A stretch of 64,000 bases of DNA from Nitrospirota bacterium. GTDB taxonomy: Bacteria; Nitrospirota; UBA9217. Below the pieces are notes generated by a model that was given only the letters and a program-made list of their open reading frames with translations, searched no databases and was not told the origin of the DNA. Below are positions 1-64,000 of this stretch, one piece after another. Where the stretch lies: assembly GCA_029858565.1 (NCBI GenBank), contig JAOUEV010000004.1, positions 1 to 64,000 on the forward strand, read 5' to 3'. Positions within the stretch are counted from its first letter, which is position 1. Every line of letters begins with the position of its first letter. The position numbers and the translations under genes are program-made.

Positions 1-1
1 C

Positions 2-2425
2 GTGGGCGGCACCTGGAAGGACCTGACGGACAACGTGAACATGCTGGCGGGCAACCTGACGAACCAGGTGCGGAACATCGCCGACGTGACCACGGCGGTG
101 GCGAACGGCGACCTGTCGCGGAAGATCAGCGTCGAGGCGAAAGGCGAGATCCTGCAGCTCAAGGACACGATCAACAAGATGGTGGACCAGCTCAGCACCT
201 TCGCGGCCGAGGTGACGCGGGTGGCGCGGGAAGTGGGCTCGGAAGGCAAGCTCGGGGGCCAGGCGGCGGTCCCCGGCGTGGCGGGCACCTGGAAGGACCT
301 GACGGAGAACGTGAACATGCTGGCGGGCAATCTGACGAGCCAGGTGAGGAATATCGCCGTGGTGACCACGGCGGTGGCGAACGGGGACCTGTCGCAGAAG
401 ATCACGGTGGAGGCGAAGGGCGAGATCCTGCAGCTCAAGGACACGATCAACAAGATGGTGGACCAGCTCAGCACGTTCGCGGCCGAGGTGACGCGGGTGG
501 CGCGGGAAGTGGGAACCGAGGGCAAGCTCGGGGGCCAGGCCGAGGTGAAGGGCGTGGCGGGCACCTGGAAGGACCTGACGGACAACGTGAACATGCTGGC
601 GGGCAACCTGACGAGCCAGGTGCGGAACATCGCCGTGGTGACCACGGCGGTGGCGAACGGCGACCTGTCGCAGAAGATCACAGTGGAGGCGAAGGGCGAG
701 ATCCTGCAGCTCAAGGACACGATCAACAAGATGGTGGACCAGCTCAGCACCTTCGCGGCCGAGGTGACGCGCGTGGCGCGGGAAGTGGGCGCCGAGGGCA
801 AGCTCGGGGGCCAGGCCGAGGTGAAGGGCGTCGGCGGCACCTGGAAGGACCTGACGGAGAACGTGAACATGCTGGCGGGCAATCTGACGAGCCAGGTCAG
901 GAACATCGCCAAGGTGACCACGGCGGTGGCGAACGGGGACCTGTCGCAGAAGATCACGGTGGAGGCGAAAGGCGAGATCCTGCAGCTCAAGGACACGATC
1001 AACAAGATGGTGGACCAGCTCAGCACCTTCGCGGCCGAGGTGACGCGGGTGGCGCGGGAAGTGGGAACCGAGGGCAAGCTCGGGGGCCAGGCGGCGGTCC
1101 CCGGCGTGGCGGGCACCTGGAAGGACCTGACGGACAACGTCAACGCCATGGCCGCGAGCCTTACGTCGCAGGTGCGGGACATCGCGCGGGTGGCGACGGC
1201 GATCGCGAAGGGAGACCTGAAGCAGAAGTCCGTCGTCGAAGCGAAGGGCGAGATCCTGGAGCTGAAAGACACCATCAACGGCATGGTCGACAACCTCAGC
1301 ACCATCATCGGGAACATCAACAGCATCATGGCCATGGTCAGCGAGGGAACGCTCGTCCAGATGATCGAGGTCGAGGCGCAGGGAGAATTCGCGTCCATGA
1401 TCGAGGGCATCAACGGGACGATCAACAGCCTGCGGGGGATCGTCCGGGAGCTGACGGAGGCGGGCATCAACATCGGCTCGGTTTCCCAGAACCTCCTGAG
1501 CGCGGGCCAGGAGATGAACTCCATGGTCACGCAGCTGTCCGGTTCCGTGGAGCAGATCGCCGACGGCGCCAAGGCGCAGGCCCAGCAGATATCCGAAGCG
1601 ACGCGGGAGAGCGAAGGGGTCGGGACCACGGCCTCCAGCACCCTGAACCAGGCCGAAGGCATGAACAAGACCGCGGAAGTGGCGATGAAAGCGGCCGGGG
1701 AGGGCAGCAAGGCGATGGAGGAAACCATCAAGACCACCGACCTCATGCTGGAAGGGTCGAAGGAGTCGGTGTCGAGCATCGAATCGCTCAGCAAGAGCAG
1801 CGAACAGATACAGGAGATCGTGGACGTCATCCGCGACATCGCGACCCAGACGAACATTCTGGCGATCAACGCGGCCATCGAGGCCGTGCGCGCAGGGAAA
1901 CAGGGGAAAGGGTTCGCCGTGGTGGCGGAAGAGGTCAAGACCCTTTCGGCGGACAGCAAGGTCCAGGCCAAGAAGATTTCCACGCTGGTCCAGTCGGTGA
2001 TGAAGGAGACCAAGGACACCGTCTCCACCATCAAGACCATGGCGGAGAACGTGAGCATGGGGAAGAAATCCATCGAGCAGACCTCGAAGGCGTTCACGGA
2101 CATCAACCGGTCCATCGAGACCACGTCGAAGACCGCGCGGGACATTTCCGTGACGGCCGGGGAACAGAAAAAGAGCATCGACGCCATATCCCAGAGCCTG
2201 GACAAGATCAGCGGCATCGCGGCCGACACCTCGACCAGCAGCAACCAGTCCGCGGAGGGGTCGAAGCGCCTGCTCGCGAAGACCCAGGAGCTCACCACCA
2301 CGGCCACGGCGCTGGCATCGATGTCCGAAAAGCTGCAGCAGACGGTTGGCCGGTTCGAGATCGAAAGCGGAGCTGCCGCAAAACGCGCGGCGGGCAGGGC
2401 AAAGCCGAAGCTTGCCGCCGCCTAG
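2..2425 (+). CDS. Poly-HAMP methyl-accepting chemotaxis protein, 5' partial
   Basis: The reading frame is open from the window edge, so the start lies upstream; the GTG at position 2 is an internal Val codon. The visible 807 residues contain five 92-residue HAMP-type units in tandem (residues about 3-460), a more diverged HAMP (about 430-485), then a chemoreceptor signalling coiled coil. The hairpin tip near residues 607-650 carries a [11 protein letters not shown]-like core, with Val in place of the usual second Ala in 'IEAARAG'. No CheW-type pentapeptide tether for CheR/CheB is seen at the C-terminus (it ends KPKLAAA). No membrane segment is visible, so it is either soluble or anchored by the missing N-terminus. 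The repeated units resemble those of fungal group III (Nik1/Os-1) kinases. It should signal through the CheW/CheA encoded just downstream. Confidence 0.93.
8..1387 (+). repeat. Five tandem 276-bp coding repeats (poly-HAMP)
   Basis: The phrase encoding GTWKDLT recurs at 8, 284, 560, 836 and 1112, an exact period of 276 bases (92 codons). Units 1-4 are nearly identical at the nucleotide level, including silent positions. Unit 5 diverges after about 1150. Two HAMP-like helices pairs per unit are expected from the Nik1-type family. The near identity points to recent duplication or ongoing gene conversion rather than old divergence. Confidence 0.95.
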
Positions 2426-2467
2426 GACGGGGAGCGGCCGCGCGGACTTCATACCAAGGAGGCGGTT

Positions 2468-3004
2468 ATGTCGACAGAGGGCGCGCAGAACGAGCCCGAA
2501 GAGGAAATCGAACGGGACCAGTACCTCGTCTTCAAGATCAAGAGCCAGGAGTACGGCCTGAAGGCCATGCTGATCCAGGAAATATCCGCCATGTTCGACA
2601 TCAAGGAAGTGCCGAATGCGCCGGCGTACATCGACGGCATCATGAACCTTCGGGGCCGGCTGGTGTCGATCATCAACTTCCGCAAGAAATTCGGGTTCGA
2701 GGCGAAGGAGCATGACGAGGAAACGCGCATCGTCTACGTGGAGCACGAAGGTTTTCCCATCGGGATCATCGTGGACAGCGTGGAAGAGGTGATACGGATC
2801 ACCGACGACAAGATGCAGAAGCTCCCCGAAACGGCGATCACCACGATGTCCGAAAAGTACATCGAAGGCGTGGGCATGCTGGACGAACGGCTGATCATCG
2901 TGCTGGACGCGAAGAAAGTGCTGGACAAGGCGGACGTGGCCGGCATCGGCGCGGCGGACATGCAGGGCGCCGGGCAGCCGGCGGGCGAACAGGCCGCGGC
3001 CTGA
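2468..3004 (+). CDS. cheW: CheW-type chemotaxis coupling protein
   Basis: A 178-residue CheW domain protein that couples receptors to the CheA kinase. The CheW fold spans about residues 18-155: it begins with YLVFKIKSQEYGL, and the conserved NLRGRLVSIINFRKKFG segment follows near residue 60, as in CheW proteins. The C-terminal 20 residues are low-complexity Ala/Gly/Gln. The ATG is set by a strong ribosome site AAGGAGG at 2456-2462. It sits 42 bases after the receptor and 29 before cheY, consistent with one operon. Confidence 0.95.
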   Translation: MSTEGAQNEPEEEIERDQYLVFKIKSQEYGLKAMLIQEISAMFDIKEVPNAPAYIDGIMNLRGRLVSIINFRKKFGFEAKEHDEETRIVYVEHEGFPIGIIVDSVEEVIRITDDKMQKLPETAITTMSEKYIEGVGMLDERLIIVLDAKKVLDKADVAGIGAADMQGAGQPAGEQAAA

Positions 3005-3033
3005 GACGGACAAACGGCAAGGAGGAGGGACAG

Positions 3034-3405
3034 ATGGCGCGAGTAATGGTCGTTGACGACGCCGCATTCATGCGCGGTTCCCTGAAATTCATCATCGAAA
3101 CCGCGGGACATCAGGTTGTGGCGGAGGTGGACAAGGGCGAGGACGCGCTGCGGCTGCTGAAGCAGCACCGGCCCGACATCGTGACGATGGACATCCTGAT
3201 GAAGGGACAGGACGGCCTGGCCACCCTGCGGCAGATCCGGGAAGTCGACCCGAACGCGAAGGTGATCATGATAACCGCCATGGGACAGGACACCAAGCAG
3301 GAGGAGGCCCGGAAACTCGGCGCAGCGGGGTACATACGGAAACCGTTCAAACAGACCGAGATCGTGAGCGAGATCGAGCGGGTGCTGGGGCTCACGGCGG
3401 CGTGA
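3034..3405 (+). CDS. cheY: CheY-type single-domain response regulator
   Basis: A 123-residue stand-alone receiver domain. All key residues are present: acidic pair D8/D9, phospho-acceptor D53, T81 and K103 followed by P104. It is expected to be phosphorylated by CheA and to bind the flagellar switch or another motility output. A GGAGGAGGG ribosome site lies just before the ATG. Its stop overlaps the GTG of cheB by 4 bases (GTGA), which suggests translational coupling. A degenerate second copy lies about 1 kb downstream. Confidence 0.94.
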   Translation: MARVMVVDDAAFMRGSLKFIIETAGHQVVAEVDKGEDALRLLKQHRPDIVTMDILMKGQDGLATLRQIREVDPNAKVIMITAMGQDTKQEEARKLGAAGYIRKPFKQTEIVSEIERVLGLTAA

Positions 3406-4433
3406 TCAAAGTCCTCGTTGTGGACGATTCCAGCTTCATGCGGAAGTCCCTTGCCCATATCCTGGAAACGGACCCGTCGATAACGGTCGTGGACACGGCG
3501 GACAACGGCGAAGAGGCGGTCATCAAGGCCGAAAGGCTCCGTCCGGACGTCGTGCTGCTCGACCTGTCCATGCCGGTCATGGACGGCCTTGCGGCCCTGG
3601 CGCAGATCATGGCCAGCCGGCCGACGCCGGTCCTGGTCCTGAGCGGCCTTGCGAAAAAAGACGCCACGGTCGCGTTCCGGGCGCTGGAGCACGGCGCAGT
3701 GGACTACATTGCCAAACCTTCGGGCGTGATCTCCTACGACATCGAACGGCTCAGGTCCGAGATCATCCTCAAGGTCAGGAACGCGGCCGCGGCCGACGTG
3801 GGCAAGCTGCTGCGATGGATGCCGGCCCTCCTCCCCGCGCCCGCCCGGACGGCGCGGGACGGCGGCGGGAGCATTGTCGTTCTGGGCGCGTCGACCGGAG
3901 GGGTGAATGCGCTCCCCCTCGTGCTGTCCGGCCTGCCGCGGGACATGAAGAGCGCGCTGCTCGTCGTGCAGCACATGAGCCTGGAATTCATTCCGCACCT
4001 GGCGGAGCGGCTGAAGCGGGCATGCGCGCTGCCGGTGGCGATCGCCCGGAAGGACGCCGTCGTCGTGCCGGGGCAGGTGCTGGTAGCGCCCGGCGGCTGC
4101 CACACCGTCATTGCCAGGCATGAAGGAACGGTGAAAATACGCTTCACCCGGAAGAACGCTGCGTCTCACCTGTCTCCGTCCGTGGACCTGGCCATGGAGT
4201 CCGCGGCGGCCGTCTATGGGGAAAGGACCGTGGGCGTGCTGCTGACGGGCATGGGCGCGGACGGGGCTCGGGGCATGTGCGCCGTGAAGGACGCGGGCGG
4301 CGCGACGATCGCGCAGGACGAATCGAGTTGCGTCGTGTTCGGAATGCCGAAGGCGGCGATCGAAGCGGGGTGCGTCGACCAGGTCCTGCCGCTGCCGAAG
4401 ATCGCCGATGCTATCCTGTCGAAAGCTTCATAA
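3402..4433 (+). CDS. cheB: Chemotaxis protein-glutamate methylesterase CheB
   Basis: 343 residues. The N-terminal receiver (about 1-120; D8, D9, phospho-acceptor D54) is joined to a CheB methylesterase/deamidase domain (about 150-343). The catalytic triad is visible: S164 in the GASTGG motif, H191 in VVQHM and D287 in GMGADGARG. It removes methyl groups from receptor glutamates during adaptation. The matching methyltransferase CheR is not in the window. The gene starts with GTG, overlapping cheY by 4 bases. Confidence 0.96.
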   Translation: MIKVLVVDDSSFMRKSLAHILETDPSITVVDTADNGEEAVIKAERLRPDVVLLDLSMPVMDGLAALAQIMASRPTPVLVLSGLAKKDATVAFRALEHGAVDYIAKPSGVISYDIERLRSEIILKVRNAAAADVGKLLRWMPALLPAPARTARDGGGSIVVLGASTGGVNALPLVLSGLPRDMKSALLVVQHMSLEFIPHLAERLKRACALPVAIARKDAVVVPGQVLVAPGGCHTVIARHEGTVKIRFTRKNAASHLSPSVDLAMESAAAVYGERTVGVLLTGMGADGARGMCAVKDAGGATIAQDESSCVVFGMPKAAIEAGCVDQVLPLPKIADAILSKAS

Positions 4434-4450
4434 AGCGAGGAGGCGTACGA

Positions 4451-4819
4451 ATGGCGAAAGTGCTGGTTGTGGATTCCTCTCCCTTTATGCGAGGGACCCT
4501 GAAATTCATGCTTGAGAGCGGTGGCCACGACGTGGTCGCGAACACGGACAACGCGAAGGAAGCCCTGGACTTCTACAGCAGATACCGGCCGGAGATCGTG
4601 ACCATCGACATCTCGGAAGATGAAGGGCTCGGGCTGGTGCGCGCTCTTTCCGGCCTTAATCCCTCGTTGAAGATCGTGACGGTCTGCGGCGAGGGCAATG
4701 AGGACAAGCGGGAAGAGGCGAGGAAATCAGGCGTTTTCGGCCACATCATGAAACCCTATAAGAACGACGAGATCCAGTCGGAGATCAGCAGGGTGATCAA
4801 GGCCGCGAAAAAGCCGTAA
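4451..4819 (+). CDS. Degenerate CheY-like receiver protein
   Basis: A 122-residue receiver fold clearly related to the cheY at 3034 (same FMRG-LKF-ESGGH-V pattern), but with altered active-site residues. The acidic pair is D8-S9 rather than D-D. The switch Thr is replaced by C79. The usual MPxxDG after the phospho-acceptor (D53) is ISEDEG. The C-terminal Lys-Pro (KPY) is kept. Magnesium binding and phosphorylation may be weakened or lost, so it could act as a phosphate sink, decoy or constitutive partner. The start is set by GAGGAGGCG about 8 bases before ATG 4451; the open frame extends upstream to 4277 but only as a shadow of cheB. Confidence 0.88.
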   Translation: MAKVLVVDSSPFMRGTLKFMLESGGHDVVANTDNAKEALDFYSRYRPEIVTIDISEDEGLGLVRALSGLNPSLKIVTVCGEGNEDKREEARKSGVFGHIMKPYKNDEIQSEISRVIKAAKKP

Positions 4820-4835
4820 CGCAAGGGGGCGCGCG

Positions 4836-5744
4836 ATGAAATGGTTCCTGAATATATCGACAAGAAACAAACTGTTCGCGGGATTTACGCTGATGATCGC
4901 TTTCATAATGATCATCATGGCGGTGGCATATAAGGCCTTCACGGTCATCCACGAGACCCAGGAGGTCATGATCAATCTGGAGTTCCCCGTGACCCTCCAG
5001 CTGGCGAAGCTCAGAAGTATGCTGAACCGGGAGCGCGAATTCATGTCGAGGATGGTCCTGTCGGGGAAAGACGCCGACCGCAAGCAATGGCATGACGACA
5101 TCAAGCAGGCCGGCCGGGAGTACGACGAAGGCATGCAGAGCCTGCTGAAGCTCGTCCGGGACAACGCGCTGTACGCGCCCCTTGCTAAGGACCTGGTCGG
5201 CCGGACCGGCGAGTACCGCAACCTGTGGGACGAGCAGATCGTACCGGACCTGCTGCGGGGAAAAACGCGCGACGCCCACGCGGCGTTCCTGGGGCGGCAC
5301 CTCGAACTGTACGATCAGCTCCGCGAGGTGTTCGTGAAGTTCAGCGGCGTTTCTGAGATGCGGGACCGGGAGCTCAGAAACGAGTCGGAGAAGATCATGA
5401 CGAACACGCTCCGCCTGTTCCTGGTTATCGGCGTTGTCGCTCTTCTTGCCGGGCTCGCGCTGGCGATCTTCATCACCGGCGTCATCGGTACGCCGCTGCG
5501 GCAGGCGTCCTCGATAGCGGAAAAGATCGCCTACGGCGACCTGACCGTGCCCATTCCTCCGGCGGACCGGAAGGACGAGATCGGGTCCCTGTTCTTTGCG
5601 CTGGGCATGATGATCGAAAGCCTGCGCGTGGTGACGCGGGAGATCAAGTCCTCGGTCGAGGTCATCGGCGCGGAGGCCGGTCCCGAGGACTTGCAGGCGC
5701 TGGCGGCAAAACTGAAGAAGCTCGTGTCGCAGTACAAAGTGTGA
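4836..5744 (+). CDS. Membrane protein with four-helix-bundle sensor and HAMP, no output domain
   Basis: 302 residues. Transmembrane segment 1 is at about 12-33. A periplasmic helical region of the 4HB_MCP type spans about 34-188, with TM2 at about 190-212 and HAMP at about 213-265. The protein stops after a short coiled coil, without a chemoreceptor signalling tip, kinase or cyclase domain. This is the front half of a receptor encoded as a free protein between a degenerate cheY and cheA. It may pair with the soluble poly-HAMP receptor at the start of the operon (inference). An AAGGGGG ribosome site precedes the ATG. The stop overlaps the next GTG by 4 bases. Confidence 0.85.
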   Translation: MKWFLNISTRNKLFAGFTLMIAFIMIIMAVAYKAFTVIHETQEVMINLEFPVTLQLAKLRSMLNREREFMSRMVLSGKDADRKQWHDDIKQAGREYDEGMQSLLKLVRDNALYAPLAKDLVGRTGEYRNLWDEQIVPDLLRGKTRDAHAAFLGRHLELYDQLREVFVKFSGVSEMRDRELRNESEKIMTNTLRLFLVIGVVALLAGLALAIFITGVIGTPLRQASSIAEKIAYGDLTVPIPPADRKDEIGSLFFALGMMIESLRVVTREIKSSVEVIGAEAGPEDLQALAAKLKKLVSQYKV

Positions 5745-7456
5745 AGAAAACGGCGCGGCGCAAGGCGGACGGGAGGGCTATGTCCGAAGAAGAGAAGAAA
5801 GAACGCTTCGACGGCGGCGACAGCATGGACTTCTCGGTATTTCTGGGCGATTTTCTGCGGGACGCCCAGGAGGGGTTCCAGGAGGCCGGCACGGCGCTGC
5901 TGGCCCTGGAGAAGGACCACGGACGGAGGGAGGCGCTGGACGATGTCTTCCGGGTCGTGCATACCATCAAGAGCTCTTCCACGATGCTCGAGTTCGCTGA
6001 CATCGCCGGGTTTGCGCATACCCTGGAAGACCTGCTCGGACGCATGCGCGACAAGACGGCGCCGGTCGACCGGACGGCCATCGATATTCTTTTCGACGCC
6101 ATCGGCCTCCTGGAAGCGCTGGTGGTCGCGCGGGCGGAGAAGCGAGCAGAGCCCGCCGAAAGCGTCTTGCAGAAGGTCCGGGAACTGAAGGACCGGATTC
6201 TCGCGCGGGATACGGGAACAGTGCCCCAGGACCGGCCCCTCGGTCCGGAGAAGCCCGCGGCGGCAGCGCCGCAGATCGAAGCGATCCGTTCCGTGCGGGT
6301 GCGGGTGGACGTGCTCGATTCGCTCTTCAACCTCGTGGGAGAGCTTATCATAATCAAGAACCGCATCGACAATCTCGTCGCGGACGTGCCGGGCAAGGAA
6401 CTGAAGGCGGCCTTGTCCGCCATGGACCACATGATCGCCACCCTGCAGGACGACGTGTCCGCGGCGCGGATGGTGCCGGTCGACGAAATCGTCCAGAAGT
6501 TCCCCCGGATGATGCGCACCCTGGCGCGGGAGCGGGGCAAGGAGGTCGACTTCGTCATCGAAGGCCGGGAGATAGAACTGGACAAGTCGATCCTCGACGC
6601 CCTGGGCGAGCCGCTGCTCCATCTGCTCAGAAACGCCGTGGACCACGGCGTGGATCCGCCGGAGGAACGGCGGAAGCTGGGCAAGCCGGGAACGGCGGCC
6701 GTCACGCTGTCGGTGATGCGGACGGAAAACAACATCCTGGTAAGCGTGGAGGACGACGGCGCGGGCATCGATATTTCACGGATGCGGGAACTTGCCGCGG
6801 CCCGGGGCTACGTGAAGCCGGCGGAAGCGGAGCGCATGCAGGAGCGGGACGTGCTGAACCTGCTGTTCCAGCCCGGAGTGAGCAGCACGGAGCAGGTGAC
6901 CAGTCTCTCGGGACGGGGCGTGGGCCTCGACGTGGTGAAGACGTCGGTCCGGAAGATGGGAGGGACCGTAGACATCGCGACCCGGAAAGGAGCGGGCAGC
7001 CGCTTCACCCTGACCCTGCCCCTGACCACGTCGATCATTCAGACCCTGCTGGTCGGCGTGGGCGCCCATACCTTCGCGATCCCCTCGGACATGGTGCTGG
7101 AATCGCTCGAAATCAAGCCGGAGGACGTGAAGGACGTCGGCGCGCGGCAGGCGCTGGTCCTGCGCAGGGAGGCGATTCCCTTCGTGCGGCTGCACGAGGC
7201 GCTGAACATTCCCGCGGAAGAGGGCAGGCGCGACGCTTTCGCGGTCATCATCAAACAGCGCGACTCCTTCGTGGCCGTGGGGGTGGACGCGGTGCAGAAC
7301 CACGCGGAGAACATCATCAAGCCCTTCGACCCCGTTGCGCGGCAGTTCAAGGGCTTTTCAGGCGGCATTATCATGGGAGACGGAAGCGTGGCGCTTTTGC
7401 TGGACATGCCCACGCTGCTGGGGTTCGATACCCTGCGGGAGGAAACGCTGACATGA
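5741..7456 (+). CDS. cheA: Chemotaxis histidine kinase CheA
   Basis: 571 residues from GTG 5741. Domains in order: Hpt/P1 (about 30-140, phospho-acceptor H74 in VVHTIKSSS), dimerisation P3 (about 180-245), HATPase P4 (about 250-435; N-box with RNAVDHGVD, then DDGAGID and GRGVGLDVV), and CheW-like P5 (about 435-565). There is no room for a P2 CheY/CheB-docking domain, making it shorter than the enteric enzyme. An in-frame ATG at 5780, preceded by GGAGGG, is an alternative start that still keeps the whole Hpt domain. The stop overlaps cheC by 4 bases. Confidence 0.95.
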   Translation: MKKTARRKADGRAMSEEEKKERFDGGDSMDFSVFLGDFLRDAQEGFQEAGTALLALEKDHGRREALDDVFRVVHTIKSSSTMLEFADIAGFAHTLEDLLGRMRDKTAPVDRTAIDILFDAIGLLEALVVARAEKRAEPAESVLQKVRELKDRILARDTGTVPQDRPLGPEKPAAAAPQIEAIRSVRVRVDVLDSLFNLVGELIIIKNRIDNLVADVPGKELKAALSAMDHMIATLQDDVSAARMVPVDEIVQKFPRMMRTLARERGKEVDFVIEGREIELDKSILDALGEPLLHLLRNAVDHGVDPPEERRKLGKPGTAAVTLSVMRTENNILVSVEDDGAGIDISRMRELAAARGYVKPAEAERMQERDVLNLLFQPGVSSTEQVTSLSGRGVGLDVVKTSVRKMGGTVDIATRKGAGSRFTLTLPLTTSIIQTLLVGVGAHTFAIPSDMVLESLEIKPEDVKDVGARQALVLRREAIPFVRLHEALNIPAEEGRRDAFAVIIKQRDSFVAVGVDAVQNHAENIIKPFDPVARQFKGFSGGIIMGDGSVALLLDMPTLLGFDTLREETLT

Positions 7457-8085
7457 ACGGACCAACGTTGTATTCGGAAGAGCAGCTCGATTACCTTAAG
7501 GAAGTGATGAACATCGGCGCGGGGAACGCATCCACGGCCCTTTCGCAGCTGATGGGCCGCGATGTCGTCATAGAGATGCCGAGGATCCTGGAGGTGAGCA
7601 TCGCGGAAGCGCATAGCCTCTTCGGGGGCGCGGAGGAGCCCGTGGTCTGCGCGGGCATGGACCTGGTGGGAGATGTGGCCGGAACGTTGTTCTTTCTCGC
7701 GCAGGACGAAGAAAAGAACAAGATCGAGGCGTACGTCGGCAAATACTTGAACGGGGCGATGAAAAAGGAAGCCCGGGAATCGGCGTTCGAGGAGGTTGCC
7801 AACATCATCGCCGGCGTGTTCCTGACGGCGGTCCACGATTATACGGGCCTGCACGTCTATCATACGGTGCCGGTCGTGGTGCGCGACGCGGTCGAGGCCC
7901 TGTTCGAAGAGCCGATCAGCACTGTGTTTACAGCCGCTCCCAAGGCGGTCATCGCGGAAATCGAGTTTGTCTCGCTGCCGGACGGGATGCGGGCGCTGCT
8001 CAGCATGATCCCGACCCCGGCCGCGCTGGAGAAGATACTGGGGTCCATGAAGGGCGTGCGGCAGGGATACGGTATGGGGGAATGA
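7453..8085 (+). CDS. cheC: CheC-family CheY-P phosphatase
   Basis: 210 residues with two copies of the CheC/CheX/FliY phosphatase signature (D/S)-x3-E-x2-N-x22-P. The first is D13, E17, N20, P43. The second is in the segment beginning SAFEEVANI, near residue 113, with its Pro 23 positions after the Asn. Both sites therefore look catalytically complete, whereas many CheC proteins keep only one. It removes phosphate from CheY and is stimulated by CheD in known systems; cheD follows after a 317-base gap. The ATG overlaps the cheA stop (ATGA). Confidence 0.94.
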   Translation: MNGPTLYSEEQLDYLKEVMNIGAGNASTALSQLMGRDVVIEMPRILEVSIAEAHSLFGGAEEPVVCAGMDLVGDVAGTLFFLAQDEEKNKIEAYVGKYLNGAMKKEARESAFEEVANIIAGVFLTAVHDYTGLHVYHTVPVVVRDAVEALFEEPISTVFTAAPKAVIAEIEFVSLPDGMRALLSMIPTPAALEKILGSMKGVRQGYGMGE

Positions 8086-8402
8086 TAAAGAGCTCAAAAC
8101 GGCGGAATATTTTCCCGCAGGGACGCAGATGCGCAGAGAAAAGCCATGCTTTGGATCTTATATTAAGAATCTCGAAATAGGAACAACATAACAAGCCGTC
8201 ATTCCCGAAGAATTAATCGGGTATCCGGTGAAAACCAGATCCCCGATAGAGCCGCTCGGGGATGACGATTCAGTTGGCGTAAGGATTATTATGAGATTGC
8301 TGATAAGTTCTGAAGGATTTTGACGTTCTCCGCGTGCTCTGCGGCACGCCTGGAGGCGCCTGCTTCTGGCTGTGTTGAGACCGGAGTATCCGGGTTTGGA
8401 TA
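8086..8402. other. Intergenic region with short repeats between cheC and cheD
   Basis: No gene is seen. The stretch holds one copy of a repeat related to that at 9906-10012 (at 8115-8142) and a separate palindromic element at 8197-8267. The remainder (8268-8402) is the leader of cheD, with no convincing consensus promoter. Confidence 0.6.
8197..8267. repeat. Palindromic intergenic element with GTCATTCCCG ends
   Basis: The left end CGTCATTCCCG (8197-8207) and right end CGGGGATGACG (8257-8267) are inverted repeats with one mismatch. Internal GGGTATCCGG and CCAGATCCCC segments also pair. This is the widespread 'GTCATTCCCG...CGGGAATGAC' type of small palindrome found between genes in many bacteria. 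No coding capacity. Confidence 0.7.
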
Positions 8403-8960
8403 ATGAACGGACGAAACGGCAAGAATGGTGATGGCCCGGTCTTGCGGGTGCATATGGGCGAAGGGGTCGTGGCGCGGGGGCCGCACATCATCCTGTCCCC
8501 GGGCATCGGTTCCTGCGTGGCCCTGGCCCTGTACGATACTGATGAGCGGCTCGGGGGGCTGGCCCATGTCATGCTGCCGGAAACGGCTGTTCTCGCAGGC
8601 CGCGGCGCGAAACGGGGAGATGGGGACGGAGCGGAGCGCCGGCCCCTTATCCTGTCGCCCTTTCAATACGCGGACACGGCGATCATCACCCTGCTGGAAA
8701 TGCTGCGCGCCCTGGGGGCGGCGGAACAACGGCTCATGGCGAAGCTGGCCGGCGGTGCCAGGATGTTTCCCTCCTACAACGGAGGGAGCGTGGGCATGGG
8801 TGAGCAGACCGCAGCGAACGTCAGGTCCCTTCTGGAGAGAAAGGGAATCCGCCTGGCAGGATGGGACCTCGGCGGAACGCACGGCAGGACCGTGGAGTTT
8901 CACCCCGGAACCGGCAGGATGGTCGTCACGGCGCAGGGCAAAGAAGGCCGGGAATTGTAG
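8403..8960 (+). CDS. cheD: Chemoreceptor glutamine deamidase CheD
   Basis: 185 residues. The CheD core is recognisable from SPGIGSCVALALYD and GGLAHVMLPE. The catalytic Cys is C38 and the His is H55. The Thr usually six residues before the Cys is S32, a conservative change. CheD deamidates receptor glutamines and, in several bacteria, binds CheC to raise its phosphatase activity; a two-site CheC is encoded just upstream. The ribosome site is weak. The PAS-KaiA-like gene begins 19 bases after the stop. Confidence 0.93.
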   Translation: MNGRNGKNGDGPVLRVHMGEGVVARGPHIILSPGIGSCVALALYDTDERLGGLAHVMLPETAVLAGRGAKRGDGDGAERRPLILSPFQYADTAIITLLEMLRALGAAEQRLMAKLAGGARMFPSYNGGSVGMGEQTAANVRSLLERKGIRLAGWDLGGTHGRTVEFHPGTGRMVVTAQGKEGREL

Positions 8961-8979
8961 GAACAGCGCGGAGCAACGG

Positions 8980-9891
8980 GTGCAGCAGAACGAACAAAGC
9001 GACATTATGCGTCAGCGGATCCGCTCTCTCCGGGAGAGCGCGGATTTCCTGTCGGCGGTCTTCGAAAGCCTCGTGGGGTACGCGATCATTGCCGCCGACT
9101 TCGACGGCAATATCCTCGCTTACAACGAGGGCGCTCATCAGATCTACGGGTATGCGCCGGAGGAAGTCATCGGCCGGAACAGCATCGAGCTGTTCGTTCC
9201 GCGGGACGCCACGGGGCCGGGTATGCTGCAGGACGTGATCCGGGAGTTGCTCAGCCGGGGACGATATTCCTATGAAGGGGAACGGATCAGAAAGGACGGT
9301 TCGGCCTTCCCCGCGGATGTCCTCGCCACCCTTACCAGGGACAACAACGGCCAGTTCATCGGCTTCGTGGAACTGGTCCGGGACCTTTCGGAGCAGAAAA
9401 AGATGGAAGCCCTGCAGGTGCGGGAGAAAACGGAGCGCATAGAACAGCTGGAGGAGGAATTGCGATCCCTTGCAGGCCTTTCCAATCTTCCGCAAACGAG
9501 CGTGACCGCCAGGATGTACGGCGTGATGACCCTGCTTGAAGGCGCCCCTGATATCTTCCAGGAACTGGCCGGTCGATATAAGGAACTTATGGACCTGGCG
9601 CTGGAACAGCGGTTATTCAAGGTCAAGCATGATATATCCGGCCCCCTCAGGGCCATCTCGGAAACACTCGGCTTTTACCGTGCAGGGCCGCGCGACGTTG
9701 TGGACATCCATGCAGCTGCCCTGAAAGAGAAGATCAGGACGGCCGAGAGCAGTGAGAAAAAGAAGGCCTATACAGGCGAGGGATGGATCATGGTCCTGGA
9801 ACTCATGGGGGACCTGGCGTCGTTTTACCGCAACCGCGCGCAGCGGGCGGCCTCGCCGGCGGGCGAGGATGCAGACATGACGAAATCATAA
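8980..9891 (+). CDS. PAS protein with KaiA C-terminal-like domain (putative clock regulator)
   Basis: 303 residues from GTG 8980 (GGAG seven bases upstream); ATG 9007 is the alternative. The open frame continues upstream only as a shadow of cheD. Residues about 18-125 form a PAS domain. Residues about 120-165 are a charged coiled coil. Residues about 195-290 resemble the KaiA C-terminal four-helix domain: a Tyr-led helix, then a [VI]-[DE]-I-H motif (I243-H244), and Y283-R284 at exactly the spacing I recall from cyanobacterial KaiA (IH-x38-YR, no gap). KaiA promotes KaiC autophosphorylation by binding its C-terminal tail. kaiB and kaiC follow directly. The KaiA assignment rests on remembered sequences, spacing and context, not on a search. 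Confidence 0.62.
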   Translation: MQQNEQSDIMRQRIRSLRESADFLSAVFESLVGYAIIAADFDGNILAYNEGAHQIYGYAPEEVIGRNSIELFVPRDATGPGMLQDVIRELLSRGRYSYEGERIRKDGSAFPADVLATLTRDNNGQFIGFVELVRDLSEQKKMEALQVREKTERIEQLEEELRSLAGLSNLPQTSVTARMYGVMTLLEGAPDIFQELAGRYKELMDLALEQRLFKVKHDISGPLRAISETLGFYRAGPRDVVDIHAAALKEKIRTAESSEKKKAYTGEGWIMVLELMGDLASFYRNRAQRAASPAGEDADMTKS

Positions 9892-9905
9892 AAAGAGGAT
9901 ATGAA

Positions 9906-10012
9906 CCGCGGAGACGCTGAGGCGCGGAGAAAACCAAGAGACAAAGAAATGGTTTAGTTTTCAAACCGGAATCAAAGCTGTTGACCTTCTCGTCGCCTCC
10001 GCGTCTCTGCGG
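9906..10012. repeat. Inverted-repeat intergenic element (GC-rich 'CGGAGACGC' family)
   Basis: The left arm at 9906-9933 (CCGCGGAGACGCTGAGGCGC, then GGAGAAAA) and the right arm at 9994-10012 (complementary to CCGCAGAGACGCGGAGGCG) form an imperfect inverted pair around about 60 AT-richer bases. Related single arms occur at 8115-8142 and 29731-29758. It sits in the leader of kaiB. No coding sense. Confidence 0.7.
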
Positions 10013-10057
10013 TGAAAACGTTTTCGTTCCGGCTTGTCCGGGTTGAGGAGGAACACC

Positions 10058-10366
10058 ATGAACAAATTCAAACTGCGGCTGTACATCACCGGCAAGACGC
10101 CGAAATCGGAGCGGGCCATAGCGAACCTGGAGGACATCTGCAAAAGGGAGCTGGAGGGGCTCTATGAACTGCAGATCATCGACGTGCTGGAGCATCCGCA
10201 GCTGGCGGAGGAAGAAAAGATCCTCGCCACGCCGACCCTGATCAAGGACCTGCCGCCGCCGCTCAAACGGATCATCGGCGACCTGTCGAATGCGGAAAAG
10301 GTCCTGCTCGGGCTCGATCTCATGCCCGCGGAAAACGGCACGAAGCGGAAGGAGGGGAAGCAATGA
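10058..10366 (+). CDS. kaiB: Circadian clock protein KaiB homologue
   Basis: 102 residues, the normal KaiB length. The sequence matches KaiB throughout: [11 protein letters not shown] at the N-terminus, [28 protein letters not shown] and [17 protein letters not shown]. KaiB is a fold-switching thioredoxin-like protein that binds the CI ring of KaiC and, in cyanobacteria, sequesters KaiA. The ATG at 10058 has a GAGGAGG ribosome site (10045-10051). The frame extends upstream to 10034 without support. The stop overlaps the kaiC ATG by 4 bases, implying coupled translation. Confidence 0.95.
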
Positions 10367-11877
10367 CGGCAATCAACGAGCATAGGTTTGTCGAAAAAAC
10401 CGAAACCGGCATCGAGGGTTTCGACATGATAAGCGAGGGAGGGCTGCCCAAGGGCCGCACCACGCTGATTGCAGGCACCTCGGGAAGCGCCAAGACCGTC
10501 TTTGCCGTCCAGTTTCTCAGTGAAGGGATCGTAAAGAATGACGAGGCGGGCGTATTCGTCACCTTTGAAGAGCCGCCCGACGATATCCGGAAGAATGTCA
10601 TGTCACTTGGCTGGAACGTGGCGGATTGGGAGCAGGAGGGGAAGTGGGCCTTTGTGGACGCCTCGCCCCAGCCCGGAGAGAGCGATGTCATAGCAGGGGA
10701 ATACGACCTGAGCGCGCTCCTTGCGCGTATCGAACATGCGGTGCGCAAAACAGGCGCCACGCGGTTGAGCATGGATTCACTGGGCGCCATGTTCGGACGT
10801 TTCAGCGATGCAGGGCTGGTGCGGAGCGAGCTCTTTAAGATCGCCTCCGCGATAAAACAGATGGGCGTGACCGGCATCATCACCGCGGAGCGCACCGAGG
10901 AGTATGGCGAGGTGGCGCGGTTCGGCATCGAGGAGTTCGTCGCCGACAACGTGATCATCTTGCGGAATGTGCTGGAATCGGAAAAAAGACGCCGTACCAT
11001 GGAGATCCTCAAGTTCCGCGGCACAAGCCACCAGAAGGGGGAATACCCTTTTACGGTGATCAAGGACGTCGGCATCGTGGCCATCCCGCTCTCCGGGATA
11101 GAGCTGAAACAGCGCTCTTCCACGGTGCGCATCAGCTCCGGCAATAGCGAACTGGACAATATGTGCGGCGGCGGCTTTTTCCGCGATTCGATCATCCTGG
11201 TGTCAGGCGCAACAGGCTGCGGCAAGACCATGCTTTCCGCCGAGTTTGCCGGAGACGCCGCACGGAACGGGCAAAAAGCCCTGATACTGGCCTTTGAAGA
11301 AAGCAGGGAGCAGCTCTTCCGAAACGCAAGCGGCTGGGGCATAGACTTTGAACAGATGGAGAACGACGGGGCGCTCAAGGTGGTTTGCCAGTATCCGGAA
11401 ACCCAGGGACTGGAAGACCATCTCATCAACATAAAGCACACCATACTGGACTTCAGGCCCAACCGGGTCGTCGTGGACTCTCTCTCTGCGTTGGAGCGCG
11501 TCTCCACGATAAAAGGGTTCCGGGAATTCGTCATAGCCCTGACCTCGTTTATCAAACACCAGGAGATCGCCGGGCTCTTTACGTCCACAACCGGCGAACT
11601 CATGGGCGGGACCTCGGTCACGGAAGCGCACATTTCGACCATTACCGACACCATCATCCTCCTGCGCTACGTGGAGATGTTCGGAGAGATGCGGCGCGGC
11701 ATCACGGCGCTCAAGATGCGCGGCTCCATGCATGACAAGGACATCCGCGAATTCAACATCGACGGCAAAGGCATGCATATCGGCAAGGCATTTAAAAACG
11801 TCACCGGCATACTCTCCGGCCATCCCAAGTTCAGCACGACCGAAGAGGTGGACCGGATCTCGGAACTGTTCAAGTAG
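10363..11877 (+). CDS. kaiC: Circadian clock ATPase/kinase KaiC homologue
   Basis: 504 residues with two RecA-type domains. CI: Walker A at 38-45 (GTSGSAKT), catalytic Glu pair E69-E70. CII: Walker A at 282-289 (GATGCGKT), E312-E313. The autophosphorylation segment [13 protein letters not shown] is intact, giving T420, S425 and T426 as counterparts of S. elongatus T426, S431 and T432. The C-terminal tail (about 480-504, containing ILSGHP), equivalent to the KaiA-binding A-loop/tail, is also present. The protein therefore looks able to autophosphorylate and to receive a KaiA-type stimulus. It is cotranscribed with kaiB (4-base overlap) and probably with the PAS-KaiA-like gene. Confidence 0.95.
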
Positions 11878-11923
11878 GCGGGAACAGGCGGGGTGGGCCG
11901 CGAACAAGGAGCAAAGGAGGCAG

Positions 11924-14857
11924 ATGGAAAGGCCGCTCAAAGTGCTGCTGGTCGTGAAAGACCCAGCGCGTTCCCATGAACTGGAGAGCCTGCTGGGACG
12001 GGGCGGGCGCGGCCGGATCGAACTCTTGCCCGCGGGACCGGAGAGCGTCGCGCCGGTCTGGACGGCCGGACCGGCGGACCTTGCCGTCGTCGATATCGAC
12101 GGATTCGAAGAACAGGAGTTTGCGATCAATATCCGCGCCTGCATCCGGGACGCCGAGGTCCCCGTGATCACGCTGGGAAGCGCGGAGGACGAAGCGTTCG
12201 CGGGCAAGGTCCTGCGGGCCGGGGCACAGGATTATCTGGTCAAGAAGCGCCTGCACGCGGAGATGCTGCTGCGGGTCTTTCGCTACGCCATCGAGCGCAC
12301 CCGGGCGGAGAAACTGGCGCGCGGAAGCGCGGTCGGGCTGCGCACGATCGTCACGCACAACGCCGATGCCATTATCGTCATGGACGAGAAGGGCGTTGTG
12401 CGGTACGTCAATCCGGCCGCGGAGGCGCTGTTCCGCGTCAAAGCGGATGTGTTCATCGGGAGCTGTTTCGGACATCCTGTTCTGGGCGCCGAGACGGCGG
12501 AGATCGACATCGTCCGCCGCGACGGGCCGTGCGTCGCGGAGATGCGGACGGTCAGGATCGAGTGGGAGGGGAAGCCGGCGATGCTGGCGACCCTGCGGGA
12601 CATCACCGAGCGGAAGCGAATGGAGCAGGCCCTTCGGACGAGCGAAGACCGGTTCAGAAAACTGGTCGAATCGACGACGGACTACATCTACAGCGTCACG
12701 GTGCGTGAGGGGAAAGCGGTTGAATCGGAGCACGGACCCGGCTGCATTGCGGTGACGGGGTTTACGTCCGAGGACTACCGGGCGGACCCCTATCTCTGGT
12801 ACCGGATGATCCACAATGAGGACCGGAACGCCGTTGTCGGGCACGCGGAAAGCGTTCTTGCCGGCAAGGCCGGTCCGCCGCTTGAGCACCGGCTCTTCCG
12901 GAAGGACGGCGGCGTCGTCTGGGTGAAGAACGCGCTGGTCCCTCATTACGATCAGGCCGGACGGCTCCAGTCCTATGACGGGATGATCACCGATATTACC
13001 GAGCGAAAAAAGTTCGAACTCGCGCTCGCGGAAAGCGAAAACAGGTTCCGGCAGCTCGTGGAAAGCTCTCCCGCCATCGTGTACGTATACTGCGTCGGAA
13101 CAGGGGGCGTGTACTATTCGCCGCGGGTGGAACAGGTCCTCGGTTATTCACCGGAATACTTATACGAACATCCCCTGGTCTGGCACGATTCGATCCACGC
13201 GGAAGACCGGGAGAGGGTCGAGCAGGCCATAGGGGAGTTCGCGCAGAACCGGTCCTTCGAGGTAGAATACCGCGTCCGCGACGCGGCGGGAACCTGGCAT
13301 TGGCTCTATGACCGGTCCATTGGCGGCGGCGCGGACGAGCGGGGACTGATCATTGAGGGCATGGCGCTGGACATCACCGAGCGCAAGACGGCGGAGGAGA
13401 AGGTGCTTGCGCACAGCCGTGATCTCGGAAAGATCGCGGAATCCGCCGTGACCCTCAGCACCCTTCCGCTTACGGAAAATATCTATGAAACGATCTGCGA
13501 CACGCTGATGCGCATTTTTGACATTTCGATGACATGGCTGGGCATGGCCGAAGGCGCCGGCGGCATCATGCCGGTTGCGCAGTCCGGCAGCGGCGAGGTC
13601 GACCGGAGGACCATCGAGTTCATCTGGAACGAATCCTATAAAGACCAACGGCCCGCGGCTGCGGCGGAGCGGACCGGAAAGCCTCAGCTGATGAACGACT
13701 TGCAGGCGGAGACGGGGGGCGGGCGCTGGCGCGACGACGCGCTGCGGATCGGTTACCGGTCGGCGGTCGCGCTGCCGCTGGCCAATGCCGGCGGCAAGGT
13801 CATCGGGGTCGTCAGTCTCTACAGCTGCGAGCCGCTCGCCTTTTCCAGGGACAAAATGGAGCTGCTGCAGATTTTCACGGCCCATGCGGAAGGCGTGATC
13901 GAGCGAAGGCTGCTGATCGAAAATCTCGAAAAGACCGTGTCGGAAAGGACCCGCGAGCTCCGGGAATCCATGCTCCATGCGGAGTCGGCCACGCGCGCAA
14001 AGTCCGATTTCCTCGCCAACATGTCCCACGAACTGCGGACGCCGCTCAATTCCGTGCTCGGTTTTTCCGAGGTGCTCATGGACAAGCTGTACGGCCCGCT
14101 GAGCGAAAAACAGGATGACTATGTCAAAAACATCTTTCACAGCGGCAAGCACCTGCTCTCCCTGATCAACGACATCCTGGACCTCTCGAAGGTGGAATCG
14201 GGCAAACTGACGCTCGAGTTGTCGCGCGTCAGGATGGCGCACATAATGAAGAATTCCGTGGTGATGGTGCGGGAGAAAGCCATGAAACACGGCATATCCC
14301 TTGACGTGGAAATGTCTCCCGATGCTGACATCGAGGTCGAAACGGACGAACGGAAGCTTAAACAGGTCTTATACAACCTTCTAAGCAACGCGGTCAAGTT
14401 CACGCCGGACAAGGGGTCCGTGCGGGTGATGGCAAGGCGCGTAAGGAGTGAAACATCAGGGAGTGGGAGTGAGGCATCAGGGGTGAGGGGTGAGGAGTTC
14501 GGGGTTAGGAGTGCAGCGCAAGACGTTTCACCCCTTACACCTAACCCCTTGCCGGATTTTCTGGAAATTTCCGTGGCAGACACCGGCATCGGCATCAAGG
14601 CGGCTGACATGGGCAAGCTTTTCAAACCTTTTTCGCAGCTCGAAGGCGCCTATACCAAGACCTACGAGGGCACCGGCCTCGGGCTGGCGCTCAGCAAACG
14701 GCTCGTTGAATTTCTCGGCGGAAGGATATGGGTGAAGAGCGAATTCGGGAAGGGTTGCATGTTTGCTTTTACGCTGCCGGTGAAGACGCCAAGCGCGATG
14801 CGCGATATGAACGACCGCGAAAAGATGGATGATGAGCAACAGGAAGCTTGGCCGTGA
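11924..14857 (+). CDS. REC-PAS-PAS-PAS-GAF histidine kinase
   Basis: 977 residues from ATG 11924 (AAAGGAGG directly upstream); the longer frame from 11732 is a shadow over kaiC. Domains: receiver-like (about 5-120; D57 possible acceptor, but the acidic pair is K12-D13), three PAS (about 130-235, 240-362, 370-487), GAF (about 505-660), HisKA with H702 in MSHELRTPLN, and HATPase (about 800-970; N-box NLLSNAVKF, DTGIGI, GTGLGLALS). No membrane segments, so cytoplasmic. About 38 residues of repeat-derived sequence interrupt the HATPase (840-877). It lies 46 bases after kaiC, making it a candidate clock output or input kinase (inference). It lacks the KaiB-like domain of SasA. Confidence 0.93.
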   Translation: MERPLKVLLVVKDPARSHELESLLGRGGRGRIELLPAGPESVAPVWTAGPADLAVVDIDGFEEQEFAINIRACIRDAEVPVITLGSAEDEAFAGKVLRAGAQDYLVKKRLHAEMLLRVFRYAIERTRAEKLARGSAVGLRTIVTHNADAIIVMDEKGVVRYVNPAAEALFRVKADVFIGSCFGHPVLGAETAEIDIVRRDGPCVAEMRTVRIEWEGKPAMLATLRDITERKRMEQALRTSEDRFRKLVESTTDYIYSVTVREGKAVESEHGPGCIAVTGFTSEDYRADPYLWYRMIHNEDRNAVVGHAESVLAGKAGPPLEHRLFRKDGGVVWVKNALVPHYDQAGRLQSYDGMITDITERKKFELALAESENRFRQLVESSPAIVYVYCVGTGGVYYSPRVEQVLGYSPEYLYEHPLVWHDSIHAEDRERVEQAIGEFAQNRSFEVEYRVRDAAGTWHWLYDRSIGGGADERGLIIEGMALDITERKTAEEKVLAHSRDLGKIAESAVTLSTLPLTENIYETICDTLMRIFDISMTWLGMAEGAGGIMPVAQSGSGEVDRRTIEFIWNESYKDQRPAAAAERTGKPQLMNDLQAETGGGRWRDDALRIGYRSAVALPLANAGGKVIGVVSLYSCEPLAFSRDKMELLQIFTAHAEGVIERRLLIENLEKTVSERTRELRESMLHAESATRAKSDFLANMSHELRTPLNSVLGFSEVLMDKLYGPLSEKQDDYVKNIFHSGKHLLSLINDILDLSKVESGKLTLELSRVRMAHIMKNSVVMVREKAMKHGISLDVEMSPDADIEVETDERKLKQVLYNLLSNAVKFTPDKGSVRVMARRVRSETSGSGSEASGVRGEEFGVRSAAQDVSPLTPNPLPDFLEISVADTGIGIKAADMGKLFKPFSQLEGAYTKTYEGTGLGLALSKRLVEFLGGRIWVKSEFGKGCMFAFTLPVKTPSAMRDMNDREKMDDEQQEAWP
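14441..14554. repeat. Repeat inserted in frame in a kinase catalytic domain
   Basis: About 114 bases of purine-rich GGGGTGAGGGGTGAGG-type sequence followed by a partly complementary CACCCC...CTAACCCC segment. It lies between the codons for VRVMARR and DFLEISVADTGIGI. It adds about 38 low-complexity residues (Ser/Gly/Glu rich, then PLTPNPLP) that HATPase domains normally lack. Base composition differs sharply from the flanking codons. Confidence 0.8.
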
Positions 14858-14880
14858 CGAATGAATGACAAGGAGCGCGT

Positions 14881-16266
14881 ATGGAAAAGCTGCTCATTAT
14901 AGACGACGACCCTCTGGACAGGAAGCTTCTCACCGACGTTCTCAGGAGTTACGGCTACGCGGTGGAAACCGCAGCAGACGGCCCGGAGGGTCTCGCAAAA
15001 GCCAGGGAAATCCGGCCCGATATCGTATTGCTCGACGTCATGATGCCCGGCATGAACGGATTCGAAGTGACCGCGCAGTTGAAACAAGATCAGGCCACCG
15101 CAATCGTTCCGGTCATCCTTATGACCTGCCTGAACGACACCGAGAACAAGGTGAGAGGCTTTGACGCTGGCGCCGATGACTTTCTCTCAAAGCCTTTTGA
15201 CCGTATGGAGTTGCGGACAAGGGTCCGATCGCTGCTGAAGCTCAAATTTCTGAGCGACCGTTTACAGGCAGAGAAGGAACCGTACGAATTCACCCGGGAC
15301 TGCATCCGCGGAACGGGGAAGGATGAAAAAGGCGCGGTCCTGATCATTGAGGACGACGAAGGATCGATAGAGCATTACCGGGAGATACTGACGTCGAACG
15401 GCCACGCGTGCCTGATTGCAAAGACCGGGAACGAAGGAGTCTCACTCCTGGAGCATGCTGCAATCGATATCGTTATTCTCGATCTCATGCTGCCTGATCT
15501 CCACGGTCTTGAGGTCCTGAAACTGATGCGGGCCAATCCTGCGGCAGCCGATATACCGGTCATCATCGTGTCGCTTGTGAGCGATCAGGAGATGCGCGTG
15601 GCTGGGATCGATCAGGGGGCCGATGATTATCTCGTAAAGCCGGTCAACCACCTGGAACTGCTGGCTCGTATACGCACAAATCTGCGCAAGACGGCCATCC
15701 GGCGCAAACTCGCGCAAGGGGTGGAGGCCTATTTCCATCATTCCGTCACGGATTCCCTTACCGGGCTGTACAACCGGTTCTACCTGAAGTCCGTCATGCA
15801 GAGGACCATGGCGCTTTCGAAGCGGTTCCACCGGCGCCATTGCCTGTTCATGGTCGACATCGACGACTTCAAGAGCATCAATGATACCTTCGGACATCTC
15901 GCGGGCGACAGCGTGCTCAAGGAAATGGGCGCGATCCTGCGGGAGATGGTGCGAACGTGCGACATTGCGGTGCGATACGGCGGCGAGGAATTTGCCGTGC
16001 TTTTGACGGACAGCAACATGGAAGGCGCCTATCAGTTCGCCGAACGTCTGAGGCAGAGGATCCAAGCATGCCGGCTGGAGGGCATCGGGGATAGGATCAT
16101 AACGGTCAGCATCGGTGTCGCGGAGTTCCGGCCGCATGATGTTCGCCTGGAGGACATCATCAAGCGCGCCGACGATGCGCTGTATGTGGCGAAAAAGGCC
16201 GGCAAGAACAGGGTGGCGCGGTCTTGCCTGGGATGCGGCGGCGGATACGCCGCTGTAAATCAGTAG
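14881..16266 (+). CDS. Double-receiver diguanylate cyclase (PleD-like)
   Basis: 461 residues: REC1 (about 1-118, D8-D10, acceptor D52), REC2 (about 150-270, acceptor D201), GGDEF domain (about 290-450). The active site reads GGEEF (367-371), and the RxxD inhibitory site (RTCD) sits five residues before it, so it should make c-di-GMP under product feedback. Both receivers have an intact Asp, unlike PleD, where one is an adaptor. The C-terminal Cys/Gly-rich tail (SCLGCGGG) is unusual. It starts 24 bases after the kinase gene, its likely phosphodonor. Confidence 0.94.
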   Translation: MEKLLIIDDDPLDRKLLTDVLRSYGYAVETAADGPEGLAKAREIRPDIVLLDVMMPGMNGFEVTAQLKQDQATAIVPVILMTCLNDTENKVRGFDAGADDFLSKPFDRMELRTRVRSLLKLKFLSDRLQAEKEPYEFTRDCIRGTGKDEKGAVLIIEDDEGSIEHYREILTSNGHACLIAKTGNEGVSLLEHAAIDIVILDLMLPDLHGLEVLKLMRANPAAADIPVIIVSLVSDQEMRVAGIDQGADDYLVKPVNHLELLARIRTNLRKTAIRRKLAQGVEAYFHHSVTDSLTGLYNRFYLKSVMQRTMALSKRFHRRHCLFMVDIDDFKSINDTFGHLAGDSVLKEMGAILREMVRTCDIAVRYGGEEFAVLLTDSNMEGAYQFAERLRQRIQACRLEGIGDRIITVSIGVAEFRPHDVRLEDIIKRADDALYVAKKAGKNRVARSCLGCGGGYAAVNQ

Positions 16267-16278
16267 CCGTCCGTGGAA

Positions 16279-18567
16279 ATGGCTATGACGGAAACGCAGG
16301 AACAGAACGAATGTAAGGGGCCGGCTCCGGCAGGGCTCGGCAAGGAGGCGAGCAAGGAGCTGCCGCTTGATATGCGTCTGTTGTCGGACGCCGTCATCGA
16401 GCTGAACATCTCCCGCAAGAACGTCGGCATTTATCCTCCCGGCCATGTCCAGATCGAGAAAAGCATCACCCGCGCCTACGAAGCCTTGCTCAAACTGTTC
16501 GAGGTCGCTGCGCAGATGACGCTCGGCGTTGCCAAGGACACGCTGTTTGTGGGGCAGGACTATCTGGACCGCTTAAATCCCGTGTATCGCGACTTTGCGC
16601 TTTCCCTCTCCCGGCAGGGCATCGCGGCAGTGACCTTCTGCCGCGGGCTGGACGAGCCTGAGCTGGTACGCTTCCACCGGATCATCACGACGAGGCCTGA
16701 AGAGATCAAATCGCGGGGCGGTATAGCGGCAGCCGTCGAGGAATCTGATACCCCCCATATTCTCATTACTCCCATTGATTACGCGGGATTTCATGTCACC
16801 GACGAGCAGGAGGTCAGGCGCGACGGCAGTGCCGGGCCGAAAGGAGAAGAAGGCGTCGGTCTGTGGGGGGATTTTGTTTCCCATCTTTCCGCGGGGAACA
16901 TTGCCGTGGCGGGAAAGGACGTCTGGGTCGCTCTCAAAGACGCGGAGCAGGCGGACCCGGCCGAGCTGGCGCGGCTGCTGAACGAGCGGAAACTCGATCC
17001 GCAGGCCGTGCTGCAGAGCTACGACCGGGTCATCTCGAGCCACGTGCGGGTCCGGGCGGAACAGAAGCAGCTGAACAGGGGGCAGACGGACACGCTGCGG
17101 AGCCTGAACAGCCTGCTGAAGGACCTGCATCCCGATCTCCGGAAGCAGTTCCTTGCCGTCACCTTCGAGCGGACTGTCGATGCATCGCCTGCGGTGACCG
17201 AAGAGGTCATGGGCGGGATGACCGATGATATGGTTATCGATATGCTTCAGCAGGCGAACGCCCAAGGACATGAGATATCGCCCACGCTCACCGGATTGCT
17301 GCAAAAGCTCGCCAGCGCGAGATACGCATCGGCAGGAACGGCCGCCGGGGGAGAGGCGGCTTCAGGAGAACCGATAGCGCCGCTCTCGCAGGACCAGGTA
17401 CAGGCGCTGTTCAACCGGGAGAACTACGAACAGTACGTTTCTCCCGAATACCAAGAAACGCTGACGCGCGTATCGGGCGGTCAAAGGGAAATGCCGGCCG
17501 CCGGAGAAGGCGCATTCCCGATCGAAGAATATGCCGCCACCATGACCGAGGAGCGGCTTGATTACCAGATCGGCAAGGTGCTGCTTGGGTTTATCGATGC
17601 GGACGTCGCTGATGACGATTACGGCGAATTCCTGAAAAAGGCGGTTTCGAACCTTCCCGAACTGGTACGCTCCGAACAGTTCGCTCTGCTCCACGATACC
17701 TATGAAACGCTTCGTTCTCACAGCAGGGAAAAGAAATCCGCAGCCAATCGCTCAATGGCCGATTATGCGCTCTGCAGCTTTCGGACCCCTGAATTCATCG
17801 GATCGGTTGCCGAGGCCTGGATTGCCTGCACTTCCAGGGAAAAGGCGAAGGTTGCGGCGAATTTCCTGCTTTCGCTCGGGAAGGACGCGTTGCCGCTGCT
17901 GCTCGACATCTTCAGCCGCGACGAGGCTGCCGGAGGCAGACGGCCGGTGTTCGATCTTCTCTGCCGGTTCGGCAACGCAGCGGTGCAGGAAGCGGTAAAA
18001 CGGCTCGACGACAAGCGGCCATTGTATGTCCGGAACCTCCTGATGCTGATCCGCTGGGGATGGGATGCTTCCGTGGTCAATTCGATCCGTCCGCTGGCCC
18101 GTCATAAGGAGCGGCAGGTCAGGCTGGAGGCGGTCACCGCCCTGCTGAGATTCCACGACGCCGCCGCGATCCCGGCGCTTCGCGCGCTGATCGCGGATGA
18201 CGACCCCGATGTGGCGGCGCAGGCGGCGGCGATTGCCGGGCAGTACCGCGTGCGCGCGGTCGTTGATCTCCTGCACGGCAAACTCAAGAAAGCGATCTTT
18301 TTCGAAAGCGATTACCGCGACAATGAGGACGTCATTCGGGTGCTGGGCGAGATCGGCGATACCAACTCGGTCCCGGAACTCGAGCGGATCGCGAAGGGCG
18401 GCTGGCCGCTCTTTCCGCAGAGCCGCGACCGCATGAAAGCGGTCCTCTTCGAATCGCTGGGACGCTATCCGCGATCGGACATCGCCGGGCTCATTGCCAT
18501 TGGGATGCAATCGGGTAATCCGCGTATCATGCGTGCCGCTTCCAGACTGAGGGTGCCGAAACCGTGA
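16279..18567 (+). CDS. HEAT-repeat protein with N-terminal domain shared with its HD-GYP neighbour
   Basis: 762 residues from ATG 16279; GTG 16273 and ATG 16285 are equally possible because no clear ribosome site is seen. Residues about 30-150 match, by pattern, the N-terminal domain of the HD-GYP protein encoded next: a helix followed by N/A-NVG-[IY]-Y-P/S-x-x-H, a strand pair around G-KD-, and a 'GIAxxTFxxGLxxxEL' segment. The middle is a long helical linker. Residues about 505-760 hold HEAT/ARM-like helical pairs (e.g. VRLEAVTALLRF...AIPALRALI), a protein-protein scaffold. Soluble. The stop overlaps the HD-GYP GTG by 4 bases. Probable regulator or partner of that enzyme. Confidence 0.82.
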   Translation: MAMTETQEQNECKGPAPAGLGKEASKELPLDMRLLSDAVIELNISRKNVGIYPPGHVQIEKSITRAYEALLKLFEVAAQMTLGVAKDTLFVGQDYLDRLNPVYRDFALSLSRQGIAAVTFCRGLDEPELVRFHRIITTRPEEIKSRGGIAAAVEESDTPHILITPIDYAGFHVTDEQEVRRDGSAGPKGEEGVGLWGDFVSHLSAGNIAVAGKDVWVALKDAEQADPAELARLLNERKLDPQAVLQSYDRVISSHVRVRAEQKQLNRGQTDTLRSLNSLLKDLHPDLRKQFLAVTFERTVDASPAVTEEVMGGMTDDMVIDMLQQANAQGHEISPTLTGLLQKLASARYASAGTAAGGEAASGEPIAPLSQDQVQALFNRENYEQYVSPEYQETLTRVSGGQREMPAAGEGAFPIEEYAATMTEERLDYQIGKVLLGFIDADVADDDYGEFLKKAVSNLPELVRSEQFALLHDTYETLRSHSREKKSAANRSMADYALCSFRTPEFIGSVAEAWIACTSREKAKVAANFLLSLGKDALPLLLDIFSRDEAAGGRRPVFDLLCRFGNAAVQEAVKRLDDKRPLYVRNLLMLIRWGWDASVVNSIRPLARHKERQVRLEAVTALLRFHDAAAIPALRALIADDDPDVAAQAAAIAGQYRVRAVVDLLHGKLKKAIFFESDYRDNEDVIRVLGEIGDTNSVPELERIAKGGWPLFPQSRDRMKAVLFESLGRYPRSDIAGLIAIGMQSGNPRIMRAASRLRVPKP

Positions 18568-19790
18568 CGGACCAGAGAGTAGACGCTCAAAACAGCCCAG
18601 AACAGGATGCGGCCTTCCAAGGCGGAATCCTCAGGGCGATTGGTATGATCAATGCGGCGGTGGCGAACGTGGGCCTTTATTCTTCCGACCATCCGCAGGT
18701 GATCAGGTATATCCAGAACGTCTACGAATCCCTCACGGGCCTGCTCGCGGACAGGCCGGAGATTAATCTGCTGATCATCGGCAAAGATATCGTCGTGGAG
18801 AACAGGCCCGTTGTCGCCGGAGGTTCGAGCGGCGCATATCTCGAACACTTCAGCCGAATACTCGGGGAAAAAGGCGTGGAGCGGCTGACGTTCATCGCGG
18901 GAATGCCTGTCGAAGACCTCCAGGCGCTGATCAACGATCTTGCCGCAGGACCGGAGACGCCGGTCAAAACACGGCCTTCGATCAGGATCGGCAAAGTGGA
19001 GGTGCGGGTCAAAGTCGCCGGGAAACCGCGAGGAGGGGAGCCGCAGGCGGCCGGCGAGGTGGATCCTCTTGTTGCGGCAGCTGCAGCGAGCATTCCCGCC
19101 GATCTGCTTGAGGAACTGAATCAGCTGTCGGCAAAGGAGATGGATGAACTGAAGGAGTTGTATAGCCGCATGAAAAACCACAAGAAAATCAGCGTGCGCG
19201 GCATCGAGGATATCGTAAAGAATTTCATCGGATGCTTCCGCCGTGAAATAAACCCCCTCGGGATTCTTGCGTCCATCAAATCGGCCCACGAATATACCTT
19301 TACGCACGTGGCGAACGTCGGCGTCCTGACCATGAGCCAGGCGGAGCGCATGGGATTCACCGGCGAACACCTGCATAATATCGGCGTGGCGTCGCTGCTG
19401 CACGACGTTGGAAAATTGTTTATCCCCGAGGAGATTTTGGGCAAGCCGGGGATGCTCACGCCGGATGAGCGAAAGATCATGGAAACCCATTCGGTCAAGG
19501 GAGCCCGCTACCTTATCGGTCTCGAGGGCATCCCGAAGCTGGCAGTACTTGCCGCGCTGGAGCATCACATCAAGTTCGACGGAACCGGCTATCCGAGCGT
19601 CCGCGGCGGCTGGAAACCGAACATCATAAGCCAGATCATCTCCGTCGCGGATGTATTTGACGCCATGCGGAGTAAACGCGCCTATCAGGAGGCCCATCCG
19701 CTGGAAAAGATCGAGGGGGTGCTGCGAGGAGGCAGCGGAAAAGCTTTTAATCCGTTGTTGGTGAACCACTTCCTGAAGATGATCAAATAG
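18564..19790 (+). CDS. HD-GYP domain protein (putative c-di-GMP phosphodiesterase)
   Basis: 408 residues. The N-terminal domain (about 20-135) is shared with the upstream HEAT protein. The HD-GYP domain spans about 240-405. H280-D281 are in LLHDVGK; a HxxxH-type metal set and DxxDA are present. The signature motif reads HHIKFDGTGYP (334-344) where HHExxDGxGYP is usual, so the Glu is Ile. GYP itself is intact. It would hydrolyse c-di-GMP if the substitution is tolerated, opposing the diguanylate cyclase two genes upstream. Starts with GTG. Confidence 0.92.
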   Translation: MTDQRVDAQNSPEQDAAFQGGILRAIGMINAAVANVGLYSSDHPQVIRYIQNVYESLTGLLADRPEINLLIIGKDIVVENRPVVAGGSSGAYLEHFSRILGEKGVERLTFIAGMPVEDLQALINDLAAGPETPVKTRPSIRIGKVEVRVKVAGKPRGGEPQAAGEVDPLVAAAAASIPADLLEELNQLSAKEMDELKELYSRMKNHKKISVRGIEDIVKNFIGCFRREINPLGILASIKSAHEYTFTHVANVGVLTMSQAERMGFTGEHLHNIGVASLLHDVGKLFIPEEILGKPGMLTPDERKIMETHSVKGARYLIGLEGIPKLAVLAALEHHIKFDGTGYPSVRGGWKPNIISQIISVADVFDAMRSKRAYQEAHPLEKIEGVLRGGSGKAFNPLLVNHFLKMIK

Positions 19791-19899
19791 TCGCTCGATG
19801 CTAAGGAACAGCACGTTATCGCGACATTAAATATCGCGCAGGCGGTGACGTTCCGCCCTCCGTCTCGGTAAAGTGGCTATAGCGTTTTGACATGATCAC

Positions 19900-20058
19900 T
19901 TACGATAACCGATTCCTTCCTGCTCTCCCAAGTGTTGCACTTCGCAATCGAACTTGCGATTTTAATAAGTCGTCTGCCTTGACTTGTTTATTGTGAACGT
20001 ACGTTTCCAACGTAACAATCGGCCCTCCATGGCCCATAAGATGAGCCAGCGCGGCCAT
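19900..20058 (-). pseudogene. C-terminal remnant of a tyrosine recombinase/integrase
   Basis: Read on the minus strand, 52 codons from 20058 down to a TAA at 19902-19900 encode LAHLMGHGGPIVTLETYVHNK near the start. This matches the box II region of phage-type integrases (LxxLxGH-S-xxTTxxYxH), with the catalytic His (GH) and nucleophile Tyr (TYVH) present. The Arg-containing catalytic core and N-terminal DNA-binding domains are missing; upstream codons run into stops. It looks like a decayed end of a mobile element. Confidence 0.72.
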
Positions 20059-20068
20059 ACCGTTGTGT

Positions 20069-20088
20069 TAATCTGTGGTTTCAACTGC
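20069..20088. repeat. Copy of GCAGTTGAAACCACAGATTA repeat
   Basis: On the minus strand this reads GCAGTTGAAACCACAGATTA, identical to 47687-47709 except for a three-base insertion there. Part of a dispersed intergenic repeat family. Confidence 0.6.
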
Positions 20089-20123
20089 TTTTTTAGGTTA
20101 ATCCGCATTCGCAAGGCATGACA

Positions 20124-20154
20124 ACCTGCCGGTTCCGAAGACCGGCAGGTTTTT
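20124..20154 (+). terminator. Rho-independent terminator
   Basis: Perfect 10-bp stem ACCTGCCGGT/ACCGGCAGGT (20124-20133 with 20141-20150), 7-base loop, then TTTT. Oriented to end plus-strand transcription, i.e. the Kai/c-di-GMP block or a lost gene between. Confidence 0.85.
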
Positions 20155-20302
20155 CTTTGTTCCACTCCAAAAAATATTTTACTTTTCCCGCTGATTCCTG
20201 TAAACTCACGTCATTCAGTTCTAGGGGAAACCGATTGAAATAATAGGTTTTCCTCTCCTTCCGCAGCAGTAAAAACAACCGAAGTTTTTCGAGGTCCCAT
20301 AC

Positions 20303-20713
20303 ATGACGGAGCAGCAGAAAAGCCGTCTTGCAGCGACCCTGGCAGGTGTGCTCGGGCTCCTTTCAGTCAAGGAAGGGGGCATGGTCCTGCTCGGCCTCAC
20401 GACCAAGGCCTACACCGTCCTTCCCTGGCTGGTCTGGTACAATGTCCTGCTCGGCATGACGTCCGTGATCGCGGCGATCGGCCTGTGGCAGCAGCGTGCC
20501 TGGGCCGTCCGGGTTGCGGGTGCAACGATCGTGTCGCTCCATGGCGTGGTGCTGCTGCTTCTGGTGGTGCTGTATGCCTTTGGAGTAAACGTGGCAGTCG
20601 CGAGCATCCTGGCGATGCTCATGCGCACGGCGGTCTGGGCGGGGATTTTGTTGCTGACCAGGGAAACGGCTCGGGGAGAAAACGGCGGCGGCGTAACAGG
20701 AAAAGAAGAGTAA
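20303..20713 (+). CDS. Small four-helix membrane protein, function unknown
   Basis: 136 residues with four predicted membrane segments (about 8-30, 38-62, 68-92, 95-118) and a charged Gly/Glu C-terminal tail. No known catalytic motif is seen. The arrangement resembles short DUF-type inner-membrane proteins. It lies 30 bases before the LapA-like gene and may form an operon with it. The ribosome site is poor (GAGG 12 bases upstream). Confidence 0.7.
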   Translation: MTEQQKSRLAATLAGVLGLLSVKEGGMVLLGLTTKAYTVLPWLVWYNVLLGMTSVIAAIGLWQQRAWAVRVAGATIVSLHGVVLLLLVVLYAFGVNVAVASILAMLMRTAVWAGILLLTRETARGENGGGVTGKEE

Positions 20714-20742
20714 TCTCAGGCGTCCACGGGAGAGGGGATCCT

Positions 20743-20991
20743 ATGCCGATGTTCATCCTGATGCTGATCATTGCCGCGCTCGTGGCGATCTTCTCGGTCC
20801 AGAACGCGGCGCCGGTGACGATCGCCTTCCTTGCCTGGACCTTCCAGGCCTCCCTCGCGATCGTGATCCTGCTCTCCACGGTCATGGGCGTCGTCCTGGC
20901 ATCTGCCGCATTCATGCTGCTGCGCCTGAAGCGCGCCATGCGGGCAAAGGGCGCGGGCAAGGGCGCGGCAGGGGAGAAAAAAGAGTTCTAG
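20743..20991 (+). CDS. LapA/DUF1049-like small membrane protein
   Basis: 82 residues with two membrane helices (about 3-22 and 32-55) joined by the conserved FSVQNAAPVTIAFLAWTFQ-type turn of the DUF1049/LapA family, then a basic tail. Family members help assemble lipopolysaccharide; the role here is not known. Start ATG 20743 has AGAGGGG just upstream. The reading frame is open further upstream (to 20485) but that part is a shadow of the preceding gene. Confidence 0.85.
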   Translation: MPMFILMLIIAALVAIFSVQNAAPVTIAFLAWTFQASLAIVILLSTVMGVVLASAAFMLLRLKRAMRAKGAGKGAAGEKKEF

Positions 20992-21064
20992 GGCAATGCC
21001 CCGGTCCTACGGGTGCTTCCAGCCAAGAGCGCAAGTTCGCGAGGGGCCGAGGCGCTGCTGCCGT

Positions 21065-21439
21065 ATGCCGCACTATTTTTTTATGAACGCTCTTGTCCTT
21101 GAATTCACCGACGACGTGACGCAGGAAACAGCGCATTTCTACGAAGACCGGAACGACTGGCTGCTGGTGCCCCGGGGCGACTACCTCGGCATGGTCGAGG
21201 CTGCCCGGACCGTGCACGCGGAGTGGACCCTGCGGGAGGGCGCGGAGTTCCTGTGCGAGACCTGCAGGTCGTTCAACATCCCGGCCAAGGCGCTCCACTA
21301 CCTCCTGACCCACATCGCCGACGCAAAGCCCGAGATCGTTGTGGACGGAGACCTGCTGCATGAGATCAACCGCCGGCTGGTCCGGCCCTATCCCATGGGC
21401 GACGAGGACTGCGTGGCTTATAACGAGGGTGATCGATGA
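21065..21439 (+). CDS. Hypothetical protein
   Basis: 124 residues from ATG 21065; the frame is open back to 20996 and an ATG at 21083 is also possible, with no clear ribosome site for any. The composition is that of a real soluble acidic protein (FTDDVTQETAHFYEDRNDW..., one CETC motif near the middle that could bind metal or form a disulphide). I recognise no family. It follows the LapA-like gene closely. Confidence 0.55.
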   Translation: MPHYFFMNALVLEFTDDVTQETAHFYEDRNDWLLVPRGDYLGMVEAARTVHAEWTLREGAEFLCETCRSFNIPAKALHYLLTHIADAKPEIVVDGDLLHEINRRLVRPYPMGDEDCVAYNEGDR

Positions 21440-21563
21440 CCGGGCTCTTGCGCAGACCAGCATCGAGCTTCAAACAGGTGACAGAGTGCTTATCGCTCCC
21501 TTCGCAGATCCCGATGGTAAGGATTATGCAAAGGTCCTGCGGATCATCGAACTGAACGCATGA
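21429..21563 (+). CDS. Possible 44-residue protein overlapping the previous gene
   Basis: GTG 21429 to TGA 21561-21563, overlapping the preceding stop by 11 bases. The C-terminal part (LQTGDRVLIAPFADPDGKDYAKVLRIIEL) reads like a small beta-barrel (SH3/KOW-like) fragment. A GAGG lies directly before the GTG. It may be a genuine coupled small protein or a frameshifted tail of the upstream gene. Confidence 0.35.
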   Translation: MIDDRALAQTSIELQTGDRVLIAPFADPDGKDYAKVLRIIELNA

Positions 21564-21774
21564 GACTCAGGACAGTTCATCAATAATTGAAAGATTGCGC
21601 GTCTTGTTCGGTCCGCTTACGCCTACCCTAAAAATCCCCCATCTCTTTACGGTTACCCTTGCCTCGTTATCCTCCGGGCAGGGGCAAAAAACATAAGGAA
21701 TCGTTGTTTCCAGAACGAAACGAACCTAGATGGTCAGGCTGAAATAGGGATTAACATATGCATTAAAACATAAT

Positions 21775-23028
21775 TCAGTGCTTACCACGGTTGTTGGTTT
21801 TGTGGCAGTGGGCTGGTCTTCTACCGAGTGTTTCTGCCGCAACGATGAACATGGCGGCGTTCCAGGACTGGCCTGCCATTCCCAGCGGCTTTCCTGACTT
21901 CCCGTGCAGCCATTCGTTGAACTCCCAGCCGTTCAAGCGGCAGGCTTGTGCGTAGCGTTCCAACTCCTTTCGGGCCACTTCTTTCCTTCCGAGCTTCGCC
22001 AACAACAGCACCCAGAACCCGGCCACATAGGGCCAAATTCCGCCATTGTGGTACTGGTAGGGCATGTTCTGCTTGTGTCGCTCCATGTAGGGTCGCCAGA
22101 AACAACTTTTCCGCTGGATTGGAGAAAGCAGGGTCCGGATGGGCCAGGGTTGGTTCGCACGACGCTTCAGAATGCGGTCGACGATAATCTCCTGCTTTTC
22201 CCTCGTGGGAACGTCGAAGAGACAGGCAAGGATGTTGCCGTACACATCCACATCCTCACCCCAGAATGAAAAGTTCACGAAGCTGAGATAGAAATCCCGT
22301 TGCTCGGCTCCGCATTTCACGTAATCCGTCAGGACCTTCACCCTGCGGTGCTCGTGGCAGGACTTGTCAAAAGGGAAAAAGATATGCCGGAAGAAGTGGC
22401 GGGTTTTCGCGGCGGTCGGGATTCCGTATCGTTTCTTGACGGCGTACCATAGAGCATTGGAGTAAAGCACAAAGCCCGAGCGGGGCATAATGTCGGCCCA
22501 GTCGCTTGCTTCGTTCTGCTGTATGAGGAACATCCCCTGGTGTTCTTGGCAAAAAAGCCACGAAAGGGCTCTGGCGATGTTCGCTTCCAATCTTTTCCTG
22601 AGGCCTGCAGAGGGGATTGCACGGTCAAAGTGGTCCACTGCATAGAGCCACCAGAGCGTGGCGTCGATGCAGCCGGAGTACCAGAAGTCGGACTCCCTGT
22701 TCTCGGGCTTCACATATTTCGGGATCTGGCCGTTCGGTGCCTGGTACCGGGCGAGGGTCAAGAGCCCCTTCTTTGCGTGATCGATGAGTCCCTTGTCACC
22801 TGAAGCGACCATGCCGAGGCAGCAGATTGCGGCATCTCTGCCGAAGATGCTGGCGTAGTTGCGGTCCACGGATTTCCTTGTCCGCGCAGCTGCGATCACG
22901 CCCTGTGCATGGCAGTTACTCTTGAGCAGTGCCAGCGAACGGTCATAACATTCGGTGATGATGTCGGTCTTGTAAGATATCATATTTACCAAGGGAACGT
23001 ATTGCGCATCCTTGAATGCTGTTAGCAT
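21775..23028 (-). CDS. (alpha/alpha)6-barrel glycosidase, GH100/amylo-1,6-glucosidase-like
   Basis: 417 residues from ATG 23028. The open frame extends to 23229, but that extension looks non-coding and overlaps a consensus promoter on the other strand. Features typical of six-hairpin glycosidases: an N-terminal YASIFGRDAAICCLGM segment (GRD), QAPNGQIPKYV, DATLWWL, a central SDWADIMPRSGF motif (DWAD) and C-terminal YHNGGIWPYVAGFWVLLLAK and GQSWNAAMFIVA. These recall GH100 invertases and the debranching amylo-1,6-glucosidase domain. No signal peptide is seen, so probably cytoplasmic. Divergent from the glycogen/trehalose cluster, which suggests a role in alpha-glucan or sucrose turnover. The exact substrate cannot be read from sequence. 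Confidence 0.78.
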   Translation of the reverse strand: MLTAFKDAQYVPLVNMISYKTDIITECYDRSLALLKSNCHAQGVIAAARTRKSVDRNYASIFGRDAAICCLGMVASGDKGLIDHAKKGLLTLARYQAPNGQIPKYVKPENRESDFWYSGCIDATLWWLYAVDHFDRAIPSAGLRKRLEANIARALSWLFCQEHQGMFLIQQNEASDWADIMPRSGFVLYSNALWYAVKKRYGIPTAAKTRHFFRHIFFPFDKSCHEHRRVKVLTDYVKCGAEQRDFYLSFVNFSFWGEDVDVYGNILACLFDVPTREKQEIIVDRILKRRANQPWPIRTLLSPIQRKSCFWRPYMERHKQNMPYQYHNGGIWPYVAGFWVLLLAKLGRKEVARKELERYAQACRLNGWEFNEWLHGKSGKPLGMAGQSWNAAMFIVAAETLGRRPAHCHKTNNRGKH

Positions 23029-23185
23029 AGCAGGAAACGTTGAATTATGTAAGGAGTTTGATAGAGCCAGGGCTGGCGCTTGAGGCTGATTTCCGAGGGT
23101 GGATTGATCGTGCGGATCGCATCCTGGCCTGGGTCGCGCTTGAGATCCGGTCCAGTATTGGCCGAGGAGAAGTGCGCCTTCATTG

Positions 23186-23214
23186 TTGACAATTTGCGCA
23201 AAACTGTTTATAAT
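23186..23214 (+). promoter_or_regulatory. Perfect-consensus sigma-70 promoter
   Basis: TTGACA at 23186-23191, exactly 17 bases of spacer, TATAAT at 23209-23214. Transcription should start near 23221 and run toward the receiver-like gene and glgE. It lies between the divergent glycosidase gene and that block. Confidence 0.8.
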
Positions 23215-23578
23215 TTGCATACAAATCATTTGAGTGCAAATGTAAGTCTTTTTGTCCGTTAGGACTGATGTGTGTTACGGTGGCGCGGAAAAAGCTTGCC
23301 GCTATCACGTTGGGTGACCGGTCGGGACAGACCGAATACGACTTTACTGAGATACGGTATAGATTAAAGCAGTTCATCAGATCGTCCGCTGCATCCGCCT
23401 AAGATTCCACGTGAACCACCATCCGCAGACCTGGTACTGGAACTGCGATATATGCGGAACGCGTGGAGGAGCATTGGATGGACGATTATGACAAAAGAAC
23501 CTCGCCAGGGACCGTCTGGCGACCGAGGGAGCGGTGGCGGCCTGATGCGCATCGAGATCTGGAACAGGAGGAGTTCGC
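23215..23578 (+). other. Long leader after consensus promoter
   Basis: About 360 bases between the predicted transcription start and the next confident ATG. A 44-codon frame (23268-23402) is present with only a weak ribosome site; I recognise no protein family in it. GC-rich segments around 23280-23340 could fold. This could be a structured leader, a small RNA or a decayed gene. Confidence 0.4.
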
Positions 23579-23989
23579 ATGAACAACATCCTGTATATAA
23601 ACTGTACCGCAAAACCGCAAGACCGATACGGCAAAGTGCTGCGCGAGGCCGGATACCGCGTCCACAGCGGAACTTGGGCAGAGCTCATGCCCCGCATGCG
23701 CAACGGCACCTTGTCCGCCCAACTGGTACTAGCTGTGTGTAAAATACTAAATGCAGAGACGGGTGAGCGACTGCGGACGTTAACGCGGGCAGCTCGATCG
23801 GTGCCTTGTGTCCTTGTAAGTGAGGGGATGACCGTGGAGTCCTATCTTCGGGCCCAGGCTCTCGGTATTTCCGAGTACCTTTGCGAGCCTGTCGACGATG
23901 ACGAATTGCTGAGGGTTGTGAGCGCATTGATGCAGAGCTTCCAGCAGCGGAAGCAATCCGCCGCCGCTCGATCGGCGGGCTGCTGCTAG
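23579..23989 (+). CDS. Degenerate receiver-like protein
   Basis: 136 residues. The fold pattern matches a response-regulator receiver (N-terminal strand NILYINC, central VPCVLVSEGM, LGISEYLCEPVDDDELLRVV as in KPxxxxxL). The N-terminal acidic pair is absent (INCTAK), the acceptor strand reads LVLAVC without Asp, and the Lys-Pro is E-P. Phosphorylation is therefore unlikely; it is better viewed as a pseudo-receiver or adaptor. Strong CAGGAGGAG ribosome site. First gene after the consensus promoter and before glgE, so it may regulate the sugar cluster (inference). Confidence 0.75.
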   Translation: MNNILYINCTAKPQDRYGKVLREAGYRVHSGTWAELMPRMRNGTLSAQLVLAVCKILNAETGERLRTLTRAARSVPCVLVSEGMTVESYLRAQALGISEYLCEPVDDDELLRVVSALMQSFQQRKQSAAARSAGCC

Positions 23990-24159
23990 GTCAGGACGCA
24001 TGCCCGGCATCGGTCCTGCGAGTCGCGCTTTGTATGGTAAATGTCATTCGGTATCTGATATACTTTTGCGAAAGCGGCTGCATGCGCGCAGCAGAGGGCG
24101 ATGGCCGTCCATTGTCCGTGCATGAAGAGGTTCCCACCGCAAAGAAAGGAACTGCCTGC

Positions 24160-26154
24160 GTGATCGAGGAAGGAAGAAGACGGGTCGTGATCGAGAACGT
24201 GAAGCCCGAGATAGAAGGCGGGACTTTCCCTGCCAAGCGGGTTGTCGGGGAGAAGGTCGAAGTGACCGCTGACATCTTCTCCGATGGCCATGATTCGCTT
24301 TCGGCCCGGATGCTCTATCGCCGGGCAGCAGATCCGTCCTGGACCGCCGTGGCCATGCTGCCGCGGGTGAACGACCGGTGGTGCGCTGAGTTCACGGTTG
24401 CCGAGATGGGTTCCTACGTTTATACCGTGGAAGGATGGGTGGACCATTTCCGGACCTGGCAGCGCGATCTTAAGAAAAAGCACGAGGCCGGGCAGGACCT
24501 GCGCGTGGATCTCATGACAGGCCTGAAGCTCGTGGCGAGAACCGTCGATCGCGCGGTCGACGAAAAAGGCCGGCAGTCGATCTCCTTGCTCAAGGTCCAG
24601 TTCGAAAAGGCGATCGGCAGGAGCGATGCAGAGGCTGTCGCGCTCGCCTTGGGGCAGGAGCTGACGGTCCTGATGGAACGCTATCCGGACCGGAACTATG
24701 CCGTCATGTACGGGAGAGAACTGGAAGTGATCGTGGATCCGCCGAAGGCGCTTTTCAGCACGTGGTACGAATTCTTCCCTCGGTCGGTCCGGCCGGAGAG
24801 GGGAACGCATGGAACCTTCAGGGACTGCGAGAAGTTCCTGCCCTATGTGGCCAGCATGGGTTTCGACGTCATCTATCTTCCTCCAATCCATCCCATCGGC
24901 ACGACGAAGCGAAAGGGGAAGAACAACGCCACGGAGGCTTCACTCGACGATATCGGCAGTCCCTGGGCCATTGGCAGCGCCGAGGGCGGCCACGATGCCG
25001 TGCATCCCGAGCTCGGAACGCCGGAGGACCTCGAGCGCTTTGTCAAGAAGGCCAGGGATCTGGGCATCGATGTTGCTCTCGACCTCGCTCTCCAGTGTTC
25101 ACCGGACCATCCCTATGTGAAGGATCATCCGAATTGGTTCCGGCACAGGCCTGACGGGACCGTTCAGTTCGCCGAGAATCCGCCGAAGAAGTACGAGGAC
25201 ATCTACCCGCTGAACTTCGAGTCCGAGGACTGGCAGGGGCTCTGGCAGGATATCCGGCGGGTGGTGCTGTTCTGGATCGCGAAAGGCGTTCGCATCTTCC
25301 GCGTGGACAATCCCCACACCAAGCCTTTTGTCTTCTGGCAGTGGCTTATCACCGACATAAGGAAAGTGCATCCCGAGGTGTTCTTCCTTGCGGAAGCGTT
25401 CACGCGGCCCAAGATCATGTACCGCCTGGGCAAGGTAGGGTTCGCCCAGTCCTATACGTATTTCACCTGGCGATATACCAAACGGGAGTTCCTGGAGTAT
25501 CTGATAGAGCTGACGCGCAGCGACCTCCGGGACCTCTATCGGCCGAACTTCTGGCCGAACACGCCGGACATCCTTCCCGAGCATCTGCAGTACGGCGGGA
25601 GGCCTGCTTTTATCATGCGTTATCTTCTGGCAGCCACGCTTTCGTCGAATGTCGGTATCTACGGCCCTGCTTTCGAACTCTGTGTGAACGAACCGGTATC
25701 GGGCAAGGAAGAATATCTTCACTCGGAGAAGTACGAAATCAAACATTGGGACCTCGACGACCCGAAGAGTCTGAAAGACGTGATCACGCGGATCAACCGC
25801 ATTCGGCGGGAGAACAAGGCACTCCAGACCACCTGGAACCTAGAGTTCTACGAGACCGACAACGACAACCTGTTCTGCTACGGCAAATCCTCTGAAGACG
25901 GGGAGAATAGCCTGATCATTGCAGTGAATCTCGATCCGTTCCATACCCAGTCAGGCTGGGTGACGATTCCGGTGAAGGAACTGGGGCTTGGTGAGCATCA
26001 GCCATTCCTGGTGCACGACCTGATCGGCGACGACAAGTACATATGGGAAGGGGCTCGGAACTTCCTGGAGATCAATCCTGCGGTGATGCCGGGGAATATC
26101 TTCCGGGTGCGGAAGAAACTGAAACGCGAGACGGATTTTGATTATTTTTTGTGA
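24160..26154 (+). CDS. glgE: Alpha-1,4-glucan:maltose-1-phosphate maltosyltransferase GlgE
   Basis: 664 residues from GTG 24160 (AAGGA nine bases upstream, protein begins just before the conserved RRVVIENVKPEIEGG). Longer starts at 24034 and 24082 add atypical residues. N-terminal beta domain (about 5-100), helical insert, GH13 barrel (about 195-540) and C-terminal beta domain. Nucleophile D383 in FRVDNPHTKP and acid E412 in LAEAFTRP, 29 apart as in S. coelicolor GlgE (D394/E423). Transfers maltose from maltose-1-phosphate onto alpha-glucan ends. The donor can come from the TreS-maltokinase fusion encoded next. Confidence 0.95.
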   Translation: MIEEGRRRVVIENVKPEIEGGTFPAKRVVGEKVEVTADIFSDGHDSLSARMLYRRAADPSWTAVAMLPRVNDRWCAEFTVAEMGSYVYTVEGWVDHFRTWQRDLKKKHEAGQDLRVDLMTGLKLVARTVDRAVDEKGRQSISLLKVQFEKAIGRSDAEAVALALGQELTVLMERYPDRNYAVMYGRELEVIVDPPKALFSTWYEFFPRSVRPERGTHGTFRDCEKFLPYVASMGFDVIYLPPIHPIGTTKRKGKNNATEASLDDIGSPWAIGSAEGGHDAVHPELGTPEDLERFVKKARDLGIDVALDLALQCSPDHPYVKDHPNWFRHRPDGTVQFAENPPKKYEDIYPLNFESEDWQGLWQDIRRVVLFWIAKGVRIFRVDNPHTKPFVFWQWLITDIRKVHPEVFFLAEAFTRPKIMYRLGKVGFAQSYTYFTWRYTKREFLEYLIELTRSDLRDLYRPNFWPNTPDILPEHLQYGGRPAFIMRYLLAATLSSNVGIYGPAFELCVNEPVSGKEEYLHSEKYEIKHWDLDDPKSLKDVITRINRIRRENKALQTTWNLEFYETDNDNLFCYGKSSEDGENSLIIAVNLDPFHTQSGWVTIPVKELGLGEHQPFLVHDLIGDDKYIWEGARNFLEINPAVMPGNIFRVRKKLKRETDFDYFL

Positions 26155-26175
26155 GAGGAGTGGCAATATTGAAAA

Positions 26176-26297
26176 CTTTGACACGGAAGAATCGGATAAA
26201 GGCTTTGATAAAGCCGGATTAAAGCCGGAAAGTTGTTAAAAAGGCTTTGATTCATCATGCTTTTTCATGGATATTAATCCTCCTTTTCCGTGTAAAG
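26176..26297. repeat. MITE-like inverted repeat element upstream of treS
   Basis: Ends CTTTGACACGGAA (26176-26188) and its near-complement TTCCGTGTAAAG (26286-26297) enclose about 100 bases with further internal direct repeats of GGCTTTGAT and AAAGCCGGA. It shares its ends with the element at 31982-32149. The right end stops 10 bases before the treS ATG, so it forms the gene's leader. Confidence 0.65.
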
Positions 26298-26307
26298 TTA
26301 AAACTAT

Positions 26308-29300
26308 ATGTTCAAGCGCAAACGCATAGAACTCGAAGACAACCCACTCTGGTATAAGGACGCGGTTATCTACCAGACCCACGTGAAGTCCTTCTGCGAC
26401 AGCAATGCCGACGGCATCGGGGACTTTCCCGGCCTGACGCGGAAGCTTGATTACCTGGAAGGGCTCGGGATCACAGCGATTTGGATCCTGCCGTTCTATC
26501 CCTCGCCGCTCAGGGACGACGGATACGACATCGCCACTTATTTTGCCGTGCATCCGGACTACGGCACCATGGCGGACTTCAAGGCCTTTCTGCGCGAGGC
26601 GCACAAGCGCGGCATCAGAGTGATCATCGAACTGGTGCTGAACCACACGTCGGACCAGCATCCCTGGTTCCAGCAGGCACGCCGCGCGCCGGTAGGGTCG
26701 ATCCAGCGGAATTATTATGTCTGGAACGATTCGCCGGAAAAGTACCAGGAGGCGCGCATCATATTCAAGGACTTCGAGACGTCCAACTGGTCCTGGGATC
26801 CCGTTGCCAAGGCCTACTACTGGCACCGCTTCTATTCCCATCAGCCGGACCTGAATTTCGAGAGCCCTTTTGTGCAGCGAGCGGTGCTGAAGATCATGCA
26901 CAACTGGCTTGACCTTGGCGTTGACGGGCTCCGGCTCGACGCGATACCCTATCTTTACGAGCGGGATGGCACGAACTGCGAGAACCTTCCCGAAACCCAC
27001 GCCTTCCTGCAACACCTGCGAAGTTACATCGACGGTAAGTACAAGAACCGAATGCTCCTGGGCGAGGCGAACCAGTGGCCCGAGGACGCGGCCGCCTATT
27101 TCGGGAACGGCGACGAATGCCACATGGCCTTTCATTTCCCGGTGATGCCGCGCATTTTCATGGCGCTCCAGATGGAAGACCGGTTCCCGATCATCGACAT
27201 TCTGGAACAGACGCCGCGCATTCCCGAGACCTGCCAGTGGGCCATGTTCCTCCGGAACCACGATGAACTGACGCTCGAGATGGTGACCGACGAGGAGCGG
27301 GATTACATGTACCGCGTTTATGCCCGGGACCAACGCACGCGCATCAACCTCGGCATCCGGAGAAGATTGGCGCCGTTGATCGGCAACAGCCGCAGGAAGA
27401 TCGAACTCATGAACATCCTGCTCTTCTCGCTGCCTGGCACACCGGTGATCTACTACGGCGATGAGATCGGCATGGGCGACAACTACTATCTGGGCGACCG
27501 GAACGGAGTGCGGACCCCGATGCAATGGAGCGCGGATCGGAACGCCGGGTTCTCCCAGGCAAATCCCCAGCGGCTCTATCTGCCGGTAATCATCGATCCC
27601 GAGTATCATTACGAGGCTGTGAATGTCGACACCCAGGAGCGGAACACCTCGTCGCTGCTCTGGTGGATGAAGCGGGTGATCGCCATGCGCAAGCGCTACA
27701 AGGCCTTCACGCGCGGCGAGACCGAGTTCGCTGCTTCGGACAACCCCAAGGTGCTGGCTTTTGTCCGGAGTTTTGGCGACGAACGCATTCTTGTGGTGAT
27801 CAACCTGTCGCGCTTCAGCCAGATGGTGGAACTGGACCTTGCCGCGTACAGCGGCCATGTGCCGATCGAGGTCTTCAGCCAGAACCGATTTCCCCTGATC
27901 AAGGATTCTCCCTATGTCCTGACCATGGGCATTCACGATTACTTCTGGTTCGTGCTCCAGAAGGAAACGGTGGCGGCGGGAACGATGGAAGAGCGCCGTC
28001 TGCCGGAACTGGCGGTGAAAGCAAGCTGGACCGCGGTTCTCGAAGGACGGCAGCGGACCCGGCTTGAGGAGGACGCCCTGCCAGCCTACCTCAGGAGCGT
28101 GCGCTGGTTCGGAGGCAAGGCGAGAAACCTGCAGCGCGTCAAGATCATCGATACGATCCCCCTGGACCGGGAGGAGAGCGCTGCGCGGATACTGCTGCTC
28201 GAAACGTTCTATACCGAGGGAGTCAGCGACACCTACCTGCTGCCGCTTGCCTTTGCAGCAGGAGACCGCTCCGCCCAGATCGCCGCGGAGCTGCCGCACG
28301 CTTCCGTGGCGCGGCTGAGCGTGGACGACCAGCCGGGCCTGCTCTATGACGCGGTGTACGATGAATCGTTCCGTGCGAACCTGCTCAAAATGATGGCTGC
28401 AAAGCGCAGGATCCACGGCCGCACGGGCCAAATGGTGATGCTGCCGGGCAGGCGGTTCCGGAGCCTGACCGCCGGGCAGGGCGTCACTGTTTCCTCTCAG
28501 GTGCTGAAGGCGGAACAGAGCAATACCTCGATCCTGTACGAGAACACCCTGATACTGAAGCTCTATCGCAGACTGGACGAAGGACTCAATCCCGATCCCG
28601 AGATCGTGCGCTTCCTGACCGAGCGAGCGGGATTTGAGGGGACTCCGGCATTCGGCGGCAGTATCGAGTTTCTGAAGCGGGGGGCCGAACCAATGGTGAT
28701 GGGACATCTCCAGCAGTTCGTGCCGAACGAAGGAGACGCGTGGACCTACACCCTTGATGCGGTGCACCAGTTCTTCGAACGCGTTCTGTCCGAAGCTGCC
28801 GAGGGCCGGGATATTCCTTCGCTTCCTTCGTCGCTGCTTGACATGAATCCGTCGGCATTGCCGAAAAAGCTGCAGGATCTGATCGGCGGCATCTATCTTG
28901 ACACCGCCTCGGTGCTCGGAAGGCGGACCGGCCAGCTGCACAAGGCCCTGGCGCGGGGGACCGGCGACCCGGCGTTCGAGGCTGAGCCGATTTCCACGCT
29001 CTACCAGCGGTCGGTCTATCAGTCCATGCGCAACCAGACGCGCAGGGTCATGCAACTGCTCCAGAAGAATGCGAAGAAGCTTCCCGAAGACCTTCAGAAG
29101 CGAGCCGCAGCCCTTCTTGGGAATGAGAAGGATATTCTATCGGTGTTCCAAAGCCTGCTGGCGTCGAAGGTAACGGCGGTCAAGACGCGGTTCCACGGCG
29201 ACTTCCATCTCGGCCAGGTGCTGCGCACAGGCAAGGACTTTTACATTATCGACTTCGAGGGAGAACCTGCGAGGGCTCTTTCCGAGCGTCGGTTGAAGCG

Positions 29301-29640
29301 ATCTCCCATACGGGACGTTGCAGGCATGATCCGTTCGTTCCATTACGCGGCTCACAGCGCGCTCCGGTCCTACGGGTCCATCCGGCCCGAGGATATCGTG
29401 GGGCTCGAAGCCTGGGCAGAGGCGTGGTACGTGGCGGTCTCGGGAATCTATCTCAATTCCTATCTCTTCACGGTCGAGGATGCGGATTTTGTACCCAGGG
29501 ACCGGAAGGAGTTCGAGGTCCTGCTGCGCTGCTTCCTGCTCGAAAAGGCGGTCTACGAAGTGGGCTACGAACTGAACAACCGGCCTGACTGGGTGACGAT
29601 CCCGATGCGGGGGATCGAGCGGCTGCTGAAGCGGGCGTAA
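26308..29640 (+). CDS. treS: Trehalose synthase-maltokinase fusion (TreS-Pep2)
   Basis: 1110 residues, two enzymes in one chain. TreS half (about 1-550): GH13 domain starting WYKDAVIYQTHVKSF; nucleophile D211 in GLRLDAIPYLYER, acid E253 in LLGEANQWPED, FLRNHDELT. Interconverts maltose and trehalose. Maltokinase half (about 570-1110): catalytic D965 in HGDFHLGQ, followed by IIDFEGEP for metal binding, an aminoglycoside-phosphotransferase-like fold making maltose-1-phosphate with ATP. The fusion channels trehalose to the GlgE substrate. The ribosome site is weak, and a repeat element ends just upstream. Confidence 0.96.
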   Translation: MFKRKRIELEDNPLWYKDAVIYQTHVKSFCDSNADGIGDFPGLTRKLDYLEGLGITAIWILPFYPSPLRDDGYDIATYFAVHPDYGTMADFKAFLREAHKRGIRVIIELVLNHTSDQHPWFQQARRAPVGSIQRNYYVWNDSPEKYQEARIIFKDFETSNWSWDPVAKAYYWHRFYSHQPDLNFESPFVQRAVLKIMHNWLDLGVDGLRLDAIPYLYERDGTNCENLPETHAFLQHLRSYIDGKYKNRMLLGEANQWPEDAAAYFGNGDECHMAFHFPVMPRIFMALQMEDRFPIIDILEQTPRIPETCQWAMFLRNHDELTLEMVTDEERDYMYRVYARDQRTRINLGIRRRLAPLIGNSRRKIELMNILLFSLPGTPVIYYGDEIGMGDNYYLGDRNGVRTPMQWSADRNAGFSQANPQRLYLPVIIDPEYHYEAVNVDTQERNTSSLLWWMKRVIAMRKRYKAFTRGETEFAASDNPKVLAFVRSFGDERILVVINLSRFSQMVELDLAAYSGHVPIEVFSQNRFPLIKDSPYVLTMGIHDYFWFVLQKETVAAGTMEERRLPELAVKASWTAVLEGRQRTRLEEDALPAYLRSVRWFGGKARNLQRVKIIDTIPLDREESAARILLLETFYTEGVSDTYLLPLAFAAGDRSAQIAAELPHASVARLSVDDQPGLLYDAVYDESFRANLLKMMAAKRRIHGRTGQMVMLPGRRFRSLTAGQGVTVSSQVLKAEQSNTSILYENTLILKLYRRLDEGLNPDPEIVRFLTERAGFEGTPAFGGSIEFLKRGAEPMVMGHLQQFVPNEGDAWTYTLDAVHQFFERVLSEAAEGRDIPSLPSSLLDMNPSALPKKLQDLIGGIYLDTASVLGRRTGQLHKALARGTGDPAFEAEPISTLYQRSVYQSMRNQTRRVMQLLQKNAKKLPEDLQKRAAALLGNEKDILSVFQSLLASKVTAVKTRFHGDFHLGQVLRTGKDFYIIDFEGEPARALSERRLKRSPIRDVAGMIRSFHYAAHSALRSYGSIRPEDIVGLEAWAEAWYVAVSGIYLNSYLFTVEDADFVPRDRKEFEVLLRCFLLEKAVYEVGYELNNRPDWVTIPMRGIERLLKRA

Positions 29641-29973
29641 TGGTCAAAGCCTGTCTCGAGCAACCAACATGAGGCGGGTTGCAAATGCGCAACGTTCGGA
29701 GGAAGAAAACATAGGATCAAAACCGTTTTTCGCGCCGAGGCGCAGAGGCGCAGGGGAAGTCAACGGCTTTGAACGGCAGGGCAATCATGGATCTTGTTAA
29801 GGGTCTTGTTTTGATCAGGGGAAATCGAACTACCTATATCTTTTGATGGTCTTTGAGAATTTCTCCGCGCCTCCGCTCGAGACAGCAGTTGACGTTGCCG
29901 TATATTTTGATGTTTCTTTTCAGGTTTATTCCGCGCTTTTGTGAATGATGACTATGCATCCCGAGGTGTTCCT
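29641..29973. other. Intergenic region between treS and glgB with repeat element
   Basis: No gene is seen. Holds a copy of the GC-rich inverted-repeat family: left arm about 29731-29758 (CGCGCCGAGGCGCAGAGGCG...), right arm about 29859-29880 (TTTCTCCGCGCCTCCGCTCGA) separated by AT-richer sequence. Compare 9906-10012. The glgB leader follows. Confidence 0.6.
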
Positions 29974-31959
29974 ATGGTGGAGAAGAAGAAAAAAGCAGCA
30001 GCTCCAAAAAAACAGACGGCACAGCAGGCGTCCCACAAGGGCCCAGTGGTCCACGGACCGAGCCTGCTGACGGAGCACGACATCTATTTGTTCAAGGAAG
30101 GCAGCCATTCGAGGCTCTATGAGAAGCTTGGCTCCCATCTGCTGACTGTGGATAACGTCGCAGGCGTTTTGTTCGCGGTCTGGGCGCCCAATGCGGAACA
30201 GGTCTCGGTAATGGGCGATTTCAACGGGTGGAACAATGGGTCCCATCATCTTGCGGCGCGCTGGGACGGGTCGGGCATATGGGAGGGGTTCGTGCCTGGT
30301 CTTGGCAACGGAAGTCTCTATAAATACCACGTGGTTTCCCATCACAAGGGATACCGTGTTGACAAGGGCGATCCGTACGCATTCGTCTGGGAACTGTCTC
30401 ACAAGACCGGTAGCGCATCGGTTGTTTGGGACCTTGCCCATGAGTGGTGTGATCAATTGTGGATGAAGGACCGGCATCAGGCGAATGCCCTGGATGCGCC
30501 CATGTCGGTGTACGAGATGCACTTCGGTTCCTGGAGACGGGTGCCCGAGGACGGCAATCGTTCGCTGAACTACCGAGAAATGGCGGAGTGGCTTCCCGGG
30601 TATCTCAAGGATACGGGTTTTACCCACGTGGAATTCATGCCCGTGATGGAGCATCCGTTCTTCGGGTCCTGGGGCTACCAGGTAACGGGTTACTTCGCGC
30701 CCACGAGCCGCTTCGGAACTCCCCAGGACTTCATGCTGCTCATCGACCGGCTGCATCAGGAGGGCGTGGGGGTGATCCTCGATTGGGTGCCGTCGCACTT
30801 CCCGAGCGACGAGCACGGACTGGCCTACTTCGACGGAACCCACCTCTACGAACATGAGGACCCGCGCAAGGGATTCCATCCCGATTGGAACAGCTATATC
30901 TTCAACTACGACCGGCACGAGGTGCGGTCCTTTCTTCTTTCGAGCGCGCTGTTCTGGATGGATCGGTATCATGTTGACGGCCTGCGCATCGATGCCGTAG
31001 CGTCCATGCTCTACCTCGATTACGGCAGAAAGCACGGTGAATGGATCCCGAACAAATACGGGGGCAAGGAGAACCTTGAAGCCATCGCTTTTTTGCGCAA
31101 GATGAATGAGGAGGTCTACCGGGTCTTTCCGGACACGCAGATCATTGCCGAGGAGTCGACCGCCTGGCCCATGGTATCGCGGCCGGTGTTCGTGGGCGGT
31201 CTGGGATTCGGCATGAAATGGAACATGGGGTGGATGCACGATACGCTTTCGTACTTTTCCCTGGAACCGGTGCATCGCAAATACCACCAGGGCCAGTTGA
31301 CCTTCAGCATCTGGTACGCATTCACCGAGAACTTCATGCTGGCCTTGTCCCACGACGAGGTGGTGCACGGCAAGGGTTCACTCATGAACAAGATGCCCGG
31401 CGATGACTGGCAGAAGTTCGCGAACATGCGGCTGCTCATGGGCTATTTGTACGCCCATCCGGGAAAGAAACTCTTCTTCATGGGCGCGGAGTTCGGCCAG
31501 TGGCGAGAATGGAACCATGATGCAAGCGTGGACTGGCACCTGCTCGATTATGCTCCCCACGCAGGGCTCCGGCGGTGGATCCAACACCTGAACATTCTCT
31601 ATCGCGGAGAGAAGGCGATGCATGAGCTCGATTTCGACGGTGCGGGATTTGAGTGGGTCGATTTCGGCGATGCTGACAACAGCGTGATAACCTTTCTGCG
31701 CAAGGGGCGGTCCCCGCGCGACGAGGTCCTGGTCGCCTGCAACTTCACGCCCGTGCCGCGCCACAACTATCGCGTCGGCGTGACTTCTGCAGGATTCTGG
31801 AGGGAGATCCTGAACAGCGATGCCCCGGAGTACGGCGGCAGCGGCCAGGGAAACTTCGGCGGCCTGGTTGCCACGCCGGTGTCGTCCCACGGGAAGTATC
31901 ACTCTTTGTCGCTCACGCTTCCGCCGCTCGGCATGGTGGTATTCAAACGGCAGGAATGA
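29974..31959 (+). CDS. glgB: 1,4-alpha-glucan branching enzyme GlgB
   Basis: 661 residues from ATG 29974 (GAGG seven bases upstream); an in-frame GTG at 29941 has no ribosome site. A Lys-rich N-terminus ([13 protein letters not shown]) precedes a CBM48 domain (about 50-150; [20 protein letters not shown]) and a GH13 barrel (about 160-540). Nucleophile D340 in [15 protein letters not shown] and acid E393 in IAEESTAWP, 53 residues apart as in E. coli GlgB. It adds alpha-1,6 branches to the glucan extended by GlgE or GlgA. Confidence 0.96.
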
Positions 31960-31981
31960 GCCTCAGGTGTAAAAGAAAGAC

Positions 31982-32149
31982 CTTTGACACGGAAAAGGCG
32001 GAGAGATGCCTATGAAGAGACAGAAAAAGATCTGTCAAAGGATATTGGATGTTGAGCACCGAGAGAAAAAACGTACCTTGGAAAGACAAGAACGAAGCCT
32101 GCAGTATCCGCCTTGATCAGGGTGTTCATCCGCCTTTTCCGTGGCAAAG
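31982..32149. repeat. MITE-like element with 21-bp inverted ends upstream of glgC
   Basis: The left end at 31982-32002 and right end at 32129-32149 are complementary over 21 bases with one mismatch (core CACGGAAAAGGCGGA / TCCGCCTTTTCCGTG). Inside is a second small palindrome (GACAGAAAAAGATCTGTC). The ends match the element before treS. It occupies almost the entire glgB-glgC gap. Confidence 0.75.
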
Positions 32150-32187
32150 AAGTAGATTTTCAATTTACCCAGCAGGGAGTTACTGTC

Positions 32188-33420
32188 ATGGCCCATCCGA
32201 AAATATTGGCATTCGTCCTCGCAGGCGGCAGGGGCGAACGGCTCGCGCCGCTCACGGACATGCGCACCAAGCCCTCGGTCCCCTTCGGCGGCAGGTTTCG
32301 CATCGTGGACTTCGTGCTGAGCAATCTCCTGAACTCCCACATCTATTCCATTTATCTGCTGGTCCAGTACAAGTCCCAGTCGCTCATCGAGCACGTGCGC
32401 CAGAACTGGGTGCTCTCGCCGCTGATACGCGATCACTTCGTTGCAGTGGTGCCGCCGCAGATGAAGATGGGACCGGAGTGGTTCCAGGGCACGGCAGATG
32501 CCGTGTATCAGAACATCAACCTGATCCATGACCACGCTCCCGAGGTGGTGGTCGTGTTCGGCGCGGATCACATCTACCGCATGGATATCCGTCAGATGAT
32601 CGATTTCCATATCGAGAAGGGGGCTGACGTGACGGTCGCTGCACGGCCGGTGCCGCTTGAGGAAGCATCGGCCTTTGGCGTGATTGCGGTTGACAAAAAC
32701 GGCAGGATCACCGGGTTCCAGGAGAAACCGAAGGACCCGCAGCCAATGCCTGGGGCTTCGGACCGGGCGCTCGTATCCATGGGCAACTATCTCTTTAGCA
32801 CCAACGTACTCGTGGATTCCCTCATGTGCGGGGCCGATAATCAACATGATTTCGGCAAGCATATCCTGCCGTCACTGATCGGATCGGGCAAGGTCTTTGC
32901 CTACGACTTTGCGCAGAACGTGGTTCCGGGGACGAAACCCTTTGAGGAACAGGGCTACTGGCGCGATGTGGGGACCATTCCCGCGTACTTTCAGGCGCAC
33001 ATGGACATGCTGGGCGAAGCGCCGGTTTTCGATCTGCACAATAAGCAATGGCCTATCCATCCGGGCCGCTACCAGGGGCCTGCAGCCAAGATCTTGAAGG
33101 CCGAGATTGAGAACAGTCTTATCTCGGAGGGTGCCATCATCGCCAACGCGAAGGTCTCCAATTCCGTGATCCGGCGCGATGTGGTGATCGAGGATGGGAC
33201 ATCGATCGACGAATGCATCATCATGGAATCCGCAGTGATCAGGAAAGGCTGCAGGCTCAGGCGCGTGATCATCGACAAGTTCAATGTGCTCCCGGAAGGG
33301 ACCGAAATCGGATTCGACCGCGATCGCGACCGCCGCGCCGGCGTCTATCACCTGGACGGAGAAAACATCGTGGTGCTTTCCAAAGCAACGCGAAATTACA
33401 AGGGGATCTGCGAACGATGA
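32188..33420 (+). CDS. glgC: Glucose-1-phosphate adenylyltransferase GlgC
   Basis: 410 residues from ATG 32188 (GGGAG eight bases upstream); the open frame extends to a TTG at 32113 inside the repeat element. Nucleotidyltransferase domain with FVLAGGRGERLAPLTDMRTKPSVPFGG at the N-terminus, FVLSNLLNS, WFQGTADAVYQN and FGADHIYRMD. The C-terminal left-handed beta helix (about 300-400) carries the hexapeptide-like repeats. It makes ADP-glucose for alpha-glucan synthesis. No glycogen synthase GlgA is in the window. The stop overlaps treZ by 4 bases. Confidence 0.95.
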   Translation: MAHPKILAFVLAGGRGERLAPLTDMRTKPSVPFGGRFRIVDFVLSNLLNSHIYSIYLLVQYKSQSLIEHVRQNWVLSPLIRDHFVAVVPPQMKMGPEWFQGTADAVYQNINLIHDHAPEVVVVFGADHIYRMDIRQMIDFHIEKGADVTVAARPVPLEEASAFGVIAVDKNGRITGFQEKPKDPQPMPGASDRALVSMGNYLFSTNVLVDSLMCGADNQHDFGKHILPSLIGSGKVFAYDFAQNVVPGTKPFEEQGYWRDVGTIPAYFQAHMDMLGEAPVFDLHNKQWPIHPGRYQGPAAKILKAEIENSLISEGAIIANAKVSNSVIRRDVVIEDGTSIDECIIMESAVIRKGCRLRRVIIDKFNVLPEGTEIGFDRDRDRRAGVYHLDGENIVVLSKATRNYKGICER

Positions 33421-35267
33421 TCGCTCTCGGCGCACAGGTTGACCGACGCACGGCATCGTGCACCTTCCGGGTCTGGGCCCCGCTGCGCGAACAGGTGGAC
33501 GTTCATATCGTGGCTCCCGGGGAGCGGATCGCGCCGATGGCCCGCGATGAGCGGGGATATTGGCAGACCACCATGCAAGGCGTGGGGCCGGGTACACGGT
33601 ATTTCTATCGCCTAGACAACGACCGGGACCGTCCTGATCCGGCTTCCCGGTATCAGCCCGAAGGTGTGCACGGTCCGTCGGAGGTTGTTGACCATCAGAC
33701 CTTCCGGTGGAAGGACCGGACTTGGAAGGGGCTGTTGCTCAAGAAGTACGTGATCTACGAGCTTCACACCGGGACGTTCACGCCCGAGGGGACATTTGAG
33801 GCGATCATTCCGAGGCTTGCGGATTTGAAAGACCTCGGCGTCACGGCAATCGAGTTGATGCCGGTTTCACCCTTTCCGGGAACGCGCAACTGGGGCTATG
33901 ACGGCGTTTATCCCTTTGCAGTGCAGCATTCCTACGGCGGTCCCGACGGGCTGAAGCGGCTTGTGGACGCCTGTCATGGCCATGGGCTTGCCGTCATCCT
34001 CGATGTTGTCTATAATCATCTCGGGCCCGAGGGGAACTACCTGGGCGAGTACGGGCCCTATTTCACGGACCGCTATCGGACGCCCTGGGGCCAGGCGATC
34101 AATTTTGACGGGCCAAATGCCAACGAGGTACGTGCCTCTGTGGTCGGGAGCGCGCTGGCATGGTGCCGCGATTACCACATCGATGCGCTCCGGCTCGACG
34201 CAATCCACGGGATTTTCGATTTCAGCGCCCGTCATATCCTTCAGGATATCGGAGCAGCGGTCCATGCCGAGGGAAGGACCGGCAAACGCCGTCTGCACGT
34301 CATGCCGGAAAGCGACCTGAACAACGTGCGCATCATATCTCCACTTGCGCAGGGAGGGTATGGCCTTGATGCACAGTGGAACGACGACTTTCACCACGCG
34401 CTCCGGACGCTTTTGACCGGAGAACGGCGCGGCTACTACGAGGACTTCGGACGGATTGCCGATCTGGTTACCGCCTACCGGGACGGTTTCGTGTACTCGG
34501 GACGCTATTCGGTCCATCGCAAGCGGGACCACGGGAACCGGTCCGCGGACAGGCCCGCTGAGCAGTTCGTGGTTTTCTCGCAAAACCACGACCAGGTCGG
34601 GAACCGGATGCTGGGTGATCGCCTTATCACGCAGGTGTCCTGGGAGGCGCTCAAACTGGCGGCTGCGTGCGTGATCCTGTCGCCGTACCTGCCGCTCCTG
34701 TTCATGGGAGAGGAGTATGCTGAGCCTGCGCCGTTCCAGTACTTCGTCAGTCACGGCGACCAGGGCCTGATCGAGGCTGTGCGGAAGGGGCGGAAAGAGG
34801 AATTCCGTGCCTTTTCCTGGGAAGGAGAACCTCCTGATCCGCAGGCAGAGGAGACCTTTCAGCGCTCGCGACTGTCCTGGGAACTGCGGGGCGCCGGTAA
34901 ACATGCCGCGATGCTGGACTGGTACCGTGCGCTGTTCGAACTGAGAAGGCGCGTGTCTGCGCTTGCCAGCCTGTCGCGGGAACACTGCAGTGCTTCCGGG
35001 TCCGAAGAAGAGCGGATCGTTACCGTCAGACGCACCACGTCCCGAGGATCGTCCGAGGTCTTCTGCGCCTTCAATTTCAGCGACGAGGAGCGTTCCCTGA
35101 CGGTCCGACTATCCGGAATGGACGCTCGGAAACTGTGCGACAGCGCAGACGAGCGATGGCGCGGACCGGGAGCAACAGCGCCTGAGCGCATCGGGCCGCG
35201 TGCGCGGATCACCATACGGCCGCAGAGCGCAGTTGTCTACGCAGCTACAAAGAGGAAACATGCATGA
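33417..35267 (+). CDS. treZ: Malto-oligosyltrehalose trehalohydrolase TreZ
   Basis: 616 residues. Short N-terminal beta domain (about 1-95; CTFRVWAPLREQVDVHIV), GH13 barrel (about 100-490) and C-terminal beta domain. Nucleophile D261 in LRLDAIHGIFD, acid E298 in VMPESDLNNVRI, and QNHDQVGNR as the third conserved acid motif. It cleaves trehalose from the end of maltooligosyl-trehalose produced by TreY. Start ATG 33417 overlaps the glgC stop; the stop overlaps the next ATG by 4 bases. Confidence 0.95.
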   Translation: MIALGAQVDRRTASCTFRVWAPLREQVDVHIVAPGERIAPMARDERGYWQTTMQGVGPGTRYFYRLDNDRDRPDPASRYQPEGVHGPSEVVDHQTFRWKDRTWKGLLLKKYVIYELHTGTFTPEGTFEAIIPRLADLKDLGVTAIELMPVSPFPGTRNWGYDGVYPFAVQHSYGGPDGLKRLVDACHGHGLAVILDVVYNHLGPEGNYLGEYGPYFTDRYRTPWGQAINFDGPNANEVRASVVGSALAWCRDYHIDALRLDAIHGIFDFSARHILQDIGAAVHAEGRTGKRRLHVMPESDLNNVRIISPLAQGGYGLDAQWNDDFHHALRTLLTGERRGYYEDFGRIADLVTAYRDGFVYSGRYSVHRKRDHGNRSADRPAEQFVVFSQNHDQVGNRMLGDRLITQVSWEALKLAAACVILSPYLPLLFMGEEYAEPAPFQYFVSHGDQGLIEAVRKGRKEEFRAFSWEGEPPDPQAEETFQRSRLSWELRGAGKHAAMLDWYRALFELRRRVSALASLSREHCSASGSEEERIVTVRRTTSRGSSEVFCAFNFSDEERSLTVRLSGMDARKLCDSADERWRGPGATAPERIGPRARITIRPQSAVVYAATKRKHA

Positions 35268-37723
35268 CCCAGCGCTATGTGTGTGTGCACGGCCACTTCT
35301 ATCAGCCGCCGCGGGAAAATCCCTGGCTTGAGGCCGTGGAAATCCAGGATTCAGCACACCCGTACCATGACTGGAACGAGCGGGTCACGGCGGAATGCTA
35401 TGCCCCGAACTCGGCCGCGCGGCTGCTCGATGCGGACCAGCGTATCGTGGATATCATCAGCAATTACGAACAGATCAGCTTCAACTTCGGCCCCACGCTC
35501 CTGTCCTGGATGGAGACCGCATCGCCCGAAGTCTACCGGGCCGTGCTGGAGGCCGACCGGGTGAGCCGCGAACGGCGCGGCGGGCACGGGAATGCCATTG
35601 CCCAGGTCTATAACCACATTATCATGCCGCTGGCGAACGAGATGGACAAGCGGACGCAGGTTCTTTGGGGCATCAAGGATTTCGAACACCGGTTCAGGCG
35701 CTATCCCGAGGGCATGTGGCTCGCTGAAACGGCGGTTGACACTGACACCCTTGAAGCGCTTGCCGAGCAGGGGATCCGGTTCACGATCCTTGCCCCGCGC
35801 CAGGCATCGCGCATCCGGAAGATCGGGAAGGATGAATGGCAGGATGCCGGAAACTCACGGATCGATCCGAGCCAGGCCTACCTGTGCACGCTTCCTTCAG
35901 GCCGCGTGATCACTCTCTTTTTCTACGACGGTCCCATTTCGCAGGCGGTTGCGTTCGAAAAGCTCCTGAACCGGGGGGAGGATTTTGCGAACCGTTTGCT
36001 GCACGGATTCAACGACAACCGGAGCTGGCCGCAGCTCATGCACATCGCCACGGACGGCGAGACCTATGGCCATCATCAGAAGTTCGGGGATATGGCGCTG
36101 GGGTATGCGCTGCACAGCATTGAAGCGAGCGGAGCCGCGAAGGTCGTGAACTACGCGCAGTACCTGGAAATGCACCCGCCTGAATACGAGGTCGAGATAT
36201 TTGATAACAGCTCCTGGAGTTGCGTGCACGGGGTCGAACGGTGGCGCAGCAACTGCGGATGCAATTCAGGCGGCTACGGCCACTGGAATCAGGAATGGCG
36301 GGGCCCGCTCCGCGCGGCGCTCGACTGGCTCCGCGACGCCATGGCAGGTCAGTTCATCGGACGTGCAGCGGAATTCCTGAAGGATCCCTGGCATGCGCGC
36401 GACGACTATATTTCCGTGGTGCTGGACAGGTCCCAGGCGAGCCTGGACGGTTTTATCGAACGAAATGCGCTTCGTTCGCTGAATGTTGACGAGCGGGTCC
36501 TGGTTGTGAAATTGATGGAAGTGCAGCGCCAGGCAATGCTGATGTATACGAGCTGCGGCTGGTTCTTTGACGAGCTGTCCGGCATCGAAACGGTCCAGAT
36601 CCTCAAGTACGCCGGAGGAGCGATCCGGCTGTGCGAGAGCATCATGCAGTGCGGTATGGAAAAGACATTTCTGGAACGGCTTGTCGAGGCAAAGAGCAAC
36701 GTTCCTGAACACCGGGACGGCGCGCAGATTTACGAGAAATTCGTGAAGCCCTCGATCATCGATGTGCAGAAGGTGGGCGTCCACTACGCAGTCAGTTCGC
36801 TGTTCGAGGATTATCCCGAGGATACGAGGATCTTCTGTTACCGTGCGCTTCGGGAAGATGCGATCCTGGAACAGACGGGACGCACGAAACTAGCGATTGG
36901 ACGGGTGTCCGTCACTTCGGACATTACGCACGAAAGCGACAAGCTGACCTACTGTGTGCTCTATTTCGGCGACCATGCATTCAATGGCGGGGTCCGCACC
37001 TTCCGGGGTGACGAGGCGTTTGGTTCCATGCGGGACGAGATCGTTGAGCACTTCCGCTCCGGCGACCTTGCTGGCGTTGTTCGGCTCATGGACAGACATT
37101 TCGGGTCGAACAACTACTCTCTGAGCGACCTGTTCTGGGACGAACAGCGCAAGATCCTGGGCCAGGTGACCCAGGCGGCTGTAGAGGAGCACCAGCAGGC
37201 ATATGTGCGCATGTACAACGATATCCGCGGACTCATGATCTTTCTAGCCGGGACCGGAGCGCCTCTCCCGAAGCCCTTTCTCGCGGCTGCAGAGATGGCG
37301 CTGAACTTCGAGTTATGGAAAGCGTTCAGCGAAGCAGCGGTCAACGTCGAGCGAGTTCAGGTGCTTGCAGAGGATATCAAACGCTGGAGCGTTCCCTTGT
37401 CCGCAGTTGATCTGGAGTTTTTGGTGCGTCACCGGGCCGAGGACATGATGAGGCGGCTAGTGGCAGATCCGAACGATGTGCTGCAGATAGAGGAATTATG
37501 CAAGATCGTGGAACTTCTGCGCTTGCTGCCCGTGGACATTACTTTCTGGCAGATCCAGAATGATTACTACCGGATGGCGCGTATGGCCTACGTGGATTTT
37601 CTCGTGAGCGAGCGAGCAGGTGACGAAAAGGCGCGTACATGGAATGACGCTTTTCGCAGGCTCGGCCAGGCGCTCTGGTTCAACATTGACTCAATATTGC
37701 CGAAGGAGGAACGCTCCTCATGA
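35264..37723 (+). CDS. GH57-type alpha-glucan hydrolase/transferase-like protein (DUF3536-type)
   Basis: 819 residues. GH57 landmarks: HGHFYQPPRENPW at the N-terminus, WLAETAVD with probable nucleophile E155, and HIATDGETYGHH with probable acid/base D264. A long helical C-terminal half follows (about 440-819), as in DUF3536-containing proteins annotated as GH57 alpha-amylase/alpha-mannosidase. A cysteine-containing WSCVHGVERWRSNCGCN segment (about 323-340) may bind metal. The substrate is not known. Its position between treZ and treY, with 4-base overlaps both sides, argues for a direct role in malto-oligosaccharide or trehalose metabolism. Confidence 0.85.
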   Translation: MTQRYVCVHGHFYQPPRENPWLEAVEIQDSAHPYHDWNERVTAECYAPNSAARLLDADQRIVDIISNYEQISFNFGPTLLSWMETASPEVYRAVLEADRVSRERRGGHGNAIAQVYNHIIMPLANEMDKRTQVLWGIKDFEHRFRRYPEGMWLAETAVDTDTLEALAEQGIRFTILAPRQASRIRKIGKDEWQDAGNSRIDPSQAYLCTLPSGRVITLFFYDGPISQAVAFEKLLNRGEDFANRLLHGFNDNRSWPQLMHIATDGETYGHHQKFGDMALGYALHSIEASGAAKVVNYAQYLEMHPPEYEVEIFDNSSWSCVHGVERWRSNCGCNSGGYGHWNQEWRGPLRAALDWLRDAMAGQFIGRAAEFLKDPWHARDDYISVVLDRSQASLDGFIERNALRSLNVDERVLVVKLMEVQRQAMLMYTSCGWFFDELSGIETVQILKYAGGAIRLCESIMQCGMEKTFLERLVEAKSNVPEHRDGAQIYEKFVKPSIIDVQKVGVHYAVSSLFEDYPEDTRIFCYRALREDAILEQTGRTKLAIGRVSVTSDITHESDKLTYCVLYFGDHAFNGGVRTFRGDEAFGSMRDEIVEHFRSGDLAGVVRLMDRHFGSNNYSLSDLFWDEQRKILGQVTQAAVEEHQQAYVRMYNDIRGLMIFLAGTGAPLPKPFLAAAEMALNFELWKAFSEAAVNVERVQVLAEDIKRWSVPLSAVDLEFLVRHRAEDMMRRLVADPNDVLQIEELCKIVELLRLLPVDITFWQIQNDYYRMARMAYVDFLVSERAGDEKARTWNDAFRRLGQALWFNIDSILPKEERSS

Positions 37724-40689
37724 GGGAAGGACCGTCCGTGCCGAACGTCCCGAGTTCTACCTACCGGCTCCAGTTCAACAGGTACTTTACCTTCCGTGAT
37801 GCCGTTGCCCTTGCGGGATATTTCAGCGAGCTCGGGATCAGCCATTACTACGCGTCGCCGTTTTTAAAGGCGCGGCCGGGGAGCCTCCACGGCTACGACG
37901 TCATCGACCACGGAGCGCTGAATCCCGAAGTCGGGACCATGGACGACCTCTCCTTCCTCGGCGCGGAGCTCGCTCGGCTCGGGATGGGACTGATCTACGA
38001 TGTCGTGCCGAATCACATGTGCATCGAAAGTCCCGACAACCTCTGGTGGATGGACGTGCTCGAGAACGGGCAGAGTTCGCCCTATGCGCGTTACTTCGAC
38101 ATCGATTGGACGCCGGTCAAGAAGGAACTGAGAAACAAAGTGCTGATACCGGTGTTGGGCGATCAGTACGGCAACGTTCTGGAACGGCGGGAATTGCGCC
38201 TGCTGTTTCGCGAAGGGGCTTTTTATATCGGGTACTACGAGAACCGTTTTCCGGTCCGTCCTCAGGCGTATGCGATGATTCTGGAACAGGGCCTTGACGA
38301 GCTCAGAAACGCACTGCCCGCCGACAGCCCGGACCTGGCTGAATACCTGAGCATTCTGACGGCGCTGGAACGTCTGCCATCTTATCTTGAAACCGATCCT
38401 TTGCAGATCGAGGTTCGATATCGTGAAAAGGAAGTCGCAAAACGACGACTTGCGGCGCTTGCGGAGCAAAGTCCCGTTATTGACGGCCACCTCAAGAGAA
38501 CAATTGCACTGTTCAACGGGGCCCAGGAGCAGCCGCGCAGTTTCGATCTGCTGGATCATCTGCTGGATGCGCAGATCTACCGGTTGTCCGATTGGCGTGT
38601 CGCGATGGAGGAGATCAACTATCGCCGCTTTTTTGACGTGAACGGCCTCGGCGCCGTCAGGATGGAGAATGCAGAGGTGTTTCATGCTTCCCATGCGCTC
38701 CTGTTCCGGCTGGTACGCGCGGGCATCGTCACCGGGCTCAGGATCGATCATCCCGACGGTTTGTACAATCCCGTGGAGTATTTTCACCGTCTCCAGCGGG
38801 GCTGTTTTGTGCAGCGCGCCATCGCCGAACGACGATCCCCTGAGGACGATGACCGGCTTGTCCTGGAATTCGGCCGGGAATACGACGGCACCGCATGGGC
38901 CGACGCGGCGTTCAAACCCTTCTATATCGTGGGAGAAAAAATCCTCGGAAAGAGCGAGCGGATGCCAGAGGATTGGCCGATTTTCAGCACCACGGGGTAT
39001 GTGTTCATGAACTCGGTGAACGGAATTTTCGTGGACGGCGCGAGCGCGAAGACCATGACCGCGATCTATGATAAATTTACCAGGACGGAAATCGGATTCG
39101 GCGACATTCTCTACGAGAAGAAGAAGCTGGTCATGCAGGTTGCCATGGCGAGCGAAGTTAACATGCTCGGCCATTATCTCAACGACCTTTCTGAAAAGAA
39201 CCGGCATACCCGTGATTTTACGCTGAACAGCCTGACGGCCGCGATCATCGAGATCATCGCCTGTTTTCCCGTGTACCGGAGCTACATCAACACGTGGTCC
39301 GTGAGCGACCGGGACCGCCAGATCGTTGAACTGGCTGTTTCGAAGGCGAAAAGAAGGAATCCCGCGATCAGTTCCTCGATCTTCGACTTTTTGCGCGATG
39401 TGCTGCTGCTCCGGTTCCCGGAACATGCAACGGTCAACGACATGGGTGCGTGGCTTGACTTCGCGAGGCGGTTCCAGCAGATCACCGGGCCGGTTATGGC
39501 AAAAGGCGTGGAAGATACGGCATTCTACGTGTATAACCGGCTGGTGTCCCTGAACGAGGTGGGCGGCGCTCCGGATCGGTTCGGTACAACGCTTGAGACC
39601 TTCCACGGCCAGAATATCGAACGGTCGAAAAACTGGCCCCACGCCATGATCGCAACAACAACGCACGATACCAAACGGAGCGAGGACGTGCGCGCCAGGA
39701 TCAATGTGCTTTCGGAAATTCCCCGTGAATGGGCGGAGCGTGTCAGGGCCTGGTCGCGGATGAACAAAAAGAGGAAGACCGTTATCGATGGCGTTGAGGC
39801 CCCGGACCGGAATGAAGAGTATTTGCTGTACCAGACCCTTGTCGGCGCGTGGCCTCTGGTGCCACTGGGCGAACGGGAACAGGATGTCTTTATCGGACGG
39901 ATCAGGGAATATATGCTCAAGGCTTCCCGGGAGGCAAAAGCAAACACGAGTTGGATCAACCCGAACAGGAAATATGAGGACGCGCTTGCGCTGTTCGTTG
40001 TCTCTGTTTTGAAACCGCCACGGGTGAGCAGGTTCCTCAGTGACTTCCTGTCCTTTCAGCGGATGATTTCCCACTTCGGCATATATAACTCTCTTGCACA
40101 GGTACTTCTCAAGATCTGCGCTCCCGGAGTGCCGGATTTTTATCAGGGAACGGAACTATGGGACTTCAGCCTTGTGGATCCCGATAACCGGCGGCCGGTT
40201 GACTACGAATTGCGCAAGGATATGCTGAAGCGGATCAGGGAAGCGGAGTCTGTATCTTCCGGCGTCAGTTTTGCCATGGAACTGGCCCTTGCAAAGGATG
40301 ACGGCAGGATCAAACTATATACTATCTGGAAAGCGCTCAACTTCCGGAAAGCGCGGCTTCGCCTGTTCCAGGAAGGGGAGTATCACCCCTGTGCTGTTGA
40401 GGGGAAATGGTCGGAGAACCTTTGCGCGTTCGAGCGCCGCGGCGAGGGCCCGCCGGTCATTGTTGCAGTACCGCGGCTACTGACCAGGATGATCTCGGGA
40501 ACGGGATCCGTTCCTTTTGGGAAAACGGTTTGGGATGACACGATGTTGTCCCTGGAAGGCGGCGGGGCGCGTGGCAGGCAGTACCGCAATATCTTCACGT
40601 CGGAAGTGATCGAATCGGACGACGAGGGGAACATCGCCGTAGGAGATATCTTTTCCTCATTCCCTGTTGCGCTGCTGGAGGCCCTCTGA
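37720..40689 (+). CDS. treY: Malto-oligosyltrehalose synthase TreY
   Basis: 989 residues. GH13_26 features: STYRLQFNRYFTFRDA, SHYYASPFLKARPGSLHGYDV at the N-terminus, DVVPNHM, nucleophile D343 in LRIDHPDGLYNP, acid E406 in IVGEKIL, and TTTHDTKRSEDVRARI. It converts the reducing end of maltodextrin into a trehalose unit, the step before TreZ. It is about 200 residues longer than the shortest family members, because of helical inserts in the barrel. Last gene of a glgC-treZ-GH57-treY chain, each joined by ATGA overlap. Confidence 0.95.
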   Translation: MREGPSVPNVPSSTYRLQFNRYFTFRDAVALAGYFSELGISHYYASPFLKARPGSLHGYDVIDHGALNPEVGTMDDLSFLGAELARLGMGLIYDVVPNHMCIESPDNLWWMDVLENGQSSPYARYFDIDWTPVKKELRNKVLIPVLGDQYGNVLERRELRLLFREGAFYIGYYENRFPVRPQAYAMILEQGLDELRNALPADSPDLAEYLSILTALERLPSYLETDPLQIEVRYREKEVAKRRLAALAEQSPVIDGHLKRTIALFNGAQEQPRSFDLLDHLLDAQIYRLSDWRVAMEEINYRRFFDVNGLGAVRMENAEVFHASHALLFRLVRAGIVTGLRIDHPDGLYNPVEYFHRLQRGCFVQRAIAERRSPEDDDRLVLEFGREYDGTAWADAAFKPFYIVGEKILGKSERMPEDWPIFSTTGYVFMNSVNGIFVDGASAKTMTAIYDKFTRTEIGFGDILYEKKKLVMQVAMASEVNMLGHYLNDLSEKNRHTRDFTLNSLTAAIIEIIACFPVYRSYINTWSVSDRDRQIVELAVSKAKRRNPAISSSIFDFLRDVLLLRFPEHATVNDMGAWLDFARRFQQITGPVMAKGVEDTAFYVYNRLVSLNEVGGAPDRFGTTLETFHGQNIERSKNWPHAMIATTTHDTKRSEDVRARINVLSEIPREWAERVRAWSRMNKKRKTVIDGVEAPDRNEEYLLYQTLVGAWPLVPLGEREQDVFIGRIREYMLKASREAKANTSWINPNRKYEDALALFVVSVLKPPRVSRFLSDFLSFQRMISHFGIYNSLAQVLLKICAPGVPDFYQGTELWDFSLVDPDNRRPVDYELRKDMLKRIREAESVSSGVSFAMELALAKDDGRIKLYTIWKALNFRKARLRLFQEGEYHPCAVEGKWSENLCAFERRGEGPPVIVAVPRLLTRMISGTGSVPFGKTVWDDTMLSLEGGGARGRQYRNIFTSEVIESDDEGNIAVGDIFSSFPVALLEAL

Positions 40690-40761
40690 TGAACGGTACT
40701 GCTTCTGATAGAGGTCTTGCAAGCCGCTCTTTAATCTAGATTGCTTCCTGTTCGATTCTGT

Positions 40762-40868
40762 GTTTCACAATTGAATGTGAAACAATTTCTGAAGTTAAAA
40801 AGCAATCGTCCCGGAGGTGCTCTGTGAAACAGATTCAAAGCGGTTTCACAGGGCGCGAAAATTGTTTC
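40762..40868. promoter_or_regulatory. Cluster of GTTTCAC/GTGAAAC inverted repeats (possible operator array)
   Basis: GTTTCACA (40762-40769) faces TGTGAAAC (40776-40783) across 6 bases. CTGTGAAAC (40822-40830) faces GTTTCACAG (40843-40851) across 12 bases. A fifth half-site GTTTCATA begins near 40863. Repeated half-sites in both orientations suggest binding by a dimeric regulator, or a transcript hairpin. No regulator is identified. Confidence 0.45.
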
Positions 40869-40994
40869 ATATTTTTGTAACAATGCACGATTCCGGCGCT
40901 TGACTTCGCACGGTTCATCATCTCTTTTCTGGACATTTTCCCATGCCTGTAGTAACGTACCGGATTATTATGGAATTAATACTCGGGCAGGGGC

Positions 40995-41150
40995 ATGACT
41001 GATTTAGAAACCATTCAGAAAAAGATCCTCTCATTCCGGAACGAGCGTGACTGGGCGCAATTCCACGATCCCAATAACCTTTCCAATCCTGCCTATATCT
41101 TAGGAATGCTCTTTGAAAGAAGTGCGGTTGTATTATCACTTCTTAGCTAA
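40995..41150 (+). pseudogene. N-terminal remnant of a MazG-like nucleotide pyrophosphohydrolase
   Basis: 51 codons. The first 32 (MTDLETIQKKILSFRNERDW, then AQFHDPNNLS) match the start of the small MazG-like/RS21-C6 pyrophosphohydrolases (xxFRDERDWxQFHxPKxLA). The next residues should be the EAAELLE metal-binding helix, but the sequence becomes unrelated and ends at TAA 41148. The catalytic part is lost. Confidence 0.65.
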
Positions 41151-41177
41151 GCTGTATGTGCTTCAAGGGAGGACATC

Positions 41178-41279
41178 GTGAATATAATAATCATTGCGAT
41201 TATTTGTTGGGTCCTCTGGTTACTGTTTTGGAGTAAGAGAACAGTGATCGACGGCCAGGAGCAGCTGCCGCTGGAATGA
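41178..41279 (+). CDS. Possible 33-residue single-span membrane protein
   Basis: GTG 41178 to TGA 41277-41279. A strong ribosome site AAGGGAGG (41165-41172) sits five bases before the GTG. The product begins with a hydrophobic helix (NIIIIAIICWVLWLLFW, residues 2-18), then SKR as a positive anchor and a short polar tail (DGQEQLPLE). This is a typical shape for bacterial small membrane proteins. No homologue recognised. Confidence 0.5.
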   Translation: MNIIIIAIICWVLWLLFWSKRTVIDGQEQLPLE

Positions 41280-41340
41280 AAAAGCATTGCGCGGCGCATG
41301 CGCCTTCCGAAATTCCTTTTGATATGGTAGAGTGTCCGTC

Positions 41341-44300
41341 ATGAAACAGCAGGAAAACACCGCCTTGCCGGGCCGCATCCTTGTCATTTTTCTCCTGTTG
41401 ATCGTCTGCATCAGCATCTCCGGATATTTATATTACAAGAACCTGAAGCGCCAGCTGCAGGAAGAAATCCAGGAGCACCTTGCCGCCGTCGCTGACCTCA
41501 AAACGCAGCAGATCGTGAATTGGCGAAAGGAACTACTCGCGGATGCAAGGGTCGTGATCGAGTCTCCCGCGCTTGCGCCCTACGTGCGGCAGGTTCTGGA
41601 CGGACGGGCGCCGGAAAAAATGAAGCGCGAGCTTGCGAGCTGGCTCACGCTGTGGGCGGAACAGCACGAGCATGCCAGCATCGCCCTTGTCGATGCGCGG
41701 GGATCTGTCCGCCTGACGACGAAGCCGGCGGATGCCTTAGGTGAAAAGGGCAAGCGGCATCTTGCGGCAGCCATCCGGACCGGGGATGTCTATATCACTG
41801 ATTTTCACTTCGGCCGGTCCATGCGGCATTCCCACATCGATCTGGTGGTGCCGGTTCGCTCGCAAGCCGGGGACCGGGCCCCGTCCGCAGCTTTCTTCCT
41901 CCGCGTCGACCCGCGCAGGTTCCTGTTTCCGCTCCTCCAGTCCTGGCCCACGAAGAGCAGGACCGCCGAAACGATGCTGGCCGAACGGGACGGCGATGAT
42001 GTGCTGTTCCTGAATGACCTGCGCCACAAGAATAATTCAGCGTTCCAGTTCCGGCTGCCCGTCGCGACCGAAAAGCTGCCCGCTGCCATGGCGGTGCGCG
42101 GCGTGACCGGGGTCGTGGAAGGCGTGGATTACCGCGGCGTTCCCGTGCTTGCGGCGATCCGGGCCGTGCCCGGCACTTCCTGGTTCATGATCGCCAAGGT
42201 CGACCAGGAGGAGATCTACGCGCCGCTCCGGCTGCGCGCCTGGCTGATCGCGGCGCTCACCATCGCCCTCATCGCCGCTGCCGGCCTCGGCGTGGGATAC
42301 TGGTGGCGGCAGCAGAGCGCAACCTTCTATCGCAGGCACTACGAAGCCGAGGCGGAATTCCATGCCGAGCGGAAAAAAATGGAGTCCCAGGCGCTGGCGC
42401 GGCTCGAATTTCTCCAAATACTGATCGAAGCCATCCCGATCCCTGTTTATTATAAGGATGTCCGGGGCGTGTACCAGGGATGCAATACCGCGTTCGCGCA
42501 GAGCCTCGGCCGGCCGAAAGAGGCGATCCTGGGAAAGACCGTCTACGATATAGCGCCGAAAGACCTTGCCGACACGTACCAAATCATGGATTCCGATCTG
42601 TTCCAGCGCGGCGGGACCCAGCGGTACGAGACGTTCATGCCGCACGCCGACGGGACAAGGCACGATGTGATCATCCACAAGGCCACCTTTGCGGACGAGA
42701 ACGGTTCTGCGGCCGGGCTGGTAGGCGTCATAACCGACGTTACTCAGGAGAAACGCCTGGAACGGGAGCGGAGCGCGGAAGCAGCCGCGCTGCTGGAAGG
42801 CACGCGCGCGGTCCTGAAGTACCGGGAATTCCCTGATGCTGCGCGGGACATTTTCGACGCCTGCAGGAACCTGCTCGGCGCGACCGCGGGATACGTTGCC
42901 ATGCTGAGCAGCGACGGGTCGAAAAACGAACTGCTCTTCCTGGAAGCCGGGGGACGGCCCTGCGCAGTTGACCGCAGCCTGCCGATGCCCGTGCGCGGGC
43001 TCCGGGAGCGGGCATACTCCCTCAGGAAAACGGTCTGGGAGAACGACTTTCCGCAAAGCGAATGGGCAAAACTGATGCCGCAGGGGCACGTTACCCTCGA
43101 CAACGTGCTGTTCGCGCCGCTGATCATCGAAGGGGGCGCGGTCGGCGTGATCGGCCTTGCCAATAAGCCGGGCGGCTTCACGGAGCGCGACGCGCACCTG
43201 GCAGCGGCGTTCGGCGAACTTGCGGCCGTGGCACTGCGCAACAGCCGGACGCTCGAAACGCTCGAAGCGGGCGAGGAGCGTCTGCAACAGGTCTTGAAAG
43301 GCAGCCGGCAGGGGTTCTGGGACTGGAACATCGCGACGGGCGAGGTGGTCCGGAACGAGCGATGGGCCGAGATGCTGGGCTACACCCTGCGGGAGATCGA
43401 GCGGGACGTCAGGCAGTGGACGGACCTCATCCACCCCGCAGACCAGGCGGCTGCCTGGCAGTCCATCCAGGACCATCTCGACGGCCGTACCGCGGCCCAT
43501 GAGATCGAGTACCGGATGCGCGCGAAAGACGGACAATACAAGTGGATCCTCGACCGCGCCACGGTCGTGCAGCGCGACAGCCAGGGAAAGCCCCTCCGCA
43601 TGAGCGGCACGCATACGGACGTGACCGAACGCAGGCAGACGCAGGAGCAGTTGACGCTGAAATCCTACCTCCTGGACAACGCCTCGGACTCCATTTTCGT
43701 GAGCGACCTGGGCAACGAGATCGTCTATGCAAATGATACCGCCGGCACAACGCGGGGATACAGCCGCGAGGAAATGGCGGGCATGAAGGTGAGCCGGCTG
43801 AATGCTCCCGAATACGCGCTGCTGCTGCCAGGGCGCATTGCGAACCTGATCGCGCAGGGGACCGGGACGTACGAAAGCGTTCATGTCCGGAAGGACGGGT
43901 CGGCGTTTCCGGTGGAGGTACATGCCCGCGTCATCGAGCGGGAAGGATCGAAATTCGTCCATGCCCTGGTCCGGGACATTACCGAGCGCAAGCGGGCGGA
44001 ACTGGCATTAAAAGAGAGCGAGGAGCGCTATCGACGTCTTGTCGAGGGATCGCCTGATATTGTGTACCGTTTTTCGAGCAGGCAAGGCGGTGTTTATTAT
44101 TCCGCGAGGGTCAAGGCCATTCTCGGCTATACGCCGGCGTATCTGTTCGATCACCCCTTTATATGGCATGATTCCATTCATCCGGACGATTTGGCAGGCG
44201 TTGACCATGCCATTGGAAACGCGGACAAAACCACCGGCTACCAGCTTGAATACCGGATCAAGGACGCCGGGGGCAATTGGCACTGGTTTCAGGACCGCTT

Positions 44301-45954
44301 TATCGGGAAAATCGTTAAAGACGACGAGATCATCATTGAAGGCTTGGCAACGGACATCACCGAGCGCAAGCGGTCGGAGGAGGAGCTGCATTTTGCCAGT
44401 CAGCGCCTGCAGATTGCCATGCAATCGGCAAAGCTCGGGATCTGGGATTGGGATATCGTGAACAATCTTATGACCTGGGATGACCGCATGCTCGAGCTGT
44501 ATGGCCATAGCAGGGAGAGCTTCCGCGGCGGCGTCGAAGCATGGGAGCGCGGCCTGCATCCGGAGGACCGAGACAGAGCGTGGGACGAGTGCCAGCAGGC
44601 GCTGCGCGGAGAGAAGCCCTTTGATACAGAATTCAGAGTGCTTCATCCCGATGGTACGGTGCTGCACCTCAAAGCGGACGGATTGGTGCTGCGGGATGCT
44701 GATGGAAAACCGCTTCGAATGCTCGGCATCAATTATGACATCACCGAACGCAAGGCCGCGGAGGACGCGCTCAAGAGAGCAAAAGAACGATCCCAGCGCT
44801 ATCTCGACATCGCAGGGGTCATGATCGTGGCCCTGGACGAAAAACAAAATGTCGTGCTGGTGAACCGGAAGGGGTGCGAGATCCTGGGGTGCTGCGAGAT
44901 CAACATTATAGGGAAGAACTGGTTCGACCGGTTCACGCCCGATCGGTTCCGCAACGAGTTGAAAGGCGTGTTCGCGCAGCTCATGGCCGGAGTTGTCGTT
45001 CCGGTCGCATATTATGAAAATCCCGTCCGGACAGCAGGAGGGGAAGAGCGGCTGATCGCCTGGCACAATACGGTCCTGCGCGACGACGCCGGGAATATCG
45101 TCGGCACGCTCAGTTCCGGAGAGGACATTACCGAGCGCAGGAAGCTCGAGAAGGACGCGCTGACGAAGAACTATCACCTGGTGCAGCTGGGCCAGCTGTC
45201 CGCGGGCATCGCGCACGAAATCAACAATCCGAACAACGCCATCCTGTCCAGTTCCCAGATGCTCCAGAATGCCTGGGAGGACGCCGGGAAGATCCTGGCG
45301 AAATACTACGCGGAGAACGGCGATTTCCGGCTCGGCGGCCTCTCCTATGCCGCGGCGCACACGAATGTGGCCGAACTGCCATCCCTGATCACCTCCTGCT
45401 CCCGCCGCATCCGGGAGATCATCGAAAGCCTGAAGGACTATGCAGGGCGGCGGCGCATGAGCATGGACGCCGAGGTGAACGTGAACAAGGTGATCGCCGA
45501 CGCGTTGATCATTCTCGGCAGCCAGATCAGGCGGTTCACCGACAACTATTCCGCCGACCTGAAGGGGAACCTGCCGCCGGTCCTGGGGAACCGGCAGGCC
45601 CTGGAGCAGGTCGTCATCAACCTGGTCATGAATGCGCTGGAGTCGCTTCCTGACCGGGGCCGTGGGATCAGGATCACTTCCTCCTTTGATGAGGCGCAGC
45701 AGAGCGTCGTCATCCAGATTGCCGATGAAGGCGTGGGCATGTCCCCGGAAATCTGCCGGGAGGCGCTCGATCCGTTCTTTACGACCAAACACGATGCCGG
45801 CGGAACAGGCCTGGGCTTGAGCATTTCCAACGCGATCATCACCAACCACGGCGGATCGCTCGAGTTCCGGTCGGAGCCGTGCAAGGGGACCACGGCGATC
45901 GTCAAACTGCCGGCAGGGGCCGGGGAAAGGAGCGGCGGCGATGAAACTGTATAA
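41341..45954 (+). CDS. Large membrane-bound Cache/multi-PAS/GAF sensor histidine kinase
   Basis: 1537 residues from ATG 41341 (GTG 41332 also in frame). TM1 about 15-33, periplasmic Cache-like sensor about 34-298, TM2 about 300-322. Then PAS (about 355-465), GAF (about 488-640), five more PAS domains starting near 648, 771, 886, 1016 and 1143, HisKA with H1292 in GIAHEINNPNNAIL, and HATPase (about 1400-1535; DEGVGM, GGTGLGLSIS). The HisKA is of the NtrB/sporulation-kinase type. Its stop overlaps the start of the sigma-54 regulator by 14 bases, so they are almost certainly a two-component pair. Confidence 0.94.
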   Translation: MKQQENTALPGRILVIFLLLIVCISISGYLYYKNLKRQLQEEIQEHLAAVADLKTQQIVNWRKELLADARVVIESPALAPYVRQVLDGRAPEKMKRELASWLTLWAEQHEHASIALVDARGSVRLTTKPADALGEKGKRHLAAAIRTGDVYITDFHFGRSMRHSHIDLVVPVRSQAGDRAPSAAFFLRVDPRRFLFPLLQSWPTKSRTAETMLAERDGDDVLFLNDLRHKNNSAFQFRLPVATEKLPAAMAVRGVTGVVEGVDYRGVPVLAAIRAVPGTSWFMIAKVDQEEIYAPLRLRAWLIAALTIALIAAAGLGVGYWWRQQSATFYRRHYEAEAEFHAERKKMESQALARLEFLQILIEAIPIPVYYKDVRGVYQGCNTAFAQSLGRPKEAILGKTVYDIAPKDLADTYQIMDSDLFQRGGTQRYETFMPHADGTRHDVIIHKATFADENGSAAGLVGVITDVTQEKRLERERSAEAAALLEGTRAVLKYREFPDAARDIFDACRNLLGATAGYVAMLSSDGSKNELLFLEAGGRPCAVDRSLPMPVRGLRERAYSLRKTVWENDFPQSEWAKLMPQGHVTLDNVLFAPLIIEGGAVGVIGLANKPGGFTERDAHLAAAFGELAAVALRNSRTLETLEAGEERLQQVLKGSRQGFWDWNIATGEVVRNERWAEMLGYTLREIERDVRQWTDLIHPADQAAAWQSIQDHLDGRTAAHEIEYRMRAKDGQYKWILDRATVVQRDSQGKPLRMSGTHTDVTERRQTQEQLTLKSYLLDNASDSIFVSDLGNEIVYANDTAGTTRGYSREEMAGMKVSRLNAPEYALLLPGRIANLIAQGTGTYESVHVRKDGSAFPVEVHARVIEREGSKFVHALVRDITERKRAELALKESEERYRRLVEGSPDIVYRFSSRQGGVYYSARVKAILGYTPAYLFDHPFIWHDSIHPDDLAGVDHAIGNADKTTGYQLEYRIKDAGGNWHWFQDRFIGKIVKDDEIIIEGLATDITERKRSEEELHFASQRLQIAMQSAKLGIWDWDIVNNLMTWDDRMLELYGHSRESFRGGVEAWERGLHPEDRDRAWDECQQALRGEKPFDTEFRVLHPDGTVLHLKADGLVLRDADGKPLRMLGINYDITERKAAEDALKRAKERSQRYLDIAGVMIVALDEKQNVVLVNRKGCEILGCCEINIIGKNWFDRFTPDRFRNELKGVFAQLMAGVVVPVAYYENPVRTAGGEERLIAWHNTVLRDDAGNIVGTLSSGEDITERRKLEKDALTKNYHLVQLGQLSAGIAHEINNPNNAILSSSQMLQNAWEDAGKILAKYYAENGDFRLGGLSYAAAHTNVAELPSLITSCSRRIREIIESLKDYAGRRRMSMDAEVNVNKVIADALIILGSQIRRFTDNYSADLKGNLPPVLGNRQALEQVVINLVMNALESLPDRGRGIRITSSFDEAQQSVVIQIADEGVGMSPEICREALDPFFTTKHDAGGTGLGLSISNAIITNHGGSLEFRSEPCKGTTAIVKLPAGAGERSGGDETV

Positions 45955-47353
45955 TCCGGCATTGCCCGTGGTGCTTGTTGACGACGATCAGCGCACGCTG
46001 GACACGTTCAGCCTGATGCTCAAGAGCGCCGGCATCGAGAACGTCCTGACGGTTGCCGACAGCCGAACCGCCCAGGAATGCATCGCCGGCCGCGGCGCCT
46101 CGGTGGTGGTCCTCGACCTTTTGATGCCCCATCTCACCGGATCGGAACTCCTGCCGCGGATCAAGCAGACAAACCCGGAGGTCCCGGTCATCATCATGAC
46201 CGCCACTAATGATATCGATTCCGCGATCGAATGCATGAAAAAGGGCGCCGTCGACTACCTGGTCAAGCCCGTGGAGCAGAGCCGGTTCCTGTCCAGCGTG
46301 CAGACTGCCCTGGAGATCGGCGGCCTGCGCGACGAGGTCAATGCGCTCAAAGGGTACCTCCTGAGCGGGAAGCTCAAGAACAAGGACGCCTTCGCGCCGA
46401 TCATCACCCGCAGTCCCAGGATGTTCGCGCTCTTTCAGTACATCGAGGCCGTGGCCGCGTCGCCCCAGCCGCTCCTGATCACCGGAGAAACCGGCACGGG
46501 CAAGGAGCTGATCGCGCAGGTCGCACACGGCTTGAGCGGCAAAGGCGGCGGATTCGCGGCCGTGAATGCGGCCGGACTTGACGACACCCTGTTCTCGGAC
46601 ACGCTCTTCGGCCATGAGAAAGGGGCCTTTACCGGCGCGGACACCCGCAGGCAGGGGATGATCACCCAGGCGGAGGGCGGGACCCTCTTCCTCGACGAGA
46701 TCGGCGAACTGAGCGAACCGTCGCAGGTGAAACTGCTGCGGCTCCTGCAGGACGGGATCTATTACCCACTGGGAACGGATATCGCGAAGCGCAGTGGCGC
46801 CCGCATCATTGCGGCCACGAACACCGATCCCCGTGAGCTTATGGCCGCGGGGAAGTTCCGGAAGGACCTCTACTACCGGCTCTGCACGCACCATATCTGC
46901 CTCCCGCCTCTCCGGGAACGGAGCGAGGACATCCCCCTCCTTGTGGCGCATTTCCTGGATGAGGCCGCAGCATCGATGCAGAAGAACAGGCCCACCCCGC
47001 CGCCCGAGCTGTTCACGCTGCTTTCCGCCTACCCCTTTCCCGGAAACGTGCGCGAACTGCGGGCAATGGTCTTCGACGCCGTGGCCCGGCACCGGTCAGG
47101 GGTCCTGTCCATGGCGAGCTTCAAGCATTCCATGAAACACCTGCCCCCGTTGCTGCAGCCTCTTTCGTCTTCGTCCAACGGCGCAATGCAGCTCTATTTC
47201 TCCTTTTCCCGGTTTCCCACCCTTGACGAGGTTGACGACTATTTTGTGCAGGAAGCACTGAAGCGCACGAACGGCAACATCAGTCTTGCCGCCTCCCTGC
47301 TCGGCATTTCCCGCCAGGCGCTTTCCAAACGACGAAAAAAAGAGAGCAAGTAG
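45941..47353 (+). CDS. NtrC-family sigma-54-dependent response regulator
   Basis: 470 residues. Receiver (about 8-125; D14-D16, acceptor D59), AAA+ domain (about 150-390; Walker A GETGTGKE, the sigma-54 contact loop GAFTGA intact, Walker B GTLFLDEIGEL, arginine-finger region RKDLYYRL) and a Fis-type helix-turn-helix at the C-terminus (about 430-465; GNISLAASLLGISRQALSKR). It activates sigma-54 promoters when phosphorylated, presumably by the large kinase whose gene it overlaps. The targets are not evident in this window. Confidence 0.95.
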   Translation: MKLYNPALPVVLVDDDQRTLDTFSLMLKSAGIENVLTVADSRTAQECIAGRGASVVVLDLLMPHLTGSELLPRIKQTNPEVPVIIMTATNDIDSAIECMKKGAVDYLVKPVEQSRFLSSVQTALEIGGLRDEVNALKGYLLSGKLKNKDAFAPIITRSPRMFALFQYIEAVAASPQPLLITGETGTGKELIAQVAHGLSGKGGGFAAVNAAGLDDTLFSDTLFGHEKGAFTGADTRRQGMITQAEGGTLFLDEIGELSEPSQVKLLRLLQDGIYYPLGTDIAKRSGARIIAATNTDPRELMAAGKFRKDLYYRLCTHHICLPPLRERSEDIPLLVAHFLDEAAASMQKNRPTPPPELFTLLSAYPFPGNVRELRAMVFDAVARHRSGVLSMASFKHSMKHLPPLLQPLSSSSNGAMQLYFSFSRFPTLDEVDDYFVQEALKRTNGNISLAASLLGISRQALSKRRKKESK

Positions 47354-48020
47354 CCCCCCGCTCAAGCAGACCCCCGCAACTTTATTAACAATTCATCGAA
47401 AACGCTCAGTTGTATAACTATTTAAAATAAAATGACATTGTTGTCGGAAATGCGAAGAACGACAACTTTGTTTACATCCATCGGCATCGTAACGCAGACG
47501 CAGGGTTGCTGCATATCCGTGTGGTTACGCGCAGTTGCGGGTTTTTTGTCGGGAAATACCGTCCGGCACGGCATTTGTATATATAAAGATAATGTAAAGT
47601 GAAAAAGCCTGGAGCACGAATGCCGTAATGCCTGGTTCATCCTGGCCGCAGCAGCGATGACTTCCATTCTGTCATCCGAAAAACGGCAGTTGAAACCACA
47701 ACAGATTAGCGCAGATGAAAAGCAAAAGCGGATACTTACGTTACCTCAGACTTTCACCAAAAGGGTGAATCCTGCTTTTGCTTGAAGGTCTTGAATTATC
47801 CGTGTTCATCCGGGGTTAACTGCTCTTTTCAGGATCATGCAATTGCCCGGTTTATCACCTGATCATGCAGGGATGTGCGACAGGCGGATTGCTGAAAGCT
47901 CGATATTGATGCAACTACTGTCAAGAGCAGGTTGCTGCGATGCGCTTCAAATACGCCGGGTTGAATATTCCGCGGTGGTCCGGCAGGAGTGCAAGACAGA
48001 ATAATATACGGAGGAAACAG
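47354..48020. other. Intergenic region with a repeat element
   Basis: 667 bases without a convincing gene. 47400-47600 is AT-rich and could hold promoters. A 137-base inverted-repeat element lies at 47687-47823. The reading frame of the next gene is open from 47940, but the ribosome site places its start at 48021. Confidence 0.6.
47687..47823. repeat. Inverted-repeat element with GCAGTTGAAACC ends
   Basis: Left arm GCAGTTGAAACCAC...AGATTA (47687-47709, continuing GCGCAGATGAA); right arm complementary to GCAGTTAACCCCGGATGAAC (47804-47823). Inside, AAGCAAAAGC near 47720 pairs with GCTTTTGCTT near 47774. The left arm matches the copy at 20069-20088. Confidence 0.65.
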
Positions 48021-49610
48021 ATGCTTAAAAATATGAAGATAGGATCGCGGCTGTACTTGGGATTTGCAGTCGTCATCATGGTATTCGGCCTGTCGGCTGT
48101 TTATCAGATTATGGCTATAAACCAACTTGGGCGCATGCAGGATGAAGGAGCCAAAAGGGCAGACGATACCGTTGCGCTTGAACGTGCCGAACTGGGCCTG
48201 ATGGAATTGTACTCGATGATTGCCGATGCGGTGATCAACCGGGATTATAGCCGCACTGAATCGGAATACCGGGAACTCAAAAGCAGACTGCTGAAGGACG
48301 TCGAACACGTGAAAGAACTGGTTGATACGGAAAAGGAGCGGCAGCTTGCCGCGAAATACCAGGACGACCTGCATCGGTATCTGGAAGTCTGGGAAAACCG
48401 GTTGTTTCCCGCGCTCAAGAGCGGCGAGCAGGCTGCCGGCGAACAGGTGCGTAAGCTCGATGGAGAGATCGACAATATCCGGGAAGAGGCCAGAGGCCAT
48501 CTTGCGGAAATATCGTCATCGCTGAACAAGGAGATGGTTGAAGCGGACAGGGTATACGACGTCCTGCGGGAGAAGGCCGTTACGGCCGCGATTGCGGTGT
48601 TGCTGGTCGGGCTGCTCTTTTCCGCAGGATTGGCGCACTTCATCACGCGAAGCATCACCGCGCCGATCAGCGAGGCGGTGAACATATCCAATGATCTCGC
48701 CGCAGGGGATCTCACCAGGAATATTGTCGTCGCGCGTACGGACGAGACGGGGATGCTGCTCGCGGCCATGAAAGAGATGATCGGTAAAATCGGGGCGGTG
48801 GTTGCCGACGTCAAGACCGCGTCGGGCAATGTGGCTTCGGGCAGCGAGCAGCTCTCGGCCAGCGCCCAGCAGATGTCCCAGGGCACGACCGAACAGGCTG
48901 CTTCGACCGAGGAGGCATCGTCGTCGGTCCAGCAAATGAACGCGACCATCCGTCAGAACTCTGATAACGCGGCCCAGACCGAAAAGATCGCGCTGAAGGC
49001 CGCTATGGACGCCCAGGAGAGCGGCAAGGCCGTGACCGACTCGGTAATCGCCATGAGGCAGATCGCCGAGAAGATCAATATCATCGAGGAGATCGCGCGC
49101 CAGACGAATCTCCTGGCCCTGAACGCCGCGATCGAGGCGGCCCGGGCAGGCGAGCACGGCAAAGGTTTCGCCGTGGTGGCGGCCGAGGTGCGGAAACTGG
49201 CCGAGCGGAGCCAGACTGCTGCTGCCGAGATCAGCCAGCTGTCGGGCTCGAGCGTGCAGGTCGCCGAGCGTGCGGGCAGCATGCTTGCCAAGCTGGTGCC
49301 GGACATCCAGAAGACGGCCGAATTGGTGCAGGAGATCAGCGCATCAAGCAAGGAGCAGGCGGGCGGCGCGGACCAGATCAATGCCTCGATCCAGCAGATG
49401 GACCAGGTGGTGCAGCAGAACGCGGGGGCTGCTGAAGAGATGGCCTCCACAGCAGAGGAACTCTCTTCCCAGGCAGATTATTTGCAGAAAACGGTCGCAT
49501 TTTTCAAAGTGAACGGTGAAGACCGGGGGGTGCGTGAAAAAGGCCGGCCCGAAGAAAGAACAACCGTGGGTGAGAACTTCGGAAATCCGAGGATCCGGGG
49601 GGGGCGATGA
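48021..49610 (+). CDS. Membrane methyl-accepting chemotaxis protein (4HB-HAMP-MCP)
   Basis: 529 residues from ATG 48021 (GGAGGA six bases upstream). TM1 about 10-30, periplasmic four-helix bundle about 31-186, TM2 about 187-209, HAMP about 210-262, signalling coiled coil about 265-510 with a canonical tip [26 protein letters not shown] near residue 360. The C-terminal tail is Gly/Arg rich, without a CheR/CheB docking pentapeptide. No che genes adjoin; instead it heads a cluster with a pseudo-receiver, STAS and kinase genes. The stop overlaps the next ATG by 4 bases. Confidence 0.95.
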
Positions 49611-50086
49611 AACGACCATGCGAGGACAAGCAGGAGCAGCAAAACCGCAGAGGATGGGACATTCTTCTGATCGACGAGGCTGGGCGTGTTTCCGGCGGCC
49701 GGGAAACAGCGCTCATCAAGCACGACGGAATGCATTTCATCGTCGCCGGAGGCGTGGGCAATGCAATACGGCTGCTCGATACGATCGCGGTGGATGCAGT
49801 CTGCAATTGCGCCGAAATCGGCGATCCGGAAGACGCGGCGCGGCTGCTGACGTTCGTTGCGGCGAAGTATCCCGGTCTTCCGGTGATCGATGCGGGGAAA
49901 GACGATTCCCGCACGCAGGGGGAGCTCGGACAGCATGCGTTTATTGAGTCCGTGCGCCGCTACATCGAGAGCAGGAACGAACATCACCGGCGGGAACAGG
50001 CGCGGGCGCGCATGGACGCCGGAGCGTCCCTGTTGCCGCGGTCCTGTCCGGCGGAATGCACCGGTCTCTCGGACGCCGGGGAGTGA
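49607..50086 (+). CDS. Pseudo-receiver protein
   Basis: 159 residues. [12 protein letters not shown] at the N-terminus and a helix-strand pattern through [13 protein letters not shown]-like segments resemble a receiver. The acceptor strand ([16 protein letters not shown]) lacks the Asp-Met-Pro pattern and no KP motif is seen. It probably cannot be phosphorylated normally. The C-terminal 35 residues are polar and Cys-containing. Coupled to the chemoreceptor by ATGA overlap, so it may act as an adaptor for that receptor (inference). Confidence 0.65.
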
Positions 50087-50204
50087 CCGCGGCTTCGACT
50101 CGACGATGAAAAGAATCGCGGTTCATAATTTGATCGCAAAAGGTATGTTTATCAGAAACGCCGGCGGCGGGCCGACAGCCGAAGACAATACGGGAAGAAA
50201 CGTC

Positions 50205-50585
50205 ATGATCGACATCAAATACTGTCAACGAGGAGCCGTCGGCGTCCTGACCTTGGGAGGCGATCTCGGCAAACAGAGCGAATGCGATATCCGGTCGGCC
50301 CTTGCCATGTCGCTTCGCAACGCGGACAGCCTCGTGATCGATCTCGAAAAGGTCGACAATCTCGATTCCGCGTGCTGTGAACTGTTATGCAGGACGATCG
50401 AAACGCATCGGAACGCGAAACGATTGTCGGTGGGCGGGAAATACGTAGAAACGCTGAAAGAAAGGATACGACTGAGCGGTTACGCGTGCATGACGATTTG
50501 CCGGGAAACCGGGGAGTGCCGGTTTTTGCGGCTTTGCGGCGAGCACCCATGGACGGGAAACGCGCAGGATCAGTGGGCGCCATGA
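50205..50585 (+). CDS. STAS domain protein (anti-sigma-factor-antagonist-like)
   Basis: 126 residues from ATG 50205 (GGGAAG upstream); ATG 50106 and 50145 are in-frame alternatives. STAS fold: VGVLTLGGDLGKQSECDIRSAL, LVIDLEKVDNLDSACCELLC, with the phosphorylatable Ser of the DSxG loop kept (NLDSA). Unusually Cys-rich for the family (CCELLC and four further Cys). Such proteins relay partner-switch signals by Ser phosphorylation; no partner kinase (RsbW/SpoIIAB type) is in view. The stop overlaps the kinase ATG by 4 bases. Confidence 0.8.
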   Translation: MIDIKYCQRGAVGVLTLGGDLGKQSECDIRSALAMSLRNADSLVIDLEKVDNLDSACCELLCRTIETHRNAKRLSVGGKYVETLKERIRLSGYACMTICRETGECRFLRLCGEHPWTGNAQDQWAP

Positions 50586-53500
50586 GCATTAAAACAAAAT
50601 TCATTTTATCGGTCGGTCTGATCATCGCGGGCATTGCGGCCCTGTCCGGCTATTTGTATTTCGAACGTGAAACCGCCGATGAATACCAGCGTCTGGAGCA
50701 GTTCGTCAGCCGTATCGGGATGGTCCTCGAACACGACATCGCGGATCACATGTCCACGGGCAGGCACGAACTTCAGGATGCTTATTTGTTTCCTCTGCTG
50801 AAATTCGAGCCGATTGCCGCCATACGGCTGGTTAATGCCGCAGGTGTGGTGACCCGATCTACGTACCGCGAGGAAATCGGGTCGCAATTTCCACTCAAAA
50901 GCGTCGGGGACGGCCGCACTGCCGGAGGGAAACCGCGCGGGACCTATCTGGAAAAGGAAAAGATGTACCGTCTGATACAGCCTATTGCAAACAAGCGGGA
51001 ATGCCATGTCTGCCACCATGCCTCTGCCGGGAACAACGGGGCCTTTATCGTGGATTTCCGCTCAGAGGAAGTGCACGGCAACGTGTGGAAGGACATCAAC
51101 CGCGCACTCGCGATATTTTTCCCCGCTCTCGTTGCGATAGGCGCGACGGTCTATCTGATCAGCAGCAGGATGATCATAGCGCGGATCAACCGGCTGACCG
51201 AAAGCCTCAGGCAGTTCAAGGAGGGCGATTACGGCGTCAAGCTGCCGCTGAGCAACAACGACGAGATCACGGATCTGAAACGCGCGTTCAATGAAATGGG
51301 CGACGTGGTCCGCCGGAGGGACCGGGAAAAAGAGGAACTGCTCAAACAGATCACTTGCGCAGGCGAAAAAATGGGCCGCTTGTACCGCCGCCACGCGGAA
51401 CTGATCGATTCCCTGGACAGCATTGTTTGGGAGGCAGACGCGTGCACCTTCCGGTTCACCTTCGTCAGCAAGCAGGCGGAGCGGATCCTGGGGTATCCTG
51501 TCCGGCAATGGCTCGAAGAGCCGCTGTTCTGGAAAGAGCATGTCCACCCCGAGGACCGGGACTGGTCGGCTTCCCTGTGCATGAAGGCCTCGGCGGAGAA
51601 GCGGCCCCATGAGCTCGAATACCGGATACTGGCGGCCGACGGTCGCGTGGTATGGGTGCATGACGTGGTTTCCGTGGTCGCGGACAAGGACGGCGCGGTC
51701 GCGCTGCGCGGCGTGATGGTGGACGTCACGGAGCGGAAAGAGGCCGAGCGGAAGATCAATGACGCGTTCGCCGAGGCCAGGGCGCGGAAGGCGGAAAACG
51801 AGGCCTTGCTCCAAAGCGCGCGCGCGGCGCTGAAGTACCCCGTCTTCGGCCAGGCCGTCCGGGAGATCTTCGACCGCTGCAAGGAACTGATCGGCGCGTC
51901 TGCCGGATATGTTACGCTGGCGTCGGAAGACGGGCTGTGCAACAGCATCCTGGTCCTGGATCTGGACGGGATGAAGCGCGATGTCGATCAGAGGCTCACG
52001 ATCCCCATGAGCGGCATGTGGGGAGAGTCGTTCCGGTCCGGGAGACCGCTGTACCACAACGACTTCCTGAACAGCGAGTGGGCGCAGTTTCTTCCTCCTG
52101 GGCATGTGGAGATCCGGAACGTGCTGTTCGCGCCGCTGATCGCCGAGGGAAAGTCGGTCGGCTTGTTCGCTTTCGGGAACAAGCCGGGCGGATTCACGGA
52201 AGCCGACGCCAGGAGGGCGGCCGAATTCTGCGAGATCGCCATCATCTCCTACGTCAACGAGCGGGCGGACAGGGCGCTGCTGGCGAGCAAGCAGCGGTAC
52301 AAAAAACTGGTCGAATCAACGACCAGCTACATCTACACGGTGTCGGTTGCCGATGGACTGCCGGTTGCAACGGCCCACGGTCCGGGATGCGCGACGGTGA
52401 CGGGTTACACGTCGGAGGACTATGCGGCTGATTCCAACCTCTGGTACCGCATGGTCCACCCCGACGACCGGGACCGGGTGCTGGACCAGGCAAAGAACAT
52501 TCTTGCCGGCGAGGCGCCCCCGGCCCTTGAGCATCGGATCGTCCACAAGGACGGCACGATCCGCTGGGTGAAGAACACGCCCGTGCCCCACCGGGACGCC
52601 GCAGGCAGCCTGGTCGCCTATGACGGTCTGATCAGCGACATCACGGAGCGGAGAAAAGCGGAAATGGAACGGGAAAAGCTGATCGCCGAGCTCCAGGAAG
52701 TCCTGGGCCGCGTGACCCGGTCGAAACAGGAGTGGCAGCTGACCTTCGACAATATAACCGATCTCATATCGATCCATGACAAGGATTTTAACATCATCAG
52801 GCACAACCGCGCCTTCGCCCAGTACTTCGGTTTCGATTGCAAGGAGCCGGTCAGGGTCAAGTGCCACGAGTTGTTCCAGGGGACCTGCTTCTCCGAAGGC
52901 CGTTGTCCCCACGGTGCCGCGCAAGTCGACGCTCCCTTCGGCGCGTGGGAGTATGCGGACGTGAATCGGAAAAAACTCCTCAAGGTGACCACGTTCCCCT
53001 TCCATTCGGCCGAAGGCGAGGTGCTCGGGTCCATTCATTTGATGAAGAACATCACCGAGGAGCGGGAAAAGGAAACGCAGGTCATGATGCAGGAACGGCT
53101 GGCGACGCTCGGCCAGGTGTCGTCGGGCATCGCCCACGAGATCAACAACCCACTGGCGTCCATCGCTGGCTGCGCCGAAGGGCTGCTGGCGCGGGTGCGG
53201 AAAGGACGGTATGACGGGAGCATGTTCGAGCAATACCTGAACATCGTGCTGGAAGAGGTCGGGAGGTGCAAGAACATCACTTCGGCGATGCTTTCCATCG
53301 TCCGGAGGACGAGTTATGATCGGCAGGCGTGCGACGTGAACGCCGTGCTGGACAAGACACTGGAGATTATCGGCTTCCAGGGACGGCTTCGGGAGGTGGA
53401 GGTCTCAAAAGCGTACCAGGAGAGCATCCCGCCGATCCATGCGAGCGAAGGAGAACTGAAGCAGGTCTTTATCATCCTCCTGTCCAATGCCATCGAGGCA

Positions 53501-53803
53501 ATGGAAAACCGCGGCGCAATCGCCATCGAAACGCGCATTGACGACGGCACGGTGCGCCTGGCGATCAGCGATACCGGTCCCGGCATGCCCCCGGAGCATC
53601 TTGACCGGATTTTCGACCCCTTTTTTACCACGAAGCAGGAGAAGGGGGGGACCGGCCTGGGCCTGTCGATCGCCAGGAGGATCATTGCGAGTCATCGCGG
53701 CCTCATAACCGCGGCGTCCGCGCCCGGCAAAGGAACCACCTTTTCCATAATGCTGCCTGCCAGCCTGCAGCGGGAGACCGGCGGGGGCCCGATCGGCTGC
53801 TGA
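50582..53803 (+). CDS. Membrane sensor histidine kinase with periplasmic CxxCH haem motif
   Basis: 1073 residues from ATG 50582; the longer frame is a shadow of the STAS gene. TM1 about 8-26. The periplasmic domain (about 27-172) contains C141-H-V-C144-H145, a c-type haem attachment motif, in a Tll0287/DUF3365-like context. TM2 about 173-193, HAMP about 195-250, PAS (about 268-395), GAF (about 410-560), PAS (about 573-700), Cys-rich PAS (about 715-835; CHELFQGTCFSEGRCPH), HisKA with H852 in GIAHEINNPLASI, HATPase (about 950-1065; DTGPGM, GGTGLGLSIA). Likely senses redox potential or a gas ligand through the haem. Confidence 0.93.
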   Translation: MSIKTKFILSVGLIIAGIAALSGYLYFERETADEYQRLEQFVSRIGMVLEHDIADHMSTGRHELQDAYLFPLLKFEPIAAIRLVNAAGVVTRSTYREEIGSQFPLKSVGDGRTAGGKPRGTYLEKEKMYRLIQPIANKRECHVCHHASAGNNGAFIVDFRSEEVHGNVWKDINRALAIFFPALVAIGATVYLISSRMIIARINRLTESLRQFKEGDYGVKLPLSNNDEITDLKRAFNEMGDVVRRRDREKEELLKQITCAGEKMGRLYRRHAELIDSLDSIVWEADACTFRFTFVSKQAERILGYPVRQWLEEPLFWKEHVHPEDRDWSASLCMKASAEKRPHELEYRILAADGRVVWVHDVVSVVADKDGAVALRGVMVDVTERKEAERKINDAFAEARARKAENEALLQSARAALKYPVFGQAVREIFDRCKELIGASAGYVTLASEDGLCNSILVLDLDGMKRDVDQRLTIPMSGMWGESFRSGRPLYHNDFLNSEWAQFLPPGHVEIRNVLFAPLIAEGKSVGLFAFGNKPGGFTEADARRAAEFCEIAIISYVNERADRALLASKQRYKKLVESTTSYIYTVSVADGLPVATAHGPGCATVTGYTSEDYAADSNLWYRMVHPDDRDRVLDQAKNILAGEAPPALEHRIVHKDGTIRWVKNTPVPHRDAAGSLVAYDGLISDITERRKAEMEREKLIAELQEVLGRVTRSKQEWQLTFDNITDLISIHDKDFNIIRHNRAFAQYFGFDCKEPVRVKCHELFQGTCFSEGRCPHGAAQVDAPFGAWEYADVNRKKLLKVTTFPFHSAEGEVLGSIHLMKNITEEREKETQVMMQERLATLGQVSSGIAHEINNPLASIAGCAEGLLARVRKGRYDGSMFEQYLNIVLEEVGRCKNITSAMLSIVRRTSYDRQACDVNAVLDKTLEIIGFQGRLREVEVSKAYQESIPPIHASEGELKQVFIILLSNAIEAMENRGAIAIETRIDDGTVRLAISDTGPGMPPEHLDRIFDPFFTTKQEKGGTGLGLSIARRIIASHRGLITAASAPGKGTTFSIMLPASLQRETGGGPIGC

Positions 53804-53830
53804 AATCCCCGCGCCAAGGAGGAGAGAACC

Positions 53831-53971
53831 ATGGTCAGCCTGAGCATCGCCGCCGACCATGCGATATTTCTGCACGGGCTCAAAAGACTGCTGGATGGGG
53901 AGCCGGATTTCGAGGTGCTGTCCGCGTCACGGAGCGGCAGGGACGCGCTCCGGGAGAGCCGGGAGAAGTAG
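53831..53971 (+). pseudogene. Truncated NarL-type response regulator (46 codons)
   Basis: A strong AAGGAGGAG ribosome site precedes ATG 53831. The product starts like a NarL/LuxR receiver (xxxLSIAADHAIFLHGLKRLLDGEP, then DFEVLSASRSGRDAL) but stops at TAG 53969, before the acceptor Asp strand and output domain. The first acidic residue of the DDH motif is Ala. A terminator follows at once. It is probably the stump of the cognate regulator of the haem kinase; whether the peptide is still made is open. Confidence 0.75.
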
Positions 53972-54001
53972 AATCGGCGTATTGCTGAAGTCAAATAAAT
54001 C

Positions 54002-54033
54002 AAGGGGTTCCAGCACATACTGGAACCCCTTTT
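54002..54033 (+). terminator. Rho-independent terminator
   Basis: AGGGGTTCCAG (54003-54013) pairs perfectly with CTGGAACCCCT (54020-54030) across a 6-base loop, followed by TTT. Ends the chemoreceptor/haem-kinase operon. Confidence 0.9.
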
Positions 54034-54210
54034 CATGTTCTCCCCGGGGCTGTGACGATTTGATGGGAACAAATGAGGAACAGCGTTGTTTTTTAAAAAA
54101 CAGATTTGTATTTCAAAAGCGATGACGTATTATTACTAGAGAAGTTAATTTTAACGAGGGGTTTGTCAATTGGAATGACAGAACGCTTCGGAACCTACTA
54201 AAGGAGATTG

Positions 54211-54570
54211 ATGATGAAACGGTTTAGAACGGCAGTAGCAGTTTGCGCTGTGCTGGTGGTCAGCGCTGTTGGATGCAATTCAGCCAAGAAGGAAGCATCC
54301 GCGCCGGCGTCCCAGGCACATCCTGCGGCAACCATGGCACAGGCAGGCGACCCATTTTCCGGGAAGGTTGTGGAAACGATGAACTCCGCCGGCTATACCT
54401 ACGTTTGTCTGGAGAACGGCGGTAAGAAGACCTGGTTTGCCATCCCTGAATCAAAGGTCGCGGTTGGCCAAGAACTGGCATTTCAGCCCGGCGGTGAGAT
54501 GAAGAACTTCACGAGCAAAACACTAAACCGATCCTTCGAAAGCATTATTTTCTCGCCCGGGATCCGTTGA
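54211..54570 (+). CDS. Lipoprotein with NrfJ-like C-terminal domain
   Basis: 119 residues. Signal peptide with lipobox ending VSAVGC (Cys about 22), a short Ala/Ser/Pro linker, then an OB-fold-like domain (GKVVETMNSAGYTYVCLENGGKKTWFAIPESKVAVGQEL...) resembling small periplasmic proteins near nitrite-reductase genes in Geobacter-type bacteria (NrfJ). Role unknown; expected in the periplasm, membrane anchored. AAAGGAG lies just upstream; ATG 54214 is an equally good start. Monocistronic between two terminators. Confidence 0.8.
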   Translation: MMKRFRTAVAVCAVLVVSAVGCNSAKKEASAPASQAHPAATMAQAGDPFSGKVVETMNSAGYTYVCLENGGKKTWFAIPESKVAVGQELAFQPGGEMKNFTSKTLNRSFESIIFSPGIR

Positions 54571-54598
54571 TCAGCTATTATCGGAACGTTATCTGAGG

Positions 54599-54633
54599 AA
54601 AGGCCGCTGTGGAGCACACGGCGGCCTTTTTTT
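54599..54633 (+). terminator. Rho-independent terminator
   Basis: AAGGCCGCTGTG and CACACGGCGGCCTT form a long imperfect stem, followed by seven T residues. Directly after the lipoprotein gene. Confidence 0.85.
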
Positions 54634-54678
54634 ATGAACGATTACAGGCTTCATCCTGCCTTTTCCATCCTGCCAGTA

Positions 54679-54707
54679 TTGACTTCCCTCTGGATTTATG
54701 TAATTAT
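54679..54707 (+). promoter_or_regulatory. Putative promoter giving a leaderless mglA-like transcript
   Basis: TTGACT at 54679-54684, 17 bases, then AATTAT (54702-54707) preceded by TGT as in an extended -10. The predicted start of transcription, about 7 bases on, coincides with ATG 54714. No ribosome site precedes that ATG. Confidence 0.45.
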
Positions 54708-54713
54708 GACAAC

Positions 54714-55634
54714 ATGGCTCTTGTAAACCACACGACGCGCGAGATTAACGCAAAGATCGTTTACTATGGCCCCGGTCTTTCGGGGAAGACCACTAATATC
54801 CACTTCATCTATCACCGCATTTCTCCGAACCAGCGCGGGAAGCTCATTTCTCTCGCAACAGAGACCGACCGTACGCTGTTCTTCGATTTTTTGCCGGTCG
54901 AGCTGGGTTCTGTCAAGGGGTACCGTGTCCGCTTCCATCTGTATACGGTGCCCGGACAGGTCTTCTACAACGCAACGCGCAAACTTGTGCTCAAGGGCGC
55001 CGACGGCGTGATCTTCGTGGCAGATTCTCAGCGCGCAATGGTCGACGCCAACCTTGAGAGCCTTTCCAACCTCCACGACAATTTCGGGGACATGGGGATC
55101 GACCTCACCGATTTTCCCATGGTGATCCAGTATAACAAGCGGGACCTGCACGATGTGATGACCGTGGAGGAAATGAACCAGACCATCAATCCGAAGCTTA
55201 CTCCGTACTATGAAGCGGTCGCCATGAACGGCGACGGCGTGCTCAAAACCTTTGCCGCGATCTCCAAGCTGGTACTGCAGGACATGCAGAAACACCCCGA
55301 GCGGCACAATTTCTCCGTTGGCGACATCGTTGCAAAGGCCGAAGAGCAGCCCGAGGATTCCGCATCGCTTATGGAAGACCGCGATGCGGAGCCTGCGCTT
55401 CCCGACGCTCCGCTTGCCGATGAGGCAAAGCCCGCAATGGCCGCCCTGGAAAAGAGCGTTGACCGTGGCATGCACGTCGGCCTGGGGAAGGCTGTGATGG
55501 AAGAAAACCAGATTGTCCTTCCTTTTGAAGTGCAGACAAAGAATGGACGCGAGCAGTATCAATTGCGCGTTACCATCAATACCGAAGGGCCCGCCGCAAA
55601 ACGCTTCAAGGTGGTCGTCAAGGGATTCAAATAA
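54714..55634 (+). CDS. MglA-like Ras-type GTPase with C-terminal extension
   Basis: 306 residues from ATG 54714; the frame is open upstream to 54609 without support. GTPase domain about 1-195: P-loop GPGLSGKTTN, PGQVFYNATRKLVLKGADGVIFVADSQ (switch II region), and NKRD for guanine specificity. A further 110 residues follow: an acidic linker (about 200-245) and a small beta-rich domain (about 250-306; IVLPFEVQTKNGREQYQLRVTINT). Canonical MglA ends near 195. In other bacteria MglA sets polarity for motility. The tail may bind an effector or act as an in-built regulator. Confidence 0.88.
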   Translation: MALVNHTTREINAKIVYYGPGLSGKTTNIHFIYHRISPNQRGKLISLATETDRTLFFDFLPVELGSVKGYRVRFHLYTVPGQVFYNATRKLVLKGADGVIFVADSQRAMVDANLESLSNLHDNFGDMGIDLTDFPMVIQYNKRDLHDVMTVEEMNQTINPKLTPYYEAVAMNGDGVLKTFAAISKLVLQDMQKHPERHNFSVGDIVAKAEEQPEDSASLMEDRDAEPALPDAPLADEAKPAMAALEKSVDRGMHVGLGKAVMEENQIVLPFEVQTKNGREQYQLRVTINTEGPAAKRFKVVVKGFK

Positions 55635-55682
55635 GACGAATCATCCTCCCGCGGGCGCACTTCGTTTCGGCATGACCCTCCT

Positions 55683-56372
55683 ATGTCCAAAGTAACCGCA
55701 TTGATCCCCGCCGCAGGAATGGGCAAACGCATGGGGAAGGCTGTTGCCAAGCAGTTTCTGCCGCTCGGCGACCGCCCTCTGCTAGCCCATACGCTGCTCG
55801 TGTTCCAGCGTTCCGATGATATCGATGAGATCATCCCGATACTGTCTCAGGAGGACATGGAGCATTGTCTCCGCGATGTGATCGAAGCGTACCGGATCAC
55901 CAAGGTCAGGACCCTTGTGACAGGCGGCAAGGAACGCCAGGACTCGGTCCTGAACGGTATTCGAAAGCTCGGCACGGACACCGAGGTTGTGGTGGTGCAC
56001 GACGGGGTCCGGCCCTTTGTTTCCGGGGAAATGATCCGGCAGTGTGTTACTCTCGCGCGTCAGGGCCAGTCAGTAACCGTAGGTGTGCCCATCAAGGACA
56101 CGATCAAGGAAGTCGACGAACAAGGACGCGTGCAGCGGACACTTGAGCGGAACAGGCTCTGGGCCATTCAGACACCTCAGGCCTTCCCCGCTGAGCTACT
56201 CCGGGCCGCCCATGAGGAGTCGGTAAAGAGCGGCCGGTCCGGGACGGACGATGCGACCCTGGTGGAATATGCCGGAGGTCCGGTCCGGGTGATCATGGGC
56301 AGCTACGAGAACATCAAGATCACTACCCCCGAGGATCTAGTCATTGCCGAAGAGATTTTGCGGGGTCGTTGA
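55683..56372 (+). CDS. ispD: 2-C-methyl-D-erythritol 4-phosphate cytidylyltransferase IspD
   Basis: 229 residues, the usual size. Nucleotide-binding start ALIPAAGMGKRMG (R16) with K23 in AKQFLPLGDRP, VVHDGVRPFVS and IQTPQAFPAELL are the family signatures. It catalyses the CTP-dependent third step of the MEP isoprenoid pathway. ispF, a later step, follows 9 bases downstream, a common pairing. Confidence 0.96.
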   Translation: MSKVTALIPAAGMGKRMGKAVAKQFLPLGDRPLLAHTLLVFQRSDDIDEIIPILSQEDMEHCLRDVIEAYRITKVRTLVTGGKERQDSVLNGIRKLGTDTEVVVVHDGVRPFVSGEMIRQCVTLARQGQSVTVGVPIKDTIKEVDEQGRVQRTLERNRLWAIQTPQAFPAELLRAAHEESVKSGRSGTDDATLVEYAGGPVRVIMGSYENIKITTPEDLVIAEEILRGR

Positions 56373-56381
56373 GGGATCGGG

Positions 56382-56870
56382 ATGATGAATATGCGGATAG
56401 GTCATGGCTATGACGTTCACCGCCTGGTGGAAGGAAGAAAGCTGATCATCGGGGGAGTGGATATCCCCCATGAGAAGGGATTGCTGGGCCATTCCGACGC
56501 TGACGTGCTGCTGCACGCTATCTGCGATGCACTGCTTGGCGCAGCAGGCCTGGGAGATATTGGCCGCCATTTTCCCGACAGCGACCAGCGGTTCAAGGGT
56601 ATTTCGAGCATCCTGCTGCTCACTGAGACGGTAAAACTGCTGCGGGAGCGGGGATTCAGGACCGGCAACATCGACGCAACAATTGTTGCCGAGCGCCCCA
56701 AAATGGCCCCCCATATCCCGATGATGATCGCTGCCATCTCAAAGGCGGCCGGGGTGGATCCGCAGTCCGTGAATGTAAAGGCGACAACAACCGAGGGGCT
56801 TGGCTTTACCGGCACAGGCGAAGGTATTGCGGCCCATGCGGTATGTGCGATCGTGATTGCGGCAGCATGA
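56382..56870 (+). CDS. ispF: 2-C-methyl-D-erythritol 2,4-cyclodiphosphate synthase IspF
   Basis: 162 residues. The metal-binding set is visible: D11 and H13 in GHGYDVHRL and H44 in [22 protein letters not shown] and the C-terminal [22 protein letters not shown] are also conserved. Forms a trimer that cyclises CDP-ME-2-phosphate in the MEP pathway. ATG 56391 or 56385 could also serve as start. Confidence 0.96.
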
Positions 56871-56898
56871 ACTCCACATGATTATCATCGGAGGCAAG

Positions 56899-57477
56899 AT
56901 GAGACCCATGGGGTTGAAACCGATCCTGTGCATCGTTGCATGTGTCATTGCTTTTTCGCACGGTTACGCTGTGCGGGCCGAAGATCAGGAGACGAGAGTC
57001 ATCTATCAATGGCAGGATGAGCAGGGCGTTGTGCATATTTCCGATAATCTGGAAAAGGTGCCGAATAAGTTCCGTTCATCAGCCAAAAAGATATCGCCAG
57101 CAACACCATACGGGACAGACCAGCCTGCGGTCGAGAAGGGCAATGGAGCGAGCAGGTCGCAGGAAGCGCCGCCGTCCTCATCAAGAGATGACTACCAGAA
57201 TCAGTTGTGGCAAGCGCGCATGCGCGAAGCACGGCAAACAGTGAAGTATCTGACCGGCGAGATACGGTCACAGGAAGAGCACCTTAAACAGATCAAGGAA
57301 AAGTGGGGCAGCGGTCTCTACGGGTATCCGGATGAAGTGGCTGCGCAGATAAAAGCGCTGGAGAACCGGATAGGGGACCTTAATATATCGCTTGAGCAGG
57401 CCCAAAAGACCGTTGATACCGATATTCCTGACGCGGCGCGAAAAGCGGGCATACCCCCCGGTTGGCTGAGAGAATGA
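56899..57477 (+). CDS. Secreted DUF4124 protein with coiled coil
   Basis: 192 residues from ATG 56899 (GGAGG four bases upstream). Signal peptide about 1-27 (ending SHGYAVRAE), DUF4124 domain about 30-60 (IYQWQDEQGVVHISDNLEKVP), a polar low-complexity linker, then a coiled coil about 105-175 and PPGWLRE at the C-terminus. DUF4124 proteins are periplasmic and of unknown function. Confidence 0.85.
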   Translation: MRPMGLKPILCIVACVIAFSHGYAVRAEDQETRVIYQWQDEQGVVHISDNLEKVPNKFRSSAKKISPATPYGTDQPAVEKGNGASRSQEAPPSSSRDDYQNQLWQARMREARQTVKYLTGEIRSQEEHLKQIKEKWGSGLYGYPDEVAAQIKALENRIGDLNISLEQAQKTVDTDIPDAARKAGIPPGWLRE

Positions 57478-57544
57478 TGTTTGGAAGCGTGTGGTGTGCA
57501 AAGAACGACGTGTATTAACCGATAGTTGATGTAGGTAGCAGTAG

Positions 57545-58234
57545 ATGTCCCAGGGAAAAATAATAATGTCTATGTCCGAAACCCTTGGCAAGATAAAGAA
57601 AGACTTTCAGGCGGCCCTGTCCATGGATCCGGCCGCAACGAGCAAGCTTGAGGTCGCTCTCACCTATTCAGGTTTCCATGCCATGCTGTTCTACCGCATG
57701 GCTCATTGGATATGGAAGAAACGTATTCCGTTCCTTCCCCGGGCGCTGTCCCAGTTCGCCCGGTTCATCACCGGGATCGAGATTCATCCAGGAGCGACCA
57801 TCGGATCGGGTCTTTTCATTGACCACGGAATGGGTGTGGTGATTGGAGAGACAACAGAGATCGGTAACAATGTAGTGCTCTTCCAGGGTGTAACCCTTGG
57901 CGGCACGGGAAAGCAGCGCGGCAAGCGTCATCCGACCATCGGGAGCCATGTGGTCGTTGGAGCCGGCGCGAAGGTGCTGGGTCCCATAACCGTAGGCGAC
58001 TATGTCAAGATCGGCGCGAACTCCGTGCTGCTTCAGGACGTTCCTGACCATTCCACGGTCGTTGGCATCCCCGGCAGGATCGTCCGCATCAAGGACGAAC
58101 GGGTGCCTGATGAGGCCCTGCTGGACCATATCCATATTCCCGATCCCATAGCCGACAAGCTCATCGAACTGCAGGTGCAGATCGACAAGCTGAAGGAGCA
58201 GATCGACAAACTTCGGCAGGGACGTCGGAGCTAA
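57545..58234 (+). CDS. cysE: Serine O-acetyltransferase CysE
   Basis: 229 residues from ATG 57545; ATG 57566 or 57572 may be the true start because AGGGA lies before them. Short bacterial SAT type: helical N-terminus, then a left-handed beta helix with hexapeptide repeats ([30 protein letters not shown]). Catalytic D93-H94 in IDHGMG, and [15 protein letters not shown] with the acetyl-CoA loop. The C-terminal tail is a predicted coiled coil ([17 protein letters not shown]). Makes O-acetylserine for cysteine synthesis. The tail lacks the terminal Ile used to bind cysteine synthase. Confidence 0.95.
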
Positions 58235-58303
58235 GATCGCTTCCCGGCCTGCCTGACGGACCTGTCAGCGCCTTCCACATTGTCCCGGTCGTCACCACAA
58301 ACC

Positions 58304-59746
58304 ATGCAAAGCGAACCAAACAGATTTCTGACGCAGATCGCCCGCCTCGCGCAAGGACCGGTCTATCTTGTTGGCGGAACAGTACGGGACCTGCTGCTGG
58401 ACAGCCGCACGATCAAGGACAACGATTTGATAATGCCCGCGGGATCGGACCAGGTGGCACGGGCTTTTGCAGCTTCAACAGGCGGCAGTTTCTTCTATCT
58501 TGATGAGGAACGCCATATCAGCCGTGTTATGATCACCGATGAAGCTCTCTCCCTGCAGTTCGACTTTGCCGACTTCGAAGGCAAGGACCTGGAAGCGGAC
58601 CTCGGACGCAGGGATTTCACCATGAACGCCATGGCCCTGGACCTGCGGGATTTCCTGGAGCGGCGATCGCTCGAAAACACGATCGATCTCTTTGGCGGTC
58701 GCGCTGATATTGAACAGCGCCTGATACGGGTCGTTGCTCCCAGCGTTCTGGACGATGACCCGCTGAGAGTGCTTCGTGCGGTGAGGTTCGCAGCAACACT
58801 CGATTTCGACATAGAAGACAAGACCCGGGACGAGATCACTGCCCGCGCCGGATCGATCACGATGCCCTCGCCCGAAAGGCTGCGCGACGAACTATTCCTC
58901 ATCCTGTCGGCATCCGATGTCGAAAGATCGCTTCGGCTCATTGAATCGCTCGGGATCCTGGAGCCGCTCTTTCCCGAACTCAGCTCCTTGCGCGGATTTG
59001 CTCCGGGCAGATATCATCAACATGACATCCTGGCCCATTCTTTCAAGACCGCGGGATATGCGGATCGCGCGCTGGATGACCTGGCCGGACTGGCCGGCGA
59101 CGGAGCGTCACGGATCCGTGATCATCTTCAGGAACCCCTGGAGCAGGGGATCACCAGGATGGCTGCGCTCAGGTTCGCCTGCCTGCTCCATGATGTGGCA
59201 AAAGGAGAGACCTATTCCCGCGAGCCTGACGGAGATGTGCACTTTCACGGCCACGAACAGCTGGGCGCTGACCGGGCTCGCGCGGTGTGTGAGCGGTTCA
59301 GGCTGTCCCGCGCCGTGACCGTGGTGGTTGAGCGGCTCATACGACATCATATGCGGCCGCTGCAGCTGTCTCAGGGCAATGGCCCTTCAAAGCGGGCGCT
59401 CTACCGCTATTGCCGTGATCTGAAGGAGGCGCTTCCGGAAAGCGTTGTGCTGGCGCTTGCCGACGGTCGTGCCACTTCCGAAGCCATGACGTTGGAAGGT
59501 TTCCGGGACACTGGATCGACTGCTGTCGCCATCATGGAGTATTATTATGATAAATTCCTGAAGGCAAAAGATATGCCGCTCGTGACCGGCCAGGACCTTA
59601 TCTCACTGGGTTTGCGACCGGGACCGGTATTCAGGGAACTTCTTGACATGGTCCGGGAGCAGCAGGCCGAAGGCATGGTCCGGGACCGTCAGGCAGCACT
59701 GGACCTGGTGCGAAGAAGGATAGATGGTATTGGACCGAGTAATTGA
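58304..59746 (+). CDS. CCA-adding/poly(A) polymerase-family nucleotidyltransferase with HD domain
   Basis: 480 residues from ATG 58304. Class II polymerase core: GGTVRDLLLD with catalytic carboxylates D39 and D41 in the motif KDNDLIM, RRDFTMNAMAL, and DDPLRVLRAVRFAATL. An HD domain follows (about 245-380; H296-D297 in LLHDVAKGE, HGHEQLGADRA). This arrangement fits bacterial tRNA nucleotidyltransferase (Cca, with 2',3'-phosphatase HD) or a relative specialised for A or CC addition. The D-x-D spacing is canonical, but KDNDLIM in place of (K/R)DIDL is unusual. Confidence 0.88.
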   Translation: MQSEPNRFLTQIARLAQGPVYLVGGTVRDLLLDSRTIKDNDLIMPAGSDQVARAFAASTGGSFFYLDEERHISRVMITDEALSLQFDFADFEGKDLEADLGRRDFTMNAMALDLRDFLERRSLENTIDLFGGRADIEQRLIRVVAPSVLDDDPLRVLRAVRFAATLDFDIEDKTRDEITARAGSITMPSPERLRDELFLILSASDVERSLRLIESLGILEPLFPELSSLRGFAPGRYHQHDILAHSFKTAGYADRALDDLAGLAGDGASRIRDHLQEPLEQGITRMAALRFACLLHDVAKGETYSREPDGDVHFHGHEQLGADRARAVCERFRLSRAVTVVVERLIRHHMRPLQLSQGNGPSKRALYRYCRDLKEALPESVVLALADGRATSEAMTLEGFRDTGSTAVAIMEYYYDKFLKAKDMPLVTGQDLISLGLRPGPVFRELLDMVREQQAEGMVRDRQAALDLVRRRIDGIGPSN

Positions 59747-59819
59747 TAGATGCTGCCGGATTCAACCATTTCTCGCGCAACGTGTCTCATAAACAGGAAA
59801 GGAAGGATCGGAACTGGCT

Positions 59820-60056
59820 ATGTACGAGAATATGTCGATAGACGAGTTGAAAGCAGAGCTTAAAAAACTGCAAGAGGAACTCTGTGATATCGAGGATGTT
59901 CATGCGTTCACCTTTGTAAAGACATCGGTCCATATAGGAGCTGAGAAGGCCCAGAACATGCAGGAAGAGTACGATGAAGACTGCCGGGTCCTGCGGGAAA
60001 AGATAGTTTTGCTGGAGAAACGAATCCAGGAGATCGAATCACCCCCTAATGTGTGA
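59820..60056 (+). CDS. Small coiled-coil protein
   Basis: 78 residues, almost entirely charged heptads (SIDELKAELKKLQEELCDIEDVHAF... and REKIVLLEKRIQEIE). Two helices around HAFTFVKTSVHIGA give an antiparallel hairpin. A GGAAGG run lies about 13 bases upstream. No family recognised; it could be a DUF-type small cytoplasmic protein. Confidence 0.6.
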   Translation: MYENMSIDELKAELKKLQEELCDIEDVHAFTFVKTSVHIGAEKAQNMQEEYDEDCRVLREKIVLLEKRIQEIESPPNV

Positions 60057-60184
60057 ATATGCAATGATTTGAAACTGTTGTGAGGAAATAGTCTCAAATG
60101 ATGCTTGCACATTTTCTCAAATTATGGTATCTATCTATTTCAATCAGGAAATCCTGATCAAACATCACTTAGGAGGGGAAACGG

Positions 60185-60463
60185 ATGAAAAAGCTTTCAG
60201 TTGTCATCGTCGTTGTGTTGTCTCTGTGTCTCGTTGCATCGATCGCTTTTGCTGGTGATACCAAGAAGGGCGTTGTGAAGAGCATTGATGAGAAGGCCGG
60301 AACCGTGGTCCTGACCATTGATGGCAAGGACGAGACGCTTAAGGCTGACAAGGCTGTTGACCTGAAGTCCGTCAAGGCCGGTTCAAAGGTGAAGGCTGTG
60401 GTCGAGGGTGACTCTGTGAAGTCCATCGCCATTGACAAGCCCAAGGCCGCTGTGGGCTGCTAA
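60185..60463 (+). CDS. Small secreted beta protein, paralogue of the gene at 63468
   Basis: 92 residues. Signal peptide about 1-23 (cleavage after IAFA), then about 65 Lys/Asp/Val-rich residues with short strands (GVVKSIDEKAGTVVLTIDGKDETLKADKAVDLKSVKAGSKVKAVV), the pattern of a small OB/DUF5666-like fold. Terminal Cys. AGGAGGGG ribosome site. Periplasmic. The minus-strand gene at 63468 encodes the same pattern. Confidence 0.8.
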   Translation: MKKLSVVIVVVLSLCLVASIAFAGDTKKGVVKSIDEKAGTVVLTIDGKDETLKADKAVDLKSVKAGSKVKAVVEGDSVKSIAIDKPKAAVGC

Positions 60464-60480
60464 TAGTTTGTAGGTTTCTG

Positions 60481-60512
60481 CGGGCCGTCTCCTCGGAGAC
60501 GGCCCGTTCTGT
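60481..60512 (+). terminator. Rho-independent terminator
   Basis: CGGGCCGTCTCC (60481-60492) pairs with GGAGACGGCCCG (60495-60506); then TTCTGTTT. Serves the small secreted protein gene and may act from both sides, since the minus-strand gene ends at 60601. Confidence 0.85.
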
Positions 60513-60600
60513 TTCTATCGTCATTATTCGATGTTCCTTGACGTCTCATGTTCTCTCCGCTTTCCCTTCAGTCCTTTTGGAACAATAGCATTCACGACCA

Positions 60601-63312
60601 TCAGTAATCATAGCCTGCCGAGAAGTAGGCTTGATACCTTCGGTCCTCGCCCGCGCCGAAGTCCAGCCGGACCGGTCCGATGATGGTGTCTGCATGCAGT
60701 CCCGCAGAGCCTCCGGTCAGCACGTCGCGTGAGGAGATCGATTCCCTGCTGTCCCAGATATTACCGCCATTTCCCTGCAGGACCAGGTAGACCGCTTTGA
60801 TCGCCTTGAGCTGATAATCAATGAAGCGCCACCGATATGCGAATGAAAGAGCGATAACGTTCGCACCGATGAACTCGCGGCGCTGATATCCCAACAAGGG
60901 AATACTGATCAGGCTGTCCGCACCGCCCAGGCCGTATAGGTCCTGATAGAGAAGGGTTCCGCTGCCAAAGCCTGCCTGGCAATCCATGACAGCAATATGA
61001 CGTTCTGCAATGGGGATAACCGACTGGACGGAGAGCGAGGTCTTCCTGAAATTGCTATCGCCGCCATATGAATCCGCCGCTGTCTCATAGGATCCCTTGA
61101 ACAGGAATCCGGAGCGGGGAAAAAGACTGCTGTCGCGCGTATCGATCGTGGTCAGGAACGCCAGGCTCCCGGTCCGGACCGGATTGTCCTGCGCGGGGAA
61201 TCCGTAGATCCCGACAAGACGCTCAGAAGAGAGTCGATAGCGAAGGTAGGTATCGCCGAAGCGGAACCACTGGTAGCCAAATGAAAAATCAGCACCCGAC
61301 CTGCTCACATCCGCTGCTCCGGTCCTTTCCTGGTCCTGGTACAGATAATACGTACGGTTATGGTAAAAACCCTCGAGGCGATGTATGAATGATGTGTTGA
61401 TCAGGACCGGGGAAGTATAGCCCATGGTCACATCCGTGGCGTTGCCGTATCTCGTAAGGATCGAGAACTGGATGCCCTTGCCGAGCAGATTGTCCACTAC
61501 GATATCGGTCAGGCCGGTGAACACGTCGTCGGTATCGTACCGCAGACCCAGCCGGACCGTACCCCGTGGTTTTTCCCGCACTTTAAGCGTCAGATCAATC
61601 CCGCCGTTGCGGTTTTCCTGGACATCGACATTCAGGGTCTCAAAGTAGTTCAGCCCGTAGAGCTTCCGGATGTCCTCGCTCAGGACTAATAAATTGAGCG
61701 GAACGCCTGGCTCGGTCTTCATCTCCCTGTCCATAAGCGAGGTGGTGGTCCGACGATGGCCGCTTAGTCTGAGCGAGTCAAGACGTCCTTCGTTGACGAC
61801 AAGGGAAAGTGTCCTGCCGTCAGGCAGCATGCCGGCATGCTCGATATGGACAAGCAGGAAGCCCTTGTCCCGGTAACGTTTTACCACGCTTTCCAGGGCA
61901 CTGATCACCCTGGTAGAGGAAAGCGGTGTTCCTAGCTGACCGTCGAGCTCATCCATGATCTCTCCTGCGGGGATCATGGCGGTCCCGGCGATGGCAATTG
62001 CATCGACCACCGGATTCTCGACAATGGTCAGTATGGCCTCGTAGACATTCCCGCGGGGGACGAGTTGCAGGGACAGGTCGGAAAAAACGCCAATGCGGTA
62101 CAGGTCAGCCAGCGCATGATCAATATCCACGCTGGTCCACTCCCGATGAACCTGCAGAGGGAAAGCGGCAAGGATCGCGGCCGCGTCCATGTGTTTATTT
62201 CCCTGGACGGACAATCCTGCAATCGGATAGGGGCCGCCAGTCGATCTGCCGCCATTCTTTGCTGCCAGAATCTCTTTGATCATGGGAAGGGGGGCGCGAG
62301 CGGCTTCTTCACCACGCCGCATGATCGCATCCATCCGGTCGAAATCGGTGAACGAAAAGCCTTCAGTGACCGGGGATATCAGAATATCGGCAAGCTTCGC
62401 CTGGCGCTCCGTCTCTTTTCTGACGGGGATCGAAATCGACTGGCCCATGACCTCTACGAGCGAAGTCAGGCGTTCTCTCCGCTCAAGCGGCGATGATGCG
62501 TCAACGGCGATCACGATATCTGCTCCCAGTGACCGGACAACGTCCACGGGAAGATTATTCACCAGGCCTCCGTCCACCATGAGCTTTCCATGAATCTCTA
62601 CCGGGGGGAACAGGCCGGGAATCGCGGAGCTGGCGCGGATCGCGTCATGGAGCAGGCCTTTTCCTATCGCTCTGGCGTCGCCGGTCTCAAGGTCCGCGGC
62701 CACTGCGCGAAAGGGGATGGAGAGACGGTCAAAATCCAAACCTGCCTGCAGTGATGGGGCCAGGGTATGTGTCATGAGCAGGTCCGTCAGCTTCTGGCCT
62801 GCGGTCAGTCCCGGAGGAGCGACGAAGCGTCCGCCGATAAAGCTGAACTGGAGCAAATGACGGCTGCCGGCATCCTTCCGGTCCTGGGTCAGAAACACGC
62901 GCGGCGGCGTATCCGTGAAAAGATCGTTCCAGTCGTTCTCGGTAAAGATCCTTTCGATCTCAACGGGAGAATACCCCGCCGCGGCGAAGCCGCCGATGAT
63001 GGCTCCCATGCTCGTTCCGGCTATGGCGTCCACAGCGATCCCCTCGCTCCTGAGCAGATTCAGTACGCCCAGCGAAGCTGCCGCCTTGGCGCCGCCGCCT
63101 GCCAGCGCCAGGCCGATCCGCGGCCTGCCTTTGAGATCAGGAGAAACCACGGTCCTGATGCCGCCGTATTTTAATTGATAGGAAGGAACGAATATCTTGG
63201 TGTCCCTGGTCCGGTCTGTAGGGGAGTTCGCGGGAACTGCGGCAGGGGCCGGAAGAGCTGCAAACACGATCAACGTGTGAACCAGCGCCGGCAAGAATCT
63301 GAGGCGGAACAT
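60601..63312 (-). CDS. Patatin-like phospholipase fused to POTRA/Omp85 barrel (type Vd secretion-like)
   Basis: 903 residues. Signal peptide about 1-27. Patatin domain about 60-350: GGGAKA oxyanion loop (72-77), nucleophile S101 in GTSMG, catalytic D247 in VDGGLVNNLP. Then three POTRA-like modules (about 368-590), with the strand-helix-helix pattern of SVQGNKHMDAAAILAAF... and later copies, and a BamA-type 16-strand barrel (about 591-903). PlpD-type autotransporters have this order but usually one POTRA. Expected in the outer membrane with the lipase domain periplasmic or surface-exposed. No ribosome site; see promoter entry. Confidence 0.92.
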   Translation of the reverse strand: MFRLRFLPALVHTLIVFAALPAPAAVPANSPTDRTRDTKIFVPSYQLKYGGIRTVVSPDLKGRPRIGLALAGGGAKAAASLGVLNLLRSEGIAVDAIAGTSMGAIIGGFAAAGYSPVEIERIFTENDWNDLFTDTPPRVFLTQDRKDAGSRHLLQFSFIGGRFVAPPGLTAGQKLTDLLMTHTLAPSLQAGLDFDRLSIPFRAVAADLETGDARAIGKGLLHDAIRASSAIPGLFPPVEIHGKLMVDGGLVNNLPVDVVRSLGADIVIAVDASSPLERRERLTSLVEVMGQSISIPVRKETERQAKLADILISPVTEGFSFTDFDRMDAIMRRGEEAARAPLPMIKEILAAKNGGRSTGGPYPIAGLSVQGNKHMDAAAILAAFPLQVHREWTSVDIDHALADLYRIGVFSDLSLQLVPRGNVYEAILTIVENPVVDAIAIAGTAMIPAGEIMDELDGQLGTPLSSTRVISALESVVKRYRDKGFLLVHIEHAGMLPDGRTLSLVVNEGRLDSLRLSGHRRTTTSLMDREMKTEPGVPLNLLVLSEDIRKLYGLNYFETLNVDVQENRNGGIDLTLKVREKPRGTVRLGLRYDTDDVFTGLTDIVVDNLLGKGIQFSILTRYGNATDVTMGYTSPVLINTSFIHRLEGFYHNRTYYLYQDQERTGAADVSRSGADFSFGYQWFRFGDTYLRYRLSSERLVGIYGFPAQDNPVRTGSLAFLTTIDTRDSSLFPRSGFLFKGSYETAADSYGGDSNFRKTSLSVQSVIPIAERHIAVMDCQAGFGSGTLLYQDLYGLGGADSLISIPLLGYQRREFIGANVIALSFAYRWRFIDYQLKAIKAVYLVLQGNGGNIWDSRESISSRDVLTGGSAGLHADTIIGPVRLDFGAGEDRRYQAYFSAGYDY

Positions 63313-63317
63313 GTTCT

Positions 63318-63326
63318 ACTATACCA
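63318..63326 (-). promoter_or_regulatory. Extended -10 promoter immediately before patatin-Omp85 gene
   Basis: On the minus strand TGGTATAGT ends six bases before ATG 63312, which would place the transcript start at or next to the ATG. A weak -35 (TAGATA) lies 17 bases upstream. No Shine-Dalgarno sequence is present. Confidence 0.45.
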
Positions 63327-63406
63327 CAGGCCCGGACCGGTATCTATGTGGTTGAAGCACTGCAGGATGGGGGCGCAGGTCGGTTGAAAAGATCGTATGA
63401 TGTATG

Positions 63407-63436
63407 AAAAAGGGCTCCGGAGATGATCCGGAGCCC
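63407..63436 (-). terminator. Rho-independent terminator for the small secreted protein gene
   Basis: GGGCTCCGG (63412-63420) pairs with CCGGAGCCC (63428-63436). The A-run at 63407-63411 becomes the U-tail when read on the minus strand. It lies 31 bases after the stop of the gene at 63468. Confidence 0.85.
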
Positions 63437-63467
63437 GTACTGTTCCTGCTGCTGGAACGAAGCTGTC

Positions 63468-63719
63468 TTACTTGTCCTTTACTTCGATCTCCGCGGCGCG
63501 GGACTCGTACTTCACCGTGACCTTGGCGCCGACCTTCACGTCGCCTTTGATCTTGGTGTTGGCGTCCTTTGCCATTTCGAACTTCTCGCCGTTCTTGTCT
63601 ACCACGATCACGTTGTCCTTTACTTCCAGGACCTTGCCGGTGAACTGATAGGTCTTGCCGGCGAATGCAACCGATGCTACCAGGAACAAGGCAACTGCAA
63701 CCACTGCTGCGCGTTTCAT
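63468..63719 (-). CDS. Small secreted beta protein
   Basis: 83 residues from ATG 63719 (minus strand AAGGAGG nine bases upstream; the open frame is longer but unsupported). Signal peptide about 1-20 (cleavage after VAFA), then KTYQFTGKVLEVKDNVIVVDKNGEKFEMAKDANTKIKGDVKVGAKVTVKY, a small OB/DUF5666-like barrel. Same plan as the protein at 60185 (GxVxxVxxxxxxVxVxxxGxxxxxxxDxxxxxxxxxVxxGxxVxV). Function unknown; periplasmic. Confidence 0.8.
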   Translation of the reverse strand: MKRAAVVAVALFLVASVAFAGKTYQFTGKVLEVKDNVIVVDKNGEKFEMAKDANTKIKGDVKVGAKVTVKYESRAAEIEVKDK

Positions 63720-63805
63720 AAGATACCTCCTTGCGGGGATGAAATGATAAGAAATATATCGCATGGCACTATGCATGTCAAGGGCAGCGCCCCCGTTCTA
63801 TACCG

Positions 63806-64000
63806 TCAACGCTTGCGTCCGCCTCCCAGGATGGATCCCAATACACCCCGGATGATTTGGCGGCCGATCTGGCTGCCGATGGCACGTGCGGCGCTCTTTG
63901 CCATGGCCCCGAGGATGTCGGCGGTCTCGGATTTTGGCTCGCGGCCTTTCCGCGGAGCATCGGCAGCACCGGCGGGCTGTTCCGCTCCGGCGCGTTCCTT
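63806..64000 (-). CDS. DUF853/HerA-like ATPase, 3' end only
   Basis: Minus-strand frame entering from the window edge; the last 64 codons are seen. The C-terminal TADILGAMAKSAARAIGSQIGRQ followed by IIRGVLGSILGGGRKR is the hallmark tail of DUF853 (YjgR-type HerA-like helicase/NTPase) proteins. The ATPase core lies outside the window. The upstream part is a Gly/Ala/Pro linker. It ends 86 bases before the small secreted protein gene. Confidence 0.8.
   Translation of the reverse strand, partial: KERAGAEQPAGAADAPRKGREPKSETADILGAMAKSAARAIGSQIGRQIIRGVLGSILGGGRKR

Follow-up and report, generated by a model that had tools for sequence, protein, structure and literature searches.

A PAS domain joined to a KaiA-like domain directly upstream of kaiBC in a Nitrospirota genome, and repeated exchange of the sensor part among its relatives

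Results

Gene organization of the kai locus

The window analysed here is a stretch of 64,000 nucleotides, positions 1 to 64,000 of contig JAOUEV010000004.1 (assembly GCA_029858565.1), from a Nitrospirota bacterium of the UBA9217 lineage known from a draft genome only. It contains a gene coding for a PAS domain and a KaiA-like domain, placed between a chemotaxis-type operon and the genes kaiB and kaiC, with the following features (positions of the window):

2468–8960, + strand: chemotaxis-type operon (CheW, CheY, CheB, a receiver, a 4HB_MCP-HAMP protein, CheA, CheC, CheD)
8980–9891, + strand: PAS-KaiA-like gene, an intact ORF for 303 aa with homologues upstream of kaiBC
9031–9411, + strand: PAS domain, residues about 18–144 (Pfam and TIGR00229)
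9388–9483, + strand: long signalling helix or coiled-coil linker, residues 137–168 (AF2 model)
9490–9849, + strand: KaiA-like C-terminal helical domain, residues about 171–290 (alignments, hhalign, Foldseek)
9892–10057, no strand: gap of 166 bp with a long palindrome between the PAS-KaiA-like gene and kaiB (fold, partial genomic copies)
10058–10366, + strand: kaiB (Pfam KaiB, 1.5e-30)
10363–11877, + strand: kaiC (TIGR02655, 655.9 bits against a cut-off of 546.25)
11924–14857, + strand: histidine kinase with a degenerate receiver, PAS domains, GAF, HisKA and HATPase (Pfam), a candidate output or input kinase
14881–16266, + strand: protein with two receivers and GGDEF (Pfam)

The PAS-KaiA-like ORF starts 19 bp after cheD at a GTG codon (nt 8980), with GGAG upstream of it, and runs free of internal stops to nt 9891, 166 bp before kaiB. 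Another possible start is the ATG at nt 9007, the orthologue alignment being in favour of the GTG. The palindrome-bearing insert that follows (nt 9892–10057) folds at -68.6 kcal/mol, and pieces of about 30 bp from the palindrome arms are found again at three further sites in the genome. No such gap is found in the closest relatives, where the KaiA-like gene and kaiB overlap by 8 bp; because of this insert, co-transcription is not certain in the window genome. A simple promoter and terminator scan of nt 8300–12100 gave results at chance level.

In the upstream operon, CheW, CheY, CheC, CheD and HAMP were assigned by Pfam, while CheA and CheB were read from the sequence. The protein encoded at nt 4836–5744 of this operon carries 4HB_MCP and HAMP, and the MCP signalling domain was not found in it by Pfam. 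An operon of this type precedes the kai cluster also at loci L058 and L068, and cheC-cheD precede it at L059, L061 and L062. On the downstream side, the degenerate receiver of the histidine kinase (nt 11924–12330) had its best match, among those compared, in the receiver domains of KaiA3-type proteins (1e-14). At loci L058 to L061, the cluster has a histidine kinase nearby whose N-terminal PAS domain is 52–60% identical to that of the KaiA-like protein; the two proteins may thus respond to a common signal at these loci, and the PAS of the fusion may derive from such a kinase. Elsewhere in the window, a patatin fused to POTRA and an Omp85 barrel is encoded at nt 60604–63312 (- strand), and glycogen or maltoside genes of the GlgE, GH57 and alpha-amylase type lie at nt 24034–40689.

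Domain architecture and identity of the C-terminal domain

The PAS domain of the window protein is certain (Pfam PAS_9, 1.8e-13; Pfam PAS, 1.1e-11; TIGR00229, 8.1e-21), and the AF2 model joins it by the long helix 137–168 to the C-terminal domain, characterized in the alignments by the motifs GPRDVV(E/D)IH and (Y/F)YRN. The combination of a PAS, a coiled coil and a KaiA-like domain, proposed for this gene by the first-pass annotation, is thus borne out in its three parts by Pfam and TIGR00229, by the AF2 model and by profile and structure comparisons, respectively. A fragment of a PAS histidine kinase was also considered and rejected, as there is no HisKA and the C-terminal domain is a family of its own.

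The C-terminal region (residues about 150–290) had no match in Pfam or NCBIfam, so its KaiA nature is visible only through profiles built from relatives and through structure. The Pfam KaiA cut-off (PF07688) was not reached by the window protein, and one relative matches this model at 2.4e-4. When a profile of 38 relatives was compared by hhalign with 21 cyanobacterial KaiA sequences, an E-value of 2e-4 and a score of 30.3 were obtained over 93 colinear columns, against scores of 11–18 for reversed and shuffled controls; identity to cyanobacterial KaiA in this alignment is about 13%. The AF2 model of the domain (pLDDT 87.7) retrieved KaiA C-terminal domains at ranks 1–3 among 350,542 chains with Foldseek, the best match having a probability of 0.97 and an E of 0.08, with no E-value below 0.05. 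Plain searches against PDB were uneven: a diverse 16-sequence profile (hmmsearch) had KaiA 1q6a as its top match (E 0.19) together with three more KaiA sequences, a 24-sequence profile (A4) did not recover KaiA at E 10, and the single C-domain sequence gave no match. The identity rests, therefore, on the controlled profile-profile comparison and on structure.

Pfam RsbU_N (PF08673), the N-terminal domain of RsbU and a member of the same fold superfamily, also matches two of the relatives weakly (8.9e-4), at a level comparable to the KaiA match of one relative; this makes membership of a KaiA/RsbU superfamily firmer than KaiA proper. The C-terminal domain belongs to the KaiA superfamily as a KaiA/RsbU-type helical domain, and we take it to be of KaiA type, within the KaiA3-like group.

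Occurrence beside kaiBC in other genomes

In the same-phylum search, 396 Nitrospirota genomes yielded 16 strong matches at E 3.3e-19 or better, one of them being that of the window itself. In 13 of them kaiB-kaiC lie directly downstream, the remaining three being in two genomes (G019 and G237) with no kaiB over the cut-off. The full 16-sequence alignment being too diverse, a tighter subset served as query for a wide scan of 84,980 species genomes, which is thus biased towards members with GPRDVV and shares a few genomes with the same-phylum search. It retrieved 26 loci from Desulfobacterota, Chloroflexota, Cyanobacteriota, Nitrospirota, Methylobacter and others, with kaiB-kaiC following in 25. 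Adjacency was also found at 5/5 new Desulfobacterota loci and at 19/29 Chloroflexota loci. The same PAS-KaiA protein recurs beside kaiBC in Desulfobacterota, and other PAS-KaiA fusions occur in Chloroflexota and Nitrospirota. Conservation beside kaiBC, on which the first-pass annotation had staked its proposal, naming its lack in related genomes as the result that would speak against it, was looked for in these surveys and found.

Chance adjacency was rejected on the co-occurrence statistic, as kaiB is present in 12 of the 14 Nitrospirota genomes carrying the domain, where 1.2 would be expected (p 2.6e-12 in the 396 genomes, kinship of genomes ignored). That the genomes of this search are Nitrospirota was concluded from G243, one of them, whose KaiA-like protein matches that of Candidatus Magnetobacterium casense at every residue. 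KaiA-like proteins away from kaiBC were seen at L043, L057 and L009 and at L145–L148, L151 and L164–L166. A search of plasmids gave no match.

Partner KaiC proteins

In an alignment of 26 KaiC sequences, the window KaiC shows the paired Ser-Thr phosphosites (EAHISTITD), the catalytic Glu pairs and a short conserved tail (16 residues, not shown) without coiled coil. The partner KaiC proteins keep the paired Ser-Thr sites at every locus covering the region, as well as the catalytic Glu, and share the short tail (I/V)L.G.P..E..R..LF. The P-loop of the window KaiC CI domain (nt 10474–10497, residues 38–45) reads GTSGSAKT, with an Ala before the Lys as in most KaiC of the set.

By HMM, the KaiA-like domain was found at none of the 20 other Nitrospirota kaiB loci examined, where KaiC, when present, is 32–40% identical to that of the window. 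About 10 of these 20 loci have a KaiC with a coiled-coil-like tail, and a phosphosite-like motif was seen in one only. As a KaiC with a coiled-coil tail phosphorylates itself without KaiA (PMC10076222), the domain accompanies exactly those KaiC proteins that should need a KaiA. The link to the KaiC class with phosphosites and without a self-activating coiled-coil tail is strict.

Exchange of the N-terminal sensor

The window-type PAS (57–63% identical) is present at L058, L059, L061, L062 and L068, L062 being a short, thinly covered contig whose phylum label is unsafe. Within the same close clade, the protein of L060 has a receiver and a weak PAS, and in most other loci the N-terminus is a receiver. 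Other sensors were found on the same C-terminal domain. In Methylobacter (L074:5371–6465) a protoglobin (1.6e-33) is fused to it directly before kaiBC, a version found in a single genome when 151 of the Methylobacter order were surveyed. The membrane sensor MASE3 together with a PAS is fused to it before kaiBC at three Nitrospirota loci (L036, L038 and L042, the last assigned by reading of the sequence). L075 has three PAS domains, L082 a MASE3 with a GAF-like region, and genome G226 codes for an independent PAS-KaiA-like protein whose PAS is FixL-like (L034:1438–2310, - strand). In Chloroflexota, two-PAS KaiA-like proteins are common, occurring at 17 loci, read from sequence and checked with Pfam for three, and at 15 of these kaiBC lie directly downstream.

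In a tree of 35 C-terminal domains, at least seven changes of N-terminal type are needed. The sensor part has been exchanged repeatedly, between receiver, PAS, MASE3-PAS and protoglobin. Such swapping among related genomes, even to a sensor of the haem-globin type, suggests that various environmental signals can be coupled directly to bacterial clocks.

Relationship of the cluster to Desulfobacterota

The window C-terminal domain groups with four Desulfobacterota-type loci (support 100/99), and the window KaiC, 87% identical to KaiC of such loci, groups with them as well (96/100). The KaiA-like domain was not found in the 13 other genomes of the window's family among the 396 searched. On the same 131-kb contig, IspD is 69–75% identical to that of 13/13 family members and at most 53% to that of other families. 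The kai cluster has probably been shared horizontally with Desulfobacterota, as these groupings indicate, and a family-typical IspD on the same contig fits horizontal transfer better than contamination.

Discussion

A probable KaiA3-like activator with a PAS in place of the receiver

We consider it likely that the window protein is a KaiA3-like KaiA in which the receiver is replaced by a PAS, and that it acts on KaiC under tuning by this PAS. By analogy with what is established for KaiABC and for KaiA3 (PMC11372060), the C-terminal domain dimer would bind the C-terminal tail of the neighbouring KaiC, holding the tail out, and would stimulate KaiC autophosphorylation on the paired Ser-Thr sites, with KaiB opposing this action as in KaiABC systems. 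The PAS-helix unit occupies the same position as its counterpart in PAS kinases, from which it would modulate the dimer: through the long helix, the PAS would set the activity of the KaiA domain, so that an intracellular or ligand signal would reach KaiC directly. Architecture, C-domain superfamily, gene order, the tie to one KaiC class and sensor exchange were observed directly, and the steps from KaiC binding through stimulation to PAS control, along with any rhythm, are inferred.

The closest known protein is KaiA3 (Sll0485) of Synechocystis, which works with KaiB3 and KaiC3 (Koebler et al. 2024, PMC11372060). It promotes KaiC3 phosphorylation, and KaiC3 oscillates in vitro, in a damped manner, with KaiA3 and KaiB3 (PMC11372060). 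KaiA3 and the window protein have the same kind of C-terminal domain, both genes lie directly upstream of kaiB-kaiC, and both partner KaiC proteins have neighbouring Ser-Thr phosphosites. The N-terminus of KaiA3, however, is a NarL-type receiver with a phosphorylatable Asp, where the window protein has a PAS, a term absent from the KaiA3 paper (PMC11372060). Receiver-type loci of Roseiflexus, one genus with a reported KaiA3 (PMC11372060), and of cyanobacteria came out of the same wide scan, being 44–57% identical over the C-terminal domain, with Gomphosphaeria at 57% (E 5e-38). With canonical KaiA of S. elongatus the window protein shares the superfamily of the C-terminal domain and the place in the operon, but not the N-terminal pseudo-receiver, which binds quinones (PMC11372060). 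The KaiBC timer of Rhodobacter (PMC10076222) has KaiB and KaiC in common with the window cluster; it has no KaiA and a KaiC with a self-activating coiled-coil tail, in contrast to the short tail and KaiA-like partner found here.

Alternative explanations

A serious competitor, which we rate slightly below an even chance, keeps the KaiA-type activator and makes KaiC a ligand- or stress-gated switch or an hourglass, with no self-sustained clock: the PAS signal would come in, and the phosphorylation state of KaiC would go out to the adjacent kinase and the chemotaxis-type system. The place of the cluster in a chemotaxis-type operon, shared with L058 and L068, is consistent with it, and so are reports, cited in PMC11372060 and PMC10076222, of KaiBC systems that serve in stress or behave as an hourglass. 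Against it stands the window KaiC, in which the two phosphosites are kept and the tail is short and free of coiled coil, as in the KaiC3 with damped oscillation in vitro (PMC11372060).

That the window PAS binds haem or flavin, so that oxygen, redox or light would set the timer directly, as was first suggested for this gene, appears unlikely. The 51 residues invariant across the PAS domains of six orthologues of the same type include no His, Cys or Trp; the window PAS has a single His, at residue 53 and not conserved among the six, and no Cys. Neither the axial F-helix His of FixL/DosP type nor the reactive Cys of LOV domains is thus present, making FixL-type haem and LOV chemistry unlikely; other ligands, or a non-covalently bound flavin, may be accommodated. 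Among solved PAS structures, significant sequence similarity was seen with 3lyx only, a structural-genomics PAS with no known ligand. In the full-length AF2 model the PAS half has low confidence because the alignment is shallow; its Foldseek matches are generic PAS, LOV and NifL PAS domains, a resemblance that nearly all PAS domains show, and it was kept out of the cofactor claims. What speaks for haem or flavin comes from relatives, in which haem-type sensors sit on the same C-terminal domain. The protoglobin of L074 has a proximal His aligned with that of HemAT, and the FixL-like PAS of L034 has a His aligned to the FixL haem ligand and lacks the oxygen-contact Arg, at what we take to be the ligand positions of HemAT and FixL. 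The idea of a sensor feeding directly into the Kai system is better supported in these relatives than in the window protein, for which haem or LOV chemistry finds no support.

Very improbable is a third reading, by which the C-terminal domain, a helical dimer domain of RsbU_N type, would serve in partner switching with some other protein, adjacency to kaiBC being incidental. The Pfam RsbU_N matches in two members would fit it; the frequency of adjacency in all four sets of loci counted above and a structure search headed by KaiA, not RsbU, argue against it, and unlike RsbU the KaiA-like proteins have no phosphatase domain and their genes adjoin kaiBC. That the kai cluster is Desulfobacterota contamination, binned with a Nitrospirota genome, is hardly credible; the close grouping of KaiC and the C-terminal domain with Desulfobacterota-type loci and the 13 domain-free family genomes might point to it, but it was rejected on the family-typical IspD of the same contig.

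A possible family of KaiA proteins with exchangeable sensors

Turning back to the PAS-KaiA reading, the relatives prompt a wider proposal, for and against which we find the balance even: KaiA outside, and partly inside, cyanobacteria would be a plug-in family, whose KaiC-activating domain has repeatedly been fused to sensors (receiver, several PAS kinds, MASE3 and probably a haem globin) that would gate the KaiC clock or timer directly, with oxygen, redox or metabolites as input and with no need of a separate input kinase. Published N-termini are a receiver, a pseudo-receiver, OmpR, AtoC or PHA02030-like, or none (PMC11372060, PMC8113500), and those listed by Dvornyk and Mei 2021 (PMC8113500), namely OmpR, REC, AtoC and PHA02030-like, include no PAS. 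In the literature on KaiA with PAS or globin, or on KaiA in these phyla, the present variants were not found described, this coverage having subscription papers mostly, and preprints wholly, outside it.

Outside cyanobacteria, kaiBC clusters are in many cases believed to have no KaiA. The genome of the magnetotactic Nitrospirota XS-1 (Magnetocorallium), which PMC10278575 presents as kaiBC-based, is a case in point, and yet a receiver-KaiA-like gene lies before its kaiBC (L073). On our reading, a whole class of such clusters has a KaiA, hidden from Pfam and provided with exchangeable sensors. Two questions thus become testable, the existence of true Kai oscillators in bacteria that are not photosynthetic and the manner in which a clock can be coupled directly to an input, and for these the globin-KaiA and FixL-like PAS-KaiA proteins would offer defined and measurable ligands.
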